This document shows positions 1-64,000 of a stretch of 64,000 nt of DNA, piece after piece; position 1 is the first letter of the stretch; each line of letters begins with the position of its first letter. Origin of the DNA: Oceanirhabdus seepicola (GTDB taxonomy: Bacteria > Bacillota > Clostridia > Clostridiales > Clostridiaceae); NCBI RefSeq assembly GCF_023684385.1, contig NZ_JAGSOJ010000004.1, positions 186,001 to 250,000 on the forward strand. Direction: 5' to 3'. The position numbers and the translations under genes were made by a program. The notes beneath the pieces were generated by a model. The model made no database searches. It was not told the origin of the DNA and worked only from the letters and a program-made list of their open reading frames with translations.

Positions 1-1646
1 TTTTCATCCCCAGGACTCCAAAGATTAAATTCTCCAAGGATTGAAGCTATTCTATTTTCAATTATCATAAGTTGTTCTTCCATTGATTTATCTTCTTTCT
101 TTTCCCCATTTTGTTTAATATTCATATATTCTTTAAATGAATACTCTATTCTTTTAATTTTATTTTCCTGGAAAATCAGAACCTTATCACATAATCTCTC
201 AAGAAGATATCTGTCGTGGGATACTAAAATTATGGTTCCTTCATATTCTTCTAGTGTTCTCTCCAACATCTCTCTACTGTGAAGATCAAGGTGATTAGTA
301 GGCTCATCTAGTATTAAAAGGTTATTCTCCATCATAATCATATGCGCAATCTTAAGTCTTGTTCTCTCCCCTAAACTCAGAGTCCCAATCTTCTTATAAA
401 TCATACTTTTTGAGAATCCCATGTTAATTAATAAAGTCTGTAACATTCCTCTTTTTTTATTATTTTCAAAGTGAAAAACCTCCAACACAGTCTTCTCCCC
501 ATCCAAACCCAGTACATCCTGACTTAGATAGGCAACTTTAGTAGCTGGGCTCAAATATATATCCCCCTCATCCATGGTACATTCCTTTAGTATGGCTTTG
601 ATTAGAGTAGTTTTACCACATCCATTCCTACCAAGCAACCCTATTTTCTCACCTTTTTTAACATAGAATGAACTATCCTCAAATAACTTTTTATCCCCAA
701 AATTCTTTGATATCCCTTTTCCTTCAAGTATCCTATTACCACTCTTATCATTACTGACAAAATTGAATTGAATATTTTGTTCTTCCTTAGGCTTTTCAAC
801 CCCATCAACTTCAATTTTTTCAAGTCTTTTGATCCTTGACTTCACTTGCTTATCCTTCTTCTTCACTCTAACTCTGTAGCCTTCCTTGAGCCCTTCTTTC
901 TCTGTTGATTCCCTATGCCCCTTTTCAGACCATGTTTTCAATTGTTTTATATCACTTTCTATCTTAGCCTTATATTTTTCTTGTGTTTCATACTGATGTA
1001 ATTGACTCTCATATCTTCTTCTCTTCTCATCACGATAAAAAGTGTAGTTTCCCCTATAGCACTGAGCTTCCCCATCCTCAATCTCAATAATTCTATTAAC
1101 AGCCTTATCCATGAAATACCGATCATGAGATATCACTATTATTGTTCCTCTATATTTCTCAACCTCGCTAATAAGCCACTGGATTCCTTCATAATCCATA
1201 TGATTTGTTGGTTCATCCAAAATGAGGAGTGATGGTTTCTCAGCCCAAATTTTTGCAATAGCAAGCTTAGTCTTTTCCCCTCCACTAAGGTTACTAAGTC
1301 TTGAATGATCCCAATCATCTATCTTATCAATCCCCAATTCCTTTGATGTCTGAAAGAACTCCCTTATCTCTTCCTTATCACCCTGAATCATATCTTGAAA
1401 TTCCCCTTGTGAGTAGTAGGTAGATTGATGTAGATACCCAATTTTTATATTCTTATGATGCCATAGTATAGTTCCTCCATCAGCCTCTAATGCACCAGTG
1501 ATAATATTTGCTAGAGTTGTCTTACCTGCTCCATTATTACCAACAATCCCTATTCTATCGCCTCTTTCAACATGGAAGCTTACGTCTTTTAAAATAATTC
1601 TTTCCCCAAATTCTTTCTTGATGTTTGTACATTTAAATACTGTCAT
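1..1646 (-). CDS. ABC-F ATPase, antibiotic-resistance type (3' end outside window)
   Basis: Soluble twin-ATPase of the ABC-F class, which acts on the ribosome rather than as a transporter; many members dislodge antibiotics bound at the peptidyl-transferase centre. The frame is open from an ATG at 1646 to the window edge (about 548 codons), with the SD AGGAGGGG just upstream. The first cassette has Walker A GNNGAGKT, signature LSGGEK and Walker B LLILDEPTNH. A charged interdomain linker follows, then a second cassette with GRNGCGKT, an unusual signature LSLGE and another LDEPTNH. There are no membrane segments. It is closely similar along its whole length to the next gene upstream (1804-3540), so the pair is a tandem duplication, probably co-transcribed. 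The C-terminal ~30 residues are missing only because the window ends. Resistance function is inferred; a housekeeping translation factor is the alternative. Confidence 0.9.
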   Translation of the reverse strand, partial: MTVFKCTNIKKEFGERIILKDVSFHVERGDRIGIVGNNGAGKTTLANIITGALEADGGTILWHHKNIKIGYLHQSTYYSQGEFQDMIQGDKEEIREFFQTSKELGIDKIDDWDHSRLSNLSGGEKTKLAIAKIWAEKPSLLILDEPTNHMDYEGIQWLISEVEKYRGTIIVISHDRYFMDKAVNRIIEIEDGEAQCYRGNYTFYRDEKRRRYESQLHQYETQEKYKAKIESDIKQLKTWSEKGHRESTEKEGLKEGYRVRVKKKDKQVKSRIKRLEKIEVDGVEKPKEEQNIQFNFVSNDKSGNRILEGKGISKNFGDKKLFEDSSFYVKKGEKIGLLGRNGCGKTTLIKAILKECTMDEGDIYLSPATKVAYLSQDVLGLDGEKTVLEVFHFENNKKRGMLQTLLINMGFSKSMIYKKIGTLSLGERTRLKIAHMIMMENNLLILDEPTNHLDLHSREMLERTLEEYEGTIILVSHDRYLLERLCDKVLIFQENKIKRIEYSFKEYMNIKQNGEKKEDKSMEEQLMIIENRIASILGEFNLWSPGDE

Positions 1647-1665
1647 ACTATCCCCTCCTACCTAC

Positions 1666-1720
1666 TTAGGGTCGGCTTAAAAATTATTTCCACTTTTGTT
1701 TCAAAAATGTGAATGGTTCT
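1666..1720 (-). repeat. Leader repeat, copy 1
   Basis: About 55 bp immediately upstream of the first ABC-F gene is matched by 11204-11259, upstream of the large acidic protein. Both contain an identical core, TTTTTAAGCCGACCCT on the minus strand, and the rest is roughly three-quarters identical. Both copies lie 20-25 nt before a start codon on the same strand. Confidence 0.6.
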
Positions 1721-1746
1721 TGCACTTTTTGAAACAACTTTAGTGG
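1690..1746 (-). promoter_or_regulatory. Intercistronic long hairpin between the two ABC-F genes
   Basis: The arms CCACT...AGTGG and GTTTCAAAAA...TTTTTGAAAC face each other across a short loop and form a long stem between the stop of one ABC-F gene and the start of the other. A weak T-rich tract follows on the minus strand. It could be an attenuator, an intercistronic terminator or an mRNA-stabilising hairpin. Confidence 0.5.
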
Positions 1747-1803
1747 AATTTATTTTTTAACGATCCCTTAATTAAATATTAACTCCTTTTTACTCACTAT
1801 GGT

Positions 1804-3540
1804 TTAACCACAAAATTCTCTCTTTCTTTTTATGAGAGTTTTAAATTCCTCATCCAATTTTTCATACTCCTCAACCCCTGGACTTAAGAGACTTAGCTCC
1901 CCAAGAACAGCTGCAATTCTATTCTCTAATATCATAAGTTGTTCCTCTTTTGATTTCTCCTTACTCTTTTTCACATTTCCTTCTTTCATATCCATATATT
2001 CCTTGAAAGAATATTCACATCTCTTAATACGACTCTCCTCAAAAATCAAAATCTTGTCACACAATCTATCTAGAAGATACCTATCATGAGATACTAGAAG
2101 TATAGTTCCCTCATATTCCTCTAAGGTTTTCTCAAGCATCTCCCTACTGTGAAGATCAAGATGATTTGTCGGTTCATCAAGTATAAGAACATTATTCTCC
2201 ATCATAATCATATAGGCTACTTTTACCCTTGTTCTCTCTCCAAGACTAAGAGTACTTACCTTCTTATGAATCATACACTTTGAAAATCCCATATTTGTTA
2301 ATAATGTCTGAAGCATCCCTCTTCTCTCATAATTCTCTATTCCAAAGGTTTCAAGAACAGTTTTATCCCCATCTAAATTCATAACATCCTGACTTAGATA
2401 AGCTACTTTTGTTGAAGGACTAAGGTATAAATCTCCCTCATCAACATACAACTCCTTCAGTATTGCCTTTATTAAGGTGGTCTTACCACATCCATTTTTC
2501 CCAAACAGTCCAATCTTTTCTCCTTTTCTAATATAGAAAGAACTTTTTTCAAATAAGACCTTATCTCCAAATCCTTTACTTATCTCCTTAGCCTCAAATA
2601 TCCTGTTGCTACTTTTCGCCTCACTTACGAAGTTAAATGTTATCTTCTGTTCCTCTTTAGGTTTCTTAATCCCTTCTAAGTCTATCTTTTCAAGCCTTTT
2701 AAGTTTAGATTTAACCTGATTATCTTTCTTTTTGGCTTTAGCTCTGAAGTACTCTTTTCCCCCCAGCTTATTCTCTGAAACTATCCTCTTCTTTGTGGAT
2801 TCCCTATGCCCCTTATCTGACCATTGCTTTAATTGCTTTATATCGCTTTGAATCTTCTCTTTATATTTCTCCTGTGTTTCATACTGGTGTAATTGACTCT
2901 CATATCTTTTTCTTTTCTCATCACGATAAAAACTATAATTACCCTTATATGAATAAGCTATCCCATCTTCAATTTCAATAATCCTCTGAGCTGTCTTATC
3001 CATAAAATAACGGTCATGTGATATTAAAATTATTGTTCCATTGTATTTCTCAAGTTCCCCAATAATCCACTGTATACCCTCATAATCCATATGATTTGTG
3101 GGTTCATCCAAAATAAGTAGCCCTGGTTTTTCTGCCCATATCCTTGCAATTGCAAGCTTTGTCTTCTCCCCCCCACTAAGGTTTTTAAGCCTTGATTCAT
3201 TCCACTGCTCTATCTTCTCAATTCCTAATTCCTTTGAAGTATGGAAGAATTCCTGTATTTCCCCCTTCTCCCCTTGAATCATATCCTCAAATTCATCTTG
3301 AGAGTAATATGATGATTGATGTAGGTATCCTATCTTAACATTATCTTCATGCCATAATAATGCTCCCCCATCATGCTCCAATGCTCCGGTGATTATATTT
3401 GCCATGGTTGTTTTACCTGCTCCATTGTTCCCAACTATAGCAACTCTCTCACCTTTTTCAATGTGAAAACTCATATCCTTTAAAATAACTCTATCTCCAA
3501 ACTCTTTCTTTATATTCAAACATCTTAATAATAATCCCAT
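1804..3540 (-). CDS. ABC-F ATPase, antibiotic-resistance type
   Basis: Second member of the tandem ABC-F pair, 578 aa from the chosen start, a usual length for ribosome-protection ABC-F proteins. Walker A GNNGAGKT lies near residues 37-44, LSGGEK near 120 and LLILDEPTNH near 145. A basic coiled-coil linker covers about 195-300. The second cassette has GKNGCGKT and LSLGER, a departure from the usual LSGGE. A longer frame begins at 3558, but AGGAGGAG sits inside that extension 5 nt before the ATG at 3540, so I start at 3540. The leader upstream (3541-4240) carries a promoter, a short ORF and a terminator, the arrangement known for drug-inducible ABC-F genes. The drug class cannot be told from sequence. 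Confidence 0.92.
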   Translation of the reverse strand: MGLLLRCLNIKKEFGDRVILKDMSFHIEKGERVAIVGNNGAGKTTMANIITGALEHDGGALLWHEDNVKIGYLHQSSYYSQDEFEDMIQGEKGEIQEFFHTSKELGIEKIEQWNESRLKNLSGGEKTKLAIARIWAEKPGLLILDEPTNHMDYEGIQWIIGELEKYNGTIILISHDRYFMDKTAQRIIEIEDGIAYSYKGNYSFYRDEKRKRYESQLHQYETQEKYKEKIQSDIKQLKQWSDKGHRESTKKRIVSENKLGGKEYFRAKAKKKDNQVKSKLKRLEKIDLEGIKKPKEEQKITFNFVSEAKSSNRIFEAKEISKGFGDKVLFEKSSFYIRKGEKIGLFGKNGCGKTTLIKAILKELYVDEGDLYLSPSTKVAYLSQDVMNLDGDKTVLETFGIENYERRGMLQTLLTNMGFSKCMIHKKVSTLSLGERTRVKVAYMIMMENNVLILDEPTNHLDLHSREMLEKTLEEYEGTILLVSHDRYLLDRLCDKILIFEESRIKRCEYSFKEYMDMKEGNVKKSKEKSKEEQLMILENRIAAVLGELSLLSPGVEEYEKLDEEFKTLIKRKREFCG

Positions 3541-3567
3541 AGTATCTCCTCCTGTCATGTTTAAACT

Positions 3568-3674
3568 TCTATAGATACTTCAGTTCAGTAATTAATTTAT
3601 ACTTGCACAAAACACGTTGAACATTCGTGATTTTGATACAAGTATAAATCAAACTTCACGGTGGTATCTATATA
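3568..3674 (-). ncRNA. Structured element, copy A (candidate cis-RNA)
   Basis: A ~107-nt element directly upstream of the SD of the ABC-F gene. An outer stem TATAGATAC/GTATCTATA encloses an 11-bp stem ATTTATACTTG/CAAGTATAAAT, an internal loop containing CAAAAT, a 4-bp stem CACG/CGTG and an apical loop. It aligns end to end with 60879-60986 at about 75% identity; the paired positions differ in a compensatory way. It matches no RNA family I recognise. A palindromic mobile repeat is the main alternative. Confidence 0.5.
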
Positions 3675-3700
3675 GGCGGCACACTATTATAGCTAAAATA

Positions 3701-3828
3701 TTTTTTACGAGGAGAAATTCTCTAGTTCAAGGAATGTGAAATTCTAGGAGCGGAGTGTACGCATTATGTACTCAAGCACCGCAGAATTTTACACTGACGC
3801 CGAAATAGAGGATTTTTAACGTAAAAAA
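3701..3828. repeat. 128-bp palindromic element with 9-bp terminal inverted repeats
   Basis: The ends TTTTTTACG and CGTAAAAAA are perfect inverted repeats. The inside folds further (GTGTAAAATTCT against AGAATTTCAC, and GAGTAC against GTAC). No coding potential. It looks like a non-autonomous, MITE-like element inserted in the ABC-F leader, and its left-reading end also supplies the T-tract of the adjoining terminator. Confidence 0.6.
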
Positions 3829-3860
3829 GGCTGTAAGTTGAACTAGCTCAACTTACAGCC
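3822..3860 (-). terminator. Rho-independent terminator in the ABC-F leader
   Basis: A perfect 13-bp stem (GGCTGTAAGTTGA and its complement) is followed on the minus strand by TTTTTTACG. It lies about 280 nt before the ABC-F start and 350 nt after the promoter at 4212-4240, with no full-length gene between, so it would act as an attenuator or would end a small RNA. Confidence 0.8.
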
Positions 3861-4145
3861 TACGATATTCTTACACAGGAAAAACTATATATTCCCCTTA
3901 ATAAAATGACAAACTCTTGATGAGTCTCATTCTATCACATATGAAATATAAATAATCCTTCAGAACTTTAATGTAGTCTATATATTTAAACGATGAGTAT
4001 TTATTAAACACTCTCAGAATAAGTTAAACAATGTTCTTAGCTATAATGTGTACTAACATATGCGTACTCAATTAGACATAACCATAGTTATTCCAGTTAT
4101 CCCTCTTGGCAATACATATCTCTTACACAATATTCAATTAGAATC

Positions 4146-4172
4146 TTATCTAGCTAAAAACGTAATAATCAT
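4146..4172 (-). CDS. Short leader ORF (8 codons) of the ABC-F transcript
   Basis: ATG to TAA encodes MIITFLAR. It has a strong SD (AAGGAG, 6-nt spacing), far better than chance for an 8-codon frame, and starts about 30 nt after the predicted transcript start. Short leader peptides whose translation is stalled by an antibiotic are known regulators of ABC-F resistance genes. The role here is inferred from position and SD alone. Confidence 0.45.
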   Translation of the reverse strand: MIITFLAR

Positions 4173-4211
4173 CTTATTCTCCTTTTCGTCTCTTTTATTA
4201 TTATAGTAAAC

Positions 4212-4240
4212 ATATTAGCAACTTATCTAAAATATGTCAA
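4212..4240 (-). promoter_or_regulatory. Strong sigma-A promoter for the ABC-F leader
   Basis: On the minus strand, TTGACA (4235-4240), a 17-bp spacer and TAATAT (4212-4217) preceded by an extended -10 TGC. The transcript would start near 4205 and run ~665 nt before the ABC-F start codon. It is divergent from the VanX-like gene. Confidence 0.7.
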
Positions 4241-4456
4241 CTGTTATATTTTAAAAATATAACTTGTATTTGCAATTTACTACTGGATATTACAGTCTAT
4301 TCTAAATTTTATTTCACATTTTGTATTTTACTGTAATTCATTATTATTATATAATATACTCTAATAATATGTTCATATAATCAATTATTTATTATTGAAA
4401 TTTTTTTCAATTTACATAGTGTACTTTTACAACTTTAATGAAAGGATGTGATTTTT

Positions 4457-5683
4457 TTGTCATCACCACAATCTAATAAAAAACCAATAAAAATATTATT
4501 AATATGTTTTATTCTTTTATTTATTTTTGGTCTTGGTTACTATATATCTATGAAAATATACTCAACACCTGAAAAAGAACCTAAACATAATAATATTTCA
4601 TATGATAAATCATCCACTAAATCTTTAAAAGATGAATATTCAAAAGTTACATCAAACACTGATAATTCTAATATTGAAAAATCTGAATTAATATCTTGGG
4701 ATTTTACTTCCGTTTCATCCTCCCTAGACAGCTTGACCACTCGTAATTATGGCTCAGATAACTTATCGGATGGTGATATCACCACAACTTGGAGTGAAGG
4801 TGAAAGCGGCGATGGTATCGGTTCTTGGATTCAATTGTTCAGTAATACTGAATTCATTATTTCAAAGCTCCAATTAAAAAACGGTTATAAAAAATCCAAA
4901 GAGCTCTTCTTTAAAAATAATAGAGCAAAGAAAATTAAGGTTGAATTTTCAGAAGGTGAGAGCAGCATATGGGAATTAAGTGATGGATTTTCTTTTGATA
5001 ACACCCTTACATTAGATAGTCCTATAACAACTACTTCTTTAAAGCTAACTATTCTTGAAGTTTATGAAGGATCTACATACAAGGATACTTGTATAAGTGA
5101 ACTACTTGTATATGGTTTCCCTGCGGAAATTCCAACTATGAACAACTCTACTACAAATACTGACATAGTAAATATAAAAGATATTGATAATACGATTATA
5201 GTTGACCTTAAATACGCTACAGAAGATAACTTTACAAAACAAAAGGTATATACTTCTGATGAATGTTTTCTTAGAAGAAAAACGGCAGAAAAACTTTCAT
5301 CTGCTAATAGAGAATTAAGAACCCTTGGGTACACAATAAAAATATGGGATGGATACCGACCACTTGAGGTTCAAAAATTATTCTGGAAACTCGTTCCTGA
5401 TAGTAGATATGTTGCACACCCTGATAAGGGTAGCCGCCACAATAGAGGAGCCTCGGTGGATATTACACTTGTTAACAATTCTACTGATGAAGAATTGAAA
5501 ATGCCCTCCTCCTTTGATGAATTTTCAGAAAAAGCTTGGCGTAATAGCTCTTCTATGAGTAAAAAAGAAAAATTAAATCTAGAACTACTCACAGATGTAA
5601 TGATTAAACATGGTTTTTCAACAATTAATACAGAATGGTGGCATTTTGATGATATTGATTGGAGAGATTATAAATTAAAATAG
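4457..5683 (+). CDS. Membrane-anchored VanX-like D-Ala-D-Ala dipeptidase with discoidin-like domain
   Basis: Zinc D,D-dipeptidase of the M15D (VanX/DdpX) type, expected to hydrolyse D-Ala-D-Ala or related peptides outside the membrane. About 408 aa. One N-terminal membrane segment (about residues 8-28), a polar linker, an F5/8-type-C (discoidin)-like beta domain at roughly 70-215, and the peptidase at about 235-405. The zinc and catalytic motifs are intact: SRHNRGASVD gives the SxHxxGxAxD pattern, and EWWHFD holds the catalytic Glu and third zinc ligand. The frame opens with GTG at 4448, but AAAGGA ends only 1 nt before it; the TTG at 4457 has normal spacing and is preferred. No vanH/vanA partners are nearby, so glycopeptide resistance is not implied; a role in wall peptide recycling is more likely. 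Confidence 0.85.
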   Translation: MSSPQSNKKPIKILLICFILLFIFGLGYYISMKIYSTPEKEPKHNNISYDKSSTKSLKDEYSKVTSNTDNSNIEKSELISWDFTSVSSSLDSLTTRNYGSDNLSDGDITTTWSEGESGDGIGSWIQLFSNTEFIISKLQLKNGYKKSKELFFKNNRAKKIKVEFSEGESSIWELSDGFSFDNTLTLDSPITTTSLKLTILEVYEGSTYKDTCISELLVYGFPAEIPTMNNSTTNTDIVNIKDIDNTIIVDLKYATEDNFTKQKVYTSDECFLRRKTAEKLSSANRELRTLGYTIKIWDGYRPLEVQKLFWKLVPDSRYVAHPDKGSRHNRGASVDITLVNNSTDEELKMPSSFDEFSEKAWRNSSSMSKKEKLNLELLTDVMIKHGFSTINTEWWHFDDIDWRDYKLK

Positions 5684-5849
5684 CATTGATTAAATTCATA
5701 AACTCCATAATTTGATTTTCAATAACATGATAAAAATCATAAATATGAGTTAAAAATAATAAATTAACAGTAATGCTATTATTACCGCGAATTAGATTTA
5801 AGCAATTAAATTATTTTTTAAACTCTGTTTAAGAATACTGTTGATTTAA

Positions 5850-5891
5850 AATCATAATAGTGCATGATTAAGGCACTATTATGATTTTTTT
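5850..5891. terminator. Bidirectional terminator
   Basis: A 14-bp stem (AATCATAATAGTGC and its complement) with TTTTTTT on the plus side and a weaker T-rich flank on the minus side. It serves the convergent VanX-like gene and methyltransferase gene. Confidence 0.8.
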
Positions 5892-5910
5892 ATTGTTATA
5901 ATTTAATGCT

Positions 5911-6750
5911 TTATTTATGTCCAAAACTAAATAAAACCTTTACATCAAGTCGTATACCATGCTCATCCTTATATTCCATAATGGCATTAAAGGCTTCGTC
6001 TTTAAATTTGTTAAGAGCATCTGGGCCCTTTCTTTCTACATGTTCAAATAGCCCACGAGCAGCATTTGTCCATTGCTCCTGCCACCACTCTTCTTCATCC
6101 TTATAATAAAAAGTTTTCTCTTCAACAAATATCTCAATATTTTTAAATCCTGCATTCTTTAAAATTTTTTCAATTCCATCAACTGATCCAAAATCAGGTC
6201 TACCATGAATATTGCTTAAGTTTTTGTGATTTCCTTGTGGAAAACATTTGGCATAAACTTTATCTAACACGCCTTTCTTCTCCCTCTTTTTCCATGTACT
6301 TAATCCAATCTTACCTCCATCTTTTAATACTCTATACATCTCATCCACAGCACCTAAAGAATTGGAGAAAAAAGCTGTTGATAATCCACATAAGACATTA
6401 TCAAAACTATTGTCAAGAAAATCTAACTTTTCAGCATCCATTTGTATAAGATTAGCATTACACAAATCCTGTTCACAAATAAGTGACTGTGTTTCTTTCA
6501 CCATTTCTTGTGAAAAGTCAATTCCTATCACTTGCCCCTTTTCTCCAACACTATGAATAGCTGGGAATAATGAAGCTCCTTTACCACATGCTACATCCAG
6601 TAAAGTTGCTCCTTCATTGACTTTTGCGTACTCAACCAATTTTTCCCCAAAATAAGAAAAGTACTTTGGTCCGATGGTACCATAAGTCGCTGCCATTCTG
6701 TTGCAGACACCTTCTAACCTCTTATTCCTATTAACCGTTTCTAAACTCAT
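5911..6750 (-). CDS. Class I SAM-dependent methyltransferase (UbiE/Methyltransf_11 type)
   Basis: Small-molecule methyltransferase, 279 aa from the chosen start. The SAM-binding motif I is LLDVACGKGA, followed by the acidic loop VIGIDFS and the post-motif MDAEKLDFLDNSFD that typifies the UbiE/Methyltransf_11 group; GKIGLSTW follows. The substrate is unknown. A longer frame begins at 6780, but GAGGGGAG lies 8 nt before the ATG at 6750, which is taken as the start. The leader contains three consecutive hairpins (6777-6874), the last followed by a T-tract directly before the SD, so expression is probably attenuated. Confidence 0.85.
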   Translation of the reverse strand: MSLETVNRNKRLEGVCNRMAATYGTIGPKYFSYFGEKLVEYAKVNEGATLLDVACGKGASLFPAIHSVGEKGQVIGIDFSQEMVKETQSLICEQDLCNANLIQMDAEKLDFLDNSFDNVLCGLSTAFFSNSLGAVDEMYRVLKDGGKIGLSTWKKREKKGVLDKVYAKCFPQGNHKNLSNIHGRPDFGSVDGIEKILKNAGFKNIEIFVEEKTFYYKDEEEWWQEQWTNAARGLFEHVERKGPDALNKFKDEAFNAIMEYKDEHGIRLDVKVLFSFGHK

Positions 6751-6776
6751 AAAAACACTCCCCTCAAAATAAAAAA

Positions 6777-6874
6777 GCATACCATTTTAATATGCTAAAA
6801 TGGTACGCTTTTTCTTTATAAACAAAACAAAGATATACCACGTAGGTATATCTTTTGTAGACATTTAATGTCTA
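6777..6874 (-). promoter_or_regulatory. Three-hairpin leader with terminator-like last stem
   Basis: Reading the minus strand: AGACAT/ATGTCT, then an 11-bp perfect stem AAAGATATACC/GGTATATCTTT, then GCGTACCATTTTA/TAAAATGGTATGC followed by TTTTTTATTTT and the SD of the methyltransferase. One position is an A-C mismatch on the plus strand but a G-U pair on the minus strand, which supports minus-strand RNA. Confidence 0.6.
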
Positions 6875-7036
6875 TATATATATTATATCATATTTTCCCA
6901 TAATTTTCAATAATATTATTTAAATGTAAATTAGATAAATCTTATTATTGTATAATAAATATATATGTTTCATTAACAGAGCCATTTTTATAACGAGCAA
7001 CCTAAACGGCTACTCTTTAATTATTTAACTATAATT

Positions 7037-7606
7037 TTATCCCCTTTTGGATTTTAAGAAATAACAATCAAATGGAACAATAGTATTAGTTTCTAATTCT
7101 CTAAACCCTCTATTCTTTAGAGCAGATACTCTTTGTATTGCTTCCGGAATGGCCTTTGTTATGATATTTTCAACTTCAAAATCACAATAAAAATTAGCTT
7201 CTATAGTATCTAATAATTCTGTAATTACTTCAACTTTTTCATATTTTGAAGCAAGGTCAAGTCTTAAAACACCTACCTCGCCAAACTCCCCAATATAATC
7301 CTGTTTAGCAAACATTTCAATCGTCCCAATTGCTTTATTTCTTATTTTATCTACTATACTAAAACGAACATAACCATTATTTTTATATTCGCAAATCCAA
7401 AATTTAATACATTCTTTCATTTCATCTAAAGTTTCATAAATAAAATCACTTGTACAATTATCACTGTTAAAAAATTTAGCAGCAATTGGATTTGAATAAC
7501 ATTCTAATAAATCTTCTGAATCCTTCTCCTCAACCAGTCTTAAAATAAATCCCTTGGATTCATAAATTGGACATCTTTCATATGGATTTTCTTTTTTTCT
7601 TAGCAT
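7037..7606 (-). CDS. GNAT-family N-acetyltransferase
   Basis: 189 aa, the usual length of single-domain GNAT enzymes that acetylate amines from acetyl-CoA. The N-terminal FILRLVEEKDSEDLLE pattern (beta1 and the first helix) and the central IGTIEMFAK strand fit the Acetyltransf_3/RimJ-like group. The acetyl-CoA P-loop is poorly conserved and I cannot name a substrate. SD AGGGGGAG precedes the ATG. It stands alone in its orientation between the methyltransferase and the large acidic protein gene. Confidence 0.7.
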   Translation of the reverse strand: MLRKKENPYERCPIYESKGFILRLVEEKDSEDLLECYSNPIAAKFFNSDNCTSDFIYETLDEMKECIKFWICEYKNNGYVRFSIVDKIRNKAIGTIEMFAKQDYIGEFGEVGVLRLDLASKYEKVEVITELLDTIEANFYCDFEVENIITKAIPEAIQRVSALKNRGFRELETNTIVPFDCYFLKSKRG

Positions 7607-7656
7607 TTTTTCTCCCCCTCTATAATTAAACTATATCCTTATTATAAAAGGTCATA

Positions 7657-7676
7657 CCCGACATCTATATGTCGGG
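7657..7676 (-). terminator. Possible terminator hairpin after the large acidic protein gene
   Basis: An 8-bp perfect stem CCCGACAT/ATGTCGGG lies 105 nt after the upstream stop. The following tract (TATGACCTTTTAT on the minus strand) is a poor T-run, so the assignment is weak. Confidence 0.35.
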
Positions 7677-7780
7677 ATTAAAAATAAACCTATCTATCTT
7701 CATTTTTATAACCAAATAAAAGTTGAATTGCTTCATACTTATCCCTCATCATATCTTTTGCTGAATCTGTATAATTATCG

Positions 7781-10700
7781 TTATTCAGCAGAAATATATC
7801 GCTCCACCATATCTCTAACTTTTCTCGATTTGTCCTTAACAAAAGCTTCTACAAGATGCTTTAACTCTTCACTATCACCAAAATACCTAACAGCATTTGC
7901 TCTATCTTCAGCACTCTGTTTCTTTATTATTGGTACAATATCCTTTTCTTTTTGAAGCTCAACTAATATCTCCCCACACTCACATTGGAGAATGTATTCA
8001 ACATAATACTCTATTGGAGGATTATATTTCTTCATAAATTTGAAAAAATCCTCCTGTTCTCCATCATACTCGTAAATAACAACTTCAAAACCATTAACAC
8101 TTGCCTCCACAAGCATATTTATAGTTCTATCTCGAATATCCTTATCTATCATCCATATTGCATCTGTGATTCCACAATCATAATAGTTCTTTCCTGTGAT
8201 TTCGTTCCAGTTTGTTATCTCTTCTATTATATTATCTTTAATATCCTCAAAAGGTACTTCCCCTTTTACATATGATATAGCCTTCTCAACAATATTATTT
8301 TTTCTCTCCTCATCATGGTACTCAAGAATATACTTATTTATTTTCTCATCATTAACACTCTCTTTTAATATGACTATTTCTATAATATTTGTGTAATAAC
8401 TATAATACTCTGTATTCAGTTCTTCTATCATCTTAACTACATAATGAGCACCCTTTAATACTTTATACTTGTCCCCTTGTTTCTGCAGATATAGATAGTG
8501 TTCAATTTCATCATATTCTTCTTGCTCTACTCCATCCTTCATTATTATATTATTCAAGAAATCTTCAAAGTCTTTAACCGTTGTTGCAACTCCTTTGAAC
8601 TCTATTTCCTTCTTTGAGAACTTGTTAAGTATACTATCATTAATTGAAATCACACTACCTTTGATCATATCACCAAGAATCTCATAATACTCCTCATATC
8701 CTTTCTCAAATCCGTAATCTGGATATCTTTTATACACATCAGAATAGAATTTCATTCTTTTTCTCTGTGGGAGATACTTCATTGCCCCTTTTATACCACT
8801 TCTAATCTTTTTATTCATACCAGCTCTGAAGACTCCCTCTTCTTTATCATCTTCATCTTTTGATATAAACATCTCAAGTTGATACTCATAGTCCTCTTCT
8901 AAATCTGAATCATCTTGTGCTCTTTCAATTCTCCATCCCCATATTCCTTCATTACTTATCTTACACTTTTTAAGATTCTCATAAAAATCTACATCTCCCA
9001 TAATCTCATCTCTGAAATTTCTTCCAAACATGTCACTGTGATAATAAAAAAGTTGGTTTATAACCTTTATTGGCGCAAGTTCTCCGAATACTTCCAACAT
9101 CCTAGATAGCCCTTTTGATATCTTTACTGGAACTTGATTTCCTAACATATATGCTGTCACCAATAAATTCTGAAGCCCATCTTTTCTGGATAATATAATA
9201 TACTTCGGCTGTTCTTTAGTCACCATCTCTTCTTTATACAACATAAGCTTATTCTTTAATATCTCTATAGCTCTCTCTTTTTTAACTGCTTTTCCAGTAG
9301 GCTTCAAGACTTCTAATTCCTCTGGAGTAAGACCCTTTGGACCTTCTTTCATCAGTTTCATCATTATCTCTTTAGACGGTTTTAGTGGTTCGACCCCTTT
9401 GAAATAAGTCATTACCTCTTCCAATTCTTCTTCTGATAACTCTCCATATTTCTGTATACTTTTACTTAACATATTAAAATAGTTATCATCAATAAAATTA
9501 AATAGTGTTTCAGTGAGTTCATCAGAATAGTTTTTATTGAAATCCTGTTTTAGTATATACGCTGATATAGCAAACATATTCTTTTTCTTGTCTGGCAGTC
9601 CAAGTTCTTTAAATAATTCTCTATCCTTCTGTATAACACCATATATCTTATCTAGTTGTAGACCAGATGTCTTATCGTGCCAAATTAAAGTATTTAATGT
9701 TGTCTTAAGGGATTGTCTTATATCTCCCCCATATCTTTGAGTGAATTCTTCCAAAGAAATTAACTTCCATCCATCTACAACTGTGTTAATAAAATAATCC
9801 TCAAATGGTTTCTTCCCAAACAATCTGTGGAAAACATCAAAAGTTCTAAGTATAACTCCTTTTCCACTTATATCTTTACCATTGACCTTAACTGTCAACT
9901 TCAACCCATTCAACTCTTCTTCATCATCTAAATAATCATATACGAATGTTTGAATAATACTCTCAAATTCACTATGAGGTGTATCCATTGCTCCAATGTT
10001 ATATTCTAATCTCCTAGAATATCTTAGTTCCTTTTCCTTACATAGCTCTATAATATCAACAGGAGTAATATCCTCTAATACACTATGACATTCATCTTCC
10101 ATTATATATTTCCAGATTTCATCACCATTCTCGAATCCATCCTTGAAAAACTCCTCAAGCTCCTCTGTTGGGTCTGAATCATCTAAATCATCATATTCAT
10201 CTTCCTCTTTTACCTCTGGGACAATACTAAATCCAAGCTCTTCTTCAATCTTGATTTTCAAATCACCAGCTTCATTCTCCAAAGTATCATTTATAAAGAA
10301 TTGTTCAAGTGCCTCGTCATCCTCTTCTTCAAATCCTACATTCACCATAGACTTATAGAATTCTAAAACTGGATTTTCCACAACATAGTCACTATCATTG
10401 GTATATAATAAAAATGGCTGATCCTCAAATCTCTTCTTAAGAGCTTCCTTAAAGAACTCATACTCTTCTGGATTCTCCTTAAAATAAACTTCTAAGAATC
10501 TTGGTTTTTCCTCATCATCCCAATAATCTTCTTCATTATCAAAAAACTCACTTCTCATCTCAAAGTTATCACAATATACATAGGCTTTAATAAGAGCTCT
10601 TGTGATACCATATTTGCTATATAACGCTGGTAGATAGTCTAATACATATCTGGCATGTTCAGTATCCCAATAAGGAATTATGTATGACCCAATCAGATAT

Positions 10701-11179
10701 GTATATTCTGGATACTTTCTAGCCACTGTATACAGTACATCTATCCCAAAAACAGTACAATCATCAACCCACATATCACTTGAATCATTATGTTTTCTTG
10801 AATAATCAACTATAGCCTTAGCCGCTTCTATTACATCTTCCTTAAGATCCTCATACTCACAAGCATAGTTAAAAAGTATAGCTTCTGAAATATAATGCTC
10901 ATCCCCAAACTCTATAATATTTTCAAAGGGATAACTTCCCCCTTCTGTTAAACTCTTAAGTTCATTTATTACCTCTTTGTTAGGTGCTTCAATTGCTTGT
11001 AATCTTCTCTGTTGTCCACTGCTTATATCAATAAATTCTACATTATTATATGTGAACATATCCTCTCTGAAAGCTTCTTCTGAACTGATTATATCTTTAA
11101 ATTTATGAAGTGCAGTTCTTATTGACTCCAAATCATAAATATTCACTTCAATCTTAATCTCTTTTCCAAACTGTTCCAT
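7781..11179 (-). CDS. Large acidic protein of unknown function (HEAT-like C-terminus)
   Basis: 1132 aa, cytosolic, with no signal peptide or membrane segment. I do not recognise a catalytic motif. The sequence is mostly predicted helix, unusually rich in Asp and Glu (for example the EEEDDE and DDLDDSDPTEE clusters near residues 300-350). The last ~50 residues (ADRANAVRYFG, KDKSRKVRDMVERY) look like a HEAT repeat. A second part around 600-720 is more basic, with GPKGLTPEELEVLKP. SD AAGGAG precedes the ATG. The leader carries a repeat shared with the ABC-F gene at 1-1646. A scaffold or helical-repeat role is plausible but unproven; the acidity and length make it distinctive. Confidence 0.7.
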   Translation of the reverse strand: MEQFGKEIKIEVNIYDLESIRTALHKFKDIISSEEAFREDMFTYNNVEFIDISSGQQRRLQAIEAPNKEVINELKSLTEGGSYPFENIIEFGDEHYISEAILFNYACEYEDLKEDVIEAAKAIVDYSRKHNDSSDMWVDDCTVFGIDVLYTVARKYPEYTYLIGSYIIPYWDTEHARYVLDYLPALYSKYGITRALIKAYVYCDNFEMRSEFFDNEEDYWDDEEKPRFLEVYFKENPEEYEFFKEALKKRFEDQPFLLYTNDSDYVVENPVLEFYKSMVNVGFEEEDDEALEQFFINDTLENEAGDLKIKIEEELGFSIVPEVKEEDEYDDLDDSDPTEELEEFFKDGFENGDEIWKYIMEDECHSVLEDITPVDIIELCKEKELRYSRRLEYNIGAMDTPHSEFESIIQTFVYDYLDDEEELNGLKLTVKVNGKDISGKGVILRTFDVFHRLFGKKPFEDYFINTVVDGWKLISLEEFTQRYGGDIRQSLKTTLNTLIWHDKTSGLQLDKIYGVIQKDRELFKELGLPDKKKNMFAISAYILKQDFNKNYSDELTETLFNFIDDNYFNMLSKSIQKYGELSEEELEEVMTYFKGVEPLKPSKEIMMKLMKEGPKGLTPEELEVLKPTGKAVKKERAIEILKNKLMLYKEEMVTKEQPKYIILSRKDGLQNLLVTAYMLGNQVPVKISKGLSRMLEVFGELAPIKVINQLFYYHSDMFGRNFRDEIMGDVDFYENLKKCKISNEGIWGWRIERAQDDSDLEEDYEYQLEMFISKDEDDKEEGVFRAGMNKKIRSGIKGAMKYLPQRKRMKFYSDVYKRYPDYGFEKGYEEYYEILGDMIKGSVISINDSILNKFSKKEIEFKGVATTVKDFEDFLNNIIMKDGVEQEEYDEIEHYLYLQKQGDKYKVLKGAHYVVKMIEELNTEYYSYYTNIIEIVILKESVNDEKINKYILEYHDEERKNNIVEKAISYVKGEVPFEDIKDNIIEEITNWNEITGKNYYDCGITDAIWMIDKDIRDRTINMLVEASVNGFEVVIYEYDGEQEDFFKFMKKYNPPIEYYVEYILQCECGEILVELQKEKDIVPIIKKQSAEDRANAVRYFGDSEELKHLVEAFVKDKSRKVRDMVERYISAE

Positions 11180-11203
11180 GATTATGTCTCCTTCTAAAAT
11201 TGA

Positions 11204-11259
11204 TTAAGGGTCGGCTTAAAAACTACTTCCCCTTTGCTTCAAGAACGTAAACGATTCCT
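11204..11259 (-). repeat. Leader repeat, copy 2
   Basis: Partner of 1666-1720, in the same position relative to a downstream start codon on the minus strand. It shares the exact TTTTTAAGCCGACCCT core and the flanking GTTCTTGAAGCAAA-like segment. Confidence 0.6.
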
Positions 11260-11268
11260 AAGGCGTAT

Positions 11269-11295
11269 AAAAAGAAAACCCCAAGTGAGGTTTTC
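11269..11295 (-). terminator. Terminator of the hydrolase/DUF3810 operon
   Basis: The stem GAAAACC/GGTTTTC, closed by CTCACTTG, is followed on the minus strand by CTTTTTA. It lies ~90 nt after the hydrolase stop. Confidence 0.7.
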
Positions 11296-11381
11296 CACTC
11301 CTTTAATAATATATTATCGTAGGATGATTAAACCAAGTCAGGGTTTTAATTGATAGTTAACCAAATATTAAAATTATGTTC

Positions 11382-12245
11382 TTATAACAATTCTTCGATA
11401 GCCTCAGTAACATACTTAGGTTTCTCTAATTGAATCATATGATCACTGCCTTCAGCAACTATAAACTTAGAATCCTTTGATAGCAAAGTATACTGTTCCT
11501 GTAGTCCTCTCCATATGCTCTCATAAGCAACTGCTTCCTCTTCTGCCATACCTAGATTTACATAGAATTGAATACTTATTTTCATATCCCTAGCTATAAC
11601 TCTCAAAGGAACATTAGGAAATTCTCCACATGATTTTATGTCTTTGCCATCCTCATACCACTTCTCCATCTCCATAGCTGTCACATTATAGAATTCTGGC
11701 TTAATATAAAACTCCTCAAGCATACTCTTTACATCATCAGGTAATCCTTTTTGTTCTTCTTCAATTTGGAATCTTTCTCTTAATTCCTCAATACTTTTCT
11801 TCGAAGATTCCCTCATCCCCTTAGTAGTTGCTTCAATAGATCCTTTCTCACACATCATTGGAGTTTTATCACAATAAAGCTTCTCAAAATCTGGTGATGT
11901 AGAGTCAAGTAATAATACACCTCTTATCTTATGAGGATACATCTTAACATACTGTTGAACACATAGTCCACCAAAAGAATGTCCAACAATAATGAACTTC
12001 TCATCTATCCTAATATCCTCTAGCATATTATCTAATTCAATTGCTATATTTCTAGTTGTCCTCTCCACATTTGAATGCTCACTATTACCATATCCTGCTC
12101 TATGATAAAGTAATATTCTAGCTCTATCTTTCAAAGCTTCCACCACAAAATGCCAATCATACATAGAGCAACAAAGTCCATTCTCTATGACAATTAACGG
12201 ACCTTTATCTCCTATGATTTTATATTCTAATTTTGAACTTTTCAC
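11382..12245 (-). CDS. Alpha/beta hydrolase
   Basis: 287 aa, standard length for the alpha/beta-hydrolase fold. The oxyanion region ENGLCCSMYDW is followed by the nucleophile elbow GHSFGG (Ser near residue 102), a lid region at about 140-190, and a late GSDHMIQLEKP that supplies the catalytic His. The start is GTG at 12245 with GGAGG 8 nt upstream. It follows the DUF3810 gene by 38 nt, so the two are probably co-transcribed. The substrate cannot be inferred: esterase, lipase or peptidase activity are all possible. Confidence 0.85.
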   Translation of the reverse strand: MKSSKLEYKIIGDKGPLIVIENGLCCSMYDWHFVVEALKDRARILLYHRAGYGNSEHSNVERTTRNIAIELDNMLEDIRIDEKFIIVGHSFGGLCVQQYVKMYPHKIRGVLLLDSTSPDFEKLYCDKTPMMCEKGSIEATTKGMRESSKKSIEELRERFQIEEEQKGLPDDVKSMLEEFYIKPEFYNVTAMEMEKWYEDGKDIKSCGEFPNVPLRVIARDMKISIQFYVNLGMAEEEAVAYESIWRGLQEQYTLLSKDSKFIVAEGSDHMIQLEKPKYVTEAIEELL

Positions 12246-12283
12246 GCTTATCCTCCACCTTAATAAATTTGTTCTCTTTATTT

Positions 12284-13402
12284 TTAATAATTATTATAAG
12301 AAATAATCCAATCAAGAACTCTACTATAACTCTTTGTTCCATCTTTAACTCCATTTGACTTCAAATGTAAATCATTCACCCAATCATTTATCTTCTCTAA
12401 TCCCACATCATACTTATTCCAATAATCTGTATAATTTTTCAAATCCCTCTTCACATCATCTGAAAGTTTCTCATTAAGCTTTTTTAAAAGCTCGGGATTT
12501 TCCTTTCGTAAAGCAGATGTTGTAAATCTTATAGCAAATATATTACTTGAGTATTGGAAATCTAGATCTGGATGTTTTGTACATAATACATATGCTATGA
12601 AATTCGCCTCATCCTCCTGAGCATATCCCCTTTGGTGTGCCATTTCATGTATAGTTACAAAAGGCATTACTGTGTAGGGCATCTTGGTATCCACAGCTGG
12701 TTGTCCAGTATAAGGCCAATAAATACCTCCTAATTGAATGTACCTAACAAAATCTGATATGAAATATTTAGGTGATCCATAATCACCATCTAATGTAGGA
12801 TAGTTTTGAGATGCTAACTTATACCCTAGCTCTGCTCTCTTAAAAATGTCTTTATATCCACCTGATACTGTCATTACATTTTTCTCGTCTACCTCAACTT
12901 CTTTTCTCAGCCTATTAAGCTCATATACTGTATGTTCATGCAACTTTACTAATTCACTTTGAGTGTATTCTCTTTTTTCAATTCCAATAGCTTCTCCAAA
13001 TGATATTCTATTATAATTCAGTCCCCACAAAACTATGAATAAAAAATAAAGTACAGAAAAAACAGCACCTGCATTTAATATAAATCTTAATAGCAACTTA
13101 AACCTATACTTGCGTTTTTTCATCATATTTATTACAGTATAAACAATATATCCTGTTGCTCCTAACACAATAACCAATATAAATACTTCATATAATGAAA
13201 AAGGAATTATATTTGTTATTTTGCTTAATATTTCTATGGTAGCTTTATTAATTTTTATTGAGTATATTTCTTCTGTTAATTGTGGATCTAATGCCGATAT
13301 ATATTTTAATATCAATGCAATTGGAAATAATCCTATTAAAAAAAATCTAAAATCTACTTTCTTCACGCCTATAGTTTTGTTTTCTAACTTTAAATTTTTC
13401 AT
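12284..13402 (-). CDS. DUF3810-type membrane zinc metallopeptidase
   Basis: 372 aa. Three hydrophobic segments occur in the first ~130 residues (about 20-38, 72-92, 108-128), followed by a soluble, probably extracytoplasmic domain. The domain contains HEMAHQRG, a gluzincin-like HExxH motif, with a downstream EDEANFIAY that may give the third zinc ligand. Length, topology and motif match the DUF3810 family, whose substrate is unknown. Its SD is GGGGGAG. First gene of a two-gene unit with the alpha/beta hydrolase. Membrane location is seen; peptidase activity is inferred from the motif. Confidence 0.8.
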   Translation of the reverse strand: MKNLKLENKTIGVKKVDFRFFLIGLFPIALILKYISALDPQLTEEIYSIKINKATIEILSKITNIIPFSLYEVFILVIVLGATGYIVYTVINMMKKRKYRFKLLLRFILNAGAVFSVLYFLFIVLWGLNYNRISFGEAIGIEKREYTQSELVKLHEHTVYELNRLRKEVEVDEKNVMTVSGGYKDIFKRAELGYKLASQNYPTLDGDYGSPKYFISDFVRYIQLGGIYWPYTGQPAVDTKMPYTVMPFVTIHEMAHQRGYAQEDEANFIAYVLCTKHPDLDFQYSSNIFAIRFTTSALRKENPELLKKLNEKLSDDVKRDLKNYTDYWNKYDVGLEKINDWVNDLHLKSNGVKDGTKSYSRVLDWIISYNNY

Positions 13403-13476
13403 GCTTCTCCCCCCATTCTGTCACAACTTATTCCTCCTGATAATTTTACCATTATTAATAATATTAAACAATATAT

Positions 13477-13529
13477 GGAGTGGGGTCATACCCCCACCCA
13501 AAAACTGTATGGGGGTCTGACCCCACTCC
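13477..13529. repeat. GC-rich perfect-arm palindrome
   Basis: The arms GGAGTGGGGTCA and TGACCCCACTCC enclose a second pair (ACCCCCA/TGGGGGT). It is strikingly GC-rich for this AT-rich region. The GGGGTCTGACCCC core resembles palindromes associated with REP/RAYT-type transposases in other genomes, but no transposase is present here. Confidence 0.55.
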
Positions 13530-13533
13530 GTAC

Positions 13534-13562
13534 TTGACAAACACATTCTATGAGTATAAAAT
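13534..13562 (+). promoter_or_regulatory. Sigma-A promoter of the DEAD-box helicase gene
   Basis: TTGACA (13534-13539), a 17-bp spacer and TAAAAT (13557-13562), 50 nt before the start codon. The palindrome at 13477-13529 ends 4 nt upstream of the -35. Confidence 0.75.
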
Positions 13563-13611
13563 TACTTGATGCAAATAATACATATATAATAATGAAGTTA
13601 AGGAGATTTAT

Positions 13612-14910
13612 ATGACAAATACTTTTGAAACTCTAGGATTAAGTCCTAAATTAATAGACGGTTTAAAAAAATCATCAATCACAACTCCAACAGAAATCCA
13701 AAGCAAAGTTATCTCATTAGCTATTGAAAACAATGATATTATTGGAGAATCAATGACTGGAAGTGGTAAAACATTAGCTTATTTACTTCCAATATTCCAA
13801 AGAATAGATCCAACAAAAAAAGACTTACAATCAATCATCTTAGCTCCAACACATGAATTAGTTCAACAAATTAAAAATGAAATTGAACTACTTGCTAAGA
13901 ATTCTGATATACCAGTAAAATCTGCTGCCATAATCGGTGAAGTAAATATTAAAAGACAAGTTGAAGCTTTGAAGAACAAACCTCATATTGTTGTTGGCTC
14001 AACTGGTAGAATCCTTGAATTGATTGGAATGAAGAAATTAAAACCTCATAATGTTAAAACTATCGTAATTGATGAGTGTGACAGAATGCTTGATGAAAAT
14101 AATATTAATAATGTTAAAGCAGTGATAAAAACAACACTTAGAGATCGTCAACTTATGGCTTTCTCAGCATCTATAAATGAGGCAAGTGTTAAAGAAGCTA
14201 GAGAACTGATGAAATCTCCAAAAGAGATATTTGTTAAATCTTCACTAGAAGCTACTACAATAGAACATACATATATTCCTACTGAACACAGAAAGAAATT
14301 TATAACACTTAGAAAAGCAATATATGCTTCAAAGATGAAAAAATCAATAGTGTTCATTAATAAAAATGAACTAATTCAGGATATTACAACTCAATTGAAA
14401 CACCATAACTTTAAAGTTGTTTCCCTATTTGGAAATGCATCAAAAGAAGATAGAAAAACAGCATTAAATAGTCTTAGAACTGGGAAAGCCAATATTCTTG
14501 TATCATCAGATTTAGCAGCTAGGGGACTTGATGTAAAGGGACTAACTCATGTTTTCAATCTTGATATTCCTGAAGATATCAAAGAGTATGTTCATAGAGC
14601 TGGAAGAACAGGTCGTGCAGGAAAATCTGGTATGGTTATTTCAATCTCAACAGAAGGAGAAATAGCTCGATTAAACAAAATCTCTAAAAAATTCAATATT
14701 AAGATAGATAAAAAATCACTTTCTGAAGGAAAAATTGTTGATAAAACACCTAAAAAGACTTCTGGTAGTTTCAAAAAAGGTGCTGATTCCAAGAAACCTA
14801 ATCATGTTAAGAAAACGTCTGGTTCTGAAAAGACAGGGAAAAACAAAAATACTTCTAATTCTAAAAGACCACATAACTTTAAGAAAACAAAAGATCTTAA
14901 TAATAAATAA
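13612..14910 (+). CDS. DEAD-box ATP-dependent RNA helicase
   Basis: 432 aa RNA helicase that remodels RNA duplexes, often for ribosome assembly or cold growth. The motifs run in order: Q motif (TTPTEIQSK), motif I (ESMTGSGKT), Ia (APTHELVQQ), motif II as DECD rather than DEAD, motif III as SAS, then SSDLAARGLD and HRAGRTGR in the second RecA domain. The last ~70 residues are a Lys/Ser/Thr-rich, low-complexity basic tail likely to bind RNA. DECD still keeps the catalytic Asp-Glu pair. SD AAGGAG and the promoter at 13534 mark it as a single-gene unit ending in the terminator at 15011. Confidence 0.95.
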   Translation: MTNTFETLGLSPKLIDGLKKSSITTPTEIQSKVISLAIENNDIIGESMTGSGKTLAYLLPIFQRIDPTKKDLQSIILAPTHELVQQIKNEIELLAKNSDIPVKSAAIIGEVNIKRQVEALKNKPHIVVGSTGRILELIGMKKLKPHNVKTIVIDECDRMLDENNINNVKAVIKTTLRDRQLMAFSASINEASVKEARELMKSPKEIFVKSSLEATTIEHTYIPTEHRKKFITLRKAIYASKMKKSIVFINKNELIQDITTQLKHHNFKVVSLFGNASKEDRKTALNSLRTGKANILVSSDLAARGLDVKGLTHVFNLDIPEDIKEYVHRAGRTGRAGKSGMVISISTEGEIARLNKISKKFNIKIDKKSLSEGKIVDKTPKKTSGSFKKGADSKKPNHVKKTSGSEKTGKNKNTSNSKRPHNFKKTKDLNNK

Positions 14911-15010
14911 TTAACATATCTCTATAATTATATAATTCTTTAGTATCTTAATATATATGTGTAGAACATATACTCATTTTATGCTATAATAAAAAAGCTT
15001 TTCCAAAAAT

Positions 15011-15047
15011 AAAATCCTTGGTATTTGCCAAGGATTTTATTTTTTTA
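15011..15047 (+). terminator. Terminator of the DEAD-box helicase gene
   Basis: An 11-bp perfect stem (AAAATCCTTGG/CCAAGGATTTT) followed by ATTTTTTT, 100 nt after the stop codon. Confidence 0.9.
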
Positions 15048-15120
15048 CTCATAGAAAATTATAAATTTAAAAGCTTTAGATAGTTTTTTGCTTAAATAAA
15101 TTTTCTAGTGTAGGTGACTT

Positions 15121-15254
15121 CTATAGAGTAAAAAATGAAGGGGTTGTAGGGGAAGTATTCCCCTGTCGGTTTAAGGAGGGGGCTCAGCAACGTTAGTTGC
15201 GTCGAGGGGAACCACAGGGTTCCATAGCGAAGCACGTGAAACGTGCCTTCTTTA
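15121..15254 (+). repeat. Multi-hairpin dispersed element, copy A
   Basis: It begins CTATAGAGTAAAAAATG and contains consecutive small hairpins: AGGGGAAGTATTCCCCT, GCAACGTTAGTTGC and GGAACCACAGGGTTCC. It closes with GCACGT-GAA-ACGTGC followed by a weak T-tract. The same element lies inverted at 34315-34444. The rest of this gene-free stretch (15255-15535) is AT-rich; apart from two DnaA-box-like 9-mers I see nothing in it. Confidence 0.7.
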
Positions 15255-15535
15255 GTTATCTGTATATAATATTTATTATTTATAAACACGCCTTTAAAAC
15301 TTATCCACATTTTTAAAGTTCGCATACTCTTAATTGTGCATAACTTATGCTTTTATTAGAGTAATTGTGGATATTTTCAGAATTTTTTTTTAATTTAGTT
15401 GATTATACAAAATTTTAGATAGTTTTTAACTCAATTCTCTTTTAATTTGTATTACTTTTAACATTATATTTCTCCAAATTTTTAACATCCTTTTTACGGC
15501 CAACTAAATAAATTCCTTCATGTCTTTGTCCTTAT

Positions 15536-16309
15536 TTATTCAAATAATAGCTTAATAAAATCTTTTTGTTCCGCATCAATATTCTTTCCATCTAGTGCCA
15601 TATGGAATAAAACCTCATCACTTGCCCATAATCCTCCAATATCCAATAACATATGATTGGCACATTTTTTTAGCATCTCAAATTGTATATCTAAATCATT
15701 TGTGCTATACAACTGATTTATTATATTAAATAGTTCAGGATCATTATCTTTAATATAGTTAAGATGGACTTTGGGCTTTCCTATTTCTAAATTTTTTATT
15801 CTTGCATAACATTCTAAATACCAATTAAAAGAAGAGAATATAAAATACTTAGAATATAATTCGTTTTCATGTAATCTGTATTGTAATTTATCTATGATAT
15901 GTTTAGAAATAAATCTAAACATATTGTTTTCAAAATCAGATAAATCTTCTGGTACTTTCCAAGTTGTTTTTATACTCTCTAAAATATTTTTAGTTATACC
16001 ATCTCTATCAAAGATTATTGTACAATTTAGATGTACTAATAGAAATGGATTAGATGGAGCCTCTGATGAAAAATCATCAACGGATAAAATCATACAATCT
16101 ACTGGTATTCCTGCAATATGAAAATGTAGCCCCGTAAAGTTATTCGAAATTGGCTTATTAAAGATAACAGTTAAATCGTAATCTCCCCCAATACTCATGT
16201 CCTTATATGTTCTACCACCGTATTCCACAATTCCAACAATATCTTTTTTCTTCTTTAAGTGTTCGATAAAACTTTCAATGTCATCAAATGAGTTTGTATC
16301 CTTTAACAT
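15536..16309 (-). CDS. Nucleotidyltransferase-fold protein
   Basis: 257 aa from the chosen start. The motif GGDYDLTVIF matches the Pol-beta/minimal nucleotidyltransferase GGSxDxDL-like active site, with a later hydrophobic strand ending in VDCMIL that may hold the third acidic ligand. The C-terminal half is helical and could be a substrate or HEPN-like domain. Homologues act on antibiotics, tRNA or proteins; the target here is unknown. An upstream TTG at 16327 is in frame, but GGGGG sits 7 nt before the ATG at 16309, so the ATG is chosen. It is a single gene with no evident partner. Confidence 0.65.
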   Translation of the reverse strand: MLKDTNSFDDIESFIEHLKKKKDIVGIVEYGGRTYKDMSIGGDYDLTVIFNKPISNNFTGLHFHIAGIPVDCMILSVDDFSSEAPSNPFLLVHLNCTIIFDRDGITKNILESIKTTWKVPEDLSDFENNMFRFISKHIIDKLQYRLHENELYSKYFIFSSFNWYLECYARIKNLEIGKPKVHLNYIKDNDPELFNIINQLYSTNDLDIQFEMLKKCANHMLLDIGGLWASDEVLFHMALDGKNIDAEQKDFIKLLFE

Positions 16310-16545
16310 GTGCTTACCCCCTAACAAATTAAAAAATCGTTACTTTGTAAAGTAATTGCCAATCGATTATTAAATTTGAATATTATTCCATTATATAGTA
16401 ATTATATTTATTTGCCAATAAACAAACTTGTACACTTTCTTAATTTCTGCATATTTATATACTAAGCACTTATTTAAATTTTTATTGAAGTAGGAATCTA
16501 TAATCATCTTAATATTAAATAACTTTAAGATAAGGAGTTGTATTT

Positions 16546-17802
16546 ATGAAAATTGCAATTTTTAGAGGTCATAATACAATATACAATACTGGTGCTGTAG
16601 GCATAAGAAAAGAGGATGACTTAATAAATGAAGTAGCTTTTAAAGTAATCGATAAACTTAAAAATTTTGGACAAGATGTCATCGACTGTACTCCTACTGA
16701 AGCTGAATTTAAATATATTAAATCTACTACTGATAGTTTAAGTTTAAGATGTAAAAAAGCTAATACTGCTAATGTTGATATGGTAGTATCAATTCATTTT
16801 AATGCTTATAATGGCCAAGCACATGGAACAGAAGTACTTTATGTAAGTGAAAAAGGTAAAGATTTAGCACAGCCTATTCAGAATGAAATAGTTAAATTAG
16901 GTTACACAAATAGAGGGGTTAAGAAAAGAACTAATCTTTATGTATTGAATTATACTATAGCACCTGCTATTTTAATTGAATGCTGCTTTTGTGATTCAAA
17001 TATAGATATGAATCTATATGATTCTGATAAAATTGCCACTGCAATAGTACAAGGATTACTTCATGTAGAAGGAAAATTCATATTAACAGAACCAACAGCT
17101 ACTAAATCACAAATTGATGAATGGGCTGATGAAAGGTTTTTAGATGGTTCTTATAAAGAATTGCTAGATATTTATTGGACAGAATGTACAGCAAAAGAAA
17201 TCAATCCTGTTATCCCATTTGCTCAAATGTGTTATGAAACAGGTTTTCTTTATAAAATTTCTAGTACAGCTGGAATAGACGCTTCATATCACAACCCTTG
17301 TGGTTTAAAAACATCCCAAGGTGGAAGTGATACTTCATCATCAGCTCATAAAAAATTTAAGAATTGGTCAGAAGGTATAACTGCTCACTTAGATCATTTA
17401 TCACTATATTTAGGATTAGAAGGATACCCTAAAGCTTATTCCCCTGATCCTAGACATTTCAGTTGGTTGAAGGGGAAAGTCAAAGTTGTGGAGGACTTAG
17501 GAAGCACATGGACTAATTCCTCAACCTATTCTGATACGCTTTTAAAGTTCATAAAAGAAATTGAGGACACAATCGTTGAAGAAAATAATTGCTCCGAAGA
17601 ATTAAAAGAATTAAAAGTTAAATATTCTAAACTAGAAAATCAAATTAAAACATTACTAGAAGAACAGGATAATCTAAAAAAACAAAATCAAACCTTAAAA
17701 GATGAAAAAGAAAATTTAATTACTTTAGGAAACAAATATAAAGCACTTTTAATAGAAATAGCTCGTTATGTCAAAGAAAAAACAGATGTTCTTAATAAAT
17801 AA
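16546..17802 (+). CDS. Cell-wall hydrolase: N-acetylmuramoyl-L-alanine amidase plus glucosaminidase domain
   Basis: 418 aa. The N-terminal Amidase_3 domain (about 1-178) has zinc ligands in FRGHN and SIHFNAYNG and a catalytic Glu in LIECCFCDS; it cleaves the MurNAc-L-Ala bond. The middle domain (about 185-345) resembles the glucosaminidase/Flgj-type family, with YETGFLY carrying the likely catalytic Glu and a GLKTSQGG loop. The last ~65 residues form a coiled coil (ELKELKVKYSKLENQIKTL). There is no signal peptide, so it is either released by lysis or a holin, like a phage endolysin, or exported by an unknown route. No phage genes flank it. SD AAGGAG; terminator at 17857. Confidence 0.85.
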   Translation: MKIAIFRGHNTIYNTGAVGIRKEDDLINEVAFKVIDKLKNFGQDVIDCTPTEAEFKYIKSTTDSLSLRCKKANTANVDMVVSIHFNAYNGQAHGTEVLYVSEKGKDLAQPIQNEIVKLGYTNRGVKKRTNLYVLNYTIAPAILIECCFCDSNIDMNLYDSDKIATAIVQGLLHVEGKFILTEPTATKSQIDEWADERFLDGSYKELLDIYWTECTAKEINPVIPFAQMCYETGFLYKISSTAGIDASYHNPCGLKTSQGGSDTSSSAHKKFKNWSEGITAHLDHLSLYLGLEGYPKAYSPDPRHFSWLKGKVKVVEDLGSTWTNSSTYSDTLLKFIKEIEDTIVEENNCSEELKELKVKYSKLENQIKTLLEEQDNLKKQNQTLKDEKENLITLGNKYKALLIEIARYVKEKTDVLNK

Positions 17803-17856
17803 TAAATCTAAAAACTATCCACGCCTAGGCTCAAATCGAAATTATTTTTATAATAA

Positions 17857-17898
17857 AAAGACTCAATTCATATCAATCTCTTGAATTGGGCCTTTTTT
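17857..17898 (+). terminator. Terminator of the amidase gene
   Basis: The stem AAAGACTCAATTC/GAATTGGGCCTTT (one mismatch, one G-U) is followed by TTTTT, about 55 nt after the stop codon. Confidence 0.8.
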
Positions 17899-17960
17899 AT
17901 ATAATTATATGTTATTAATTAAAATTTTCTTCAGACATGAATAATTTATCCTAATATTTT

Positions 17961-19253
17961 CTAAGATTCTGTAGTACAATTACACTTCCATTTATCTGAG
18001 CTATCTTTTAAAACAGATATCAATTCTGCTAAATCCTGAATACTTAATCCAACTTCATTATAAAAACTTAATTGTTCATTTAGCACTTTATTTATGGAAT
18101 GTATTGTGCTATCATTCTTTTGAGTAGTTACCAAAATATCACTCATTATATTAGCAATAGTCTCTGAAATTCTAGATTGATCGCTTGATGAACTAGATAT
18201 CCTTCTAATTTCATCTGTTATTATCTCTGTTCGTTCTAATATTGTTTTAAATTCTTCGGCTATATCCTTGGATTTCTTAACACTTATATCCATAATATGT
18301 TGATCTTTTCTAATTATTCTATCTGCGTAATTTGCCTTGTCTTGAATTTCATTAATTAATAAACTTATTTTAGATATAGATTCATTACTTTTTACTGCTA
18401 ATTTCTTAATTTCCTCTGTAACTACAGTAAAACCTTTCCCACGTTCTCCTGCTCTTGCTGCTTCAATTGCAGCATTTAATGAAAGTAAATTTGTCTGTTC
18501 GGAAATACCTTTTATAATGGAACCTATTTCTCCAATATGTTCTGATGAAACTTTTAGTGCTATTATAGCTTCAAAGACTTCGTCCATAGATTCTTTTGAT
18601 TTATTATTTGCTTCTAAAACATCGCTTATTTCTCTTTTTCCAATACTTACTGAATTCAAAATTTCCTTACTACTTTCAAAAGCATTTTGTGATTTTTGCG
18701 AAATCACTTGTGTATTACTAGCCATTTCTTGAATACTTGCTGTGACTTCTTCTATATTTCCAGCATTAGCACTCGAAAAATGTGTTAACTCATTTAAATC
18801 ATTAGTAATTTCATGTATTCCATCAAAAGCCCGTGTTCCAGATATTGCTAGTTCATCTACTGCTACTGATAAATTCGAAAAATAATCCTTGTTTTTTAAT
18901 ATTAAATTATTCATTTTATCTAGGAATACGTTTATTAAAATTGCTATTTCCCCTATTTCATCCTTATTATCTATATTAATTTTTCCCGTTAGCTTTCCTT
19001 TAAGAGTGTCTTTTAACACATTATTAATTTCATTTATTGAATTAACTATACATTTTACTAAATCTACTAATATAATTATATTAATCAAAGTTGATAATAT
19101 CATGAATACTCCTATGATATTATTAAACCTTACTCTCTCTATTATTTGTGTTGCAATAAAAAAAACTTGTGAAACCAATAATAAAACAGTCATTGTTAAT
19201 ACTATTAGAATCTTATTTTTAATTTTTATTTTCTTTAAATAACTCATTACCAT
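17961..19253 (-). CDS. Methyl-accepting chemotaxis protein without an external sensor domain
   Basis: 430 aa chemoreceptor that would control CheA kinase. Two membrane segments (about 15-38 and 45-68) are separated by only about six residues, so there is no extracytoplasmic ligand domain. A HAMP region follows (about 70-125), then the long coiled-coil signalling domain with the conserved tip around [19 protein letters not shown]. It may sense a membrane or cytosolic signal. No che genes are in the window. The start is the ATG at 19253 preceded by GGTGAT; an ATG two codons later is also possible. Confidence 0.9.
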
Positions 19254-19343
19254 ATCACCACTATATCTTTAGTATTTAGTTCATTATACCTACTGACTTT
19301 TCATTATTAAATATCTAATAAAACAAATTGGATATACAATATT

Positions 19344-19390
19344 TATTCGGCACTTTCTATAAATATACCAAGATAGAAAGTGCCGAATAA
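19344..19390 (-). terminator. Strong hairpin ending the permease operon
   Basis: A 16-bp perfect stem (TTATTCGGCACTTTCTA and its complement) lies 20 nt after the stop of the small Cys protein. The T-run is weak on both sides, so it may terminate inefficiently or protect the mRNA 3' end. Confidence 0.6.
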
Positions 19391-19408
19391 TTCATTTAGT
19401 TAATAAAT

Positions 19409-19546
19409 CTACTTCTCTGCCTTTTTTGATTTACTAGTATCCTCATTTTTCACTTCTTCTTGCTCTACTATTTCTACTCCACAACTACACCCTCCTGAGT
19501 TTCCAAATAGTTTTCTTAAAATTGACTTTTTCTCTTCTTTTGCCAT
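19409..19546 (-). CDS. Small GCSCG-motif protein downstream of the permease
   Basis: 45 aa, too short for most gene callers. It starts MAKEEKKSILRKLFGN, has a central GGCSCG with two closely spaced Cys, and ends in a charged tail. The SD AGGAGG lies 8 nt before the ATG, and the gene begins 25 nt after the permease stop, so it is probably translated from the same mRNA. The Cys pair faces a permease whose own signature is PFCSCSTIP; a soft-metal-binding or redox role is a reasonable inference but no more than that. Confidence 0.65.
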   Translation of the reverse strand: MAKEEKKSILRKLFGNSGGCSCGVEIVEQEEVKNEDTSKSKKAEK

Positions 19547-19571
19547 TTATATTTCCTCCTTTAATTCATAT

Positions 19572-20498
19572 TTATATAACAAATAGATTAAACATATATC
19601 CTGAAATTGTAGCTACTAGGAAAACTGATACCACAAAAGCAACAACCATTTTTTTCTTAAATATTGTGTTTAGTAATGTTACTTCTGGTATACTTGCTCC
19701 TGCACCTCCAATAATTAGAGCCATTATTGCACCAATACTCATACCTGATGCATTAAGCGCTTTTGCTATTGGAATCATAGTTTCAGTCCTAACATACATA
19801 GGAACACCAATTACTGCTGAAACAGGTACTGCAAATAAATTTTCTGGTCCTGCAACCTTTGAAATAAAGCTCTCAGGTACAAACCCATAAATGAATGCTC
19901 CAATTCCTGCTCCCACAAATAAGAATGGTAACACTTTTAAAAATAATGAAAATGTATCTTTTAATGCTAATTTAAACACCTTAGCATGCCTTTCTCCCTT
20001 TGTTCCAGAAATAACATCATATGTTATTTCTTCATCTGATGCTCCTTTAATAGCAACATTTTTTATCTGATCTTCCATACCCATTTTTTCTAGTATTATT
20101 CCAGCTAATACTGCAAATATGAAAGTAAAAATTGCATAAATTACTGTAGTTTTAACTCCAAAGAACTTTATAAAAAGTATAATAATCATTGGATTTAATA
20201 TTGGTGATGATATTAAAAATGAGATTGTCCCGCCAAAAGGTGCTCCACTTTTAAATAGTCCAACTAAAATTGGTATTGTTGAACATGAACAAAATGGTGT
20301 TATTGCTCCTAATGCTGCTCCAAAAATATTTTGAAACCCTTTTTTAGGCTTTGTTAAAACCTTCTTTATTGTTTCTTTTGAAATATATCTCTGAAGCAGT
20401 GCTACCAGAAAACTAATTCCAATAAATAATGCAATAAGCTCTCCCATAATAAGCTTAAAGAAATCTAAAGCAACTGTTAAATTATTTACTTCAAACAT
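19572..20498 (-). CDS. Permease of the ArsP/UPF0718 (DUF318) family
   Basis: About 308 aa with eight or so membrane segments and a cytosolic loop near 150-180. The hallmark PFCSCSTIP motif in the third segment and the matching GGAGASIPEVTLL motif in the second half define this family, which includes organoarsenical exporters and Cu/Zn-linked permeases. The substrate cannot be fixed from sequence. AGAGAGGG gives better spacing to the second ATG (20498) than to the first (20504). It is followed by a 45-aa Cys protein and divergent from an HxlR-type regulator, which likely controls it. Confidence 0.85.
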   Translation of the reverse strand: MFEVNNLTVALDFFKLIMGELIALFIGISFLVALLQRYISKETIKKVLTKPKKGFQNIFGAALGAITPFCSCSTIPILVGLFKSGAPFGGTISFLISSPILNPMIIILFIKFFGVKTTVIYAIFTFIFAVLAGIILEKMGMEDQIKNVAIKGASDEEITYDVISGTKGERHAKVFKLALKDTFSLFLKVLPFLFVGAGIGAFIYGFVPESFISKVAGPENLFAVPVSAVIGVPMYVRTETMIPIAKALNASGMSIGAIMALIIGGAGASIPEVTLLNTIFKKKMVVAFVVSVFLVATISGYMFNLFVI

Positions 20499-20585
20499 AA
20501 TCATATCCCTCTCTTTTCATTTGATTTATTGTGACTATAGGTTTATTATAATTTATATACAAAAAAAGAAAAGTACGCACTTTTA

Positions 20586-20612
20586 AGTTACTAGTTACTT
20601 TTTAGATACTAT
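20586..20612. promoter_or_regulatory. Candidate HxlR operator between permease and regulator
   Basis: Direct repeats AGTTACT-AGTTACT followed by AGATACT lie in the divergent promoter region between the permease and regulator genes. HxlR-family dimers bind short repeats in such spacers. The assignment rests on location and repetition only. Confidence 0.4.
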
Positions 20613-20645
20613 AAATCAAAAAAACAGTGAAAAGGAGTTCATATT

Positions 20646-20984
20646 ATGGATATTAACAAAGGTTTAATTGAGACTTTGACTAGCTCAGAATGTGGAATAG
20701 AATTTACTTTATCCCAAATGGGTGGAAAGTGGAAACCCCTTATATTATGGTTTTTAGCAAAGAAAGGAACAAAAAGATATGGTGAAATCAAACGTTTCAT
20801 ACCGACTGTCACGAATAAGATGTTAAGTCAACAATTGAAAGAGTTAGCATGTGATGAACTTATCCACCGTAAAGATTATCAAGTAATCCCTCCCAAAGTA
20901 GAATATAGTATTACAGAAAAAGGCGAAACCTTAGTTCCAATGTTAGATTTTATGTGTTCCTGGGGATATGAAAATAATAAATAA
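20646..20984 (+). CDS. HxlR-family transcriptional regulator
   Basis: 112 aa, the usual length of this winged-helix family. Recognisable blocks are FTLSQMGGKWKPLILWFL (helix 1 to 2), GTKRYGEIKRFIP, TNKMLSQQLKEL (recognition helix) and DELIHRKDYQVIPPKVEYS (wing). The N-terminal Cys in SSECGIE is a conserved thiol sensor position in several redox- or aldehyde-sensing HxlR proteins. The divergent arrangement with the ArsP-like permease suggests it regulates that operon. SD AAAGGAG. It ends in a terminator shared with the convergent YjbR gene. Confidence 0.92.
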   Translation: MDINKGLIETLTSSECGIEFTLSQMGGKWKPLILWFLAKKGTKRYGEIKRFIPTVTNKMLSQQLKELACDELIHRKDYQVIPPKVEYSITEKGETLVPMLDFMCSWGYENNK

Positions 20985-20990
20985 CAAATA

Positions 20991-21016
20991 AAGGATGTGC
21001 TTACACACATCCTTTT
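20991..21016. terminator. Compact bidirectional terminator
   Basis: Stem GGATGTG/CACATCC with CTTTTA on the plus side and CTTTATTTG on the minus side. It ends the hxlR-like gene and overlaps the last codons of the convergent YjbR gene. Confidence 0.7.
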
Positions 21017-21363
21017 ACTTCTTTCTGCTTCTTCTTAGTCAATGAATTAAAAACTAAATCATAAGAAATATCAATTAATTTTTTTATAAAGCCTTCATCT
21101 AATTGTCCATCTAAATATACCGTATTCCAATTATCTTTATTCATGTGATAACCAGGTTTGATTTCTTCGAACATTGAACGAAATTCATGTATTTCTTCCT
21201 TTGAATATTTCAAATTAATACTTGACCTTTCTGGCTCATGTATATTTATAAGTCCAAACATTTTATCTCCAACCTTAAAAACTGGAACCGCAATCTTAAA
21301 GGGAGTATCCTCACTAGCTCCTGGTTTACTTAAAAAATATTCTCTAACCTTTTCTATGTCCAT
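21001..21363 (-). CDS. YjbR/MmcQ-family protein
   Basis: 120 aa from the ATG at 21363, chosen because AAGGAG lies 8 nt before it; the GTG at 21372 would overlap the SD. Family marks include REYFLSKPGASEDTPF near the start, KVGDKMFGLI, and the YHMNKDNWNTVYLDG segment with conserved H-x4-W. The fold resembles CyaY, and a DNA-binding role has been suggested for the family without proof. It is a single gene convergent with the hxlR-like regulator. Confidence 0.88.
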   Translation of the reverse strand: MDIEKVREYFLSKPGASEDTPFKIAVPVFKVGDKMFGLINIHEPERSSINLKYSKEEIHEFRSMFEEIKPGYHMNKDNWNTVYLDGQLDEGFIKKLIDISYDLVFNSLTKKKQKEVKGCV

Positions 21364-21454
21364 ATGTATCACTCCTTGGCTCTATATAATTTCTGAATTT
21401 ACAAATCTTTAATAATAATTATAGCATACTCCTAAATTAATACACTTATTTTAA

Positions 21455-21487
21455 AAAAATGAGTCATATCCACTAAGTGGATATGAC
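21455..21487 (-). terminator. Terminator of the Cys-rich protein gene
   Basis: A 25-nt palindrome (GTCATATCCACT/AGTGGATATGAC) is followed on the minus strand by TCATTTTTTT. Confidence 0.88.
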
Positions 21488-21503
21488 CTTTATATTCTTT
21501 GCT

Positions 21504-21788
21504 TTAACAGTAATCCCTATAATCACATTTTGTCCAATATGCAACTTTATCATAGTTAACAAAAATCTTTTTACCTTTTTTACTTTTAAGAATTATAGTT
21601 TTCCTATTGCATTTGCATACTATTCCAACAAGATATCCACATAAGCACATGCAATCTTTTCCACATTCAACACAAAGCTTTACGAATGGCTTTCTACAAC
21701 ATTTGTCATCTCTTTTGCAGCAATCTTTTTCATCATAATCATAATCATCGTAACAATTTTTGCCCATTAAATCTTTATCTTCAAACAT
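21504..21788 (-). CDS. Cysteine-rich small protein, possible spore-coat protein
   Basis: 94 aa with 14 Cys. The N-terminal third is acidic and Tyr/Asp-rich (NCYDDYDYDEKDCCKRDDKCC). The middle has CVECGKDCMCLCGY, and the C-terminal 40 residues are basic (KCNRKTIILKSKKGKK) with a strand pattern reminiscent of a small beta-barrel. SD GGGAGGAT lies 8 nt before the ATG. The acidic-Cys plus small-barrel layout resembles some clostridial spore-coat proteins, but I cannot name it. Metal binding or disulphide cross-linking is plausible. It is a single gene with its own terminator. Confidence 0.6.
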   Translation of the reverse strand: MFEDKDLMGKNCYDDYDYDEKDCCKRDDKCCRKPFVKLCVECGKDCMCLCGYLVGIVCKCNRKTIILKSKKGKKIFVNYDKVAYWTKCDYRDYC

Positions 21789-21888
21789 TTAGTTATCCTC
21801 CCTAAATTAGGTTTATCTTTTGAATAATTTTTTTATCTTTCTCTTTATATTATGATATTTACCTTTGATTTGTTACATTAAATGACAT

Positions 21889-21920
21889 AAAAAATACTGT
21901 CACTTATCTAAGCGACAGTA
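21889..21920 (-). terminator. Terminator of the secreted Ig-like protein gene
   Basis: The stem ACTGTCGCTT/AAGTGACAGT (one mismatch) is followed by ATTTTTTATG on the minus strand, ~105 nt after the stop codon. Confidence 0.8.
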
Positions 21921-22026
21921 CTACATTATCTTTACTGTTTATTTTTCTCTATAAATCTTAGTACAGTATCATACATTTCAACTGTGTATAGATTCCTTTG
22001 AAAAAAAATTTCTTGGTTATATTTTA

Positions 22027-23136
22027 TTATTTAGTTTTGAAATTTATTTCTATATCCTTCTGGTACACATCTCCATCAGCTGCTTTTATTAATCCTTTTG
22101 GTACAAATAATGTATACTTAGTATTTGAATCTAAAGGTCTGCTTGGTATAATTAAGAAATTATCTTTAGCAGTTATTCCAGGTTGAGTTTTTTTTATTTT
22201 AATTCTAACACCATTTTCATCTTTTAAAATAATTTTACCTACCTCATAACATCTAACAGTATCTTTTGCAAACACTAAGTCCATATAATTATACTTCATT
22301 TTATAATCTTGTTGATTTTGGTTTGGAACTGTTTGGCTTAACAAAAAGTTTGATTTTACTGTGATATTTGCCTTTATCACATTATCACATCCGTCTATTT
22401 CTCCTTCACAAACATACTCGCCAACTTTCTTAATATCTAATTGATTAGTCGTCCAATTTATTTTTTCCATACCTGTAGTTCCATCACTATATTTAACCTT
22501 AAGCTTTTTAGGCAGACTATACTCATCTCCAACATATAAACTTACGTTTATATCTTTAACTGAAACTACTTTAGGAAACACTATTAATTTTAAGGTAACT
22601 TTTTCATTATATCCCCTAACATTACCCACATAAGTAAAAGTTCCCATCTCATTTGTAAGGATTTCTTCATCCCATCGAACTGGAACATTTACTTTTTCTC
22701 CATTTTCTAATATTGCTTCAACCACTCTAGGAGCTTCATACTCATTATTATAATAAGTGAAATCCCATAATTGAATTACATTTTTTATCCTATAAGAAAT
22801 TTTAAATTTAAATTCATAATCTTCTTTCAAGCCATTTTCAGTTCTCTTTACAACTAATGTATACTCCTCTAAAGGTGAATATCCTCCTTCTGGTGGATAT
22901 ATTAAGATTTTCTTTTCTTCTTTAATCTCTAAGGAAACATTTATTATTTTATCTTTAGAATCTTTTACAATAATATTTTCTAGTACACCCTCTGGAACAG
23001 CTTTATTAAAAACTATTGTCCATATTTTATCACTTTTAACTACAGCTTTTTCATGATTTTCTTCTGCTAGTGTATTAACAATCATAATGTTCATAATAAA
23101 CATTGTCAGTAATAAAATCCTTATAATCTTCTTCAT
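22027..23136 (-). CDS. Secreted protein with bacterial Ig-like domains
   Basis: 369 aa with a signal peptide (KKIIRILLLTMFIMNIMIVN, cleavage after TLA). An SbsA-type Ig-like domain (about 35-110, with TIVFNKAVPEG) is followed by two Big_4-like repeats (about 115-185 and 190-265; the second ends in the family pattern KVGEYVCEGEIDG). A second SbsA-type domain covers about 285-369 (YTLFVPKGLI). Such modules bind or space ligands at the cell surface. No SLH, CWB2 or LPXTG anchor is seen, so it is either released or held non-covalently. SD AAGGGGAT. Single gene. Confidence 0.8.
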   Translation of the reverse strand: MKKIIRILLLTMFIMNIMIVNTLAEENHEKAVVKSDKIWTIVFNKAVPEGVLENIIVKDSKDKIINVSLEIKEEKKILIYPPEGGYSPLEEYTLVVKRTENGLKEDYEFKFKISYRIKNVIQLWDFTYYNNEYEAPRVVEAILENGEKVNVPVRWDEEILTNEMGTFTYVGNVRGYNEKVTLKLIVFPKVVSVKDINVSLYVGDEYSLPKKLKVKYSDGTTGMEKINWTTNQLDIKKVGEYVCEGEIDGCDNVIKANITVKSNFLLSQTVPNQNQQDYKMKYNYMDLVFAKDTVRCYEVGKIILKDENGVRIKIKKTQPGITAKDNFLIIPSRPLDSNTKYTLFVPKGLIKAADGDVYQKDIEINFKTK

Positions 23137-23229
23137 CTTATCCCCTTCATCTAAATTATTTTATTACATTTTTACCATAATACTCCTAATAAAATTATAC
23201 TCTTAATATGTATATTAATTCAATGATTT

Positions 23230-23275
23230 ATAAAAAAAACTGTAGTAAATTTGTTTTCACAAAATATACTACAGT
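23230..23275 (-). terminator. Terminator of the first GGDEF-EAL gene
   Basis: The 9-bp stem ACTGTAGTA/TACTACAGT is followed on the minus strand by TTTTTTTTA, 12 nt past the stop codon. Confidence 0.85.
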
Positions 23276-23286
23276 CTTCTTCTTTA

Positions 23287-25584
23287 TTATTTCAATAATA
23301 ACTTATCAAGTTCATTTTCAAATACAGGTTTAGAAAAAATATAACCCTGAATTTTATCACAATTTTGTTCCTTTAAAATCTCTAATTGTTCTATATTTTC
23401 CACGCCCTCAGCAACTACATTAAAATTTAACTTTTTTGCAACTGAAATTATCCCTCCAACTATTAACTTTTCTTTTTGATTTGTATGTATTTCATCTATA
23501 AAAGATTTATCAATTTTGAGAATATCAATAGGTAGCTTAATAATATAGTTAAAAGATGAATATCCTGTTCCAAAATCATCTAAAGCAATTTTAATACCAA
23601 GCGCTCTTAATTCTTCAATTTTCTTTATATTTGGAGCTAATGATTCCATTAGAATACTTTCTGTAATTTCCAAGGTTAGAAGCTTTGGATCTAAATCAAT
23701 TTCATTTAAGATATTCTTTACTGAACCTATAAAATTAGGAGATTTTAACTGAACACTAGAAACATTAACTGATATTGAAAAATCCTTAATTCCTTTAACC
23801 TGAATATTCTTTATTTTTTTACATGCTTCCCTTAAAATTAGTTCCCCTATAGGTATAATAAGTCCCGTTTCCTCAGCTAAAGGTATAAATTCATTTGGTG
23901 GAATTAACCCCTTTTCAGGATGCCTCCACCTTACTAGTGCCTCTGCTCCTGTAAAACTATCACTTTTTAAATCCTTCTGTAACTGATAGGCAATAATAAA
24001 TTCTTTATTTTTAATAGCTTCATACATGCTCTTTTCTAGTAATACTCTCTGAATAATTTCCTCATTCATACTTTTATTAAAAACTATACATCTATTCTTA
24101 CCTAGTTCTTTTGCTTTGTTCATAGCTATTTCTGCGAACATAAAAATTTCTTCAAAACTCTTACCATGGTCTGGAAATACTGTTATTCCACTGCTTGCAC
24201 TAATAAAAAACTCATGATTCATAACTTTAATTTTCTTACTAAGAACTTGTAAAATTTTATTAGCTAAGCTTTTAACATCATTAATATTTTCAATATCGTA
24301 TAGTAAAACTATAAATTCATCACCACTGTATCTACTAAAAATACTATTAGTTGGGAGACAAGATTTAATTCTTTCACTAATAACCTTTAGAAAAAAGTCG
24401 CCTTGAACATGCCCTATCAAATCATTAACATATTTGAAATCATCTATGTCTATAACTAGTACTGCATGTTTTTCACCCTTTTCAAACCCTTCATTTTCAA
24501 GCTCATCTACTTTTTTAGAAATATATGCTTTATTATGTACCCCCGTTACCTCATCATAATATGCTACATAATTAATTCTTTCCTCATTCTTTTTTCTCTC
24601 TGTAATATTTGTATGAAATCCCGTAATTTTATAGGGTACTCCCTTTTCATCAAATAATGCCTTCCCTCTATCATATATCCATACATATTCACCAGAATTA
24701 TTTTTAATCCTATATTCACATATATATTGCTCTGTTTCCCCTGTTAGATGTTCACTCATTTTATTCTTCAAATTCTTAAAATCTTCAACATGAATATGTG
24801 AAGTCCACACTTCAGATTGTTTATATTCATCCACATTATAAATTCCAAGAAAGCTCATTGATCTCGCCGAAATAAATATTCTATCTTTTTTTAAGTCATA
24901 TTCCCATAATCCATCGTTTGCTCCATCAATAGCTAGTCTGTACCTTTCATCTGCCTCTGCTAGTTCAATCTGTGTTGTTTCATAATAACATATAACCATG
25001 CCTATCCCTATCAATAAAAACAATATACAATGAATCAAATACCATATTAACACAGAATTCAAAAACATATTTGTAAATAAATCAATAATATATATTGCTC
25101 CAAGAAAAAAACTACTCACTCCAGATATATACTTTCCAATTTGTGCATTCTTAAAAAAAATAAAAACTATAAAGCTTATAGCTATCATAAAAAATGCAAA
25201 TACAATGGATGAAAAACCTCCATCTGAGTCTAAAAGAAAAATGTCAAAACTTAATATGCATATAAAAGGAATTGTAATACCTATTATATATTTTGAATAC
25301 TTTAAAATTTTATTTTTCAAAAAAACATAAAGTCCATAAACTAATAATAACTTACCTAGCAATAATAATATATTACCTATTATATTTCCACCTGTAAATT
25401 CATCTTGCATTTCTAATAAAAAATCTAATGTGTATACAAAACATGCCATTGAAAAATAAAAAAAACTTTTCATTTTATTTTTTTTATAAAGATAGAAAAA
25501 GAGAACTGCTAATAAAAGACTGCTTATTTCTAAAAAAATTAATCCTATCATTTGTTCATTCATATAATACTCCTTAATATTCAT
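23287..25584 (-). CDS. Membrane GGDEF-EAL c-di-GMP protein with 7-TM sensor and PAS
   Basis: 765 aa. Seven hydrophobic segments fill the first ~225 residues, followed by a PAS domain (about 240-365, GANDGLWEYDL to GFHTNITE). The GGDEF domain carries RYSGDEF, that is SGDEF instead of GGDEF. The EAL domain looks complete: GAEALVRW, SVNVSSVQL, ITESILMES, DDFGTGYSS and a Lys in IDKSF. The EAL half is therefore likely an active phosphodiesterase, while cyclase activity is doubtful. The 7-TM module is shared with the histidine kinase at 28144, and PAS-GGDEF-EAL with the protein at 25805, so the three genes were built by duplication and shuffling. Two in-frame starts (25584, 25563) exist, each with its own AAGGAG, because of a 21-bp tandem duplication. 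Confidence 0.92.
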   Translation of the reverse strand: MNIKEYYMNEQMIGLIFLEISSLLLAVLFFYLYKKNKMKSFFYFSMACFVYTLDFLLEMQDEFTGGNIIGNILLLLGKLLLVYGLYVFLKNKILKYSKYIIGITIPFICILSFDIFLLDSDGGFSSIVFAFFMIAISFIVFIFFKNAQIGKYISGVSSFFLGAIYIIDLFTNMFLNSVLIWYLIHCILFLLIGIGMVICYYETTQIELAEADERYRLAIDGANDGLWEYDLKKDRIFISARSMSFLGIYNVDEYKQSEVWTSHIHVEDFKNLKNKMSEHLTGETEQYICEYRIKNNSGEYVWIYDRGKALFDEKGVPYKITGFHTNITERKKNEERINYVAYYDEVTGVHNKAYISKKVDELENEGFEKGEKHAVLVIDIDDFKYVNDLIGHVQGDFFLKVISERIKSCLPTNSIFSRYSGDEFIVLLYDIENINDVKSLANKILQVLSKKIKVMNHEFFISASSGITVFPDHGKSFEEIFMFAEIAMNKAKELGKNRCIVFNKSMNEEIIQRVLLEKSMYEAIKNKEFIIAYQLQKDLKSDSFTGAEALVRWRHPEKGLIPPNEFIPLAEETGLIIPIGELILREACKKIKNIQVKGIKDFSISVNVSSVQLKSPNFIGSVKNILNEIDLDPKLLTLEITESILMESLAPNIKKIEELRALGIKIALDDFGTGYSSFNYIIKLPIDILKIDKSFIDEIHTNQKEKLIVGGIISVAKKLNFNVVAEGVENIEQLEILKEQNCDKIQGYIFSKPVFENELDKLLLK

Positions 25585-25602
25585 ATAATACTCCTTAATA
25601 TT
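25561..25602 (-). repeat. Tandem 21-bp duplication of ribosome site and start codon
   Basis: Two perfect copies of AATATTAAGGAGTATTATATG (minus strand, first 20 of 21 nt being AATATTAAGGAGTATTATAT). Each copy holds SD and ATG, and 21 bp keeps the frame, so translation can begin at 25584 or 25563 with equally good signals; the longer form gains MNIKEYY. Confidence 0.95.
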
Positions 25603-25699
25603 AATAAAGTATTCTTAGAATACTAGTTTATTTTCTAAATATCATATATTATTCATTCTACATAATATGATATATTCCTCTATTTATTTCCATTTAATA

Positions 25700-25739
25700 A
25701 GGAATAAGAACCCTTTTCACATCACGTGAAAAGAGTCCT
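25700..25739 (-). terminator. Terminator of the second GGDEF-EAL gene
   Basis: The stem CTTTTCACG/CGTGAAAAG-type palindrome (25708-25739) is followed by a modest TTCTTATTCC tract on the minus strand, ~65 nt after the stop. Confidence 0.65.
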
Positions 25740-25804
25740 TTACTCTCTTTCGAGTTAAATCCTCACAATTTTTAAAAATGTTCTATTATTCTAAATATCA
25801 ATTT

Positions 25805-28012
25805 TTATACATTATTATCTAAGAGCATTTTATCAAATTCATTTTCAAATAAAGGTTTAGAAAAAATATATCCTTGTATTTTATCACAATCTTGTTCCTT
25901 TAAAATCTCCAATTGTTCTATTTTTTCTACACCCTCAGCAACCACCTTAAAATCAAGTTCTTTTGCAACAGAAATTATACCTCCAACTATTGCCTTCTGC
26001 TTTAGGTTAGTTTCTATTTCATCTACAAAAGATTTATCAATTTTAAGTATATCAATAGGTAGCTTTCTAAGATAATTAAAAGATGAATATCCCGTTCCAA
26101 AATCATCCAGTGCGATTTTTATGCCTAGCTCTCTTAATTGTTCAATTTTTTCTATACTCGATGTAAAGGATTCCATTAAAATACTTTCAGTTATTTCCAA
26201 TGTAAGAAGTTTGGGCTCAAACTCTATTTCCTTAATAATATTCTCTATTAAATCAACAAAATTAGGGGCTTTTAGCTGACCAATAGAAATATTAACCGAT
26301 ACTGATAAATCCTTATATCCTTTGTCCTGAAGTTCCTTAATTTTTTGACATGCCTCCTTTAAAATAATTTTCCCTATTGGTACTATTAATCCAGTCTCTT
26401 CAGCTAGAGGTATGAATTTATTAGGGGGAATTAATCCCTTTTCAGGATGCATCCACCTCACTAGTGCTTCTGCCCCAGTATAACTATCACTTTTCAAATC
26501 CTTTTGCAACTGATAAGCTACAATAAATTCCTTATTTTCAATGGCTTCATATAAGTTTTTTTCCAATAGAACTCTCTCTCCAATTTCCTCCTTCATACTT
26601 TTATCAAAAAATACACACTTGTTCTTCCCCAATCTTTTTGCCTTGTTCATAGCTATTTCAGCAAATGTAAAGATATCTCGAAAACTTTCACCATGTTCTG
26701 GAAATATAGTTATACCAACACTTTCACTAATAAAAAATTGATGATTGATAATATCAAATTTTGTTCCTAGAGCTTTTAAAACCTTATCTACTATTTTTCT
26801 TACGTCCTCAATACTTTCAATATCATATAATAAAATAATAAATTCATCACCACTATATCTACTTAAAATACTATTAGGAGGAATACAAGATTTTATTCTT
26901 TTGGCAACCTCCTTTAAAAAACAATCTCCTAGCACATGACCTATCAACTCATTAACATATTTAAAATCATCTATATCCATAACTAATAGAGCATGTTTTC
27001 TTCCTTTTTCAAATCCTTCACTTTGAAGTTCCTCCACTTTATTTGAAATAAATGCTTTATTGTGTACTCCTGTTACCTCATCATAATATGCTAAATAGTT
27101 AATCCTTTCCTCATTCTTTTTTATATCTGTTATATCAGTATGAAACCCGGTAACCCTATATGGTACTCCCTTTTCATTCAATAATGCCTTACCTCTTGAA
27201 TATATCCATACATATTCGCCATCTTTGTTCTTAATTCTATATTCACATATATATTGTTCTGTTTCACCTTTTAAATGGCGATTCATTTTTTGCTTCACAT
27301 TCCAAAAATCTTCAGGGTGAATATATGAGTTCCATACTTCACGTCGCTTATGTTTATCCATATTAAGAACTCCAATAAAGCTCATAGACTTTGATGAAAT
27401 ATAAGTTATATCTTTTTTAAGGTTATATTCCCATATGCCATCATTAGCCCCCTCTACAGCTAGTCTATACCATTCCTCACTTTCTCTTAATTTCTCATTG
27501 ACTTTTTTCAATTCTGTCACGTCATGCCCTAAAATCGTTAATGCTTTTCTCTCTCCATTATCAGAAAAAATTGGTACTTTGATAACATCATAAATCTTAT
27601 AACTTCCATCCTCTTGAAGAACTCTTTCTTCTGTACATATTGGTTCTCTTAACTCCCATGCACGATCATCTGATTCTTTGCATTTTAATAAACACTCTTT
27701 ATACATAGGATTCATTTCAACTATTTCTATATCTGTTTTTCCTTTATAATCTACTTTATCAAAGTTAAAAACCTTAATAGAAACTTTATTAACATCAACA
27801 TATCTTCCAAATCCATCTTTGAATCCTATAAGATTAGGACTTGAATTTATCAGAATACGAAATCTCTCTTCAATCTCTCTTAAAGAACGTACTTCCTTAT
27901 TTTCCTTCAAAAATTTTGTATGAAAAATTATAGTACTAGATAAAGAAATTACAATAATCACTACTCCTACTATTAAGTATGCTATAGGTACATTCATTAA
28001 AATGTTTTTCAC
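25805..28012 (-). CDS. PAS-PAS-GGDEF-EAL c-di-GMP protein
   Basis: 735 aa from the chosen start. One N-terminal membrane segment (PIAYLIVGVVIIVISL), then PAS 1 (about 45-165, NSSPNLIGFKDGFGRYV), PAS 2 (about 180-305, GANDGIWEYNL), GGDEF (RYSGDEF, again SGDEF) and a complete EAL (GAEALVRWMHP, SVNISIGQL, ITESILMES, DDFGTGYSS, IDKSF). From PAS 2 onward it is highly similar to the protein at 23287. The frame opens with TTG at 28036, but AGGAGG lies 7 nt before the GTG at 28012, which is taken as the start. Phosphodiesterase activity is the more likely output. Confidence 0.92.
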   Translation of the reverse strand: MKNILMNVPIAYLIVGVVIIVISLSSTIIFHTKFLKENKEVRSLREIEERFRILINSSPNLIGFKDGFGRYVDVNKVSIKVFNFDKVDYKGKTDIEIVEMNPMYKECLLKCKESDDRAWELREPICTEERVLQEDGSYKIYDVIKVPIFSDNGERKALTILGHDVTELKKVNEKLRESEEWYRLAVEGANDGIWEYNLKKDITYISSKSMSFIGVLNMDKHKRREVWNSYIHPEDFWNVKQKMNRHLKGETEQYICEYRIKNKDGEYVWIYSRGKALLNEKGVPYRVTGFHTDITDIKKNEERINYLAYYDEVTGVHNKAFISNKVEELQSEGFEKGRKHALLVMDIDDFKYVNELIGHVLGDCFLKEVAKRIKSCIPPNSILSRYSGDEFIILLYDIESIEDVRKIVDKVLKALGTKFDIINHQFFISESVGITIFPEHGESFRDIFTFAEIAMNKAKRLGKNKCVFFDKSMKEEIGERVLLEKNLYEAIENKEFIVAYQLQKDLKSDSYTGAEALVRWMHPEKGLIPPNKFIPLAEETGLIVPIGKIILKEACQKIKELQDKGYKDLSVSVNISIGQLKAPNFVDLIENIIKEIEFEPKLLTLEITESILMESFTSSIEKIEQLRELGIKIALDDFGTGYSSFNYLRKLPIDILKIDKSFVDEIETNLKQKAIVGGIISVAKELDFKVVAEGVEKIEQLEILKEQDCDKIQGYIFSKPLFENEFDKMLLDNNV

Positions 28013-28108
28013 TCTGCTGCCTCCTATTAACGTCAAGCTCTATCTATATTTTTCGACATATTTTTGCCAAATTCCTCCTTATATTTGCACCTTACATTAT
28101 TTAAAAGA

Positions 28109-28145
28109 AAAAAACCTTTTCATAAATTTATGAAAAAGTTTTTTT
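28109..28145 (-). terminator. Terminator of the histidine kinase gene
   Basis: The palindrome CTTTTTCATAAATTTATGAAAAGG is followed by TTTTTTTC on the minus strand and overlaps the kinase stop codon. Confidence 0.85.
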
Positions 28146-29955
28146 ACTCATATATATCAGAAAATTCAATATTAATTCTTTCTACCTTATCTTGATTAAT
28201 ATTATTATTTTTTTCTACTTTAGTTTCTTCATTTAAAAGCTTAACTGGAAGTTCAATTATAAATTCGGTTCCTTTTCCATATTCACTTTTAACTTCAATA
28301 GTACCTTCATGCATTTCTACCAGGGATTTTACTAGCGATAAACCTATACCACTTCCTTCATGATTCCTTGTGGTAGACTTATCTACTTGTGCAAATCTAT
28401 TAAATATTACATTTAATTTCTCCTTTGGAATACCTATCCCAGTATCCTTCATAGAAATAATAATACTCTCTCCTTTATCATATGTATTTACAGTTATACT
28501 ACCACCTGACTTTGTGAATTTTATTGAATTTGATAATAGATTCAAAATAATTCTCTCAATTTTATCTGGGTCGCAAGCCATGACTTTTTCTTCAATATCA
28601 GTATCAAATATAATTTCAATGTTTTTATTTTCTATGTATTGTGCTACTGATAATGTTATTTCTTCAACGATACTTACAATATTACAATTTTGCAAATCTA
28701 TATCGAAATAGTTTGCATCAATTTTAGTAATATCAATTAAGTTATTTATTAATCTTAGCAATCTATATCCATTTTGATTTAAGATTTTAATATACTGATT
28801 TATCTTTTCTTCATCATTTGCTAATTTAACCTTTAATAATTGAACAGTACAAAAAATTAAATTTAAGGGTGTTTTGAATTCATGGGATAAGTTAGCGAAG
28901 AATTCATTTCTTAATCTTTCATATTCCTTTGCTTCTTTTAAATTTCTTTCTTCTTCCTCCACTCTCCGTTGCAATTCTTCGGCTCTTTTACGCTCTGATA
29001 TATCTCGAATAATTGAAAGTATCCCCAATTTTCCATCATATTCATAAAATGTATCACAAACTTCAATATTTATAACTTGGCCATCATTCCTGATTATTTT
29101 TTCCTCAATAATTCTTGGTTGTTGTCCTTTTTTCATAGAAACTAAATGCTTTTTAATTCTTTTATTATACTCTTCATGAATAATATCCAATACTTTTTCA
29201 CCAATAAATTCTTCTGGATTGTCAATTCCAATTAACTCTCCTAATGCAGAATTCATATAAAGTATTTCTCCATTTACATGAATACAAATCCCATCAGGCA
29301 AGGCTTCAACAAGCTGTCTATTTCTTTCCTCAACTTTGGCCAGTCGTATCTGACTTATTTCATAATAACATATTACCATTCCAATACCTATTAACAAAAA
29401 TACTATAGAATGAATTAAATACCATATTAAATTATCACACCAAAATAGATCTGCAAAAAAATCTATAATGTATATTCCTCCTAGAAAAAAACCACTTAAA
29501 CCTGTAATATATTTTCCTATTATGCAATTCTTGAAATAACAAAAAACTCCACAGCTTATAATTACCATGAGAAATCCAAAGACAAGATATAAAAATCTAT
29601 CATATAAATTCAAACATGAAATCATATATCCAATTATTAAAATAATACTAATTAATATCCCTGATATATATTTTTGGGATTTAGTAATTTTATTTTTAAT
29701 AAAATTGTAAGCTCCAGTAAATAACAATATTATTGCAAACAATGTTAATATATAATTCATTACCTCGCCAAAGATATAATTTAAAATTCCCTCTATAACT
29801 ACTATAGATAGAAATTTTAATGTGAAAACAAAACTTGACATAGAAAAATAAAAAAAACACTTAATTTTACTATTTTTGTAAAGATAAAAGAAAACCACAG
29901 CTAATAAACAACTGCTGAATGTTTGAAAAGCTAGTCCTACCATTTCTTGATACAT
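28144..29955 (-). CDS. Membrane PAS histidine kinase
   Basis: 603 aa. The seven-TM N-terminus (about 1-205) is paralogous to that of the GGDEF-EAL protein at 23287 (both start near MIGL/MVGL and share FFYLYK and SFFYFSM-like blocks). A PAS domain follows (about 220-330), then HisKA with FANLSHEFKTPLNLI (His near 360) and HATPase with NLLSNSIKFTKSGG, DTGIGIPKEKL and GSGIGLSLVKSLV. No adjacent response regulator is present, so it is an orphan kinase. With its neighbours it forms a signalling trio in which the same membrane sensor is joined to a kinase and to c-di-GMP domains. Confidence 0.93.
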   Translation of the reverse strand: MYQEMVGLAFQTFSSCLLAVVFFYLYKNSKIKCFFYFSMSSFVFTLKFLSIVVIEGILNYIFGEVMNYILTLFAIILLFTGAYNFIKNKITKSQKYISGILISIILIIGYMISCLNLYDRFLYLVFGFLMVIISCGVFCYFKNCIIGKYITGLSGFFLGGIYIIDFFADLFWCDNLIWYLIHSIVFLLIGIGMVICYYEISQIRLAKVEERNRQLVEALPDGICIHVNGEILYMNSALGELIGIDNPEEFIGEKVLDIIHEEYNKRIKKHLVSMKKGQQPRIIEEKIIRNDGQVINIEVCDTFYEYDGKLGILSIIRDISERKRAEELQRRVEEEERNLKEAKEYERLRNEFFANLSHEFKTPLNLIFCTVQLLKVKLANDEEKINQYIKILNQNGYRLLRLINNLIDITKIDANYFDIDLQNCNIVSIVEEITLSVAQYIENKNIEIIFDTDIEEKVMACDPDKIERIILNLLSNSIKFTKSGGSITVNTYDKGESIIISMKDTGIGIPKEKLNVIFNRFAQVDKSTTRNHEGSGIGLSLVKSLVEMHEGTIEVKSEYGKGTEFIIELPVKLLNEETKVEKNNNINQDKVERINIEFSDIYE

Positions 29956-30071
29956 TTGTAATACCTCTCAACATGAAATAAATATTCTTTAAATATTTTA
30001 TTTTTCTTTTAAATGATATAATACTTTTTTCTGCATAATATACTAAAATCCTCTATTTTTTTTGAAAATAA

Positions 30072-30105
30072 TAGGACTTTTGCTCTTTTTTGAGCTAAAG
30101 TCCTA
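30072..30105 (-). terminator. Hairpin downstream of the SUV3-like helicase gene
   Basis: TAGGACTTT-GCTC against GAGC-AAAGTCCTA, followed on the minus strand by TTATTTTC. It begins 21 nt after the stop codon. Confidence 0.65.
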
Positions 30106-30125
30106 ATGATTTCACTAATACAGAT

Positions 30126-31907
30126 TTACAATTTTAATAAAAACTTATTTATTTCTTCACTAACTTTTCTTCTTTCACTATAAACCCACGCCTCATCAAA
30201 AGTAACTTCAAATCTTTTTCCAAATGAATAATATATATTAATCTTTTGATAATAAAGCTCAAACTCCTCTAATGATTCATATTTATATGTAGGTTTCGAT
30301 ATTTCATCTCTTTTTCCAATAAACAATTCATCTACATAATACAAAAAAGCATTCATAAGTTCTTCTACTTTTACATCAAAAGGAATCATAATAAGTTTCC
30401 ACTGTACAATCTCAGGTAGTCTATATTTTCTTATATTATGAAGAATGATTAAGTACTCTCCTATATCCATTTTTTCATATAATATTGATTGTGGTACCTT
30501 TTCACTCCAAACAGCTAACTTCTCGCTTAAAGATGCAGTTTTTATATTCAATATATCTTCGCTTGGCCCTAAAACAGCATATTCTATCTCTTTATCTTCT
30601 TTATTAATACAATCACTTATAAAATCTATGTTATCACCAGAGACTCCTACAAATCCAGTATCATATATTCCCTTTCTTCCTGCTCTACCAGCTATTTGCT
30701 TAACTTCTTGAGAAGTTAAAAGTCTAAATTCCTTACCATCAAACTTCTTAATATCCATAAAAACAATTCTTTTAATTGGGAGATTAACACCCATACCAAT
30801 TGCATCAGTTGTGATAAGTATTCTAGACTCTTGATTTAAAAATTGTGCATATTGCTTTTTTCTAACCTCTGGAGGCAAATCACCATAAATTATACTGGAC
30901 TTGATTCCTGAGTTAGAGTAATAAGCCCCCAGCTCAAGTACTCTTCTCTTTGAAAATACAACAAGCGCATCTCCTTCTTTAACCTCTTTATACCTAAATG
31001 CTTTCTCATCAATCTCAAGAGGAATATCCCTCTTATATTCCTTAGGAATATATTCATCTCCTATACTCTTAATAATATCTATCAATAAGGTCTTTGTATT
31101 TAATGCTCCACAAATATGAATTTCTTTGCACTTTAGCCCTAATAATGCTCTAGTCCACGCAGCCCCTCTTCTATCATTATTTATCATTTGAATTTCATCT
31201 ATAACAGCTACATCATATTCTTCATTTACATCTAACTTTTCTATAGTGCATGAAATATGCTTTGCGTCTTGCTGAATTATCTCTTCCTCACCAGTTAGTA
31301 AATTACACGGTACCCCTTCATTATTTAATCTTTCATAATTCTCTAATGCAAGTATTCTAAGAGGAGCAAGATATACCCCTTTATTAGACTGTTTTAATTT
31401 CTGAATAGCATTATAGGTTTTACCAGTGTTGGTCTCTCCTAAATGAAGATAAATAGTTCTTTTTATTTTTCTTGCATCTTTATATTCATCCTTTGGGCTC
31501 TTTGGAAAGATCACATCTAACTTTTCATTTATAATCTTTGGAATAAATTTTGTTATAAGAACATTCATTACTCCTGAACTTATATAGTTTTCATAATAGT
31601 CCTCTATTATTTCATGTAATTTGAAGTTTGTTTCATTGTCTTCATTATAATCATCAAGTAATCTCTTTGAAACATAATTTAATAAATCCTCATATTCTTT
31701 ATATATTTCCTCTATTTCTCTTACCCTTTTAGCATATCTCTTTTTAAGAAATCCTTTTTTCATTTCTTCTAAGCTTTTAAGCTTTTTACGTAAAGATGCT
31801 TCATGTGTCCACAGTGAATGAGTTTTAGTATGCGTAATAATTTGCTCTACTTGATTTAATTGACCTTTTATTTTATTAAGTTCTCTTACTGCTGCTGATA
31901 ATTTCAT
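30126..31907 (-). CDS. SUV3-like DExH RNA helicase
   Basis: 593 aa. An N-terminal ~150-residue Lys/Glu-rich helical region is followed by two RecA domains with Walker A GETNTGKT, motif II DEIQM, an Ib-like APLRILALENYE, TTDAIGMGVNLP (motif V) and QIAGRAGRKG (motif VI). A C-terminal helical domain (about 450-590) matches the SUV3 C-terminal region. The GETNTGKT/DEIQ combination is characteristic of SUV3, best known as the mitochondrial RNA helicase partner of the degradosome. A bacterial role in RNA decay is inferred. The AGGAGG 6 nt before the ATG at 31907 rules out the longer frame from 31928. Confidence 0.85.
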   Translation of the reverse strand: MKLSAAVRELNKIKGQLNQVEQIITHTKTHSLWTHEASLRKKLKSLEEMKKGFLKKRYAKRVREIEEIYKEYEDLLNYVSKRLLDDYNEDNETNFKLHEIIEDYYENYISSGVMNVLITKFIPKIINEKLDVIFPKSPKDEYKDARKIKRTIYLHLGETNTGKTYNAIQKLKQSNKGVYLAPLRILALENYERLNNEGVPCNLLTGEEEIIQQDAKHISCTIEKLDVNEEYDVAVIDEIQMINNDRRGAAWTRALLGLKCKEIHICGALNTKTLLIDIIKSIGDEYIPKEYKRDIPLEIDEKAFRYKEVKEGDALVVFSKRRVLELGAYYSNSGIKSSIIYGDLPPEVRKKQYAQFLNQESRILITTDAIGMGVNLPIKRIVFMDIKKFDGKEFRLLTSQEVKQIAGRAGRKGIYDTGFVGVSGDNIDFISDCINKEDKEIEYAVLGPSEDILNIKTASLSEKLAVWSEKVPQSILYEKMDIGEYLIILHNIRKYRLPEIVQWKLIMIPFDVKVEELMNAFLYYVDELFIGKRDEISKPTYKYESLEEFELYYQKINIYYSFGKRFEVTFDEAWVYSERRKVSEEINKFLLKL

Positions 31908-31980
31908 GTCTATCCTCCTAAAATTCACTCTTCATGAGTAATTAGTTTAAAAATCTTATTCTTGTTTTCAATCATTTTAT

Positions 31981-32736
31981 TTATTTTGAACTAACTTTCT
32001 TCAAAGGTTTAAATACTTCATTACACAGCTGTACTTGAACCTGATCTCCATTAAAAACCTCAATGGATAGATAAACACCTAAATCTTTAGCAACTTGTAG
32101 TAACTCTTCATCATATAAATATTCTTCTTCTATAATAAAGGAGAAAATATATCCTTCTGTACTTCTATCAATTTTTACATCTACGGGAATATCATCATCT
32201 AATAAAAATTCTATTTCTGAAAGATATTTTGCTAACTTTTCTGCTTCTTCTTTTTCTACTCTTTCAGTATAATAGACTCTATCTCCATGAATGATAACAC
32301 TGTTATCTGGTATTAATGCAACATATATACTGAAAAATATCAATACTCCTGTAACAATGATACTTATCAATACAGGTACTAAATATGAAGCTTTCTTTCC
32401 ACCACTTTCTATGTGTTCTTTGAATAATTTTTCTTGATCATTTTTCAAATAAGCACCTATACCTAGGTTAATACCAAAAATAATACTTTTACCCATAGTA
32501 CTTGGTATATATATCAAAGCTACACTAATCAGAATAAATCCCAGCAATGAAACCGCCAAAGAAATATTTCTATTTCTCTTATATCCAACTCTTCCATAGT
32601 TTAAAGAATATAAAATTGCAGCTGGTAAAAAAGAAAAAAATACACTTATTACTAAAAATATTTTTGGATTCCATAGCTTTTTATTATTCGATATAGTTTG
32701 ATGTAAATTTACTTCATTTAAGTTTTTTTCATCCAT
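31981..32736 (-). CDS. Membrane protein, paralogue 1
   Basis: 251 aa of unknown function. Polar N-terminus with LNEVNLHQTI, then hydrophobic segments at about 22-42, 55-85 and 120-145, and a C-terminal soluble domain of ~90 residues. It is about half identical to the next gene (32991-33767) with the same layout, including SLNYGRVGYKRNRNISLAVSLLGF. The ATG at 32736 has AGGAGGGGAG close upstream and is preferred to 32760. A tandem duplication; nothing in sequence or context gives a function. Confidence 0.75.
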   Translation of the reverse strand: MDEKNLNEVNLHQTISNNKKLWNPKIFLVISVFFSFLPAAILYSLNYGRVGYKRNRNISLAVSLLGFILISVALIYIPSTMGKSIIFGINLGIGAYLKNDQEKLFKEHIESGGKKASYLVPVLISIIVTGVLIFFSIYVALIPDNSVIIHGDRVYYTERVEKEEAEKLAKYLSEIEFLLDDDIPVDVKIDRSTEGYIFSFIIEEEYLYDEELLQVAKDLGVYLSIEVFNGDQVQVQLCNEVFKPLKKVSSK

Positions 32737-32860
32737 TAACTCCCCTCCTCTGTTACTCATTTAAAATTAATTTCAATCATTTCTTTAAGGTATGTCTATT
32801 ATTATCATTTCCTGCTATTTATATTTTATTTACTAACAATAGCAAATGACAATAAATACA

Positions 32861-32901
32861 AAAACATCAGCTACCTGTTTAATGCAGATCTCTGATGTTT
32901 T
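32861..32901 (-). terminator. Terminator between the membrane paralogues (second of two)
   Basis: The 10-bp stem AAAACATCAG/CTGATGTTTT is followed by TGTATTT on the minus strand. It lies just past the perfect palindrome at 32915. Confidence 0.6.
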
Positions 32902-32914
32902 ATCAAGAAAAATA

Positions 32915-32958
32915 AAATACCTTAGTGAATCTTTATATAAAGATTCACTAAGGTATTT
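32915..32958 (-). terminator. 44-nt perfect palindrome, terminator of paralogue 2
   Basis: A 44-nt uninterrupted palindrome centred in TATATA (arms AAATACCTTAGTGAATCTTT), followed by TATTTTTC on the minus strand. It is the longest perfect inverted repeat I found here. Confidence 0.75.
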
Positions 32959-32990
32959 CATGAATAATTTAAGTTTTATATTACATTTTT

Positions 32991-33767
32991 TTATTCTAAA
33001 TTTATTTTCTTCAAAGGCTTAAAATTCTCATCACACAAATGCACCTCAACCTCTTCTCCATTAAATACTTCATTAGGTAAATATTCGCATAACACACTAG
33101 CAATGTTTAATATATCTGCATCATCTATATATTCTTTAAGTATACCAAAAGAAAAAATATATATACCTTCATTTTTGTCTATCTTAACACATCTATCATC
33201 CTCATCTCTAAAAAACTCAACTTCTCTAAGGAATTCCCCTAACTTTTCTGCTTCTTCTACTGCTACACTTTCAGTATAATAAACCTCATCACCATCAAAA
33301 ACAACTTTATTGTCTTGTATTGAATCATAAGGTGTAGGTAATAAAAAAATAATTACCCATACAATAATACTTAAAAGTATAGGCACAACAAAAGATGCTT
33401 TGTTTCCACCATTCTTTATATGTTCTTTAAATATTTTTTCTTGATTATTTTTTAAATATATCCCAACTACTATATTAATACCTGTACCAAGCAATTTTGC
33501 TATTAAGTTTATCATTGTAATTGGTATAATAATAGGTATGAATATTAACGCCACAATGAATAGAATAAATCCAAGTAATGACAATACCAAAGATATATTT
33601 TTCTTTTTTCTATTTCCTACTCTTCCATAGTTTAAAGAATATAAAATCCCGGCTGGTAAAAATGATAAGAATACGCTCATTACTAAAAAATTTTTAGGAT
33701 CCCATAATGCTTTTTTATTTGGGATAGTTTCATTTAAAATTACTTCATTTAAGTTTGTTTCTTCCAT
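32991..33767 (-). CDS. Membrane protein, paralogue 2
   Basis: 258 aa, paralogue of 31981-32736. It shares LNEVILNETI at the N-terminus, LPAGILYSLNYGRVG, and an LFIVALIFI-rich membrane region, and a similar ~90-residue C-terminal soluble domain (SVAVEEAEKLGEFLREVEF). It has AGGAG before the ATG. Unknown function. The two copies each have their own terminator, so their levels could differ. Confidence 0.75.
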   Translation of the reverse strand: MEETNLNEVILNETIPNKKALWDPKNFLVMSVFLSFLPAGILYSLNYGRVGNRKKKNISLVLSLLGFILFIVALIFIPIIIPITMINLIAKLLGTGINIVVGIYLKNNQEKIFKEHIKNGGNKASFVVPILLSIIVWVIIFLLPTPYDSIQDNKVVFDGDEVYYTESVAVEEAEKLGEFLREVEFFRDEDDRCVKIDKNEGIYIFSFGILKEYIDDADILNIASVLCEYLPNEVFNGEEVEVHLCDENFKPLKKINLE

Positions 33768-33820
33768 TATATTTTCTCCTCAGTTAATTTATTCAAACTT
33801 TTTTGAGCTCAAGTTCAAGA

Positions 33821-34183
33821 TTACTCACCCTTATTCTTATCTACATACACCTCAAAACATCTAAATATCTTAAGTATAAGCTCACATGCTATTTTCCATA
33901 TAATTGCGGCAATTAAGAAATATAATATTCCTCTTATAATTCCTTCCACCATATAAGTTTCCTTTTGAACAACTGTTCCAGTTTTGACCATCTGAGTACT
34001 TGATTTATCCCATACTTTTTTAACTATGTTATTAGTAAAGCAAAACATTTGCCCATAAAGTATTGCTTGTCTTAGAATTGGAAATAATCCTATATAGAAT
34101 AATATAGAAATTGCATTTTTAGCAGACATCTTACCTAACTTCATATATTTATCAACAAATTTTTTAACATGTTCTTTTTTCAA
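33821..34183 (-). CDS. Small membrane protein of unknown function
   Basis: About 120 aa. Two hydrophobic stretches (about 23-45 and 82-108) flank a polar loop (WDKSSTQMVKTGTVVQKE). No recognised domain. The start is probably the TTG at 34183, since AAAGGGG lies 8 nt upstream; the TTG at 34189 is too close. It precedes the paralogue pair in the same direction by 53 nt, so it may be co-transcribed with it. Confidence 0.6.
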   Translation of the reverse strand: MKKEHVKKFVDKYMKLGKMSAKNAISILFYIGLFPILRQAILYGQMFCFTNNIVKKVWDKSSTQMVKTGTVVQKETYMVEGIIRGILYFLIAAIIWKIACELILKIFRCFEVYVDKNKGE

Positions 34184-34314
34184 AACCAATGCCCCTTTCG
34201 CTTTATCAATATATTTTAATAATTTCCAATATATATTTTAACATTAATCCCATAATTATTCATCATGTATTTTATTCTTCTCCTTCCTCCCATTATTTTT
34301 TCATTTTTTTTAAA

Positions 34315-34444
34315 TAAAAAAGGCGCTTCGCGCTTCGCTAGGGAACCCTATGGTTCCCCTCGACGCAACTATCGTTGCTGAGCCCCCTCCTTAAACCGGC
34401 AGGGGAAATACTTCCCCTACAACCCCTTCATTTTTTTACTCTAT
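34315..34444 (-). repeat. Multi-hairpin dispersed element, copy B
   Basis: Inverted copy of 15121-15254, about 85-90% identical in the core. It has the same order of hairpins and closes with GCGC-GAA-GCGC followed by TTTTTTATTT. The closing stem differs from copy A in sequence but keeps pairing and the GAA loop. The gene-free stretch 34190-34611 otherwise holds only the gdhA terminator. Confidence 0.72.
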
Positions 34445-34523
34445 AAAAAATCACTTTCATTGAAATAGTTGTTAAAATCAATAACTTATCCGCAGATTCA
34501 TGAATTTATAATTTCCTATAGAG

Positions 34524-34560
34524 TAAAAAAATAGCTCAGTCTTTTTAACTGGGCTATTTT
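34524..34560 (-). terminator. Terminator of gdhA and the oad operon
   Basis: The 12-bp stem AAATAGCCCAGT/ACTGAGCTATTT with TTTTTTT following on the minus strand, 52 nt past the gdhA stop. Confidence 0.9.
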
Positions 34561-34611
34561 AAACTTTTGAAGAATTATTATTTTGTTTGGGCTTTGTCCT
34601 TTGTTTTATAA

Positions 34612-35955
34612 TTAATAGTCCCCTTGTGCCTGCATTGCTTCAGCTACTTTTAAGAAACCAGCTATGTTAGCACCAGCAACTAAGTTGTAGCCAAAACCGT
34701 AGTTTTCAGCTGCGTTCATTGCATTGTTATGAATATTAGTCATTATTTCTTTAAGTTTTGCATCAACCTCCTCTCTTGTCCATAAAAGTCTCATGCTATT
34801 TTGTGACATTTCTAGAGCTGAAACAGCAACCCCACCAGCATTTGCAGCTTTAGCAGGACCAACTAATACTCCTTTTTCAACTAAATATTCTAAAGCTTCA
34901 TTAGTTGTAGGCATGTTAGCACCCTCAACAATGAACTTAATTCTATTTTCAACGATTGCTTTAGCGTGATCTAGGTGAATATCATTTTGAGTTGCACATG
35001 GCATAATGATATCAACTTTTCTTCCCCATGGCTTTTCACCTTGAAAAAACTCGCAACCAAATTTATCAGCATAATCTTGTACCTTATCTCTACCAGATGC
35101 TCTCATTTCTAATAAGAAGTTAATCTTCTCTTCAGTAACAACTCCATCCTCATCGTAGATATATCCATCTGGACCTGATAAAGTAACAACCTTACCACCT
35201 AAATCAGCAACCTTAATACATGCTCCCCACGCAACATTACCGAATCCTGAAACTGCAACTGTTTTACCGTTAAAGTCCATTCCTTCGTGCTTTAACATTT
35301 CATTTGCGAAGTAAGTTACACCGAAGCCAGTAGCTTCTGGTCTAATTAAGCTTCCACCGTAAGGAAGTCCTTTACCAGTTAGTACTCCATTTTCGAATGC
35401 TCCTCTGATTCTTCTGTATTGTCCATATAAGTATCCGATTTCTCTTCCACCAACTCCAATATCACCAGCAGGTACGTCCACATTTGGTCCGATGTGTCTG
35501 TATAGCTCAGTCATGAAGCTTTGACAGAATCTCATGATTTCAGCATCAGATTTTCCTCTTGGATCGAAATCTGATCCCCCTTTTCCTCCCCCAATTGGAA
35601 GTCCAGTTAATGAATTTTTGAAAATTTGCTCGAACCCTAAAAATTTAATTATTCCTAGATAAACTGATGGATGGAATCTAAGTCCTCCTTTATAAGGGCC
35701 TATAGCTCCGTTAAATTGAACTCTGAATCCACGGTTAACATGAAGTTTACCATTATCATCTGTCCAAGGCACCTTGAACATGATTTGTCTTTCAGGCTCT
35801 GTTAATCTTCCTAAGATATTTGCATCAACATACTCTGGATGCTTTACTAATACCGGCTCTAAAGAGTTTAAAACCTCCTCAACAGCTTGTAAAAACTCAG
35901 GCTCGCTAGCATTTCTTGCTTTAACATTTTCAAATACATTATTGATATAATTCAT
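34612..35955 (-). CDS. gdhA: NADP-dependent glutamate dehydrogenase
   Basis: Interconverts glutamate and 2-oxoglutarate + ammonia with NAD(P). 447 aa from the ATG at 35955 (GGGAGAT 7 nt upstream; an ATG at 35961 is too near the SD), matching the ~445-450 aa hexameric class. The catalytic Lys lies in GGGKGGSDFDP, with substrate residues in FRVQFNGAIGPYKGG and the Rossmann loop SGFGNVAWG. It is the last gene of the oxaloacetate decarboxylase run and can regenerate the 2-oxoglutarate used by the aspartate aminotransferase, completing deamination of aspartate. The family is often written as biosynthetic; the context suggests a catabolic direction. Confidence 0.95.
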   Translation of the reverse strand: MNYINNVFENVKARNASEPEFLQAVEEVLNSLEPVLVKHPEYVDANILGRLTEPERQIMFKVPWTDDNGKLHVNRGFRVQFNGAIGPYKGGLRFHPSVYLGIIKFLGFEQIFKNSLTGLPIGGGKGGSDFDPRGKSDAEIMRFCQSFMTELYRHIGPNVDVPAGDIGVGGREIGYLYGQYRRIRGAFENGVLTGKGLPYGGSLIRPEATGFGVTYFANEMLKHEGMDFNGKTVAVSGFGNVAWGACIKVADLGGKVVTLSGPDGYIYDEDGVVTEEKINFLLEMRASGRDKVQDYADKFGCEFFQGEKPWGRKVDIIMPCATQNDIHLDHAKAIVENRIKFIVEGANMPTTNEALEYLVEKGVLVGPAKAANAGGVAVSALEMSQNSMRLLWTREEVDAKLKEIMTNIHNNAMNAAENYGFGYNLVAGANIAGFLKVAEAMQAQGDY

Positions 35956-36015
35956 AACCATATCTCCCTTTTATTCATTATTTAAAAATATTTTATTATT
36001 TAAAGCATATTTAAT

Positions 36016-37125
36016 TTAAAACATATTTAATAATATCCCTGCAGCTACAGCAGATCCTATTACTCCAGCCACATTTGGTCCCATAGCATGCATCAATAAA
36101 AAGTTAGTTGGATTTTCTTCTCGTCCAACTTTTTGAACAACTCTAGCAGCCATTGGTACCGCAGATACTCCTGCTGCTCCAATCATTGGATTGATCTTAC
36201 CTTTACTTAACTTATACATAACCTTTCCAAATAGAACTCCTGATGCTGTTCCTATTGAAAATGCTGCTAAACCTAATACTACAATTTTTAGTGTCTGTGG
36301 ATTCAGCAACGTTGCAGCATCTGCTTTCGCTCCTACTGTTATACCTAAAATAATAGTTATAATATACATAAATGAATTCTGTGCTGTTTCTACAAGCTTT
36401 GGAACAACTCCAGATTCTTTTATTAAGTTACCAAACATCAACATTCCTATTAATGGTGCTGCAGATGGTAATAATTTAATAGTAAATATTGTTACAACAA
36501 TTGGGAAAATTACCTTTTCCTTTTTAGATACAGGTCTTAATTGTTCCATTTTTACCTGTCTTTCTTCTTTAGTAGTTAATAAACGTATTATTGGCGGTTG
36601 TATTATTGGTACTAATGCCATATACGAATATGCAGCTAGTGCAATAGGTCCTAATAAATGGTCTGCTAATTGCCCTGTAAGATAAATAGCTGTAGGTCCA
36701 TCAGCACCTCCAATAATTCCTATGGAAGCAGCTTCTTTAATATCAAACCCTAGTAAAATAGCTCCTATAAGTGCAAAGAAAATTCCAAATTGTGCAGCTG
36801 CCCCTAAAAGAATACTCTTAGGATTTGCAATAAGTGGACCGAAATCAGTACTTGCACCAACGCATAAGAATATTAGCGGAGGATATATTCCTAATTTAGT
36901 TCCCATATATAAATAATGTATTAATCCTTTATCACCCATTAAATCAGTTCCAGGTAGATTTACTAATAACATACCAAAGGCTATTGGTATTAAAAGATAC
37001 GGCTCGTACCCTTTTTTAATTCCCAAATAAAGAAATGTACATGCGATAGCAATCATAAGCAGTTCTTGCCAAGTAGTCATTGTGAATCCTGTACTGTTCC
37101 AGAAATTATATAACATTTCTTGCAT
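36016..37125 (-). CDS. oadB: Na+-translocating decarboxylase, beta subunit
   Basis: Integral membrane subunit that decarboxylates the carboxybiotin and pumps Na+ outward. 369 aa with about nine membrane segments. The Na+-site block IGIIGGADGPTAIYLT contains the conserved Asp, and a later SAVPMAARVVQKVGREENP loop contains the conserved Arg/Asn region. Length and motifs fit OadB/MmdB/GcdB; the partner alpha subunit indicates oxaloacetate. SD AAGGAATGA. The spacer to the biotin carrier gene is filled by a 94-bp palindromic element. Together with the antiporter it would convert aspartate breakdown into ion gradients. Confidence 0.93.
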   Translation of the reverse strand: MQEMLYNFWNSTGFTMTTWQELLMIAIACTFLYLGIKKGYEPYLLIPIAFGMLLVNLPGTDLMGDKGLIHYLYMGTKLGIYPPLIFLCVGASTDFGPLIANPKSILLGAAAQFGIFFALIGAILLGFDIKEAASIGIIGGADGPTAIYLTGQLADHLLGPIALAAYSYMALVPIIQPPIIRLLTTKEERQVKMEQLRPVSKKEKVIFPIVVTIFTIKLLPSAAPLIGMLMFGNLIKESGVVPKLVETAQNSFMYIITIILGITVGAKADAATLLNPQTLKIVVLGLAAFSIGTASGVLFGKVMYKLSKGKINPMIGAAGVSAVPMAARVVQKVGREENPTNFLLMHAMGPNVAGVIGSAVAAGILLNMF

Positions 37126-37162
37126 CAGGTCTCATTCCTTTCTTTTGTAATGATTAAACTAT

Positions 37163-37256
37163 ATAGAATGACTTAATTTTGTTATCATATTCATTTCTAA
37201 CAGCCAATGTTTCAAGGATGTTTGAGATGTAATATGGTTACAAAATTTCATTCTAT
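37163..37256. repeat. 95-bp palindromic element, copy 1
   Basis: TIRs ATAGAATG/CATTCTAT continue inward as TTTTGTTA-TCATATT against AATATGG-TTACAAAA. Same family as 54959-55053 and 37684-37779. It lies between the biotin carrier and the beta-subunit genes. Confidence 0.75.
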
Positions 37257-37292
37257 TTATACAACAATTATTGTGTTTTTAATTTATATTGC

Positions 37293-37667
37293 TTACCCTA
37301 TTGTTACTAATGAATCTCCTAATGCTACTGTAGCACCTTTTGAAGTGTTTATAGCTGTAACCTCACCATCTACTGGAGCAACTATTTCATTCTCCATCTT
37401 CATGGCTTCTAAAACTACTACCACTTGTCCAGCTTTTACACTTTGTCCTTCACTAACTTTAACATCAACTATTGTCCCTGGCATTGGTGCAGTAACAGCT
37501 TCTCCTCCAGTAGGAGCACTCTTTTTAGGTGTTTCTTTTTTTTCAACTACCTTAGGTGCTGCTACCTTCTTTGGTTCTGTCTTTGTAACAGCAACTTCTG
37601 ATCCTTCCATTTCTTCTACTTCTAGCTCATAAACTTCTCCATTAAAACTAATTCTATATTTTTTCAT
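37293..37667 (-). CDS. Biotin carboxyl carrier protein of the decarboxylase
   Basis: 124 aa. A short N-terminal domain, an Ala/Pro/Lys-rich linker (about 30-55) and a C-terminal biotinyl domain with EAMKMEN, where the Lys is biotinylated. It carries CO2 from the alpha-subunit active site to the beta subunit. In enterobacterial OadA this domain is fused to the alpha subunit; here it is a separate gene, as in many clostridial and methylmalonyl-CoA decarboxylases. SD AGGAGG. Both flanking spacers hold palindromic elements. Confidence 0.93.
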
Positions 37668-37683
37668 TTGTTTTCCTCCTTAT

Positions 37684-37779
37684 ATACAAAATGAAGTTTT
37701 GTAACTCTCTCTAATATCAAACATCATTAAATCACAGCTGTTTCATATTATATAGCTAACAAAATCTAGTTCATTCTGT
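37684..37779. repeat. 95-bp palindromic element, copy 3 (diverged)
   Basis: Degenerate member: ACAAAATGAA-TTTTGTAA on one side and TAACAAAAT-TTCATTCTGT on the other. One end overlaps the decarboxylase gamma-subunit 3' end and supplies its TGA stop codon. Confidence 0.6.
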
Positions 37780-38106
37780 ATTGCTAACTTTTTTAATGCT
37801 CTTTATTCTTAAATTAGAAGCATGCTTTCCATTACTAGCTGCTATAGCTGCTGTAAATAATATAGCTAAAACATTTTTGTCTTCTAAATCAACAACAGTT
37901 TCAGTAACTCTTTCAGTTGTTTGATTTACACTTTCATCCTTCTTATTTTCATTCTGCTTTTCTTTCTTTTTAATATCTCTATCATAAAAGACTATTTTAA
38001 ATAACTCTAATATAAGCGAAATGGCAAATAGACTAGCAAATACCACACTCATACTAAGTACTGTAAGTTGTAATACGTCACTAATTTGTACAGTTCCTTC
38101 AAACAT
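37771..38106 (-). CDS. Na+-translocating decarboxylase, gamma-like subunit
   Basis: 111 aa with one N-terminal membrane segment (LTVLSMSVVFASLFAISLIL) followed by a charged cytoplasmic tail. This is the layout of OadG/MmdD-type subunits that hold the alpha and beta subunits together. The ATG at 38106 has GGTGGAAG 3-9 nt upstream and is preferred to 38124. The assignment rests on topology and on its place between the alpha subunit and the biotin carrier; sequence similarity in this family is low. The tail's AAIAASNGKHASNL segment is typical of clostridial homologues. Confidence 0.75.
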   Translation of the reverse strand: MFEGTVQISDVLQLTVLSMSVVFASLFAISLILELFKIVFYDRDIKKKEKQNENKKDESVNQTTERVTETVVDLEDKNVLAILFTAAIAASNGKHASNLRIKSIKKVSNTE

Positions 38107-38159
38107 TCTTCCACCACCTTCCAAGGTTAAACTTCTTATTTTATTCTGCTTTAGAGCTT

Positions 38160-38240
38160 CAAGTTAAACTATTCCTTTATACATGTCCAAAAATCCTTAA
38201 ACCATGGATATTTTGAGACAATTATTAAAGTAAGTTTAAC
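38160..38240. repeat. Long imperfect palindrome between alpha and gamma subunit genes
   Basis: AGTTAAACT...AGTTTAACT ends, continuing inward with CTTTA/TAAAG and AAAATCC/GGATATTTT around a short loop. It is a third type of palindromic spacer in the same operon, not evidently the 95-bp family. Confidence 0.55.
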
Positions 38241-38250
38241 TATATGAATC

Positions 38251-39618
38251 CTAAATAGATAATTCAATATGATATATTTCTGGTTCTTTATCTTCTAAGA
38301 ATTTTTTAGCTATTTGTGGGAATAATGCATATGATAATATATCTTCTTCGGATTCATATAATCCTTCGATTTCTTTCTTGTAACTATCAAATCCATCTTC
38401 TATCAAATCTGCTGGTCTAACAGTAATAACTTCTTCATTACCTATAATTTTCTTCTTGATATCTTCATTTATAGGAGCAGGAGATTTTCCGTACAATCCT
38501 TTTACATAATCCTTTATTTCTTTAGGTACTATCCTATATCTTTCTCCAGTTAAAACATTAAACACAGATTGTGTTCCAACCATTTGGCTTAAAGGTGTTA
38601 CTAGTGGTGGGAATCCTAAATCCTCTCTTACTTTTGGTACTTCTGCTAAAACTTCCTCATATTTATCACCAGCATTTTGAGCTGTTAATTGAGATAATAA
38701 GTTTGAAAGCATTCCCCCTGGAACCTGATAACTCAATGTTTTAGGTTCAGTATTCATAACCTTTGGATTTAAAGTACCATCTAAAGTATATTTTTCTTTT
38801 ATAGGTTTAAAATATGAAGCTACTTCATTTAGTAAATCTAAATTTAATTTTGGATCTCTATCTGTATTTTGATAAGTAATCGCTAGAGATTCAGTAGGTG
38901 GTTGTGATGTTCCTGTTGCAAAAGGAGATATTGCTGTATCAATAATATCTACTCCAGCTTCAATTGCTTTCATATAAGTCATTGATGCTATTCCACTAGT
39001 ACAATGATTGTGTAATTCTATAGGTAAAGCTGTTATCTTTTTGATTTTCTTTATTAACTCATATGCACGGTATGGTGTTAGAATCCCTGCCATATCCTTA
39101 ATACAAATAGAATCTGCACCTAAATTCTCCATTTCCGTTATCTTATCTAAATAATAAGATGTAGTATGAATCTTACTTGTTGTATAAGAAATTGCACACT
39201 GACAATGAGCTCCTGCTTTTTTAATAGTTTTTATTGAAGTTTCTAGATTTCTAGTATCATTTAATGCATCGAAAACACGGATAATATCTATTCCGTTTTC
39301 TACTGCCTTTTGAATAAACTTCTCAACAACATCATCTGGATAATGTTTATATCCTAATAAATTTTGTCCTCTTAGAAGCATCTGAAGCTTAGTATTTTTC
39401 GCTTTAGCTCTGATCTTTCTTAATCTTTCCCATGGATCTTCATTTAAGTATCGAAGACAAGCATCAAATGTAGCTCCTCCCCATACTTCCATAGCATAAT
39501 ATCCGACTTGATCCATCGTCTCAATGATAGGTAATATTTCATCAGTTGTTAATCTAGTTGCGATTAAAGATTGATGTCCATCTCTTAATGCAGTCTCAGT
39601 TATTTTTAATCTCTCCAT
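38251..39618 (-). CDS. oadA: Oxaloacetate decarboxylase alpha subunit (carboxyltransferase)
   Basis: Transfers the carboxyl group of oxaloacetate to biotin, giving pyruvate. 455 aa: a TIM-barrel with TETALRDGHQS (metal-site Asp), VWGGATFDACLRY, LLRGQNLLGY, the metal ligands in ELHNHCTSG, and a C-terminal PYC_OADA helical region ending about 455. Enterobacterial OadA is ~590 aa; the missing length is the biotin domain, which is a separate gene here. Pyruvate carboxylase 5S-type subunits share these motifs, but beta and gamma partners support the decarboxylase. SD AGAGGTGA. It follows the aspartate aminotransferase by 43 nt. Confidence 0.93.
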   Translation of the reverse strand: MERLKITETALRDGHQSLIATRLTTDEILPIIETMDQVGYYAMEVWGGATFDACLRYLNEDPWERLRKIRAKAKNTKLQMLLRGQNLLGYKHYPDDVVEKFIQKAVENGIDIIRVFDALNDTRNLETSIKTIKKAGAHCQCAISYTTSKIHTTSYYLDKITEMENLGADSICIKDMAGILTPYRAYELIKKIKKITALPIELHNHCTSGIASMTYMKAIEAGVDIIDTAISPFATGTSQPPTESLAITYQNTDRDPKLNLDLLNEVASYFKPIKEKYTLDGTLNPKVMNTEPKTLSYQVPGGMLSNLLSQLTAQNAGDKYEEVLAEVPKVREDLGFPPLVTPLSQMVGTQSVFNVLTGERYRIVPKEIKDYVKGLYGKSPAPINEDIKKKIIGNEEVITVRPADLIEDGFDSYKKEIEGLYESEEDILSYALFPQIAKKFLEDKEPEIYHIELSI

Positions 39619-39661
39619 TTAGTTCACCTCTTTTGTTAATTTCAAGATCTATATCAATATT

Positions 39662-40852
39662 CTATAATTGAACAGCTTTTTCGATTCTATTTAATCCTTC
39701 TTTAATATTTTCAAGTGAAGTAGCATAAGAGAGTCTTATATAGTTATCGCTTCCAAATGCAGCTCCAGGGATAGCAGCTACTTTTACAGTATTTAACAAA
39801 TATTCAGCAAGCTCCATGGAATTTAAAATTTTAACTCCGTTAAATTCTTTACCAAATAGTTCTGAAATATTTATCATTACATAAAATGCCCCCTTCGGCT
39901 TTCTACAAGATAGATTATTGATTGAATTTATCTTCTCAACCATATAATTTCTTCTTTCAGCAAAAGCTTTAACCATCTCATTTATTGACTCTTGACTTCC
40001 TGTTAATCCCTCAATACTTGCGTATTGTGCAATAGTATTAGGATTTGATGTAGCATGACTTTGGATATTTGTCATTATCTTAGCAATTTTCTTGTGAGCT
40101 GCTACATAACCTATTCTCCATCCAGTCATAGCATAGCCTTTAGACATACCATTTATAACTATTGTTAAATCCTTTATTTTTTCTCCGAAAGAGGCAATAC
40201 TAACATGCTTTCCATCATAAATTAATTTTTCATATATCTCATCTGCTATGATATAAATATTATTTTCCACTGCAATTTCAGCGATTTCTCTTAATTCTTC
40301 TTCAGTGTAAACCGTTCCCGTTGGGTTGTTTGGACTATTTAATAATATTGCTTTTGTTTTATCATTTATTGCTTCAAGTAAACTTTCTTTAGTATATTTG
40401 AAATCATTTTCTTCTAAAGTTTCAACAAATACTGGATTAGCATCAGCTAATTTCACTAGTTCTGGATAACTTACCCAATATGGTACAGCTACGATAACTT
40501 CATCTCCTGGGTTGCATATTGCTTGGAAAGTATTACATAAGGAGTGTTTTGCTCCATTTGATACTACAATATTTTCTGGAGTATAGTCTAAATCATTATC
40601 TTTTTTTAACTTCTCGCAAATTGCTTCTTTTAATTTTGGTAATCCTGCAGCCGCTGTATATCCAGTACGTCCACTTTCAATTGCCTCTATCGCTGCTTTT
40701 CTAATATTTTCCGGTGTCTTAAAATCTGGTTCTCCTACTCCAAAACTAATTACATTTTCTCCATCTGCTATCATTTTTTTTGCTTTAGCTGTAATAGCTA
40801 ATGTCATTGATGGTGCAATTCCTTCGTTTTTAACAGACAAATTCTTATTCAT
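39662..40852 (-). CDS. Aspartate aminotransferase (class I, PLP)
   Basis: 396 aa fold-type I aminotransferase, typical length. The PLP Lys is in NGMSKGYAMTGWRIGY; other marks are NSPNNPTGT, IIADEIYEKLIY and YIRLSYATSLE with the substrate-binding Arg. It would convert aspartate and 2-oxoglutarate to oxaloacetate and glutamate, feeding the next gene (oxaloacetate decarboxylase) and gdhA. Substrate choice is inferred from the close match to the AspB group and strongly from operon context. SD AAGGAG. A 33-nt hairpin separates it from the asparaginase gene. Confidence 0.92.
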   Translation of the reverse strand: MNKNLSVKNEGIAPSMTLAITAKAKKMIADGENVISFGVGEPDFKTPENIRKAAIEAIESGRTGYTAAAGLPKLKEAICEKLKKDNDLDYTPENIVVSNGAKHSLCNTFQAICNPGDEVIVAVPYWVSYPELVKLADANPVFVETLEENDFKYTKESLLEAINDKTKAILLNSPNNPTGTVYTEEELREIAEIAVENNIYIIADEIYEKLIYDGKHVSIASFGEKIKDLTIVINGMSKGYAMTGWRIGYVAAHKKIAKIMTNIQSHATSNPNTIAQYASIEGLTGSQESINEMVKAFAERRNYMVEKINSINNLSCRKPKGAFYVMINISELFGKEFNGVKILNSMELAEYLLNTVKVAAIPGAAFGSDNYIRLSYATSLENIKEGLNRIEKAVQL

Positions 40853-40894
40853 ACTTTTCTCTTCTCCTTATAAAATCAATAGTTAGATATAGAC

Positions 40895-40927
40895 AAGACT
40901 ATGAGATGTTGTTTTTCTCACAGTCTT
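40895..40927 (-). promoter_or_regulatory. Intercistronic hairpin between asparaginase and aminotransferase genes
   Basis: AAGACT-TGAGA against TCTCA-AGTCTT with one mismatch, and no T-run on the minus side. It could be a processing or stability element that sets the ratio of the two enzymes. Confidence 0.45.
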
Positions 40928-40943
40928 ATTTATTTTCATACGA

Positions 40944-41945
40944 CTAATAACAACAGTCTCCCATTACTGGTGTTTCAATAAGCTTTTTAACCTCATCAAT
41001 ATTTTCTGATTTTCCTAAAGTCCACATCAATTTAGCAACAATTGCTTCTGTGTTCATGTCATTAGCATAAATTATTTTGTTTCTAGCAAGCTCTTTTCCC
41101 ACTTCATATATTTCTAAATCCACACCTTCTTCCAAACATTGTGTTGTCACCACTACTGCAACACCTGAATCAATCAGCTCTTTTACTTTTGAAGTAATAT
41201 CAAAATTCTCAAATGGTATCCCACCAATACCAAAACTTTCAATAATTACCCCTTTGTATTCTTTTTTTATAAAATCAAATATTTTAGGATCTATACCTGG
41301 AAATAACTTTAATACTAATACATTTGTACATAAAGAACTTTCAAATATTAATTCAGCGTCTGACTTTAACTGGTGATTTTTATGAATATCATTATCATAA
41401 TAAATCTTTCCATATTTAATACGTGAAATATATGGATAATTTACACTTTTAAAAGCATCTAAGCTTTTAGTTTTTACTTTCATTGCACGAGTTCCATTAA
41501 TTATCATTCCGTCAAATGCTATAAATACTCCAGCTATATCTTCAAGTGCAAATCTTATAGCATCACTTAAGTTTTGCCTTGCATCCGTACCAAATTCTTC
41601 TATAGAATATTGCGCTCCAGTTATAACTACAGGTTTATTAATATTTTTAAGCATATAAGTTAACGCTGACGAAGTATATGCCATCGTATCAGTTCCATGG
41701 GTAATTACAAATCCATCATAGTCATTATAATTGTCATATACAGTTTGAGCCATATCGACCCAAAACTTTGGATTCATATTGGTACTATCAATATTTAAAA
41801 TATGTTTACCTGTTATATGACACAAATCTTTTACTCCAGGAACACGCTCTAATAAATCATCAATATTGTAATGTGGAGTTAAGCCTTTTCCTTCATCTGA
41901 ACAAGCAATGGTTCCTCCAGTAGCTATTAAAAGTATTTTTTTCAT
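40944..41945 (-). CDS. ansA: Type I (cytoplasmic) L-asparaginase
   Basis: Hydrolyses asparagine to aspartate and ammonia. 333 aa, with the two threonine motifs ATGGTIACSD (nucleophile Thr) near residue 9 and VITHGTDTMAYT near 85. No signal peptide, so the enzyme is cytosolic (AnsA-like) rather than the high-affinity secreted form. It lies 40 nt after the antiporter gene and heads the catabolic steps. SD AGAGGGG. The product, aspartate, is the substrate of the next enzyme in the operon. Confidence 0.95.
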   Translation of the reverse strand: MKKILLIATGGTIACSDEGKGLTPHYNIDDLLERVPGVKDLCHITGKHILNIDSTNMNPKFWVDMAQTVYDNYNDYDGFVITHGTDTMAYTSSALTYMLKNINKPVVITGAQYSIEEFGTDARQNLSDAIRFALEDIAGVFIAFDGMIINGTRAMKVKTKSLDAFKSVNYPYISRIKYGKIYYDNDIHKNHQLKSDAELIFESSLCTNVLVLKLFPGIDPKIFDFIKKEYKGVIIESFGIGGIPFENFDITSKVKELIDSGVAVVVTTQCLEEGVDLEIYEVGKELARNKIIYANDMNTEAIVAKLMWTLGKSENIDEVKKLIETPVMGDCCY

Positions 41946-41985
41946 TTACAAACCCCTCTAAAATCTATTGTATTTTACTGACTTC

Positions 41986-43407
41986 CTAAGATGCGTTTTC
42001 TATTTCATCATAGTTAGTAAATTCAACTTTTTCACCAATCCATTGAAACTTTCCTAAATACCCATAAAGAATTGTGATTCCAATACAAACAAATGCTAAC
42101 CACATGTATGGTATATATTCTAAACAAGATACACCTAGGATACCCGCCATAAAGATTCCATTATCACTCCAAGGAACCATTGCAGCAGTTAATGTACCTC
42201 CAAATTCTGTATTTCTTGAAAGAACTCTTCTATGAACTTTTAATTTGTCATAGTTTTTAGACATGATTTTTGGTGTTAAAATCAATGGTACATACATTGC
42301 GCTTCCAAATACGTTACCTAAAATTGAAGTTCCTACAGTTGCTACTGCAAGTCTACCAGTATTTTTAATCCAATTTTCGAATTTCGCTGCAATTACCTCT
42401 ATCATACCAATTTTATCCAATAATCCTCCGACACCAAGACCAAATATTATAATTGCTACTGATCCTAACATGGAATTAATACCACCACGACTTAAAATAT
42501 TATCTACAAACGCTACTCCTGTGTCCATACCAGCAGGTTGATAAGCAGTATTTATAGCAGCTATTGGATCCATACCTTGGAATACAATTGCCCAAACAAT
42601 ACCTAAAAGGGCACCAAAAGTTATTACTGGCAATGAAGGTTTTCTCTTCATTAGTAATAAGATAATAATAAGCATTGGAACAAAATTCAATAAAGATGTA
42701 TTAAAGTTATCACTAATTGCATTCATAAATAATTCTATTCTTCCAAGATCTACATTTTGTCCACCATATTTGAATCCTGTAATTGTGAAAAGAATTGCTG
42801 TAATTATAAATCCAGGTATACTGGCAGGAGACATTCCTTTAATATGATCCATAACATCGATTCCAGACATAGATGCTGTTAAAACTGTACTATCTGATAA
42901 AGGAGATAACTTATCACCAAAGTATGCACCAGATAAAACTGCACCTGCAACAAGTGGTAATGGAATACCAAGACCTTGTCCAATACCCATCATAGCTATA
43001 CCAGCTGTTCCAGCTGTTCCCCATGATGTTCCTGTAGCTATTGAAGTCAAGGCACATATTATTAAAGTTGCTAATAAGAAAATATTAGGATTTATTATCT
43101 TTAATCCATGGTATATAAGACTAGGTACTATCCCCCCGGCAATCCATGTACCTACCAAAGCTCCAACTGCTATAAGTATAAGAATAGCGTCCATACCATT
43201 ATAAATACCTTTAGCAATAGAAGCTTCTAGTTCTTTATAACTATGACCTAATTTAACCCCAAGTGCTATAATAACAAACCACGAAGTGAATAGTGCTAAT
43301 TGTATTGGTAATTCAAACACTGTAGTGAATGAAAAAGCTAATGCAAGAAAAATAGATAAAACCACTATTACTTGAACCATTGATGGTAACTTAACACTTT
43401 TTGACAT
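41986..43407 (-). CDS. nhaC: NhaC-family Na+/H+ (or Na+/organic anion) antiporter
   Basis: 473 aa with about eleven membrane segments. Family blocks include GTSWGTAGTAGIAMMGIG, YFGDKLSPLSDST and EFGGTLTAAMVPWSDNG. NhaC relatives exchange Na+ for protons, and the MleN subgroup couples Na+ and malate/lactate exchange. In this operon it would either use the Na+ gradient made by the decarboxylase or balance uptake of a dicarboxylate; which one cannot be told. It is the first gene after the sigma-54 promoter and has GGGGG as SD. Annotating it as an amino-acid carrier would need transport data. Confidence 0.88.
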   Translation of the reverse strand: MSKSVKLPSMVQVIVVLSIFLALAFSFTTVFELPIQLALFTSWFVIIALGVKLGHSYKELEASIAKGIYNGMDAILILIAVGALVGTWIAGGIVPSLIYHGLKIINPNIFLLATLIICALTSIATGTSWGTAGTAGIAMMGIGQGLGIPLPLVAGAVLSGAYFGDKLSPLSDSTVLTASMSGIDVMDHIKGMSPASIPGFIITAILFTITGFKYGGQNVDLGRIELFMNAISDNFNTSLLNFVPMLIIILLLMKRKPSLPVITFGALLGIVWAIVFQGMDPIAAINTAYQPAGMDTGVAFVDNILSRGGINSMLGSVAIIIFGLGVGGLLDKIGMIEVIAAKFENWIKNTGRLAVATVGTSILGNVFGSAMYVPLILTPKIMSKNYDKLKVHRRVLSRNTEFGGTLTAAMVPWSDNGIFMAGILGVSCLEYIPYMWLAFVCIGITILYGYLGKFQWIGEKVEFTNYDEIENAS

Positions 43408-43464
43408 AAAATGAATCCCCCTTTATTTTTTTAATACTTCCTTTTTATATTTTGTAGTTATGTA

Positions 43465-43577
43465 ATTCATATATAGTTTAAACAAAAATTAAATTTATAT
43501 AAGAGGTACTGTTTCTTAAAGGGTTAAAGAGTTTAAGTATTTTAGAACTTCTATGATTGCATTTAAACCATATGAAT
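43465..43577. repeat. Palindromic segment in the nhaC 5' leader
   Basis: Ends ATTCATATATAGTTTAAAC and TTTAAACCATATGAAT are inverted repeats of about 17 of 19 matched positions, 113 nt apart at their outer edges. It lies entirely in the ~210-nt untranslated leader after the sigma-54 promoter and may be a mobile palindrome or a leader structure. Confidence 0.45.
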
Positions 43578-43628
43578 ACCCTTTACCTTATACAAAAAGG
43601 AAGTGTTATTTATTCATTAATATACTTA

Positions 43629-43644
43629 AGCAAATTGCATGCCA
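43629..43644 (-). promoter_or_regulatory. Sigma-54 promoter for the nhaC-asparaginase-oad-gdhA operon
   Basis: On the minus strand TGGCATGCAATTTGCT matches TGGCACG-N4-TTGCW at every fixed position but one (T for C). The GG and GC dinucleotides have the required 10-bp separation. The predicted start is near 43619, giving a ~210-nt leader before nhaC. An NtrC-type activator gene begins the region 270 bp away. Confidence 0.8.
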
Positions 43645-43697
43645 TTTTTACAAATTGCATTAACTTTCGACATTTTTTTATTATTCTAATATCTTTT

Positions 43698-43743
43698 TAA
43701 AAAAATAAAAAAGCCTAAAGCCTCTTTATTACTAGCTTTAAGC
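43698..43743 (-). terminator. Second terminator after the sigma-54 activator gene
   Basis: GCTTAAAGC/GCTTTAGGC stem with one G-U pair, followed on the minus strand by TTTTTTATTTTTTT. It insulates the sigma-54 promoter at 43629 from upstream read-through. Confidence 0.8.
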
Positions 43744-43796
43744 ATATTTAGATAGTGCAAGAAAATTAAAAAGTTTCTTATAATAAAAAAATCAAA

Positions 43797-43826
43797 CAAA
43801 AAAAATGAACATATTAATATGTTCAT
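43797..43826 (-). terminator. First terminator after the sigma-54 activator gene
   Basis: The 22-nt palindrome ATGAACATATTAATATGTTCAT is followed on the minus strand by TTTTTTTTG. Confidence 0.8.
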
Positions 43827-43837
43827 CCTTAATAAAT

Positions 43838-43901
43838 GTGGAAATAAATTTCCACGTTACTGTGAAATTTATTTCCACATTACATATGAAATAAATTTCA
43901 T
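43838..43901. promoter_or_regulatory. Three palindromic candidate enhancer (UAS) sites
   Basis: GTGGAAATAAATTTCCAC (43838-43855), its near copy GTGAAATTTATTTCCAC (43862-43878) and ATGAAATAAATTTCAT (43886-43901). They share GAAATAAATTTC, are centred about 23.5 bp apart, and lie 200-270 bp upstream of the -12 of the sigma-54 promoter, a usual place for NtrC-type binding. The third overlaps the regulator's stop region. That the regulator at 43903 binds them is inference. Confidence 0.65.
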
Positions 43902-43902
43902 A

Positions 43903-45261
43903 TTATTTTAGTCCGTATTCAGTAATCTTATTGAATAGTTGTCTTCTGCTTATATCTAATTTTCTTGCTGCTTCAGTTATATTATAGTTACATTGTTCAA
44001 GTACTCTTTCAATATATTTCGCTTCAGTTTCCTTTCTTATAACTTTAAGTGGTTTTATATCTTCTATTTCTTTATCATAAGTTTTTTTATCCCCATGTTC
44101 AGGCAAATCACTTTCTTGTATAATACCTTTCTCAGATAGAACTAATAATCTCTCAACAATATTTTTTAACTCCCTTACATTACCTGGATACTCATAAGAA
44201 AGAAGAAAATCCATAACTTCTTTCTCTATTTCACATACATCCTTTTTAAGCTTAATTTTAAATTTTTCAAAGAAAAAATTTATCAAATCTGGGATATCTT
44301 CTTTTCTATCCCTTAAGGGAGGTATTTCTATTGTTATAGTACTTATTCTATAAAATAAATCTTCTCTAAATTCTCCATTAATTATTGACTTATGCAACTC
44401 CTTATTAGTAGCACAAATAAGTCTAAAGTCAACATCTATAGATTTATTACTTCCTATTCTTTCGATCTTTTTTTCTTCAATTGTTCTTAGTAGTTTAACC
44501 TGAGTACTTAAAGGTATATCTCCAGTTTCATCTAAAAACAAGGTACCTCCATGTGCTGCTTCAAATCTTCCTATTCTTTTATCAATGGCACCAGTAAATG
44601 CACCTTTTTCATGACCAAATAATTCCGATTCAAGTAAACTTTCTGAAAAAGCATGACAATTAACAGCTATAAAATGTTCATCCTTTCTGTCGCTACATTC
44701 ATGTATATATTTTGCAAACACTTCTTTACCAACACCTGATTCTCCCAATATTAATATATTCACATTACTTTTTGCTGCTTTTTCAGCAATATTTATAATC
44801 TTCTTAAATTCCTTATTTTTAGTATTTAACATGAATTTTGAATGACCTTGTTTACTTCTCAATATTTGATTATCCTTTTCTATAAATACCAATCTCTTAA
44901 GCTTTTCTATCTCAATTAAGAGTTCTTCAGGATCATGACCTTTAATAAAATAAGTATAAGCTCCTTTTTTCATAGCTTCTACTGCATTTTTAATAGTTCC
45001 ATAGCCCGTTACTATTATTACTTCTGTATCAGTATATTCTTTTTTAACATTTTTTAATAATTCAATTCCATCCATACCTTTCATAATTAAATCCGTTAAA
45101 ACCAAATCATAACTTTTATTCTTCAGTTTTTCTAAAGCCTCTTCCCCACCACAAGTAACTTCGGTAATATAACCATTTTCCTCAAGTATCATCTGAAAAA
45201 CTTCTCTATACTCTTTTTCATCATCTACAACAAGTATTTTAAAGATATTATTTTTTTTCAT
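43903..45261 (-). CDS. NtrC-family sigma-54-dependent response regulator
   Basis: 452 aa. The receiver domain (about 1-120) has VVDDEKE, the phospho-Asp in LVLTDLIMKG and Lys in FIKGHDPEE (KG in place of the usual KP). The AAA+ domain (about 145-375) has Walker A GESGVGKE, the sigma-54 contact loop ELFGHEKGAFTGA and Walker B GGTLFLDE. The C-terminal Fis-type HTH is NITEAARKLDISRRQLFNKI. It overlaps the sensor gene by 14 nt and uses the ATG at 45261 (GGAG 9 nt upstream). With sigma-54 it should activate the promoter at 43629, which lies directly downstream. Confidence 0.95.
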   Translation of the reverse strand: MKKNNIFKILVVDDEKEYREVFQMILEENGYITEVTCGGEEALEKLKNKSYDLVLTDLIMKGMDGIELLKNVKKEYTDTEVIIVTGYGTIKNAVEAMKKGAYTYFIKGHDPEELLIEIEKLKRLVFIEKDNQILRSKQGHSKFMLNTKNKEFKKIINIAEKAAKSNVNILILGESGVGKEVFAKYIHECSDRKDEHFIAVNCHAFSESLLESELFGHEKGAFTGAIDKRIGRFEAAHGGTLFLDETGDIPLSTQVKLLRTIEEKKIERIGSNKSIDVDFRLICATNKELHKSIINGEFREDLFYRISTITIEIPPLRDRKEDIPDLINFFFEKFKIKLKKDVCEIEKEVMDFLLSYEYPGNVRELKNIVERLLVLSEKGIIQESDLPEHGDKKTYDKEIEDIKPLKVIRKETEAKYIERVLEQCNYNITEAARKLDISRRQLFNKITEYGLK

Positions 45262-47278
45262 TAATATCATCTCCATCTAAAGGTAATGTGATATAAAATG
45301 TTGTACCTTCCTCTAGTTCACTTGAAACCCTTATTTCTCCTCCAAGCTTTTTAACTTCATTATATGTTACATATAACCCTAATCCAGTTCCTTTTCCTGG
45401 TACTTTTGTAGTAAAAAAAGGATTAAATATGTTTTCTAAATCTTCTTGTCTTATTCCACTTCCTGTATCAGAACATATAAATATCAATACATTATCTTTT
45501 TTATTGCATGCAACCTTAAACACCCCACCATTAGTCATAGCATCTATGGAATTAGATATTAAATTAATAAAAATATGTTTAAGTGATTCTTGATTAATAT
45601 TGCATATAATTTTATCATCGCATTCAACTTCAACTCTAATATTCTGTTTTTCCATCACTTTATATTCTAATTTTATAATATTTACAATGAAATTTCGGAT
45701 ATTGACTTCTTCACGTTTATTACTAGATATCCTAGAAAAATTGAGTAAATTATCAATTATATCACTCGCCTTATTAACAGAAGATTCAATAACACTTATA
45801 GCTTTTTCAGTCTTTTCCTCATCTTTATTTTTATTCATTTTTAATATATAACTATAATTTCTAATAAGCCCAAGTGGATTTCTTATCTCATGTGCTACAC
45901 CTGAGGCTAGTTGCCCTATGGCAGCCATTTTATTTGACTGTAAAAGTTGTCGCTCGCTAATTTTAACTTTAGTAATGTCTTTAATCATAACTAAAACTCT
46001 ATCTATTGTCTTAATTTTATCCTCTAAAGGAAATGTACTCATTTCAAATATTCTATCCTTGTACTCAAACTCATTTTGCAAGCTTTTTCCTTCAATAAAA
46101 GTCTTATTAATAATAACTAAATTAATATCCATATATATATTCTGTGAAATATCTCTACAATTTTTACCTATAACTTCTTTTTTATTTTTCTTAATTAATT
46201 TACAAAAGGATTTATTAACATTAATAATATTATACTCTTTATTTAAAACTATCATTAGATGAGTCAACCCGTCAAAGGTAGTTTGAAGATCAGCTCTGCT
46301 AATATTAAGTTCTTCAGTCCTCTTTTCAACTTCTTCTTTTAAACGTTTGTTCCATGAATAAAATAGATAAGAAGCTAATAATATTATAGTTATGAATATT
46401 GAAATAATTAAAGTGATTTTTTCTGAAATGTTTTCTTTAATGAAGGGAGCAGATACACCAAACCATTTTTGATATATTTTAACCATTGTATTCTTTCTAT
46501 TAAGATTATAAATTCCTTTATTTAATATTTCAAGAAGCATCTCCTCAGATTTAGGAACCGCAAGTATGCTCTCCTTCTCATAAATTGGCTTATCTAATAT
46601 TTTAAAATGCTCTTTTAATCCAAGCTTTTCAACAAAATAGCTTATTACTGGTTCATCTCCTACAACTGCATCGACTTTTCCTTCTCTCAAGTGCAAAATC
46701 GCATTTTCATAATCAACTGTCAATTTATAATTAATATCACTTACCTTAGAGCTTAAAAACTCAACAACATAATCCCCACTTTGAGCTGCAATAGTTTTAT
46801 CTTTTAAGTGTGTATAATTGACAATATCCTGTTCATCTTTTGATACTAATATAACTGCCTTTTGATTGTATATAGGATCAGAAAATAAATAATACTTTCC
46901 TCTATTTTCTGAAGGATACATATCACATATGTCCGTTTCACCTTTTTTTAAACTTTCCAAAGCTTGATCCCAAACTAAAGGTTTAAACTCTATTTCTGTA
47001 CCCAATTCAATAGACAAGGCCCTTAAATAATCTACTACAATCCCTTTATACTGCTTACTTTCTTCATCTACATATCTAAGGGGCGGAGCATTTTGATCGG
47101 CTCCATAAATAATACTCCCATGTTTCTCTAGCCATTTTCTTTCTTCATTAGTTAATTTATGTGACTTTTGTAAATATTCAAATATACTTGCATCATATTC
47201 AATTTTTAGATAAACATCAAGAAATATGGTTGTAAATAATATTAATATTATTGTTACAAATATTGATTTTCTCTTCAT
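45248..47278 (-). CDS. Sensor histidine kinase with an SBP_bac_3 ectodomain
   Basis: 676 aa. N-terminal signal anchor (about 5-24), an extracytoplasmic SBP_bac_3 domain (about 40-285; IIYGADQNAPPLRYVD, ETDICDMYPSENRGKYYLFSDP) of the fold that binds amino acids in GlnH-like proteins, a second membrane segment (about 288-310), PAS (about 335-440), HisKA with GVAHEIRNPLGLIR and HATPase with NLISNSIDAMTNGG and GTGLGLYVTYNEV. It shares an operon with the NtrC-type regulator. The ectodomain plus the downstream asparagine/aspartate catabolic operon suggest it senses an amino acid such as asparagine or aspartate; the ligand itself is not visible in the sequence. Confidence 0.92.
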   Translation of the reverse strand: MKRKSIFVTIILILFTTIFLDVYLKIEYDASIFEYLQKSHKLTNEERKWLEKHGSIIYGADQNAPPLRYVDEESKQYKGIVVDYLRALSIELGTEIEFKPLVWDQALESLKKGETDICDMYPSENRGKYYLFSDPIYNQKAVILVSKDEQDIVNYTHLKDKTIAAQSGDYVVEFLSSKVSDINYKLTVDYENAILHLREGKVDAVVGDEPVISYFVEKLGLKEHFKILDKPIYEKESILAVPKSEEMLLEILNKGIYNLNRKNTMVKIYQKWFGVSAPFIKENISEKITLIISIFITIILLASYLFYSWNKRLKEEVEKRTEELNISRADLQTTFDGLTHLMIVLNKEYNIINVNKSFCKLIKKNKKEVIGKNCRDISQNIYMDINLVIINKTFIEGKSLQNEFEYKDRIFEMSTFPLEDKIKTIDRVLVMIKDITKVKISERQLLQSNKMAAIGQLASGVAHEIRNPLGLIRNYSYILKMNKNKDEEKTEKAISVIESSVNKASDIIDNLLNFSRISSNKREEVNIRNFIVNIIKLEYKVMEKQNIRVEVECDDKIICNINQESLKHIFINLISNSIDAMTNGGVFKVACNKKDNVLIFICSDTGSGIRQEDLENIFNPFFTTKVPGKGTGLGLYVTYNEVKKLGGEIRVSSELEEGTTFYITLPLDGDDINEKK

Positions 47279-47447
47279 ATATCCCTCCTGTTATTTAGCA
47301 CATATTTTAAATTTTCAGCTTACAGGATATATTATTCCTTCACTTTTATAAAATTAAATATTATTCTAAAATTTAATTATCGTTATTATACCACTTTATT
47401 AGATAGCTGCCTATTTCATATTTTGGCAATTAACAGTTTTAGTCGTT

Positions 47448-47482
47448 AAAAACCCTTGGTTAATTATTAACCAAGGGTTTTG
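47448..47482 (-). terminator. Terminator of the metallopeptidase-like gene
   Basis: The palindrome AAAACCCTTGG-TTAATTATTAA-CCAAGGGTTTT, followed on the minus strand by TTAAC. It is 6 nt after the stop codon. Confidence 0.85.
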
Positions 47483-47487
47483 CGGGA

Positions 47488-48834
47488 TTATTTTAAAGCT
47501 GATATCTTTTTAAGATTTCCTCTTATTTCATTTCTCAATTTTGTCATCTCTTTAAATTTATAGAAGAATAACATCTTCTGCTCTTTAACAGAATTACCTT
47601 TCGGCTTGTCCTGTATAACGAATTCAGTAAAGCTTTCAGCAATATCTTCTACGGGATTAGTTATTGCATAGTCTGAAACAAAATCATTTTTATATTTATC
47701 ATAGAAATTCATCATTGCATCTTCTGATTCTTGTGCTTTTTCCCATTCACTATTTATATTTTTCCAAAACTTATTATAATATCTATTTAAATAGGATTTC
47801 TCCTTTGTTGTCCCCTCATATATCGTAAATGTCTTACTTTTCTCATCTCTTTCTTTTTTCATTTGAGAATTATTTAAAGTTAATATATGAGCAAACTCAT
47901 GAATAATAGAATGATTTAAGTCAACATTATCTAGTTTGCCATCTTCTTTAAATGCATCTTTTTTATCTATAGCCATAGCCCATTTTTCACCTTTTTCATC
48001 TACTCCATAAACATAAGCTAATGTTCCATCTTTACCATCCGAGTTTATATTAAAGTTTGCAATTCTATTTATATAAGATTTAGGCACAAGTCTCTTTACT
48101 CTTTGCCAAATTAATTGATATTTTTCCATATCTTCTTGTGAAAGCTTTTCAGTTTTTTCTTCTTTATTAATTTCAATCTTACCATTTACAACATTAAATG
48201 CTGCAAATAACTCTTCATTTTCACCTTCAGGAGACATTGTTTCAGTATCATAACCTTTTTCACTTAGAATTTGTTCAATTTCATTCCAAAGCTTATCTGC
48301 CTCTTCATAGTTTTCTTCATTTTCAGCGTTAGTCCCTTGCTCATAAAGCTTTAATAATTCTTCATATAAATCCGAACCTATTTCATCCTTAATCCCTTGT
48401 AAAAATTCACCGAAATAGTCTTGTCCATCTTCTTCTCCATTTTGTAGTTGATCATTATCTGTTAATTGGATGCCTTTGCTTTCTGCAATATTCTCTAATA
48501 TACTTTCAAATTCACTCCATGCTTTTACAGATTTAAGTTCATATTCTGCAGCAGTCTCATAAAGTTTTTTAAGTTTTTCTATTTCCTCACTATCAAAATA
48601 TTTAATATCCTCCCCTATAAACTCATCAAATGATATACTTTCATAGTTCTCTTCAAAATTTGCTTCAGTATCACAATCTTGTTCAAGCTTATTATTTTTC
48701 TCTTTAGCTATATTATATACATTATTAATATATTGTTTATCACTTGTAATTTCTTTTGACTGTGTGGATATTCCTAATGTTCCCAAACCAATTCCTAATG
48801 TTAAAATTGCTGCTATAAATGCTTTATTTCTCAT
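47488..48834 (-). CDS. Secreted protein with an HExxH-like metallopeptidase motif
   Basis: 448 aa with a signal peptide (IAAILTLGIGLGTLG, cleavage near residue 26). The N-terminal half is acidic and helical, with many Glu-rich stretches. The C-terminal half has SIIHEFAHILTLN (HExxH) and a later EDIAESFTEFV that could hold the third ligand. The motif suggests a zinc peptidase, but I do not recognise a family, and the acidic half may be a spacer or propeptide. SD GAGGTG. Single gene with its own terminator. Confidence 0.65.
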   Translation of the reverse strand: MRNKAFIAAILTLGIGLGTLGISTQSKEITSDKQYINNVYNIAKEKNNKLEQDCDTEANFEENYESISFDEFIGEDIKYFDSEEIEKLKKLYETAAEYELKSVKAWSEFESILENIAESKGIQLTDNDQLQNGEEDGQDYFGEFLQGIKDEIGSDLYEELLKLYEQGTNAENEENYEEADKLWNEIEQILSEKGYDTETMSPEGENEELFAAFNVVNGKIEINKEEKTEKLSQEDMEKYQLIWQRVKRLVPKSYINRIANFNINSDGKDGTLAYVYGVDEKGEKWAMAIDKKDAFKEDGKLDNVDLNHSIIHEFAHILTLNNSQMKKERDEKSKTFTIYEGTTKEKSYLNRYYNKFWKNINSEWEKAQESEDAMMNFYDKYKNDFVSDYAITNPVEDIAESFTEFVIQDKPKGNSVKEQKMLFFYKFKEMTKLRNEIRGNLKKISALK

Positions 48835-49044
48835 ATAATCACCTCGTATTAGTTTATGATTATATAATAAGACAAGCTTGTGTACTTTTTGTGTTCTTTT
48901 TATGTATTAAATGAATATATTTCAATAAAAAAATTGTAGCTTTATTCCTTAGAGTTTATTTGTAATATAACACCATGAATAAAACCTCCCTAAATATTAA
49001 TACTATGTACATACTCAATATTAATCAAGAGAGGAGAATTTTTT

Positions 49045-49191
49045 ATGGATAAGATTCAAATGAGTAAAGATCAAGTAAGTAGATTACAAAGTAAAGTAGA
49101 TACAAACCCTAACGCTTCAGAAAGTGAAAAAGAAAATCTAAAGAAAGTACAAAGTAAAGCAGACAAAAGTTATTGGAAAAATATAAAATAG
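49045..49191 (+). CDS. Small acid/lysine-rich protein
   Basis: 48 aa: MDKIQMSKDQVSRLQSKVD at the start, then a short NPNASESEKENLKK segment and SKADKSYWKNIK at the end. The SD GAGAGGAG is 8 nt before the ATG, so it is likely translated. It is mostly helical and charged. The composition and size recall small spore or stress proteins of clostridia, but no motif proves this. It ends in a terminator shared with the convergent menA-like gene. Confidence 0.55.
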   Translation: MDKIQMSKDQVSRLQSKVDTNPNASESEKENLKKVQSKADKSYWKNIK

Positions 49192-49194
49192 TAT

Positions 49195-49222
49195 AAAAAA
49201 AAGGCACTAGAGTGCCTTTTTT
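49195..49222. terminator. Bidirectional terminator at the end of the quinone operon
   Basis: GGCACT-AG-AGTGCC flanked by A8 on the left and T6 on the right, so it works in both directions: for the small ORF at 49045 and for the ten-gene minus-strand run ending at 49222. Confidence 0.92.
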
Positions 49223-50169
49223 CATTTAACTATCAGGTTTCCAACAACCATAGCAACTATCTGTACAACATTTATTATCATCAAATTCTTAACAGCTAAA
49301 GCGAATGTATCTTTTTTTGTTTGCTTTTCATAAAATAATTTAATATTCTTATTTACTAAAATAAATGTCAGTAGTGTTATTACACAGACAATAGGTACTA
49401 TCTTCAAAACAATCATAATAATTATATCAATATATACAATATAGTATAATACCTTATATAAGTTAAGAGCTTTATCTTTACCTATATATATAGGTAATGT
49501 ATAACGCTCATTTTCTTTATCATCCTCAATATCACAAATATTATTTGCAAGCATAATATTTGCAATACAATTCACTGTAGGTATAGCGAACATAAATATA
49601 TAAATTAATTCTATAAGATTTATATTGATGCTTAACATACTATTACTATAGGAAAAAAGAACTAAACTATTCCCAACATGTATATATATTGATAAGAATA
49701 CAATTATAAATCCCATTAATAGACCTGAGATAATCTCACCTAAAGGAGTTCTTGATATCGGTATAGGTCCAAAGGAATAACAAATGCCTCCTAGAAATGA
49801 TACCATTCCTAAAAGTAAAACTACAATATTTGTGTTTAAAAACAATAATGTTCCAAATATAGTTGCCGCTATCAAAAGGGACAGTATAACTCCAATAACA
49901 GTTCCTTCTTTTAAATTATCTTTAACAATGGCATTATGTGTTTCATAATTATATCCATGAGTTTTTTTAGCTCTCTTATAATCATAGTAATTATTGATAG
50001 CTGTTGTAGCCATATCAAATGTTATTAGTGACATAAACATAAGTATAAAATTCTTAAAATTAAATTGATTATAGTGATATAGCGCATAAATATTTCCTAG
50101 TAAAAATGGAATGCAACTTGCCAGCTTCGTCTGAATTTCTACTAATTTTAAAAAACTACTCAATGACAT
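49222..50169 (-). CDS. MenA-like prenyltransferase
   Basis: 315 aa membrane prenyltransferase of the UbiA superfamily with about nine hydrophobic segments. The Asp-rich motifs are AINNYYDYKRAKKTH (first) and NNICDIEDDKENERYTL (second), the pattern of 1,4-dihydroxy-2-naphthoate polyprenyltransferase, which prenylates with loss of CO2 to give demethylmenaquinone. In the Listeria flavin-based electron transfer locus an equivalent enzyme (DmkA) makes the required quinone. SD AAAGGA. It is the last gene of the operon. It is not closely similar to the other UbiA-family protein (55050), so the two likely use different substrates. Confidence 0.85.
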   Translation of the reverse strand: MSLSSFLKLVEIQTKLASCIPFLLGNIYALYHYNQFNFKNFILMFMSLITFDMATTAINNYYDYKRAKKTHGYNYETHNAIVKDNLKEGTVIGVILSLLIAATIFGTLLFLNTNIVVLLLGMVSFLGGICYSFGPIPISRTPLGEIISGLLMGFIIVFLSIYIHVGNSLVLFSYSNSMLSININLIELIYIFMFAIPTVNCIANIMLANNICDIEDDKENERYTLPIYIGKDKALNLYKVLYYIVYIDIIIMIVLKIVPIVCVITLLTFILVNKNIKLFYEKQTKKDTFALAVKNLMIINVVQIVAMVVGNLIVK

Positions 50170-50192
50170 TCCTTTTTTCCTCCATCTTTATA

Positions 50193-50888
50193 TTAATCTT
50201 CTGTTTTAAGTTTGTATTTGTTTTTAGGTCTACCAACTTTGCCATACTCCATCTCAACCTCAAGCTTTTTTTCTTTTTCTAAATAATCTAAATACCTTCT
50301 TGCAGTAATTCTAGAAACTCCAATATTCTCAGCGATTTGCTGGGCTGTAAAATTTTCATCACCCATATCATATATACCTTCTAATACCTTCTCATAAGTA
50401 CGCTGGTTAAATCCTTTCATATCACTAATATCATCTATCTGTTCTGACTCAAAATTCTTCTCTTTAAATATATATCTATCAATAGTCTCTTGCTCAATAT
50501 TCTCATTATCTTCAAAGCTGCACTTTCTATTTTTAAATTGAATAAGCGATTCCTTGAATCTTTTGAAAACAAAAGGCTTCACAAGATAGTCAACAACTCC
50601 ATATCTAAATGCTTCCTCAACAGTTTCGGTATTACGATCAGCTGTAATCAAAATAGCATCACATTTAATATTCTCTGAACGTACCCATCTTAATAAATCT
50701 GTTCCTTTCCCTTGTGGAAAGAAAATATCTAATAGTAATAAATCAGGTTTATATATTAATATTGCATCTTTTGCCTTCTCTATGGAATTTACAATCCCGC
50801 TTAATTCAAAGCCTTCTACTTTTTTCAAAAACCTCTCATTGATCATACTTACCATTGGGTCATCTTCAACTATAAGCACCTTAATCAT
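50193..50888 (-). CDS. CitB/DcuR-type response regulator
   Basis: 231 aa. Receiver domain (about 1-120) with VEDDPMVS, the phospho-Asp in LLLLDIFFPQG and Lys in YLVKPFVF. A C-terminal HTH (about 170-230) reads TAQQIAENIGVSRITARRYLDYLE followed by KLEVEMEYGKVGRPKNKY, typical of the DcuR/CitB/MalR group. It starts at the ATG at 50888 (AAAGGAG 8 nt upstream), 4 nt after the kinase stop. The pair is in the middle of the quinone operon and probably regulates it or the divergent apbE unit. Confidence 0.93.
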   Translation of the reverse strand: MIKVLIVEDDPMVSMINERFLKKVEGFELSGIVNSIEKAKDAILIYKPDLLLLDIFFPQGKGTDLLRWVRSENIKCDAILITADRNTETVEEAFRYGVVDYLVKPFVFKRFKESLIQFKNRKCSFEDNENIEQETIDRYIFKEKNFESEQIDDISDMKGFNQRTYEKVLEGIYDMGDENFTAQQIAENIGVSRITARRYLDYLEKEKKLEVEMEYGKVGRPKNKYKLKTED

Positions 50889-50892
50889 TAAA

Positions 50893-52464
50893 TTAACTCC
50901 TTTCCATAGGTATAAATATATCCCATACAGTTCCATTATCTTGGGAAATATCTATACTCCCTTCAGCATAATCTACTATCTGTTTTATAATATTTAGACC
51001 AAACCCCCTGCTTCCTGATTTAGTAGTAAACCCTCTTTCGAATATTTTATCTCTTATACCTTTAGAAATACCAGGACCATTATCCTTGACTCTTATGTGC
51101 AATCCCTCTTCATCAGAATTTAATTTCACAAATATTTTGCCATTCTCATACTTTACTAATTCATCTATTGAATTCTCAATTAAATTACCAATTATTGAAC
51201 AAATCTCATCTGCTGTTACACTATCTGGAATCTTTTCCATGTTAGAATTTGGATCAATCGCCATAGATATCTTAGCTTCTGTTGCCTTATTATATTTAGC
51301 AAGCAACAATCCCGCTATATGAACATTACTTATTTTCTTATTTAATATATTAGAAACATCTTGTCTTTCATGAGATATATCAGAGATATATTCAATAGCC
51401 TCATCGTATTCCTCAAGTTGAATAAGTCCTGAAATAGTGTGCAACTTATTCATAAACTCATGGTTTTGAGCTCTTAGAGCACAGGTCATTTTTCTTGCTC
51501 CAGTTAGTTCCTCTGCCATATGTTTAACTTCTGTTAAATCATTAAAACTTGAAACTACGCCTATTATCTCATCCTTATGGTTTGTGAGAATAGTATGACT
51601 AGACACAAGGGTTTTGTTATGTCCAACTTTTATTTCCTGATTATATATTGGAATCCTTTTTCTTAAAACCTCCACCATACTATCAGTATAATTTTTACTT
51701 AGTATGGAAATATCTTTCCCTAAATCATCATCATTAAGTGCTAGAATTTTCTTTGCAGCTTTGTTGATAAATATTATCTTTCCATCATTATCTATAGCTA
51801 AAATTCCATCTTTTAAACTCTGTAATACCAAGTTTCTTTGTCCAAGTAAAAGTGCGATTTCCTTTGGTTCTAATCCAAATATGGTCTTCTTTATTGAATT
51901 TGATAGTATTGCTGCACTTATTATTCCAATTATGATACCAACCACTATGGTTATCTTGAAAAAGAACATCTGAGTTCTCAGTTCCTGGTATACAGTATCT
52001 GTTAAAAGTCCTACAACAACAGCACCTACCTGCTCTCCCTCATAATTTATTGGTACATAAGCCCTTATTGCTGTAATCAATTTATTCCTATCTTTAGAAA
52101 CATAGGATTCGCCCTCTTTTAATACCCTTTCTTCTCCACCATCATTATATTTTTTACCAAGGGTATTCCCATATGGATATGAATACTTAATACCTTCCAT
52201 ATCCATGACTATGATATATTGAAATCTTGTTTTGTCACTAAAGTCATCTATTGTATTCTGAACAACCTCATAGTCATTAGTGGTGGCTAGAGTTTTTTCA
52301 ATTATATCCATTGAGGAAATGGTCACTGCTAAATCCATTGCATTATTCCCCATCTGCTCTTCCAAAGACACTTGCATATGATGATAAGTAACACATCCAA
52401 TGGTTCCAATCACCAAAATCATTATAGCGCTAAAAAATATCATCAATCTATTTTGTAATTTCAA
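50893..52464 (-). CDS. CitA/DcuS-type sensor histidine kinase
   Basis: 523 aa. Two membrane segments (about 8-28 and 168-190) flank an extracytoplasmic PAS-like domain (about 35-165, with FQYIIVMDMEG), followed by a cytosolic PAS (about 205-320) and a HisKA_7/SPOB-like kinase with RAQNHEFMNKLHTISGL (His near 343) and HATPase ENSIDELVKYE, GFGLNIIKQIV. CitA/DcuS kinases bind carboxylates such as citrate or fumarate through the external PAS. The start is TTG within TTGA, overlapping the stop of the FMN-binding protein gene by 4 nt, so translation is coupled. The carboxylate sensed is unknown. Confidence 0.92.
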   Translation of the reverse strand: MKLQNRLMIFFSAIMILVIGTIGCVTYHHMQVSLEEQMGNNAMDLAVTISSMDIIEKTLATTNDYEVVQNTIDDFSDKTRFQYIIVMDMEGIKYSYPYGNTLGKKYNDGGEERVLKEGESYVSKDRNKLITAIRAYVPINYEGEQVGAVVVGLLTDTVYQELRTQMFFFKITIVVGIIIGIISAAILSNSIKKTIFGLEPKEIALLLGQRNLVLQSLKDGILAIDNDGKIIFINKAAKKILALNDDDLGKDISILSKNYTDSMVEVLRKRIPIYNQEIKVGHNKTLVSSHTILTNHKDEIIGVVSSFNDLTEVKHMAEELTGARKMTCALRAQNHEFMNKLHTISGLIQLEEYDEAIEYISDISHERQDVSNILNKKISNVHIAGLLLAKYNKATEAKISMAIDPNSNMEKIPDSVTADEICSIIGNLIENSIDELVKYENGKIFVKLNSDEEGLHIRVKDNGPGISKGIRDKIFERGFTTKSGSRGFGLNIIKQIVDYAEGSIDISQDNGTVWDIFIPMERS

Positions 52465-52820
52465 TAATCATCCCCCTCAATCATAGCATTACTAAGTGCA
52501 TCTTCTATAGCCTGAATAAGTCCCTTACTGGTATATGTTGCTCCAGTTACCACATCAACCTTGGTGCTATTAGCTTTTATTACTTCTTTAGGAATCTCTT
52601 CATACACAATTTTACTTAACAAAGGAATCTCTTGATCTTCTATAATCTCAATAGCTTTGATTTCGTATTCATCTGTTGTAATTTCCACCCTAATTTCATC
52701 AATATGTCCTTGCCCAGTCCCCTCATATTTACCTTCTTTATAAATTATCTTTTTATCCCCACAAGAAGTCAATTGAATGGCTATTCCCATAGTCAAACAT
52801 AACGTTAAAAGTTTTTTCAC
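52461..52820 (-). CDS. FMN-binding domain lipoprotein
   Basis: 119 aa extracellular flavoprotein. A signal peptide ends in the lipobox-like QLTSC (Cys near residue 20). The mature part is one FMN_bind domain with VDVVTGATYTSKG near residue 88, the [ST]GAT motif in which ApbE attaches FMN to the Thr. It has GTG as start with AGGAGGGGG 9 nt upstream. Similar single-domain proteins (PplA type) and NqrC/RnfG-like domains pass electrons outside the membrane. The needed ApbE is at 61031 and NADH dehydrogenase at 58594, so it is likely the acceptor of quinol electrons at the surface. Confidence 0.9.
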   Translation of the reverse strand: MKKLLTLCLTMGIAIQLTSCGDKKIIYKEGKYEGTGQGHIDEIRVEITTDEYEIKAIEIIEDQEIPLLSKIVYEEIPKEVIKANSTKVDVVTGATYTSKGLIQAIEDALSNAMIEGDDY

Positions 52821-52835
52821 CTAACTCCCCCTCCT

Positions 52836-53579
52836 CTATCTCCAAGGAAAACAAATATTTTCAATCACATCAATAGTTATGAATATTACTAATCCTATAA
52901 AACTTAAAATCAAGATACCAGAATACATCTGAATATAATTAACCCTCATCCATGAGTCCATAATAAAATATCCCATACCATATTCCGTTCCAAAGTTTTC
53001 AGTAAAGAATAAAACTGATATTGAAGTTCCTATTCCAATCCTTAATGAAGTTAAAATCCCTGGAACTATTCCTGGAAGAATGATTTCTCTTATTATTTCA
53101 ACATTATTAGCTCCCACAGAATACATGGGATAAAAAACTTCTTCAGGAATATTCTTAACCTCATCTCTTATACTCACTACAATCTGAAAAAAAGTAATTA
53201 AGAAAATCATAAATATCTTAGTTAAATCCCCTAATCCAAACATAAGCATAACTATTGGAAGTAAAGCTATTTTTGGAATTGGATAATTAAAATATATAAT
53301 AGGTGAAAGAATTGAATCAATATTTTTGAAATACCCCATTAATACTCCAATTAACGTTCCTAGTGTTACTGATAAACTCAATCCTATTATAATTCTTCTC
53401 AAACTATGTAAAGCATGAATTGCTATATGGCTCCGAAAAGTTGTGAAAATATTTATCATTATCTTTGTTGGTGGTGGGAGTATAGGACTTTTCATAATCA
53501 TTCCAACTATTTGCCATATAGCAAAAATCAAAAGAAGTGCTAAAATAAAATTAGTTATTTTATTTTCTCTAATTCTCAT
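52836..53579 (-). CDS. ABC importer permease (SsuC/TauC type)
   Basis: 247 aa with six membrane segments. The EAA-type coupling loop is near VGANNVEIIREIILPGIVPGILTSLRIG. The family imports sulfonates, nitrate, thiamine precursors, aromatic acids and similar small organic anions. Its ATG overlaps the ATPase stop by 4 nt. Its partner binding protein is probably the lipoprotein encoded at 62118, of the matching NMT1/SsuA type, on the other side of the locus. The substrate is discussed in the findings. Confidence 0.9.
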   Translation of the reverse strand: MRIRENKITNFILALLLIFAIWQIVGMIMKSPILPPPTKIMINIFTTFRSHIAIHALHSLRRIIIGLSLSVTLGTLIGVLMGYFKNIDSILSPIIYFNYPIPKIALLPIVMLMFGLGDLTKIFMIFLITFFQIVVSIRDEVKNIPEEVFYPMYSVGANNVEIIREIILPGIVPGILTSLRIGIGTSISVLFFTENFGTEYGMGYFIMDSWMRVNYIQMYSGILILSFIGLVIFITIDVIENICFPWR

Positions 53580-54328
53580 CCTATTCTCTCTCCTTTGAGA
53601 GTATTTTTTAGTCTAATATTCATATCAATAAATTCCTTATTAAATTCAACATTACTTTTCCCAAATAGAGGATTATCTATAACCTCAACAACCTTTCCAG
53701 GGGTTGATGAAAGCACCACTATTTTCTGCCCTAGATAAATGGCTTCTCTTATATCATGAGTTACTAATAAGGTTGTAACCTTGTATTCCTTCCACACCTG
53801 TAAAAATAGTTCTTGTACTTCTTCCCTAATCATAGCATCTAACGAGGAAAACGGCTCATCCATTAAGAGCAAGTTAGGTTTCAACAATAAAGCCCTTGCA
53901 ATTGAAACTCTCTGCATCTGTCCCCCACTCAGTTGAGTAGGATACCTTTTCACTAACTTATCAATATCTAATTCCTTTAATATTCTCCTATAGAAATCTT
54001 TATCGATACTTTTTTTACCATCTTTAATCTTAGCCGATAAAAATACATTTTCTTCTACACTCTTCCATTTAACCAATCCGTAATTCTGAGGTATGAAGCC
54101 AATTCTATGACTCTTAGGATTTACTTCATTTCCATCTATTAGAACCTGTCCTTCATCCCCTTTAAGAATTCCTGCTAATACCTTTAACAAAGTGGATTTA
54201 CCACATCCTGATGCTCCAATAACAACACATATTTCGCCTTCTTCCACTGACAAATCCACAGTTTCTATAGCCTTAATATGTTTGTCCTTGTTTTTATAAG
54301 AAACACTTAAATTATTAACTTCGATCAT
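53576..54328 (-). CDS. ABC importer ATPase (SsuB/TauB type)
   Basis: 250 aa. Walker A GASGCGKST, Q-loop IPQNYGL, signature LSGGQMQRVSIARAL, Walker B LLLMDEPF and the H-loop VTHDI. It energises the permease encoded 4 nt overlapping downstream. SD GGTGATAAG. The length and the SxxDAMIREEVQE segment are typical of the taurine/sulfonate/nitrate importer subfamily. It lies 18 nt after ubiX, within the quinone operon, which is unusual for this transporter group. Confidence 0.93.
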   Translation of the reverse strand: MIEVNNLSVSYKNKDKHIKAIETVDLSVEEGEICVVIGASGCGKSTLLKVLAGILKGDEGQVLIDGNEVNPKSHRIGFIPQNYGLVKWKSVEENVFLSAKIKDGKKSIDKDFYRRILKELDIDKLVKRYPTQLSGGQMQRVSIARALLLKPNLLLMDEPFSSLDAMIREEVQELFLQVWKEYKVTTLLVTHDIREAIYLGQKIVVLSSTPGKVVEVIDNPLFGKSNVEFNKEFIDMNIRLKNTLKGERIG

Positions 54329-54346
54329 TAGCTTATCACCTATTTT

Positions 54347-54928
54347 TTATTTATTTCCGCCCCATTCATCATATAAATCACTCTCAATATTTAAACTTGA
54401 AAGAATTCTTCCAACTGTTATGTTAACAAGCTCCTCAATAGTTTTAGGTTTCTGATAAAAAGCAGGCATAGGAGGTAACATAGTAACATTCATATCACTC
54501 AAGAAAAGCATATTCTTAAGGTGAATTGAATTAAATGGTGTTTCCCTAGGAACAAGAATTAAATTTCTCTTCTCCTTTATCATAACATCAGCAGCCCTTA
54601 TCAATAAGTTATCCGTAACTCCACAACTGATTTTTGAAAGAGTTCCCATAGAGCATGGAACAATTACCATTCCATCAGTTCTAAATGATCCACTAGCTAT
54701 TGAGGAGAACATATCATCAATATCACATACTATTAAATTGCCTTTATACTCTTTTACATTATATATCCACTCTTCAAAATTAACTTCAATTTCATATTCT
54801 AAAACTTTTCTTCCGTTATCTGTAATAACCAAGTGAACTTCATTTCCTTGCTTTAACAATTCTTCTACAAGTCTAACTCCGTAAATGCTCCCACTTGCTC
54901 CTGTAATTCCTATAATATATTTTTTCAA
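54347..54928 (-). CDS. ubiX: UbiX-type flavin prenyltransferase
   Basis: Makes prenylated FMN, the cofactor of UbiD decarboxylases. 193 aa from the TTG at 54928; the frame continues to a GTG at 54937, but GAGGTG lies there and fits the TTG better. Marks: GITGASGSIYGVRL (FMN phosphate loop), VIVPCSMGTLSKISCG, and LVPRETPFNSIHLKNML near residue 125. It is two genes from its partner ubiD, with ubiA and a 95-bp palindrome between. In the futalosine pathway MqnM has this activity; aerobic ubiquinone genes are not otherwise present. Confidence 0.95.
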   Translation of the reverse strand: MKKYIIGITGASGSIYGVRLVEELLKQGNEVHLVITDNGRKVLEYEIEVNFEEWIYNVKEYKGNLIVCDIDDMFSSIASGSFRTDGMVIVPCSMGTLSKISCGVTDNLLIRAADVMIKEKRNLILVPRETPFNSIHLKNMLFLSDMNVTMLPPMPAFYQKPKTIEELVNITVGRILSSLNIESDLYDEWGGNK

Positions 54929-54958
54929 AAATTTCACCTCATAATTATGTCAAAATAA

Positions 54959-55053
54959 ATAGAATGTAATTTTGTAACCATCTTACATATCAAACAGCCT
55001 TGAACCATTGGCTGTTTGATATGAATATGATAACAAAATTTAATTCATTCTAT
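54959..55053. repeat. 95-bp palindromic element, copy 2
   Basis: Terminal repeats ATAGAATG/CATTCTAT, inner arms ATATCAAACAGCC/GGCTGTTTGATAT. It fills the spacer between ubiA and ubiX. Its CATTCTAT end contains the TAG stop codon of ubiA. Same family as 37163-37256. Confidence 0.85.
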
Positions 55054-55904
55054 ATAAAAACATCTATCATTGTAAAAATAAATATCAAAACACTCACAAC
55101 CTGATTGATATTGTAAGATGCAATCTTCATCTTCTTTTCATTTGATGGAGAAACCATATAATGCTCCAATACTAATAACCCTGCACTGATTATAATTCCT
55201 ACTAGATATATCCACCCTAAACCCATGATAAAATACAAACTAATCAGTAATAAAATCATGATAAAATGAAACCCTCTAGATATGTACAAAGCTCCTTTTA
55301 ATCCAAATCTTGCTGGTATTGAGAATAATCCTGACTCTCTATCAAACTGAATATCTTGAGTTCCATAGATTATATCAAACCCAGCAACCCATAACATCAC
55401 AACTGCACCTAAAATAAGTGGTGCTAATGCAAACTTTCCTGTTACTGCAAGCCAAGCACCAACAGGTGCTCCCCCACAGGCAATTCCAAGCACAACATGA
55501 CATGCCCAAGTAAACCTTTTAGTGTAGGAGTAAATTATAAATAGAAAAAGCGCTACTGGTGATAATAAAAAACATAGAGTATTTAACTTGTATGCTGCTA
55601 AAATAAAAATTGAAAAACACAATACTACTATTCCCCATACTTCGTATTCCTTTACAATACCCTTTGGCAGATGCCTATTAGCTGTCCTTGGGTTTTTCTT
55701 ATCAATATCTTTATCCACTATTCTATTTAGAGCATTAGCTCCATTTCTTGCTCCAACTAAAGCAATTAATATCCAAAATACAGTATGAAATGACGGTAAT
55801 CCTCCTGCTGCCCATATCATTCCAATTAATGCGAAAGGCAGTGAAAATAAAGTATGGGAGAACATAACTACTTCTCCGTATTTTTTAATCTTCTCTAATA
55901 CCAT
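55050..55904 (-). CDS. UbiA-type 4-hydroxybenzoate/1,4-dihydroxy-6-naphthoate prenyltransferase
   Basis: 284 aa membrane enzyme of about eight segments. The first motif is NRIVDKDIDKKNPRTANRHLPKG and the second GFDIIYGTQDIQFDRESGLFSIPARFG, diagnostic for the UbiA/MqnP group. These enzymes prenylate an aromatic carboxylic acid without removing the carboxyl group, so a UbiD-type decarboxylase must follow; both UbiD and UbiX are adjacent. The ATG at 55904 has AGAGGTGG 7 nt upstream and overlaps the ubiD 3' end by 20 nt, a coupled pair. In the futalosine route the equivalents are MqnP, MqnL and MqnM. The C-terminus ends in a TAG supplied by the 95-bp repeat. Confidence 0.93.
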   Translation of the reverse strand: MVLEKIKKYGEVVMFSHTLFSLPFALIGMIWAAGGLPSFHTVFWILIALVGARNGANALNRIVDKDIDKKNPRTANRHLPKGIVKEYEVWGIVVLCFSIFILAAYKLNTLCFLLSPVALFLFIIYSYTKRFTWACHVVLGIACGGAPVGAWLAVTGKFALAPLILGAVVMLWVAGFDIIYGTQDIQFDRESGLFSIPARFGLKGALYISRGFHFIMILLLISLYFIMGLGWIYLVGIIISAGLLVLEHYMVSPSNEKKMKIASYNINQVVSVLIFIFTMIDVFI

Positions 55905-57330
55905 ATTCTTTCCACCTCTTATCAACTAAATCTTTAATCTCTTCACTCATTTCTATATCATCTGGCCACTCTCTTGTATGTCCTTCTGACGGCCATTTTT
56001 TTGTAGCATCAATTCCTAGTCTATGTCCATAATATGCTGTGTTTGATGCATGATCTAACGCATCCAAAGGACCTTCAGAGATTACTAAATCTCTTTTTGC
56101 ATCTATATTATTAAATATCTTCCATGCTACAGTTGATAAATCCTGTGGTTTTATATTCTCGTCCACAACTATTATCATCTTAGTGTACATCATTTGTCCC
56201 ATACCCCAAAGTGCGTTCATGATCTTTTGAGCATGCTTTGGATAAGCTTTTTTTATAGAAACAATTACACAATTATGAAATACCCCTTCTAGTGGGAAAT
56301 TCATATCCACTATTTCAGGACATTGAACCTTAATCAATGGTAGGAATACTCTTTCAGTTACTTTTCCTAAATAGCAATCCTCCATTGGTGGTTTTCCTAC
56401 AATCGTTGTTGGATATATTGGATTCTTCTTTCTAGTGATTTTTTCTATATGAAAAACTGGATACATATCAGCAAGGGAATAATAACCAGTATGATCACCA
56501 AAAGGACCTTCTAATCTCATTTCATCAAGATCAACATATCCTTCAAGTATGAATTCTGAATTGGCAGGAACATAAATATCATTTGTAACACACTTAACCA
56601 TATCCACAGGTGACTTTCTTAGAAAACCAGCAAAGATCATCTCATCTATCATCTTTGGAAGTGGCGCTGTGGCAGAATAAATAGTAGCAGGATCACATCC
56701 TAATGCTACTGAAACAGGCATTCTCTTTCCTGATTTTCTATACTTTTCATAGATTTCTCTACCATCTTTATGTAAATGCCAATGCATCCCTGTTGTTTTC
56801 TCATCGTATACCTGAAGTCTATACATTCCAACATTTTGCTGCCCTGTTTCTGGATCCTTTGTTATCACAAGTGGAAGAGTAATATATTTTCCACCATCCT
56901 CTGGCCAGCATTGCAAAATTGGAAGTTTAGTTAAATCCGGTTCCTCTATTACTTCTTGACAAGCTCCCTTCTTCACCTTTTTAGGGAAAACCCTTGCCAA
57001 CCAAGCCAATTTAGGAATAGATTTAACCTTATTTATCAACGTAGCATAATTACTAATATCCATGAAATCTAATATAGTATCAGCAATCTCATCAAGTTCT
57101 TCTACCTCAAGTCCAAGATTCATTCTCTCATATGTTCCTAATGAATTAATTAATACTGGATAATCAGAACCTTTTACATTCTTAAACAACAATGCCTTAC
57201 CATACTTCTTAGATACCCTATCAGTTATTTCCGTAATCTCAAGATTGCTATCCACTTCTACTTCAATCTCATGTAGTAGATTTTTTTTTCTTAAAACCTC
57301 TATGAAGTCATGCATATCTTTATACGCCAT
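55885..57330 (-). CDS. ubiD: UbiD-family prenyl-FMN decarboxylase
   Basis: 481 aa, the usual length. The prFMN/metal region includes QNVGMYRLQVYDEKTTGMHWHLHKDG, and the catalytic Glu region is MRLEGPFGDHTGYYS. It removes the carboxyl group of a prenylated aromatic acid, and needs prFMN from UbiX. Its position between polyprenyl synthase and UbiA, with overlap, points to a quinone precursor (MqnL/UbiD activity) rather than a free phenolic acid. SD GAGGGAT. No other UbiD-pathway genes such as hydroxylases are present. Confidence 0.95.
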   Translation of the reverse strand: MAYKDMHDFIEVLRKKNLLHEIEVEVDSNLEITEITDRVSKKYGKALLFKNVKGSDYPVLINSLGTYERMNLGLEVEELDEIADTILDFMDISNYATLINKVKSIPKLAWLARVFPKKVKKGACQEVIEEPDLTKLPILQCWPEDGGKYITLPLVITKDPETGQQNVGMYRLQVYDEKTTGMHWHLHKDGREIYEKYRKSGKRMPVSVALGCDPATIYSATAPLPKMIDEMIFAGFLRKSPVDMVKCVTNDIYVPANSEFILEGYVDLDEMRLEGPFGDHTGYYSLADMYPVFHIEKITRKKNPIYPTTIVGKPPMEDCYLGKVTERVFLPLIKVQCPEIVDMNFPLEGVFHNCVIVSIKKAYPKHAQKIMNALWGMGQMMYTKMIIVVDENIKPQDLSTVAWKIFNNIDAKRDLVISEGPLDALDHASNTAYYGHRLGIDATKKWPSEGHTREWPDDIEMSEEIKDLVDKRWKEYGIRED

Positions 57331-57352
57331 TATTCAATCCCTCTCTCTCAGT

Positions 57353-58324
57353 CTAAAAGTTTCTATTCAATAATTTATCTGTTATATCTCTAATTATTTT
57401 TTTGCTCTCACACTCTGGTAATTTATCTATACTATCAAATGCTTTTTTTGTATATTTATCTGCTAATTCTCTAGCTCTCTCCATACCTTTATATTCATCA
57501 ACCAACAAAACTAGTTCTTTAACATCCGCTTCACTTAATGAAGAGTTATCCAAAATATCCCCAATTTTATTTTCCTTATCCTCACCTATTGCGTATAAAA
57601 GAGGTAATGTATAGTATCCACTTATCAAATCTCGCTGTGCGCTCTTACCCAATTTACTGGCATTACCACTATAATCAAGTATGTCATCCATTATCTGAAA
57701 TGCCATACCAATATGATATCCAATTTTGCCAAGTAATTTTGATATTTTTTCATCACATCCAGCTTCATTTGCTCCAGTATAAAGACTGATAGCAAACAAT
57801 GCAGCAGTCTTTCCTGATATTATTTTTAAATATTTCCTTACGCTTGTATTCTTTGAATACCTAAGATTATATTGCACTATCTCACCCATACAGATCTTAG
57901 ATATTGCCTTTGATATATTTTTCAAATTTTCTGGAGAATAATTGTATTCGGAAAGCATTATAAAACACTGGCAGAACAAAAAGTCCCCAATATAAACTGC
58001 ATATTCTTTTCCATATTTAGATTGTATTGTTTCTACCCCTCTTCTAAGTTTAGATTCATCTACAATATCATCATGAACCAAGGTTGCTGTGTGCATCATC
58101 TCAATCGTAGCTGCTAGATTCTGCATCTTTTCAGGGTCATACTCTCCAAATTTTCCTGCTAATAATAAAAATGCCGGTCTCAACATTTTTCCACCTGCAT
58201 CAACTAAAGGAGATATTGCTTTAGTAAATTCGCTCTCCCTAGATTTTATATTTACTTTCATAATATTAGTTACATTTTCTAATTCTCGTTCTATATGAGG
58301 GTATTCACTCCAAAACCTATTCAT
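57353..58324 (-). CDS. Trans-polyprenyl diphosphate synthase
   Basis: 323 aa all-helical synthase that extends farnesyl diphosphate to the quinone side chain. The two Asp-rich motifs are VHDDIVDES (DDxxD, near residue 80) and FQIMDDILDYSG. The Arg after the first motif (LRRGVETIQSKYG) matches the substrate-binding pattern. Chain length cannot be read reliably by eye. SD AAGGTGATG. First gene of the operon proper, followed 22 nt later by ubiD. In Listeria the equivalent enzyme of the electron transfer locus is DmkB. Confidence 0.94.
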   Translation of the reverse strand: MNRFWSEYPHIERELENVTNIMKVNIKSRESEFTKAISPLVDAGGKMLRPAFLLLAGKFGEYDPEKMQNLAATIEMMHTATLVHDDIVDESKLRRGVETIQSKYGKEYAVYIGDFLFCQCFIMLSEYNYSPENLKNISKAISKICMGEIVQYNLRYSKNTSVRKYLKIISGKTAALFAISLYTGANEAGCDEKISKLLGKIGYHIGMAFQIMDDILDYSGNASKLGKSAQRDLISGYYTLPLLYAIGEDKENKIGDILDNSSLSEADVKELVLLVDEYKGMERARELADKYTKKAFDSIDKLPECESKKIIRDITDKLLNRNF

Positions 58325-58531
58325 TTCATCACCTTGTTAAATTATTTTATATTGCATATCTTCTAATAATCGATAACAACTCTCAATATAATTCTAATAA
58401 ATATCTATTCAAAAGAAAAGAGGTATTTAGAAGGTACAACAACATAATTTGCCATACTTATATTAAATCATATTCTAAAAACTAATCAACCAAATAATTC
58501 AAATTATTACAAATTAACTATTGAAACGCAT

Positions 58532-58565
58532 CAAATGTCCTTTTAATTTTTTAAAAGGACATTTG
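58532..58565 (-). terminator. Hairpin downstream of the NADH dehydrogenase gene
   Basis: The 15-bp stem CAAATGTCCTTTTAA/TTAAAAGGACATTTG has only a weak T-tract on either side. It lies 28 nt beyond the ndh stop and may terminate or reduce read-through into the polyprenyl synthase operon. Confidence 0.5.
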
Positions 58566-58593
58566 GGAAATTTTCTATTCTACTTTATTCAGG

Positions 58594-60498
58594 TTAATCT
58601 ACATATAAATATGATTTTCTAACGAACCCAATGTTCTTCCACCATTTTTTCAGAACAGGCAATACATAATAATCTAGTCCAAATGTACTTCCTGAACCAC
58701 CTATAAGTGCGATTGCAGCACCCATATACCATAACATCTCAGTTGGTGCCATTCCAGATGACCATATCATCATACCCATTGCCAATGAAATTATTGAAGC
58801 AAGTGCAGTAAATAATCCTGCAATCAATAGTAATCCTACTACGATTTCACCAATTACCATCCCAGTTTGGAATAGTTTTGCCATGAAAGTATACCCACCT
58901 TCTCCATTATAGAAGAATGCATCCATAGACCATTTAACTATATTTTCAATAAATCCAGGTACTGGTAACGCTGCGCCATACTGAGAAACAGCTTCCGTTG
59001 CTCCTCCTGCTACTGCAGTAGATGCTGAAGTTGTTGCCTCCACTACTTTTTCTGTTACTTTTGCTGCCGCTGTTGCAGCTGTTGTTCCATCAACCGCTGG
59101 TGGTGCAGGTATTAAGAATATCTTTGAAGGATCATGAATTATTTTTTCTAATTTTTCAATTCCCTCAGCTAACCATTTGTATCCAACAAAAATTCTCAAT
59201 GGTACTAACCAGAAGTTTGGAGATGCCTTTGAAAAATGTCCTCCAACAAAACTTCTTTTATCTTTAATATGGAAGAATTCATGCATAATATATGACCAAC
59301 ACTTATTAAATCCAGCAACTTGAACGAAGTACACTAAATTAATAAAATGCTTAACAAATGCTGCGAAGAAACTAGGTAGTCCAAAGAATTTCCCTGGTTT
59401 ACCTAAATGAGCTACTGCATACCTTCCCCCTACACATACCATTGCCCCATGGAACTCTGGCTTGTAAGATTTCTTTTCTCCACCTTTTATATCACTGCAA
59501 ATATTATGCGCAATTATTGGTGCAGAACTCTCAGCATTCTCAACCATTTGTGGTACCGGTCTTTCTTCTCCTTCTGGAATATAGAAAATATTATCTCCAA
59601 CAACATAAACATTTTCATATTCTAAAGCCTGCAGCTTATCATTTGTAACTATTCTCTTTCTACCCTTTTGTTCTATATCCATCTTACCAACAATATCCGA
59701 ACCCTCAATACCAGCTGCCCATATAACGGTATTAGTTTTTATTGTACCCTTGTCTCCTAATGTAACAGAATTCTTAGAAACTTCTGTGATTCCTGCATTG
59801 GTAACTACTTGTACATCTAGCTTTTTAAGTCTTTTCTCAACTTTATTAATTATCTTATCCGGGAAAATCGGTAATATTTTCGGCATTGCATCTACTACGT
59901 ATAACTTGACCTCTTCTCTATCTACAGCGAAATCTTTACATAGTCTATCCTTCCACTCACCTAATTCACCAATCATCTCGATTCCAGTGAACCCACCACC
60001 TACTACAACGAAAGTCAACATTTTCTGTCTCTTCTCTTTATTAGGCTCTTTCACAGCTTCTCTAAACATGTGAAGAATGTGTTCTTTTAACTGAACTGCG
60101 TCCTCATATGACCATAGCTTACGAGTGTATTCCTTTGCTCCAGGTATACCAAAGTAAGTTGGTTGGCACCCTGTACCGATTACTAAATAATCATACTTAT
60201 ATGAATTCCCCTCAGATTTCAACACCTTGTTATCAAAATCTAAGTCAGTAATCTCATCCAGAACAACGTCCACATTTCTCTTTGCAAATATTTTTTTTAA
60301 ATCAATTTTAATAGAGTCTTCTGATACTCTATTTGCCGCAACCTCGTGAAGCTCAGTAAGCAATGTGTGATATGGTTTCTTGTCTATAAGCGTGATTTCA
60401 ACATCTTTTTCTTTCTTAAGCTTTTTGGCAAGTTTTTTAGCAGTTAATACACCACCATATCCACCGCCTAACACTACTATTTTCTTCTTCTGATTCAT
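58594..60498 (-). CDS. Type II NADH dehydrogenase with DoxX-like membrane C-terminus
   Basis: 634 aa, from the ATG at 60498 (GGGGGG 6 nt upstream). The N-terminal ~400 residues are a Ndh-2 flavoprotein: VLGGGYGGVLTA (FAD), VVGGGFTGIEMIGEL (NADH), and VYVVGDN. A low-complexity Ala/Thr/Val linker (about 475-515) leads to a membrane region of four hydrophobic segments of DoxX type. It passes electrons from NADH to a membrane quinone without pumping. Ndh-2 of the Listeria EET locus has the same added membrane domain. It is separated from the quinone operon by 270 bp and a hairpin. Confidence 0.93.
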   Translation of the reverse strand: MNQKKKIVVLGGGYGGVLTAKKLAKKLKKEKDVEITLIDKKPYHTLLTELHEVAANRVSEDSIKIDLKKIFAKRNVDVVLDEITDLDFDNKVLKSEGNSYKYDYLVIGTGCQPTYFGIPGAKEYTRKLWSYEDAVQLKEHILHMFREAVKEPNKEKRQKMLTFVVVGGGFTGIEMIGELGEWKDRLCKDFAVDREEVKLYVVDAMPKILPIFPDKIINKVEKRLKKLDVQVVTNAGITEVSKNSVTLGDKGTIKTNTVIWAAGIEGSDIVGKMDIEQKGRKRIVTNDKLQALEYENVYVVGDNIFYIPEGEERPVPQMVENAESSAPIIAHNICSDIKGGEKKSYKPEFHGAMVCVGGRYAVAHLGKPGKFFGLPSFFAAFVKHFINLVYFVQVAGFNKCWSYIMHEFFHIKDKRSFVGGHFSKASPNFWLVPLRIFVGYKWLAEGIEKLEKIIHDPSKIFLIPAPPAVDGTTAATAAAKVTEKVVEATTSASTAVAGGATEAVSQYGAALPVPGFIENIVKWSMDAFFYNGEGGYTFMAKLFQTGMVIGEIVVGLLLIAGLFTALASIISLAMGMMIWSSGMAPTEMLWYMGAAIALIGGSGSTFGLDYYVLPVLKKWWKNIGFVRKSYLYVD

Positions 60499-60878
60499 AT
60501 TTGTCCCCCCATCTGGTAACAATTGTTTCTCTAATTTTTACATATCATCATTTCCATTACAATTACTATTAATTTCATCCACTCTTATTCAATTTTCACA
60601 TTTCTTTACCTTAGTTAAAAGTTTATCATACCCTACTCATATGTCCATATAAGCCACTCTTTTGGTCATTATTAATATATTTTGTTAATTTAGTTCACAG
60701 AAAAACTGCACTTCGTCCATGGATTTCCTAAGAATTAAAAAACTCATTTACTTTAAAAGTAATCAGTGTTATAATCACTTCATTATTACATTTCATTTTT
60801 TACCTCAAGGGAATTTCTTTTTTTTGCAATTTTGTCCAATTCTATGATTCATTATAATTTTCTATCTAAAAATTTATC
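60499..60878. other. Divergent regulatory spacer, 380 bp without a gene
   Basis: Between the ndh and apbE genes. It is AT-rich, with the short palindrome ATTACTTTTAAAGTAAA near 60750. I do not find an unambiguous sigma-A promoter. A TATAAT at 60771-60776 could be a plus-strand -10 for apbE. The rest of the spacer is the structured element at 60879-60986. Confidence 0.4.
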
Positions 60879-60986
60879 CTATAAATATCGCAGCTCAATA
60901 ATTTATTTATACAAGTCCATAACTCATTGAATCTTTGAGATTTTGGAACATGTACAAATAAAATTTCGCGGTAAGATATCTATATA
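60879..60986 (-). ncRNA. Structured element, copy B (candidate cis-RNA)
   Basis: Aligns to 3568-3674 over ~107 nt. Outer stem TATAGATATC/GATATTTATA and inner TTATTTGTACATGT/ACTTGTATAAATAA, both containing G-U pairs when read on the minus strand (A-C mismatches on the plus strand). The inner stem CTCA/TGAG has replaced CACG/CGTG. Conserved unpaired parts are ACCG-GAA, CAAAATC and TTCAA. Reading the minus strand it would be part of a ~490-nt leader for the ndh gene; apbE starts just 45 nt away in the other direction. Confidence 0.5.
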
Positions 60987-61030
60987 TAAAAAATATATTT
61001 CTGTTTATCAGATTTGAAAGGAGAGTCCCT

Positions 61031-62101
61031 ATGTTAAAGCACTCTAAAAAAATTATTTTTCTATTATTTATAATATTTTTTGTTGTGATTTTTAAGTTTA
61101 GTGTGTTAGATTCTTCACAAGAAGAAGCCAAAGAATCATTAAATTTACCAATATCAAAAACAGATTTTTTTATGGGAACTGTAATCGATATCAACATATA
61201 TGAACAGGTATCTGATGATGTGTTCGAAGATGTTTTTGACATACTTAATTCCATTGAAAGTAACATGAGTTTAAATCTCGATGATAGTGAGATTTCTAAA
61301 ATCAATGCTAATTCAGGTAGTGCCGAAGTAAAAGTTTCTCCTGAAACATTTTACGTAATAAATAGGGGTAAGTACTACTCTTCTTTATCTCAAGGTTTAT
61401 TTGATATCAGTATTGGTCCTTTAGTTAAATTGTGGAGCATAGGTTCTGAAAATGCTCGTGTTCCAACTCAAGATGAAATAGATGCCACTATAAAAAAAAT
61501 TAATTATAAAAATGTATTATTAGATGAGTCAACTTTCAGCGTAGAACTTAATGATTATAATATGATGCTTGATTTAGGAGCCATTGCTAAGGGTTATGCA
61601 GCAGATGAAATTGTAAAATATCTAAAATCTAAAAATATTAATAGCGCTATCATCAGTCTTGGTGGAAATATTTGTGCCATGGGTGTAAAACCTGACTCTA
61701 CTCCTTGGAGAATAGGAATACAAAATCCATTTTCTGACCGTGGAGCGCATCTAGGGGTAATTAAGGTGGAAAACAAATCAGTAGTAACTTCAGGAATATA
61801 TGAAAGATACATAGAACAAGATGGAGTTAGATATCATCATATATTGAATCCTTTCACAGGGTATCCTATGGAAAACTCATTAGCAAGTGTATCAATTATC
61901 GCGGATAACTCCATTGATGCAGATGGCCTTTCAACTTCAGTATTCTCTATGGATGTGGAGGAAGGAAGTAAATTAATTGAAACCTTAGAAGGTGTTGATG
62001 CAATATTTGTAACTAGGAACAATGAGATTTATATAACATCTGGTCTTGAAGGAAATTTCAAGATTACTGATGAGAACTTCGAATTAAAACATAAAAACTA
62101 G
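61031..62101 (+). CDS. apbE: ApbE-type FAD:protein FMN transferase
   Basis: Attaches FMN covalently to a Thr of FMN-binding proteins outside the membrane, using FAD. 356 aa: an N-terminal membrane segment (about 8-27, no lipobox Cys), then the ApbE domain with FMGTVIDI, MLDLGAIAKGYAADEI, SLGGNICAMGVKP and YHHILNPFTGYPMENS, ending with DGLSTSVFSMD. The FMN-binding lipoprotein at 52461 has the acceptor motif and is the natural target. SD AAAGGAGA. It is divergent from ndh and followed 16 nt later by the substrate-binding protein gene, so the two form one operon. Confidence 0.95.
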   Translation: MLKHSKKIIFLLFIIFFVVIFKFSVLDSSQEEAKESLNLPISKTDFFMGTVIDINIYEQVSDDVFEDVFDILNSIESNMSLNLDDSEISKINANSGSAEVKVSPETFYVINRGKYYSSLSQGLFDISIGPLVKLWSIGSENARVPTQDEIDATIKKINYKNVLLDESTFSVELNDYNMMLDLGAIAKGYAADEIVKYLKSKNINSAIISLGGNICAMGVKPDSTPWRIGIQNPFSDRGAHLGVIKVENKSVVTSGIYERYIEQDGVRYHHILNPFTGYPMENSLASVSIIADNSIDADGLSTSVFSMDVEEGSKLIETLEGVDAIFVTRNNEIYITSGLEGNFKITDENFELKHKN

Positions 62102-62117
62102 CGGGAGCGTGTACACA

Positions 62118-63068
62118 ATGAAAAAAAAGAGTTTATTAATAGCTTTAATATTAATCATAAGTATTAGTCTTTTAGGCTGCACAAGCCAAACTAATAAGGA
62201 GGATTCTTCAGCCCCTCTTCAGCCATTAACTATTGGTGTAATGCCAGATTTAGATTCTATTCCATTCATTATTGCAGAACATAATGGATACTTTAAAGAA
62301 GAAGGTATTGATGTTACAATAGAACATTTTAAAAGTGCAATGGACAGAGATACTGCACTGCAAACAAAAAAGCTTGATGGTGCAATATCAGATATGCTTG
62401 CTGTAGTTTTCTTCAATGATAATGATTTTGACGTGAAAATCACATCTAAAACAGATGGTAGCTTTAAATTAATCGCAGGAAAAGATTCAGGAATATCTAG
62501 CATCGATCAAGTTGATGGAAAATCTATAGGAATATCAAAAAATACTATTATCGAATACTTAACTGATAGAATCATGGAAATTTCAAACATTGATGTTAAT
62601 TCACCAGAAAAAGTTGCAATTCCTAAGATTCCAACTAGATTAGAGATGCTTAACAATGGGAAATTAGACATGGCTACATTACCAGAACCTCTTGCTAGTC
62701 TTGCAGTAACAGCAGGCGGATCTATTTTAAACAGTTCTGATAAGTTAGGTGTGAATCCTGGAATAATGTTATTCACTAGTGATGCAATAGATTCAAAACC
62801 TAAAGAAATTCAAGCACTTTATAGAGCTTATAACAAAGCAGTTACCTTTTTAAAAGAAGAGAAGATGGAGAGCTATATTGATTTCGTTATTGAAGAAGCT
62901 GGTTTTCCTAAAAACATAAAGGATACATTAACTCTTCCAGATTACACTAAAGCTTCTATGCCTTCAGAAAAAGAATTAGAAGAAGTGTTAACTTGGCTTA
63001 AATCAAAAGATTTAACTAGCAATGATTATACTTTAAAAGAATTATCAACTGATGAGTTTGTAAAATAA
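62118..63068 (+). CDS. ABC transporter substrate-binding lipoprotein (NMT1/SsuA type)
   Basis: 316 aa from the ATG at 62118 (GGGAG 10 nt upstream; a GTG at 62109 is too close). Signal with lipobox SLLGC, then a two-lobed type II binding protein: TIGVMPDLDSIPFIIAEHNGYFKEEGIDV opens it, followed by GAISDMLAVVF and GKSIGISKNTIIEYLTDRI. The family binds sulfonates, pyrimidine thiamine precursors and other small anions. It is the logical partner of the permease and ATPase at 52836-54328, which otherwise have no binding protein in the window. The ligand is unknown; the quinone context suggests an aromatic acid. Confidence 0.9.
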   Translation: MKKKSLLIALILIISISLLGCTSQTNKEDSSAPLQPLTIGVMPDLDSIPFIIAEHNGYFKEEGIDVTIEHFKSAMDRDTALQTKKLDGAISDMLAVVFFNDNDFDVKITSKTDGSFKLIAGKDSGISSIDQVDGKSIGISKNTIIEYLTDRIMEISNIDVNSPEKVAIPKIPTRLEMLNNGKLDMATLPEPLASLAVTAGGSILNSSDKLGVNPGIMLFTSDAIDSKPKEIQALYRAYNKAVTFLKEEKMESYIDFVIEEAGFPKNIKDTLTLPDYTKASMPSEKELEEVLTWLKSKDLTSNDYTLKELSTDEFVK

Positions 63069-63113
63069 AGGCACGCGCTACGTGCACAATAAAAGCTAAA
63101 AATCTTTAAAACA

Positions 63114-63363
63114 AGTTGAGAGTGGACAGTGGACAATGGACAACGATGGATGGTTCTGACTCGGAAGTCAGAACCTACATTTTATTGTTCTTTAGACAAG
63201 ATATTTTTACTCGTTTTATCTTTAGATAAAATATTGTATTTAAAATACAATGTTTCATTTCAAATGAAACGAGTAAAATATTATTGTCCAAGGAACAACA
63301 ATATTAAAATTTCTCGGAGAGAAATATCCTTCGTTGTCAACTGTCCACTGTCAACTCTCAACT
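63114..63363. repeat. 250-bp nested palindromic (MITE-like) element
   Basis: The ends AGTTGAGAGTGGACAGTGG and its complement CCACTGTCAACTCTCAACT agree over ~37 bp with few mismatches. Inside are further palindromes: GGTTCTGACT/AGTCAGAACC and ACTCGTTT/AAACGAGT arms around stacked small ones. No ORF. It fills the whole spacer 63069-63392 together with a small GCACG/CGTGC hairpin at 63071-63085. Confidence 0.75.
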
Positions 63364-63392
63364 ATTCTTTTTATAAGGAGGGGGGTTTTCCC

Positions 63393-64000
63393 ATGAGTAG
63401 ATTTTTTAATGGTAATGAAGTAGAATTATTAGCCCCTGCGGGGACCTTTGAAATTTTCGAAAAGATAATCCATAGTGGAGCTGACGCTGTATACTTTGGT
63501 GGAAAGATATTAAATATGCGTATGCATAGAAAAGATTATAATTTTTCAAATGATGAGATAAAAGAAGCTATAAAAATTGCACATTCCTTGAATAAAAAAG
63601 TTTACATAACAGTAAATAATCTATTAAGTCAACAGGATTTAAATGTTGCTGAGGAATATTTAAGATTCTTAGAAGAGGTTCAGCCTGATGCCTTAATTGT
63701 GCAAGATATGGGTATATTAGAATTGGTGAACCGTTTTAATTTAAATCTTCAGTTACATTCTTCCGTAATGATGAATGTGCACAACCTAGAAACTATAAAT
63801 ACATTAAATAAATTAGGTGTCTCTAGAGTTGTTCTTACTAGAGATATGGATTTAAATACAATAAAAGCATTACATAATCAGACTAATATGGAATTCGAAT
63901 ATTTCGCACATGGAGATATGTGTGTAGCACATGGTTCTCAGTGTTTATATAGTGGTATGCTCTTTGGAAAAAGCAGTAACCGTGGACTCTGTATGAAACC
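63393..64000 (+). CDS. U32-family peptidase (3' end outside window)
   Basis: The first 202 codons are visible from the ATG at 63393 (SD AGGAGGGG). The N-terminal motif VELLAPAGTFEIFEKIIHSGADAVYFGG and the HGDMCVAHGSQCLYSG motif, with Cys residues as in the iron-sulfur/collagenase-like group, identify the U32 family. Members include collagenase-like proteases and tRNA/rRNA-modifying hydroxylation enzymes such as TrhP/RlhA. The sub-family cannot be assigned without the C-terminus. It continues beyond the window. Confidence 0.92.
   Translation, partial: MSRFFNGNEVELLAPAGTFEIFEKIIHSGADAVYFGGKILNMRMHRKDYNFSNDEIKEAIKIAHSLNKKVYITVNNLLSQQDLNVAEEYLRFLEEVQPDALIVQDMGILELVNRFNLNLQLHSSVMMNVHNLETINTLNKLGVSRVVLTRDMDLNTIKALHNQTNMEFEYFAHGDMCVAHGSQCLYSGMLFGKSSNRGLCMK

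Follow-up and report, generated by a model that had tools for sequence, protein, structure and literature searches.

A putative quinone-precursor salvage operon joined to flavin-based electron-export genes in Oceanirhabdus seepicola

Introduction

Many bacteria lack all but the final steps of quinone synthesis and are believed to depend on precursors from their neighbours. UbiX makes the prenyl-FMN for UbiD, and MenA-type enzymes work without UbiD. Cross-feeding of DHNA supports electron export by Lactiplantibacillus plantarum, and the excerpts available of PMC10746273 and PMC8837199 call its route of uptake unidentified. According to the excerpt of PMC5738691, no transporter of menaquinone or DHNA had yet been described in 2017, and according to that of PMC4746308 transporters of quinone precursors were still to be predicted in 2016.

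The window analyzed here is a stretch of 64,000 nt of Oceanirhabdus seepicola (GCF_023684385.1, contig NZ_JAGSOJ010000004.1, positions 186,001-250,000 of the forward strand), and it contains a locus that resembles several described systems in part. Like the Listeria FLEET gene set, as given in part in the excerpt of PMC10608574, it unites NDH-2, a polyprenyl synthase, a MenA/DmkA-type enzyme, ApbE and an FMN lipoprotein, and in the related loci L039, L041, L059, L089 and L107 the same stretch also holds EetA and EetB; unlike that set, the window locus is without EetA and EetB, its FMN lipoprotein is single-domain, and UbiD, UbiA, UbiX, an ABC importer and a two-component system are added. UbiA, UbiD and UbiX are homologues of the futalosine tail MqnP, MqnL and MqnM (excerpt of PMC4746308), with UbiD above the cut-off for menaquinone decarboxylase, whereas UbiA is below the MqnP cut-offs, an importer lies within the operon, and the ring-forming part of the futalosine pathway is missing in the family sample. 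As in L. plantarum an exogenous naphthoate would feed a FLEET chain, here proposed from the genes; unlike L. plantarum, where the acid is DHNA, the window has a dedicated ABC cassette together with UbiA, UbiD and UbiX. The fold of the substrate-binding protein and the families of the ATPase and permease are those of NMT1/SsuA-type importers and of PqqT, which binds PQQ, yet the operon partners differ and the binding protein is 12-18% identical to the listed proteins of solved structure.

A search of the open-licence PubMed Central literature found no description of this cassette as a quinone-precursor importer, and none is mentioned in the excerpts available of PMC8238504, PMC11334425, PMC12702654 and PMC10608574, in agreement with the original prediction that no described system unites all of these parts. 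We consider it probable, at about 60%, that this locus combines an operon for the salvage of a quinone precursor with a flavin-based chain for electron export.

Results

Organization of the locus

Open reading frames and profile searches recovered every gene that the original prediction had named, with coordinates, strands and families in agreement (Table 1). The near-continuous order proposed for the main operon, with overlaps of 4-20 nt, needs correction in detail: the ATPase/permease and FMN protein/kinase junctions overlap by 4 nt, and two further junctions by about 40 nt if the longest start is assumed; UbiX and UbiA are separated by 112 nt, and NDH-2 and the polyprenyl synthase gene by 269 nt. 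The ApbE and substrate-binding lipoprotein genes, 7 nt apart, both diverge from the main operon. The region has 9 terminator-like sites, against 4.8 in shuffles.

Table 1. Features of the O. seepicola locus; coordinates are counted from the first letter of the 64,000-nt window.
Feature	Coordinates	Strand	Evidence
Terminator-like stem after MenA	49196..49223	-	12-pair stem and T tail
MenA/DmkA-type DHNA polyprenyltransferase	49222..50169	-	NF004752 379.7 bits, cut-off 289
DcuR-type response regulator	50193..50936	-	PF00072, HTH_64
CitA/DcuS-type sensor kinase	50893..52464	-	PF17203; DcuS/MalK family 426 bits, below cut-off 520
Single-domain FMN-binding lipoprotein	52461..52820	-	PF04205 49 bits
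ABC importer permease	52836..53579	-	PF00528 66 bits
ABC importer ATPase, taurine/sulfonate type	53576..54328	-	PF00005 120 bits
UbiX/MqnM-type flavin prenyltransferase	54347..54937	-	TIGR00421 221 bits, cut-off 108.9
UbiA/MqnP-type polyprenyltransferase	55050..55925	-	TIGR01475 313 bits, cut-off 180.8
UbiD/MqnL-type decarboxylase	55885..57330	-	TIGR03701 (menaquinone decarboxylase) 658.6 bits, cut-off 495.9
Polyprenyl diphosphate synthase	57353..58324	-	PF00348 229 bits; HepT model 273 bits, below cut-off
NDH-2-type NADH dehydrogenase, membrane C-terminus	58594..60522	-	PF07992 154 bits; DoxD 22.5 bits, just below cut-off
ApbE flavin transferase	61031..62101	+	PF02424 322 bits
NMT1/SsuA-type substrate-binding lipoprotein	62109..63068	+	PF09084 63 bits; SsuA_fam 90 bits, below cut-off 163.5

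The FMN-binding lipoprotein is a predicted flavinylation target, and the motif [TAS]GA[TS] is present in every one of 23 aligned rows, or of 16 once repeated loci are removed. The sensor kinase has an altered sensor motif, KYSYP, which all 23 rows of its alignment share (16 after removal of repeats). A U32 protein at the window edge was considered as a UbiU-like partner for anaerobic hydroxylation; it scores higher with the tRNA hydroxylase TrhP (137 bits, its best model) than with UbiU (120 bits), and since both matches are below cut-off it was left out of the model.

The importer and the UbiA/UbiD/UbiX genes

Judged by gene neighbourhood, the ABC importer and UbiA, UbiD and UbiX form a single conserved module, as the original prediction had anticipated. 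Of 146 genomes of the family, 22, distributed over 12 genera, have an MqnL match above cut-off, and all 22 genes lie within 3.6 kb of a permease of the importer type (the permease is broken in genome G128); of the 40 loci fetched from the family, 28 have UbiA close to the permease. Outside the window, 41 distinct loci have permease and UbiA side by side, which places their pairing beyond chance. These linked loci, some of them cut by contig ends, include the ATPase at 41, UbiX at 37, UbiD at 36 and the substrate-binding protein at 35, its gene being missing from the fetched stretch at L041, for example.

The association extends to 398 genomes of the phylum drawn without regard to the importer and scored for MqnL and permease, using a permease cut of 200 bits that was set after the scores were seen, within a gap between 224.3 and 164.4 bits. 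MqnL is present in 106 genomes, the permease in 109 and both in 72, so that the permease accompanies MqnL in 72/106 genomes as against 37/292 without it (odds ratio 14.6, with a p-value that ignores kinship); the two genes are less than 10 kb apart in 28 of the 72. Co-occurrence of importer and UbiA/UbiD/UbiX genes in other genomes, a check proposed at the outset, is seen in the family operon and, for permease and MqnL, at the level of the phylum. The importer is missing from 34 of the 106 MqnL genomes.

This distribution bears on whether the importer might carry an unrelated nutrient such as a sulfonate, a thiamine precursor or nitrate, and be merely co-regulated with quinone genes. Such ligands are bound by fold neighbours of the binding protein, and the best-fitting named models for the importer are of taurine/sulfonate types, all of them below their curated cut-offs (SsuA 90/163.5, TauB 200/357, TauC 105/342 and SsuC 76/347 bits), so that SsuABC/TauABC membership is not indicated. 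MqnL above cut-off is missing from 37 of the 109 importer genomes, some of which have a UbiD of about 590 residues just below it, and in Negativicutes the importer lies beside unrelated genes. Nonetheless, an operon shared across 12 genera, the adjacency of all 22 family MqnL genes and the phylum odds ratio make a nutrient unconnected with quinones decidedly unlikely, as does the fact that neither the window nor 14 sampled loci contain a riboswitch for TPP or FMN that reaches the gathering score, TPP control being usual, if not obligatory, for importers of thiamine precursors.

Linkage to electron-export genes

The module was predicted to stand beside genes that carry electrons from NADH to flavin, and this is the case at 19 of the 41 distinct linked loci, which have at least two of seven electron-export markers (NDH2, EetA, EetB, FMN, PplA-like, ApbE and reductase), as against 1 of 69 unlinked loci. 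Eight loci repeating earlier ones were removed before these counts, and five of the 69 (L046, L054, L091, L092 and L134) are probably linked loci split by contig ends or thresholds. At 21 of the 41 none of the seven markers is found within the fetched stretch, ApbE and the FMN protein included, so that it is the prenyltransferase, and not the flavin genes, that the importer accompanies. It is therefore extremely improbable that the importer supplies flavin to ApbE and the FMN-binding protein, as the 7-nt spacing between ApbE and the binding protein gene in the window could suggest; the FMN riboswitch result also argues against this.

Ring pathways in this genome and its relatives

The original prediction had observed that genes for quinone ring synthesis, EetA and EetB were missing, which holds for the region but not for the genome. 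On the same contig, about 110 kb from the locus and contrary to the premise of no ring synthesis, lies a complete men operon (menF, D, H, B, E, C, A and G), and two EetA/EetB pairs are located elsewhere. Seven of the eight men genes scored, a set that leaves out DHNA-CoA thioesterase, are above their curated cut-offs; the MenA of this operon, at 217 bits, is below its cut-off of 277. Because the men operon is present, this organism does not need salvage, contrary to what had been supposed. A complete ring pathway elsewhere, together with a binding protein for an unrelated ligand, had been named as the combination that would count against salvage; of this combination the former part alone is found here.

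The best MqnC match in this genome, the only one surveyed for MenG, MqnA, MqnB and MqnD, has 38.9 bits against a cut-off of 428. The single, weak match to PF02621 (MqnA/D) in this genome, at 27.3 bits (Pfam cut-off 26), proved to be an ABC binding lipoprotein adjoining a permease, and not MqnA/D.

The MenA gene of the window is a second copy, the other being within the men operon. Among the fetched loci this type of MenA is found only in two genomes of the window's genus, and these are also the two MqnL carriers among the seven family genomes (of 146) with MenD. This coincidence makes DHNA produced by the cell itself a likelier substrate of the window MenA than an acid taken up from outside. 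MenD is present in one more cassette genome, G129, whose UbiD is broken and whose cassette has no window-type MenA beside it.

MqnC is above cut-off in none of the 146 family genomes and in 2 of 14 control genomes, and neither MqnC nor MenD exceeds its cut-off in 20 of the 22 MqnL carriers. In a comparison of 50 of 80 fetched loci, hand-picked with a preference for named or longer contigs, the genomes of linked loci have MqnC in 0/20 and MenD in 1/20, with neither above cut-off in 19, whereas those of unlinked loci have MqnC matches in 26/30, 24 above cut-off. Salvage would appear, from these profile matches, to be the only recognised route in most linked carriers in which both ring markers were sought. 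Thermoanaerobacterium butyriciformans and Clostridium tagluense are examples of cultured linked carriers lacking MqnC and MenD. Counted against pure salvage are the 26 unlinked-locus genomes, together with 34 of the 72 phylum genomes with importer and MqnL, which have an MqnC match (33 above cut-off); nine of the 28 genomes with adjacent permease and MqnL are among these 34, and 8 of the 34 MqnL genomes without the importer were tested in this comparison. That the importer is retained alongside MqnC in many carriers could mean that UbiD, UbiA and UbiX finish a ring built internally by unknown enzymes, with the importer feeding an earlier precursor or something else. We regard this as very improbable, as a hidden ring pathway would then have to exist in all 19 of the linked-locus genomes with neither marker.

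The predicted ligand

The AF2 model of the substrate-binding lipoprotein (pLDDT 91.6) has SsuA, TauA, CmpA and PqqT as PDB neighbours, with MqnD lower. Solved proteins of this fold include the PQQ binder PqqT and enzymes acting on aromatic acids, MqnD among them; other relatives of this fold have sulfonates, taurine, nitrate, bicarbonate and thiamine precursors as ligands. We infer that the lipoprotein captures an aromatic acid, of which 1,4-dihydroxy-6-naphthoate is the likeliest. UbiD, above the equivalog cut-off for MqnL, is of the futalosine-tail decarboxylase type, and UbiA, whose substrate class is assigned from profile scores, matches three MqnP models at 232-309 bits, all below cut-off (best 309 vs 430).

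Because UbiA is placed only in the broad TIGR01475 subfamily, the importer might carry another aromatic acid open to prenylation, be it DHNA, 4-hydroxybenzoate or a similar compound, giving the usual quinone or a different prenylated phenol. MenA-type genes, whose products would use DHNA, do adjoin a related cassette at five further loci (the family being assigned from Pfam at L056 and from similarity at the rest). However, MenA-type enzymes would need no UbiD, here of the MqnL type, and a benzenoid quinone would require ring hydroxylases. The expected pocket loops, chosen from general knowledge of the fold, are alike in the linked (40 rows, 36 without repeats) and unlinked groups (50 rows, including L082 and L084, which repeat linked loci) and different in the MenA-linked group. 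On balance another acid is unlikely.

Discussion

In the salvage operon that we favor, the binding lipoprotein would catch an aromatic acid, the likeliest being 1,4-dihydroxy-6-naphthoate shed by futalosine-pathway bacteria, and the permease and ATPase would bring it into the cell. UbiA would couple the acid to a chain from the polyprenyl synthase, which would have a DmkB-like role, and UbiD, with prenyl-FMN from UbiX, would strip the carboxyl group to give demethylmenaquinone. NDH-2 would pass electrons from NADH to this quinone, from which they would reach the ApbE-flavinylated lipoprotein and the outside, in this genome perhaps via the distant EetA/EetB. The organism's own men pathway could also supply quinone, through the MenA copy of the window, such that salvage would be an addition here.

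Whether this is the first recognisable importer of menaquinone precursors, an ABC cassette for 1,4-dihydroxy-6-naphthoate across anaerobic Bacillota with a MenA-linked sister group for 1,4-dihydroxy-2-naphthoate, is in our view an evenly balanced question; if so, quinone cross-feeding would be genome-encoded and shared quinones would be wired into electron export. The operon offers a concrete importer candidate with a testable binding protein as well as a means of spotting quinone dependence in genomes, and it would tie the sharing of precursors to flavin-based electron export.

Gene content of the locus

The gene set and arrangement originally predicted for the locus are borne out by gene coordinates and family matches, and the locus is real and no artefact. 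On the minus strand, genes for NDH-2, a polyprenyl synthase, UbiD, UbiA, UbiX, an ABC ATPase, a permease, an FMN-binding lipoprotein of 119 residues, a CitA/DcuS-type kinase, a DcuR-type regulator and a MenA-type prenyltransferase follow in that order, with a terminator-like stem directly after the last; ApbE and an NMT1/SsuA-type substrate-binding lipoprotein (SBP) are encoded divergently. UbiD exceeds the cut-off of the menaquinone-decarboxylase model TIGR03701 (MqnL) and UbiA that of TIGR01475, a broad model; UbiA also matches three MqnP models, all under their cut-offs. The closest permease found is that of Oceanirhabdus sp. W0125-5 (87% identical), and the same-genus genome G013 has this locus too.

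Every enzyme class here is already known. MqnP/L/M are assigned in PMC4746308, where precursor transporters are still to be predicted. PMC5738691 and PMC10746273 state, respectively, that menaquinone or DHNA transporters are not described and that quinone uptake by unidentified routes is expected. What appears to be undescribed in the open-access literature searched is that a dedicated importer and MqnP/L/M-type enzymes are conserved together, and that they are coupled to electron export.

Distribution of the importer

A permease search of 146 family genomes yielded loci of which 40 were fetched and compared, and UbiA lies near the permease at 28 of these, giving 29 genomes with the window; most also carry UbiD, UbiX, SBP and ATPase genes, often with no flavin gene nearby. 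MqnL, searched for separately, is over cut-off in 22 of the 146 genomes (12 genera), always within 3.6 kb of a permease match, which ties the importer to the UbiA/UbiD/UbiX set in other genomes. Of the ring-pathway markers, MqnC passes its cut-off in none of the 146 and MenD does so in seven, two of which (G013 and the window's genome) are MqnL carriers, so that 20 of the 22 carriers have neither marker over cut-off. MenD also occurs in a third cassette genome, G129, whose UbiD is broken; the G128 permease contains stops. At L033, L035 and L047 UbiD is missing or broken with the remaining operon kept, as if the pathway were decaying in some species. Cassette genomes G097, G134, G143, G084 and G089 have a second UbiD (~610 residues, ~340-350 bits to TIGR03701); at L052 a ~610-residue UbiD adjoins a cassette with UbiA and no MqnL.

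A species-genome collection was also scanned, keeping the best 80 of 445 relatives, and among the 50 of those genomes tested MqnL is over cut-off in 46, MqnC in 24 and MenD in one. The 20 operon-linked genomes include none with MqnC and one with MenD, and MqnC is found in 26 of the 30 unlinked genomes (chiefly Negativicutes and Syntrophomonas), two of these matches being split or truncated genes that score below cut-off. Because these 50 had been found through the importer, 398 phylum genomes were additionally drawn: 106 have MqnL, 109 the permease, 72 both, 34 only MqnL, 37 only the permease and 255 neither of the two. The odds ratio is 14.6 (Fisher p 6e-26, uncorrected for kinship). The two genes lie within 10 kb in 28 of the 72. 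A search for MqnC that covered 80 of the 106 genomes with MqnL found it in 9 of these 28 (eight in one genus), in 25 of the 44 with non-adjacent genes (one below cut-off), and in 7 of the 8 tested from the 34 without importer. The ring marker is thus missing in 38 of 72 importer genomes versus 1 of 8 others, eight being a small number. Where the ring pathway is missing, the importer is consistent with salvage; it also occurs alongside that pathway, there perhaps as a supplement or for another purpose. At Negativicutes loci such as L138, L125 and L147 the cassette has diverse, unrelated neighbours and persists despite MqnC in the genome.

Ring pathway and electron export

The original prediction saw no quinone ring gene, EetA or EetB, which is true of the region; as premises about the genome, both absences fail. 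MenD (462.6 bits) lies on the same contig as the locus, in a men operon ~110 kb from its end that reads ndh2, polyprenyl synthase, menF, menD, menH, menB, menE, menC, menA, menG, tatC; the leading synthase is short (271 residues). Contamination is an unlikely source, since G013 has MenD as well, 162 kb from its permease. Two pairs of EetA (NusG_II) and EetB (PF07456) also lie away from the locus, and one of the pairs precedes a candidate flavinylated extracellular reductase that carries FMN_bind and FAD_binding_2 domains. The organism therefore has both the ring pathway and EetA/EetB, outside the locus (see table).

Features outside the predicted locus
Feature	Location	Strand	Remarks
Complete men operon (L074)	own genome, C4:356000-375900		own second NDH-2 and polyprenyl synthase first, tatC last
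EetA, EetB and FMN_bind/FAD_binding_2 protein	own genome, C2, L075:8907-11858		three genes in a row
Secreted protein	window 47488-48834	-	possible HEFAH zinc-protease motif; Peptidase_M10 match weak only
Sensor kinase with family-3 solute-binding domain, and sigma-54 response regulator	window 43903-47278	-	transporter and amino-acid genes adjoin
Clostridiales-2 small RNA (RF02937)	window 15132-15212	+
Clostridiales-2 small RNA (RF02937)	window 34353-34434	-
Cobalamin riboswitch	L056:12119-12306		same stretch as MenA-linked cassette, not ahead of it
Lysine riboswitch	L056:516-693		same stretch as MenA-linked cassette, not ahead of it

Flavin-based extracellular electron transfer is summarized in PMC10608574 as running from Ndh2 through demethylmenaquinone and EetA/EetB to flavinylated PplA, and a genome with this system but without DmkA is reported there. 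We counted electron-export markers (NDH2, EetA, EetB, FMN protein, PplA-like protein, ApbE, reductase) after removing eight repeats. The 41 distinct loci with permease and UbiA have at least two markers in 19 cases, one in 1 and none in 21, versus at least two in a single case (L111) among the 69 with permease and no UbiA, five of which are probably linked loci cut short. NDH2, EetA, EetB, synthase, UbiD, UbiA and importer occur together at L039, L041, L059, L089 and L107; UbiX was not seen at L059, and no SBP passed the count at L039, L041 and L107.

Binding protein, sensor and prenyltransferases

The AlphaFold2 model of the SBP is confident (pLDDT 91.6), and its fold neighbours include SsuA, TauA, CmpA, Thi5, PQQ-bound PqqT and DszB, with MqnD ranking lower (Z 19.0, 251 residues, 3.8 A); this likeness does not fix the ligand. 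The loops expected around the ligand are nearly alike in linked (40 rows) and unlinked (50 rows, two misfiled repeats) SBPs and differ in a MenA-linked group (5 rows), whose SBPs may bind a different but related acid. All 23 aligned rows of the sensor kinase (16 once repeats are removed) have KYSYP in place of the RxSHP of citrate/fumarate sensors, which suggests a different ligand. A [TAS]GA[TS] motif is conserved in each of the 23 FMN proteins aligned and resembles the [S/T]GA[S/T]-like flavinylation motif given in PMC11334425.

The MenA-linked group comprises L056, L060, L061, L063 and L069, where another MenA-family gene adjoins the cassette and UbiD, UbiA and UbiX were not seen; this sister cassette is a candidate DHNA importer. 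Among the loci fetched, the MenA gene of the window's type occurs only at the two Oceanirhabdus-genus loci, and both genomes have MenD. We read the window locus as a branch using home-made DHNA beside a putative salvage branch, both of which would end in demethylmenaquinone.
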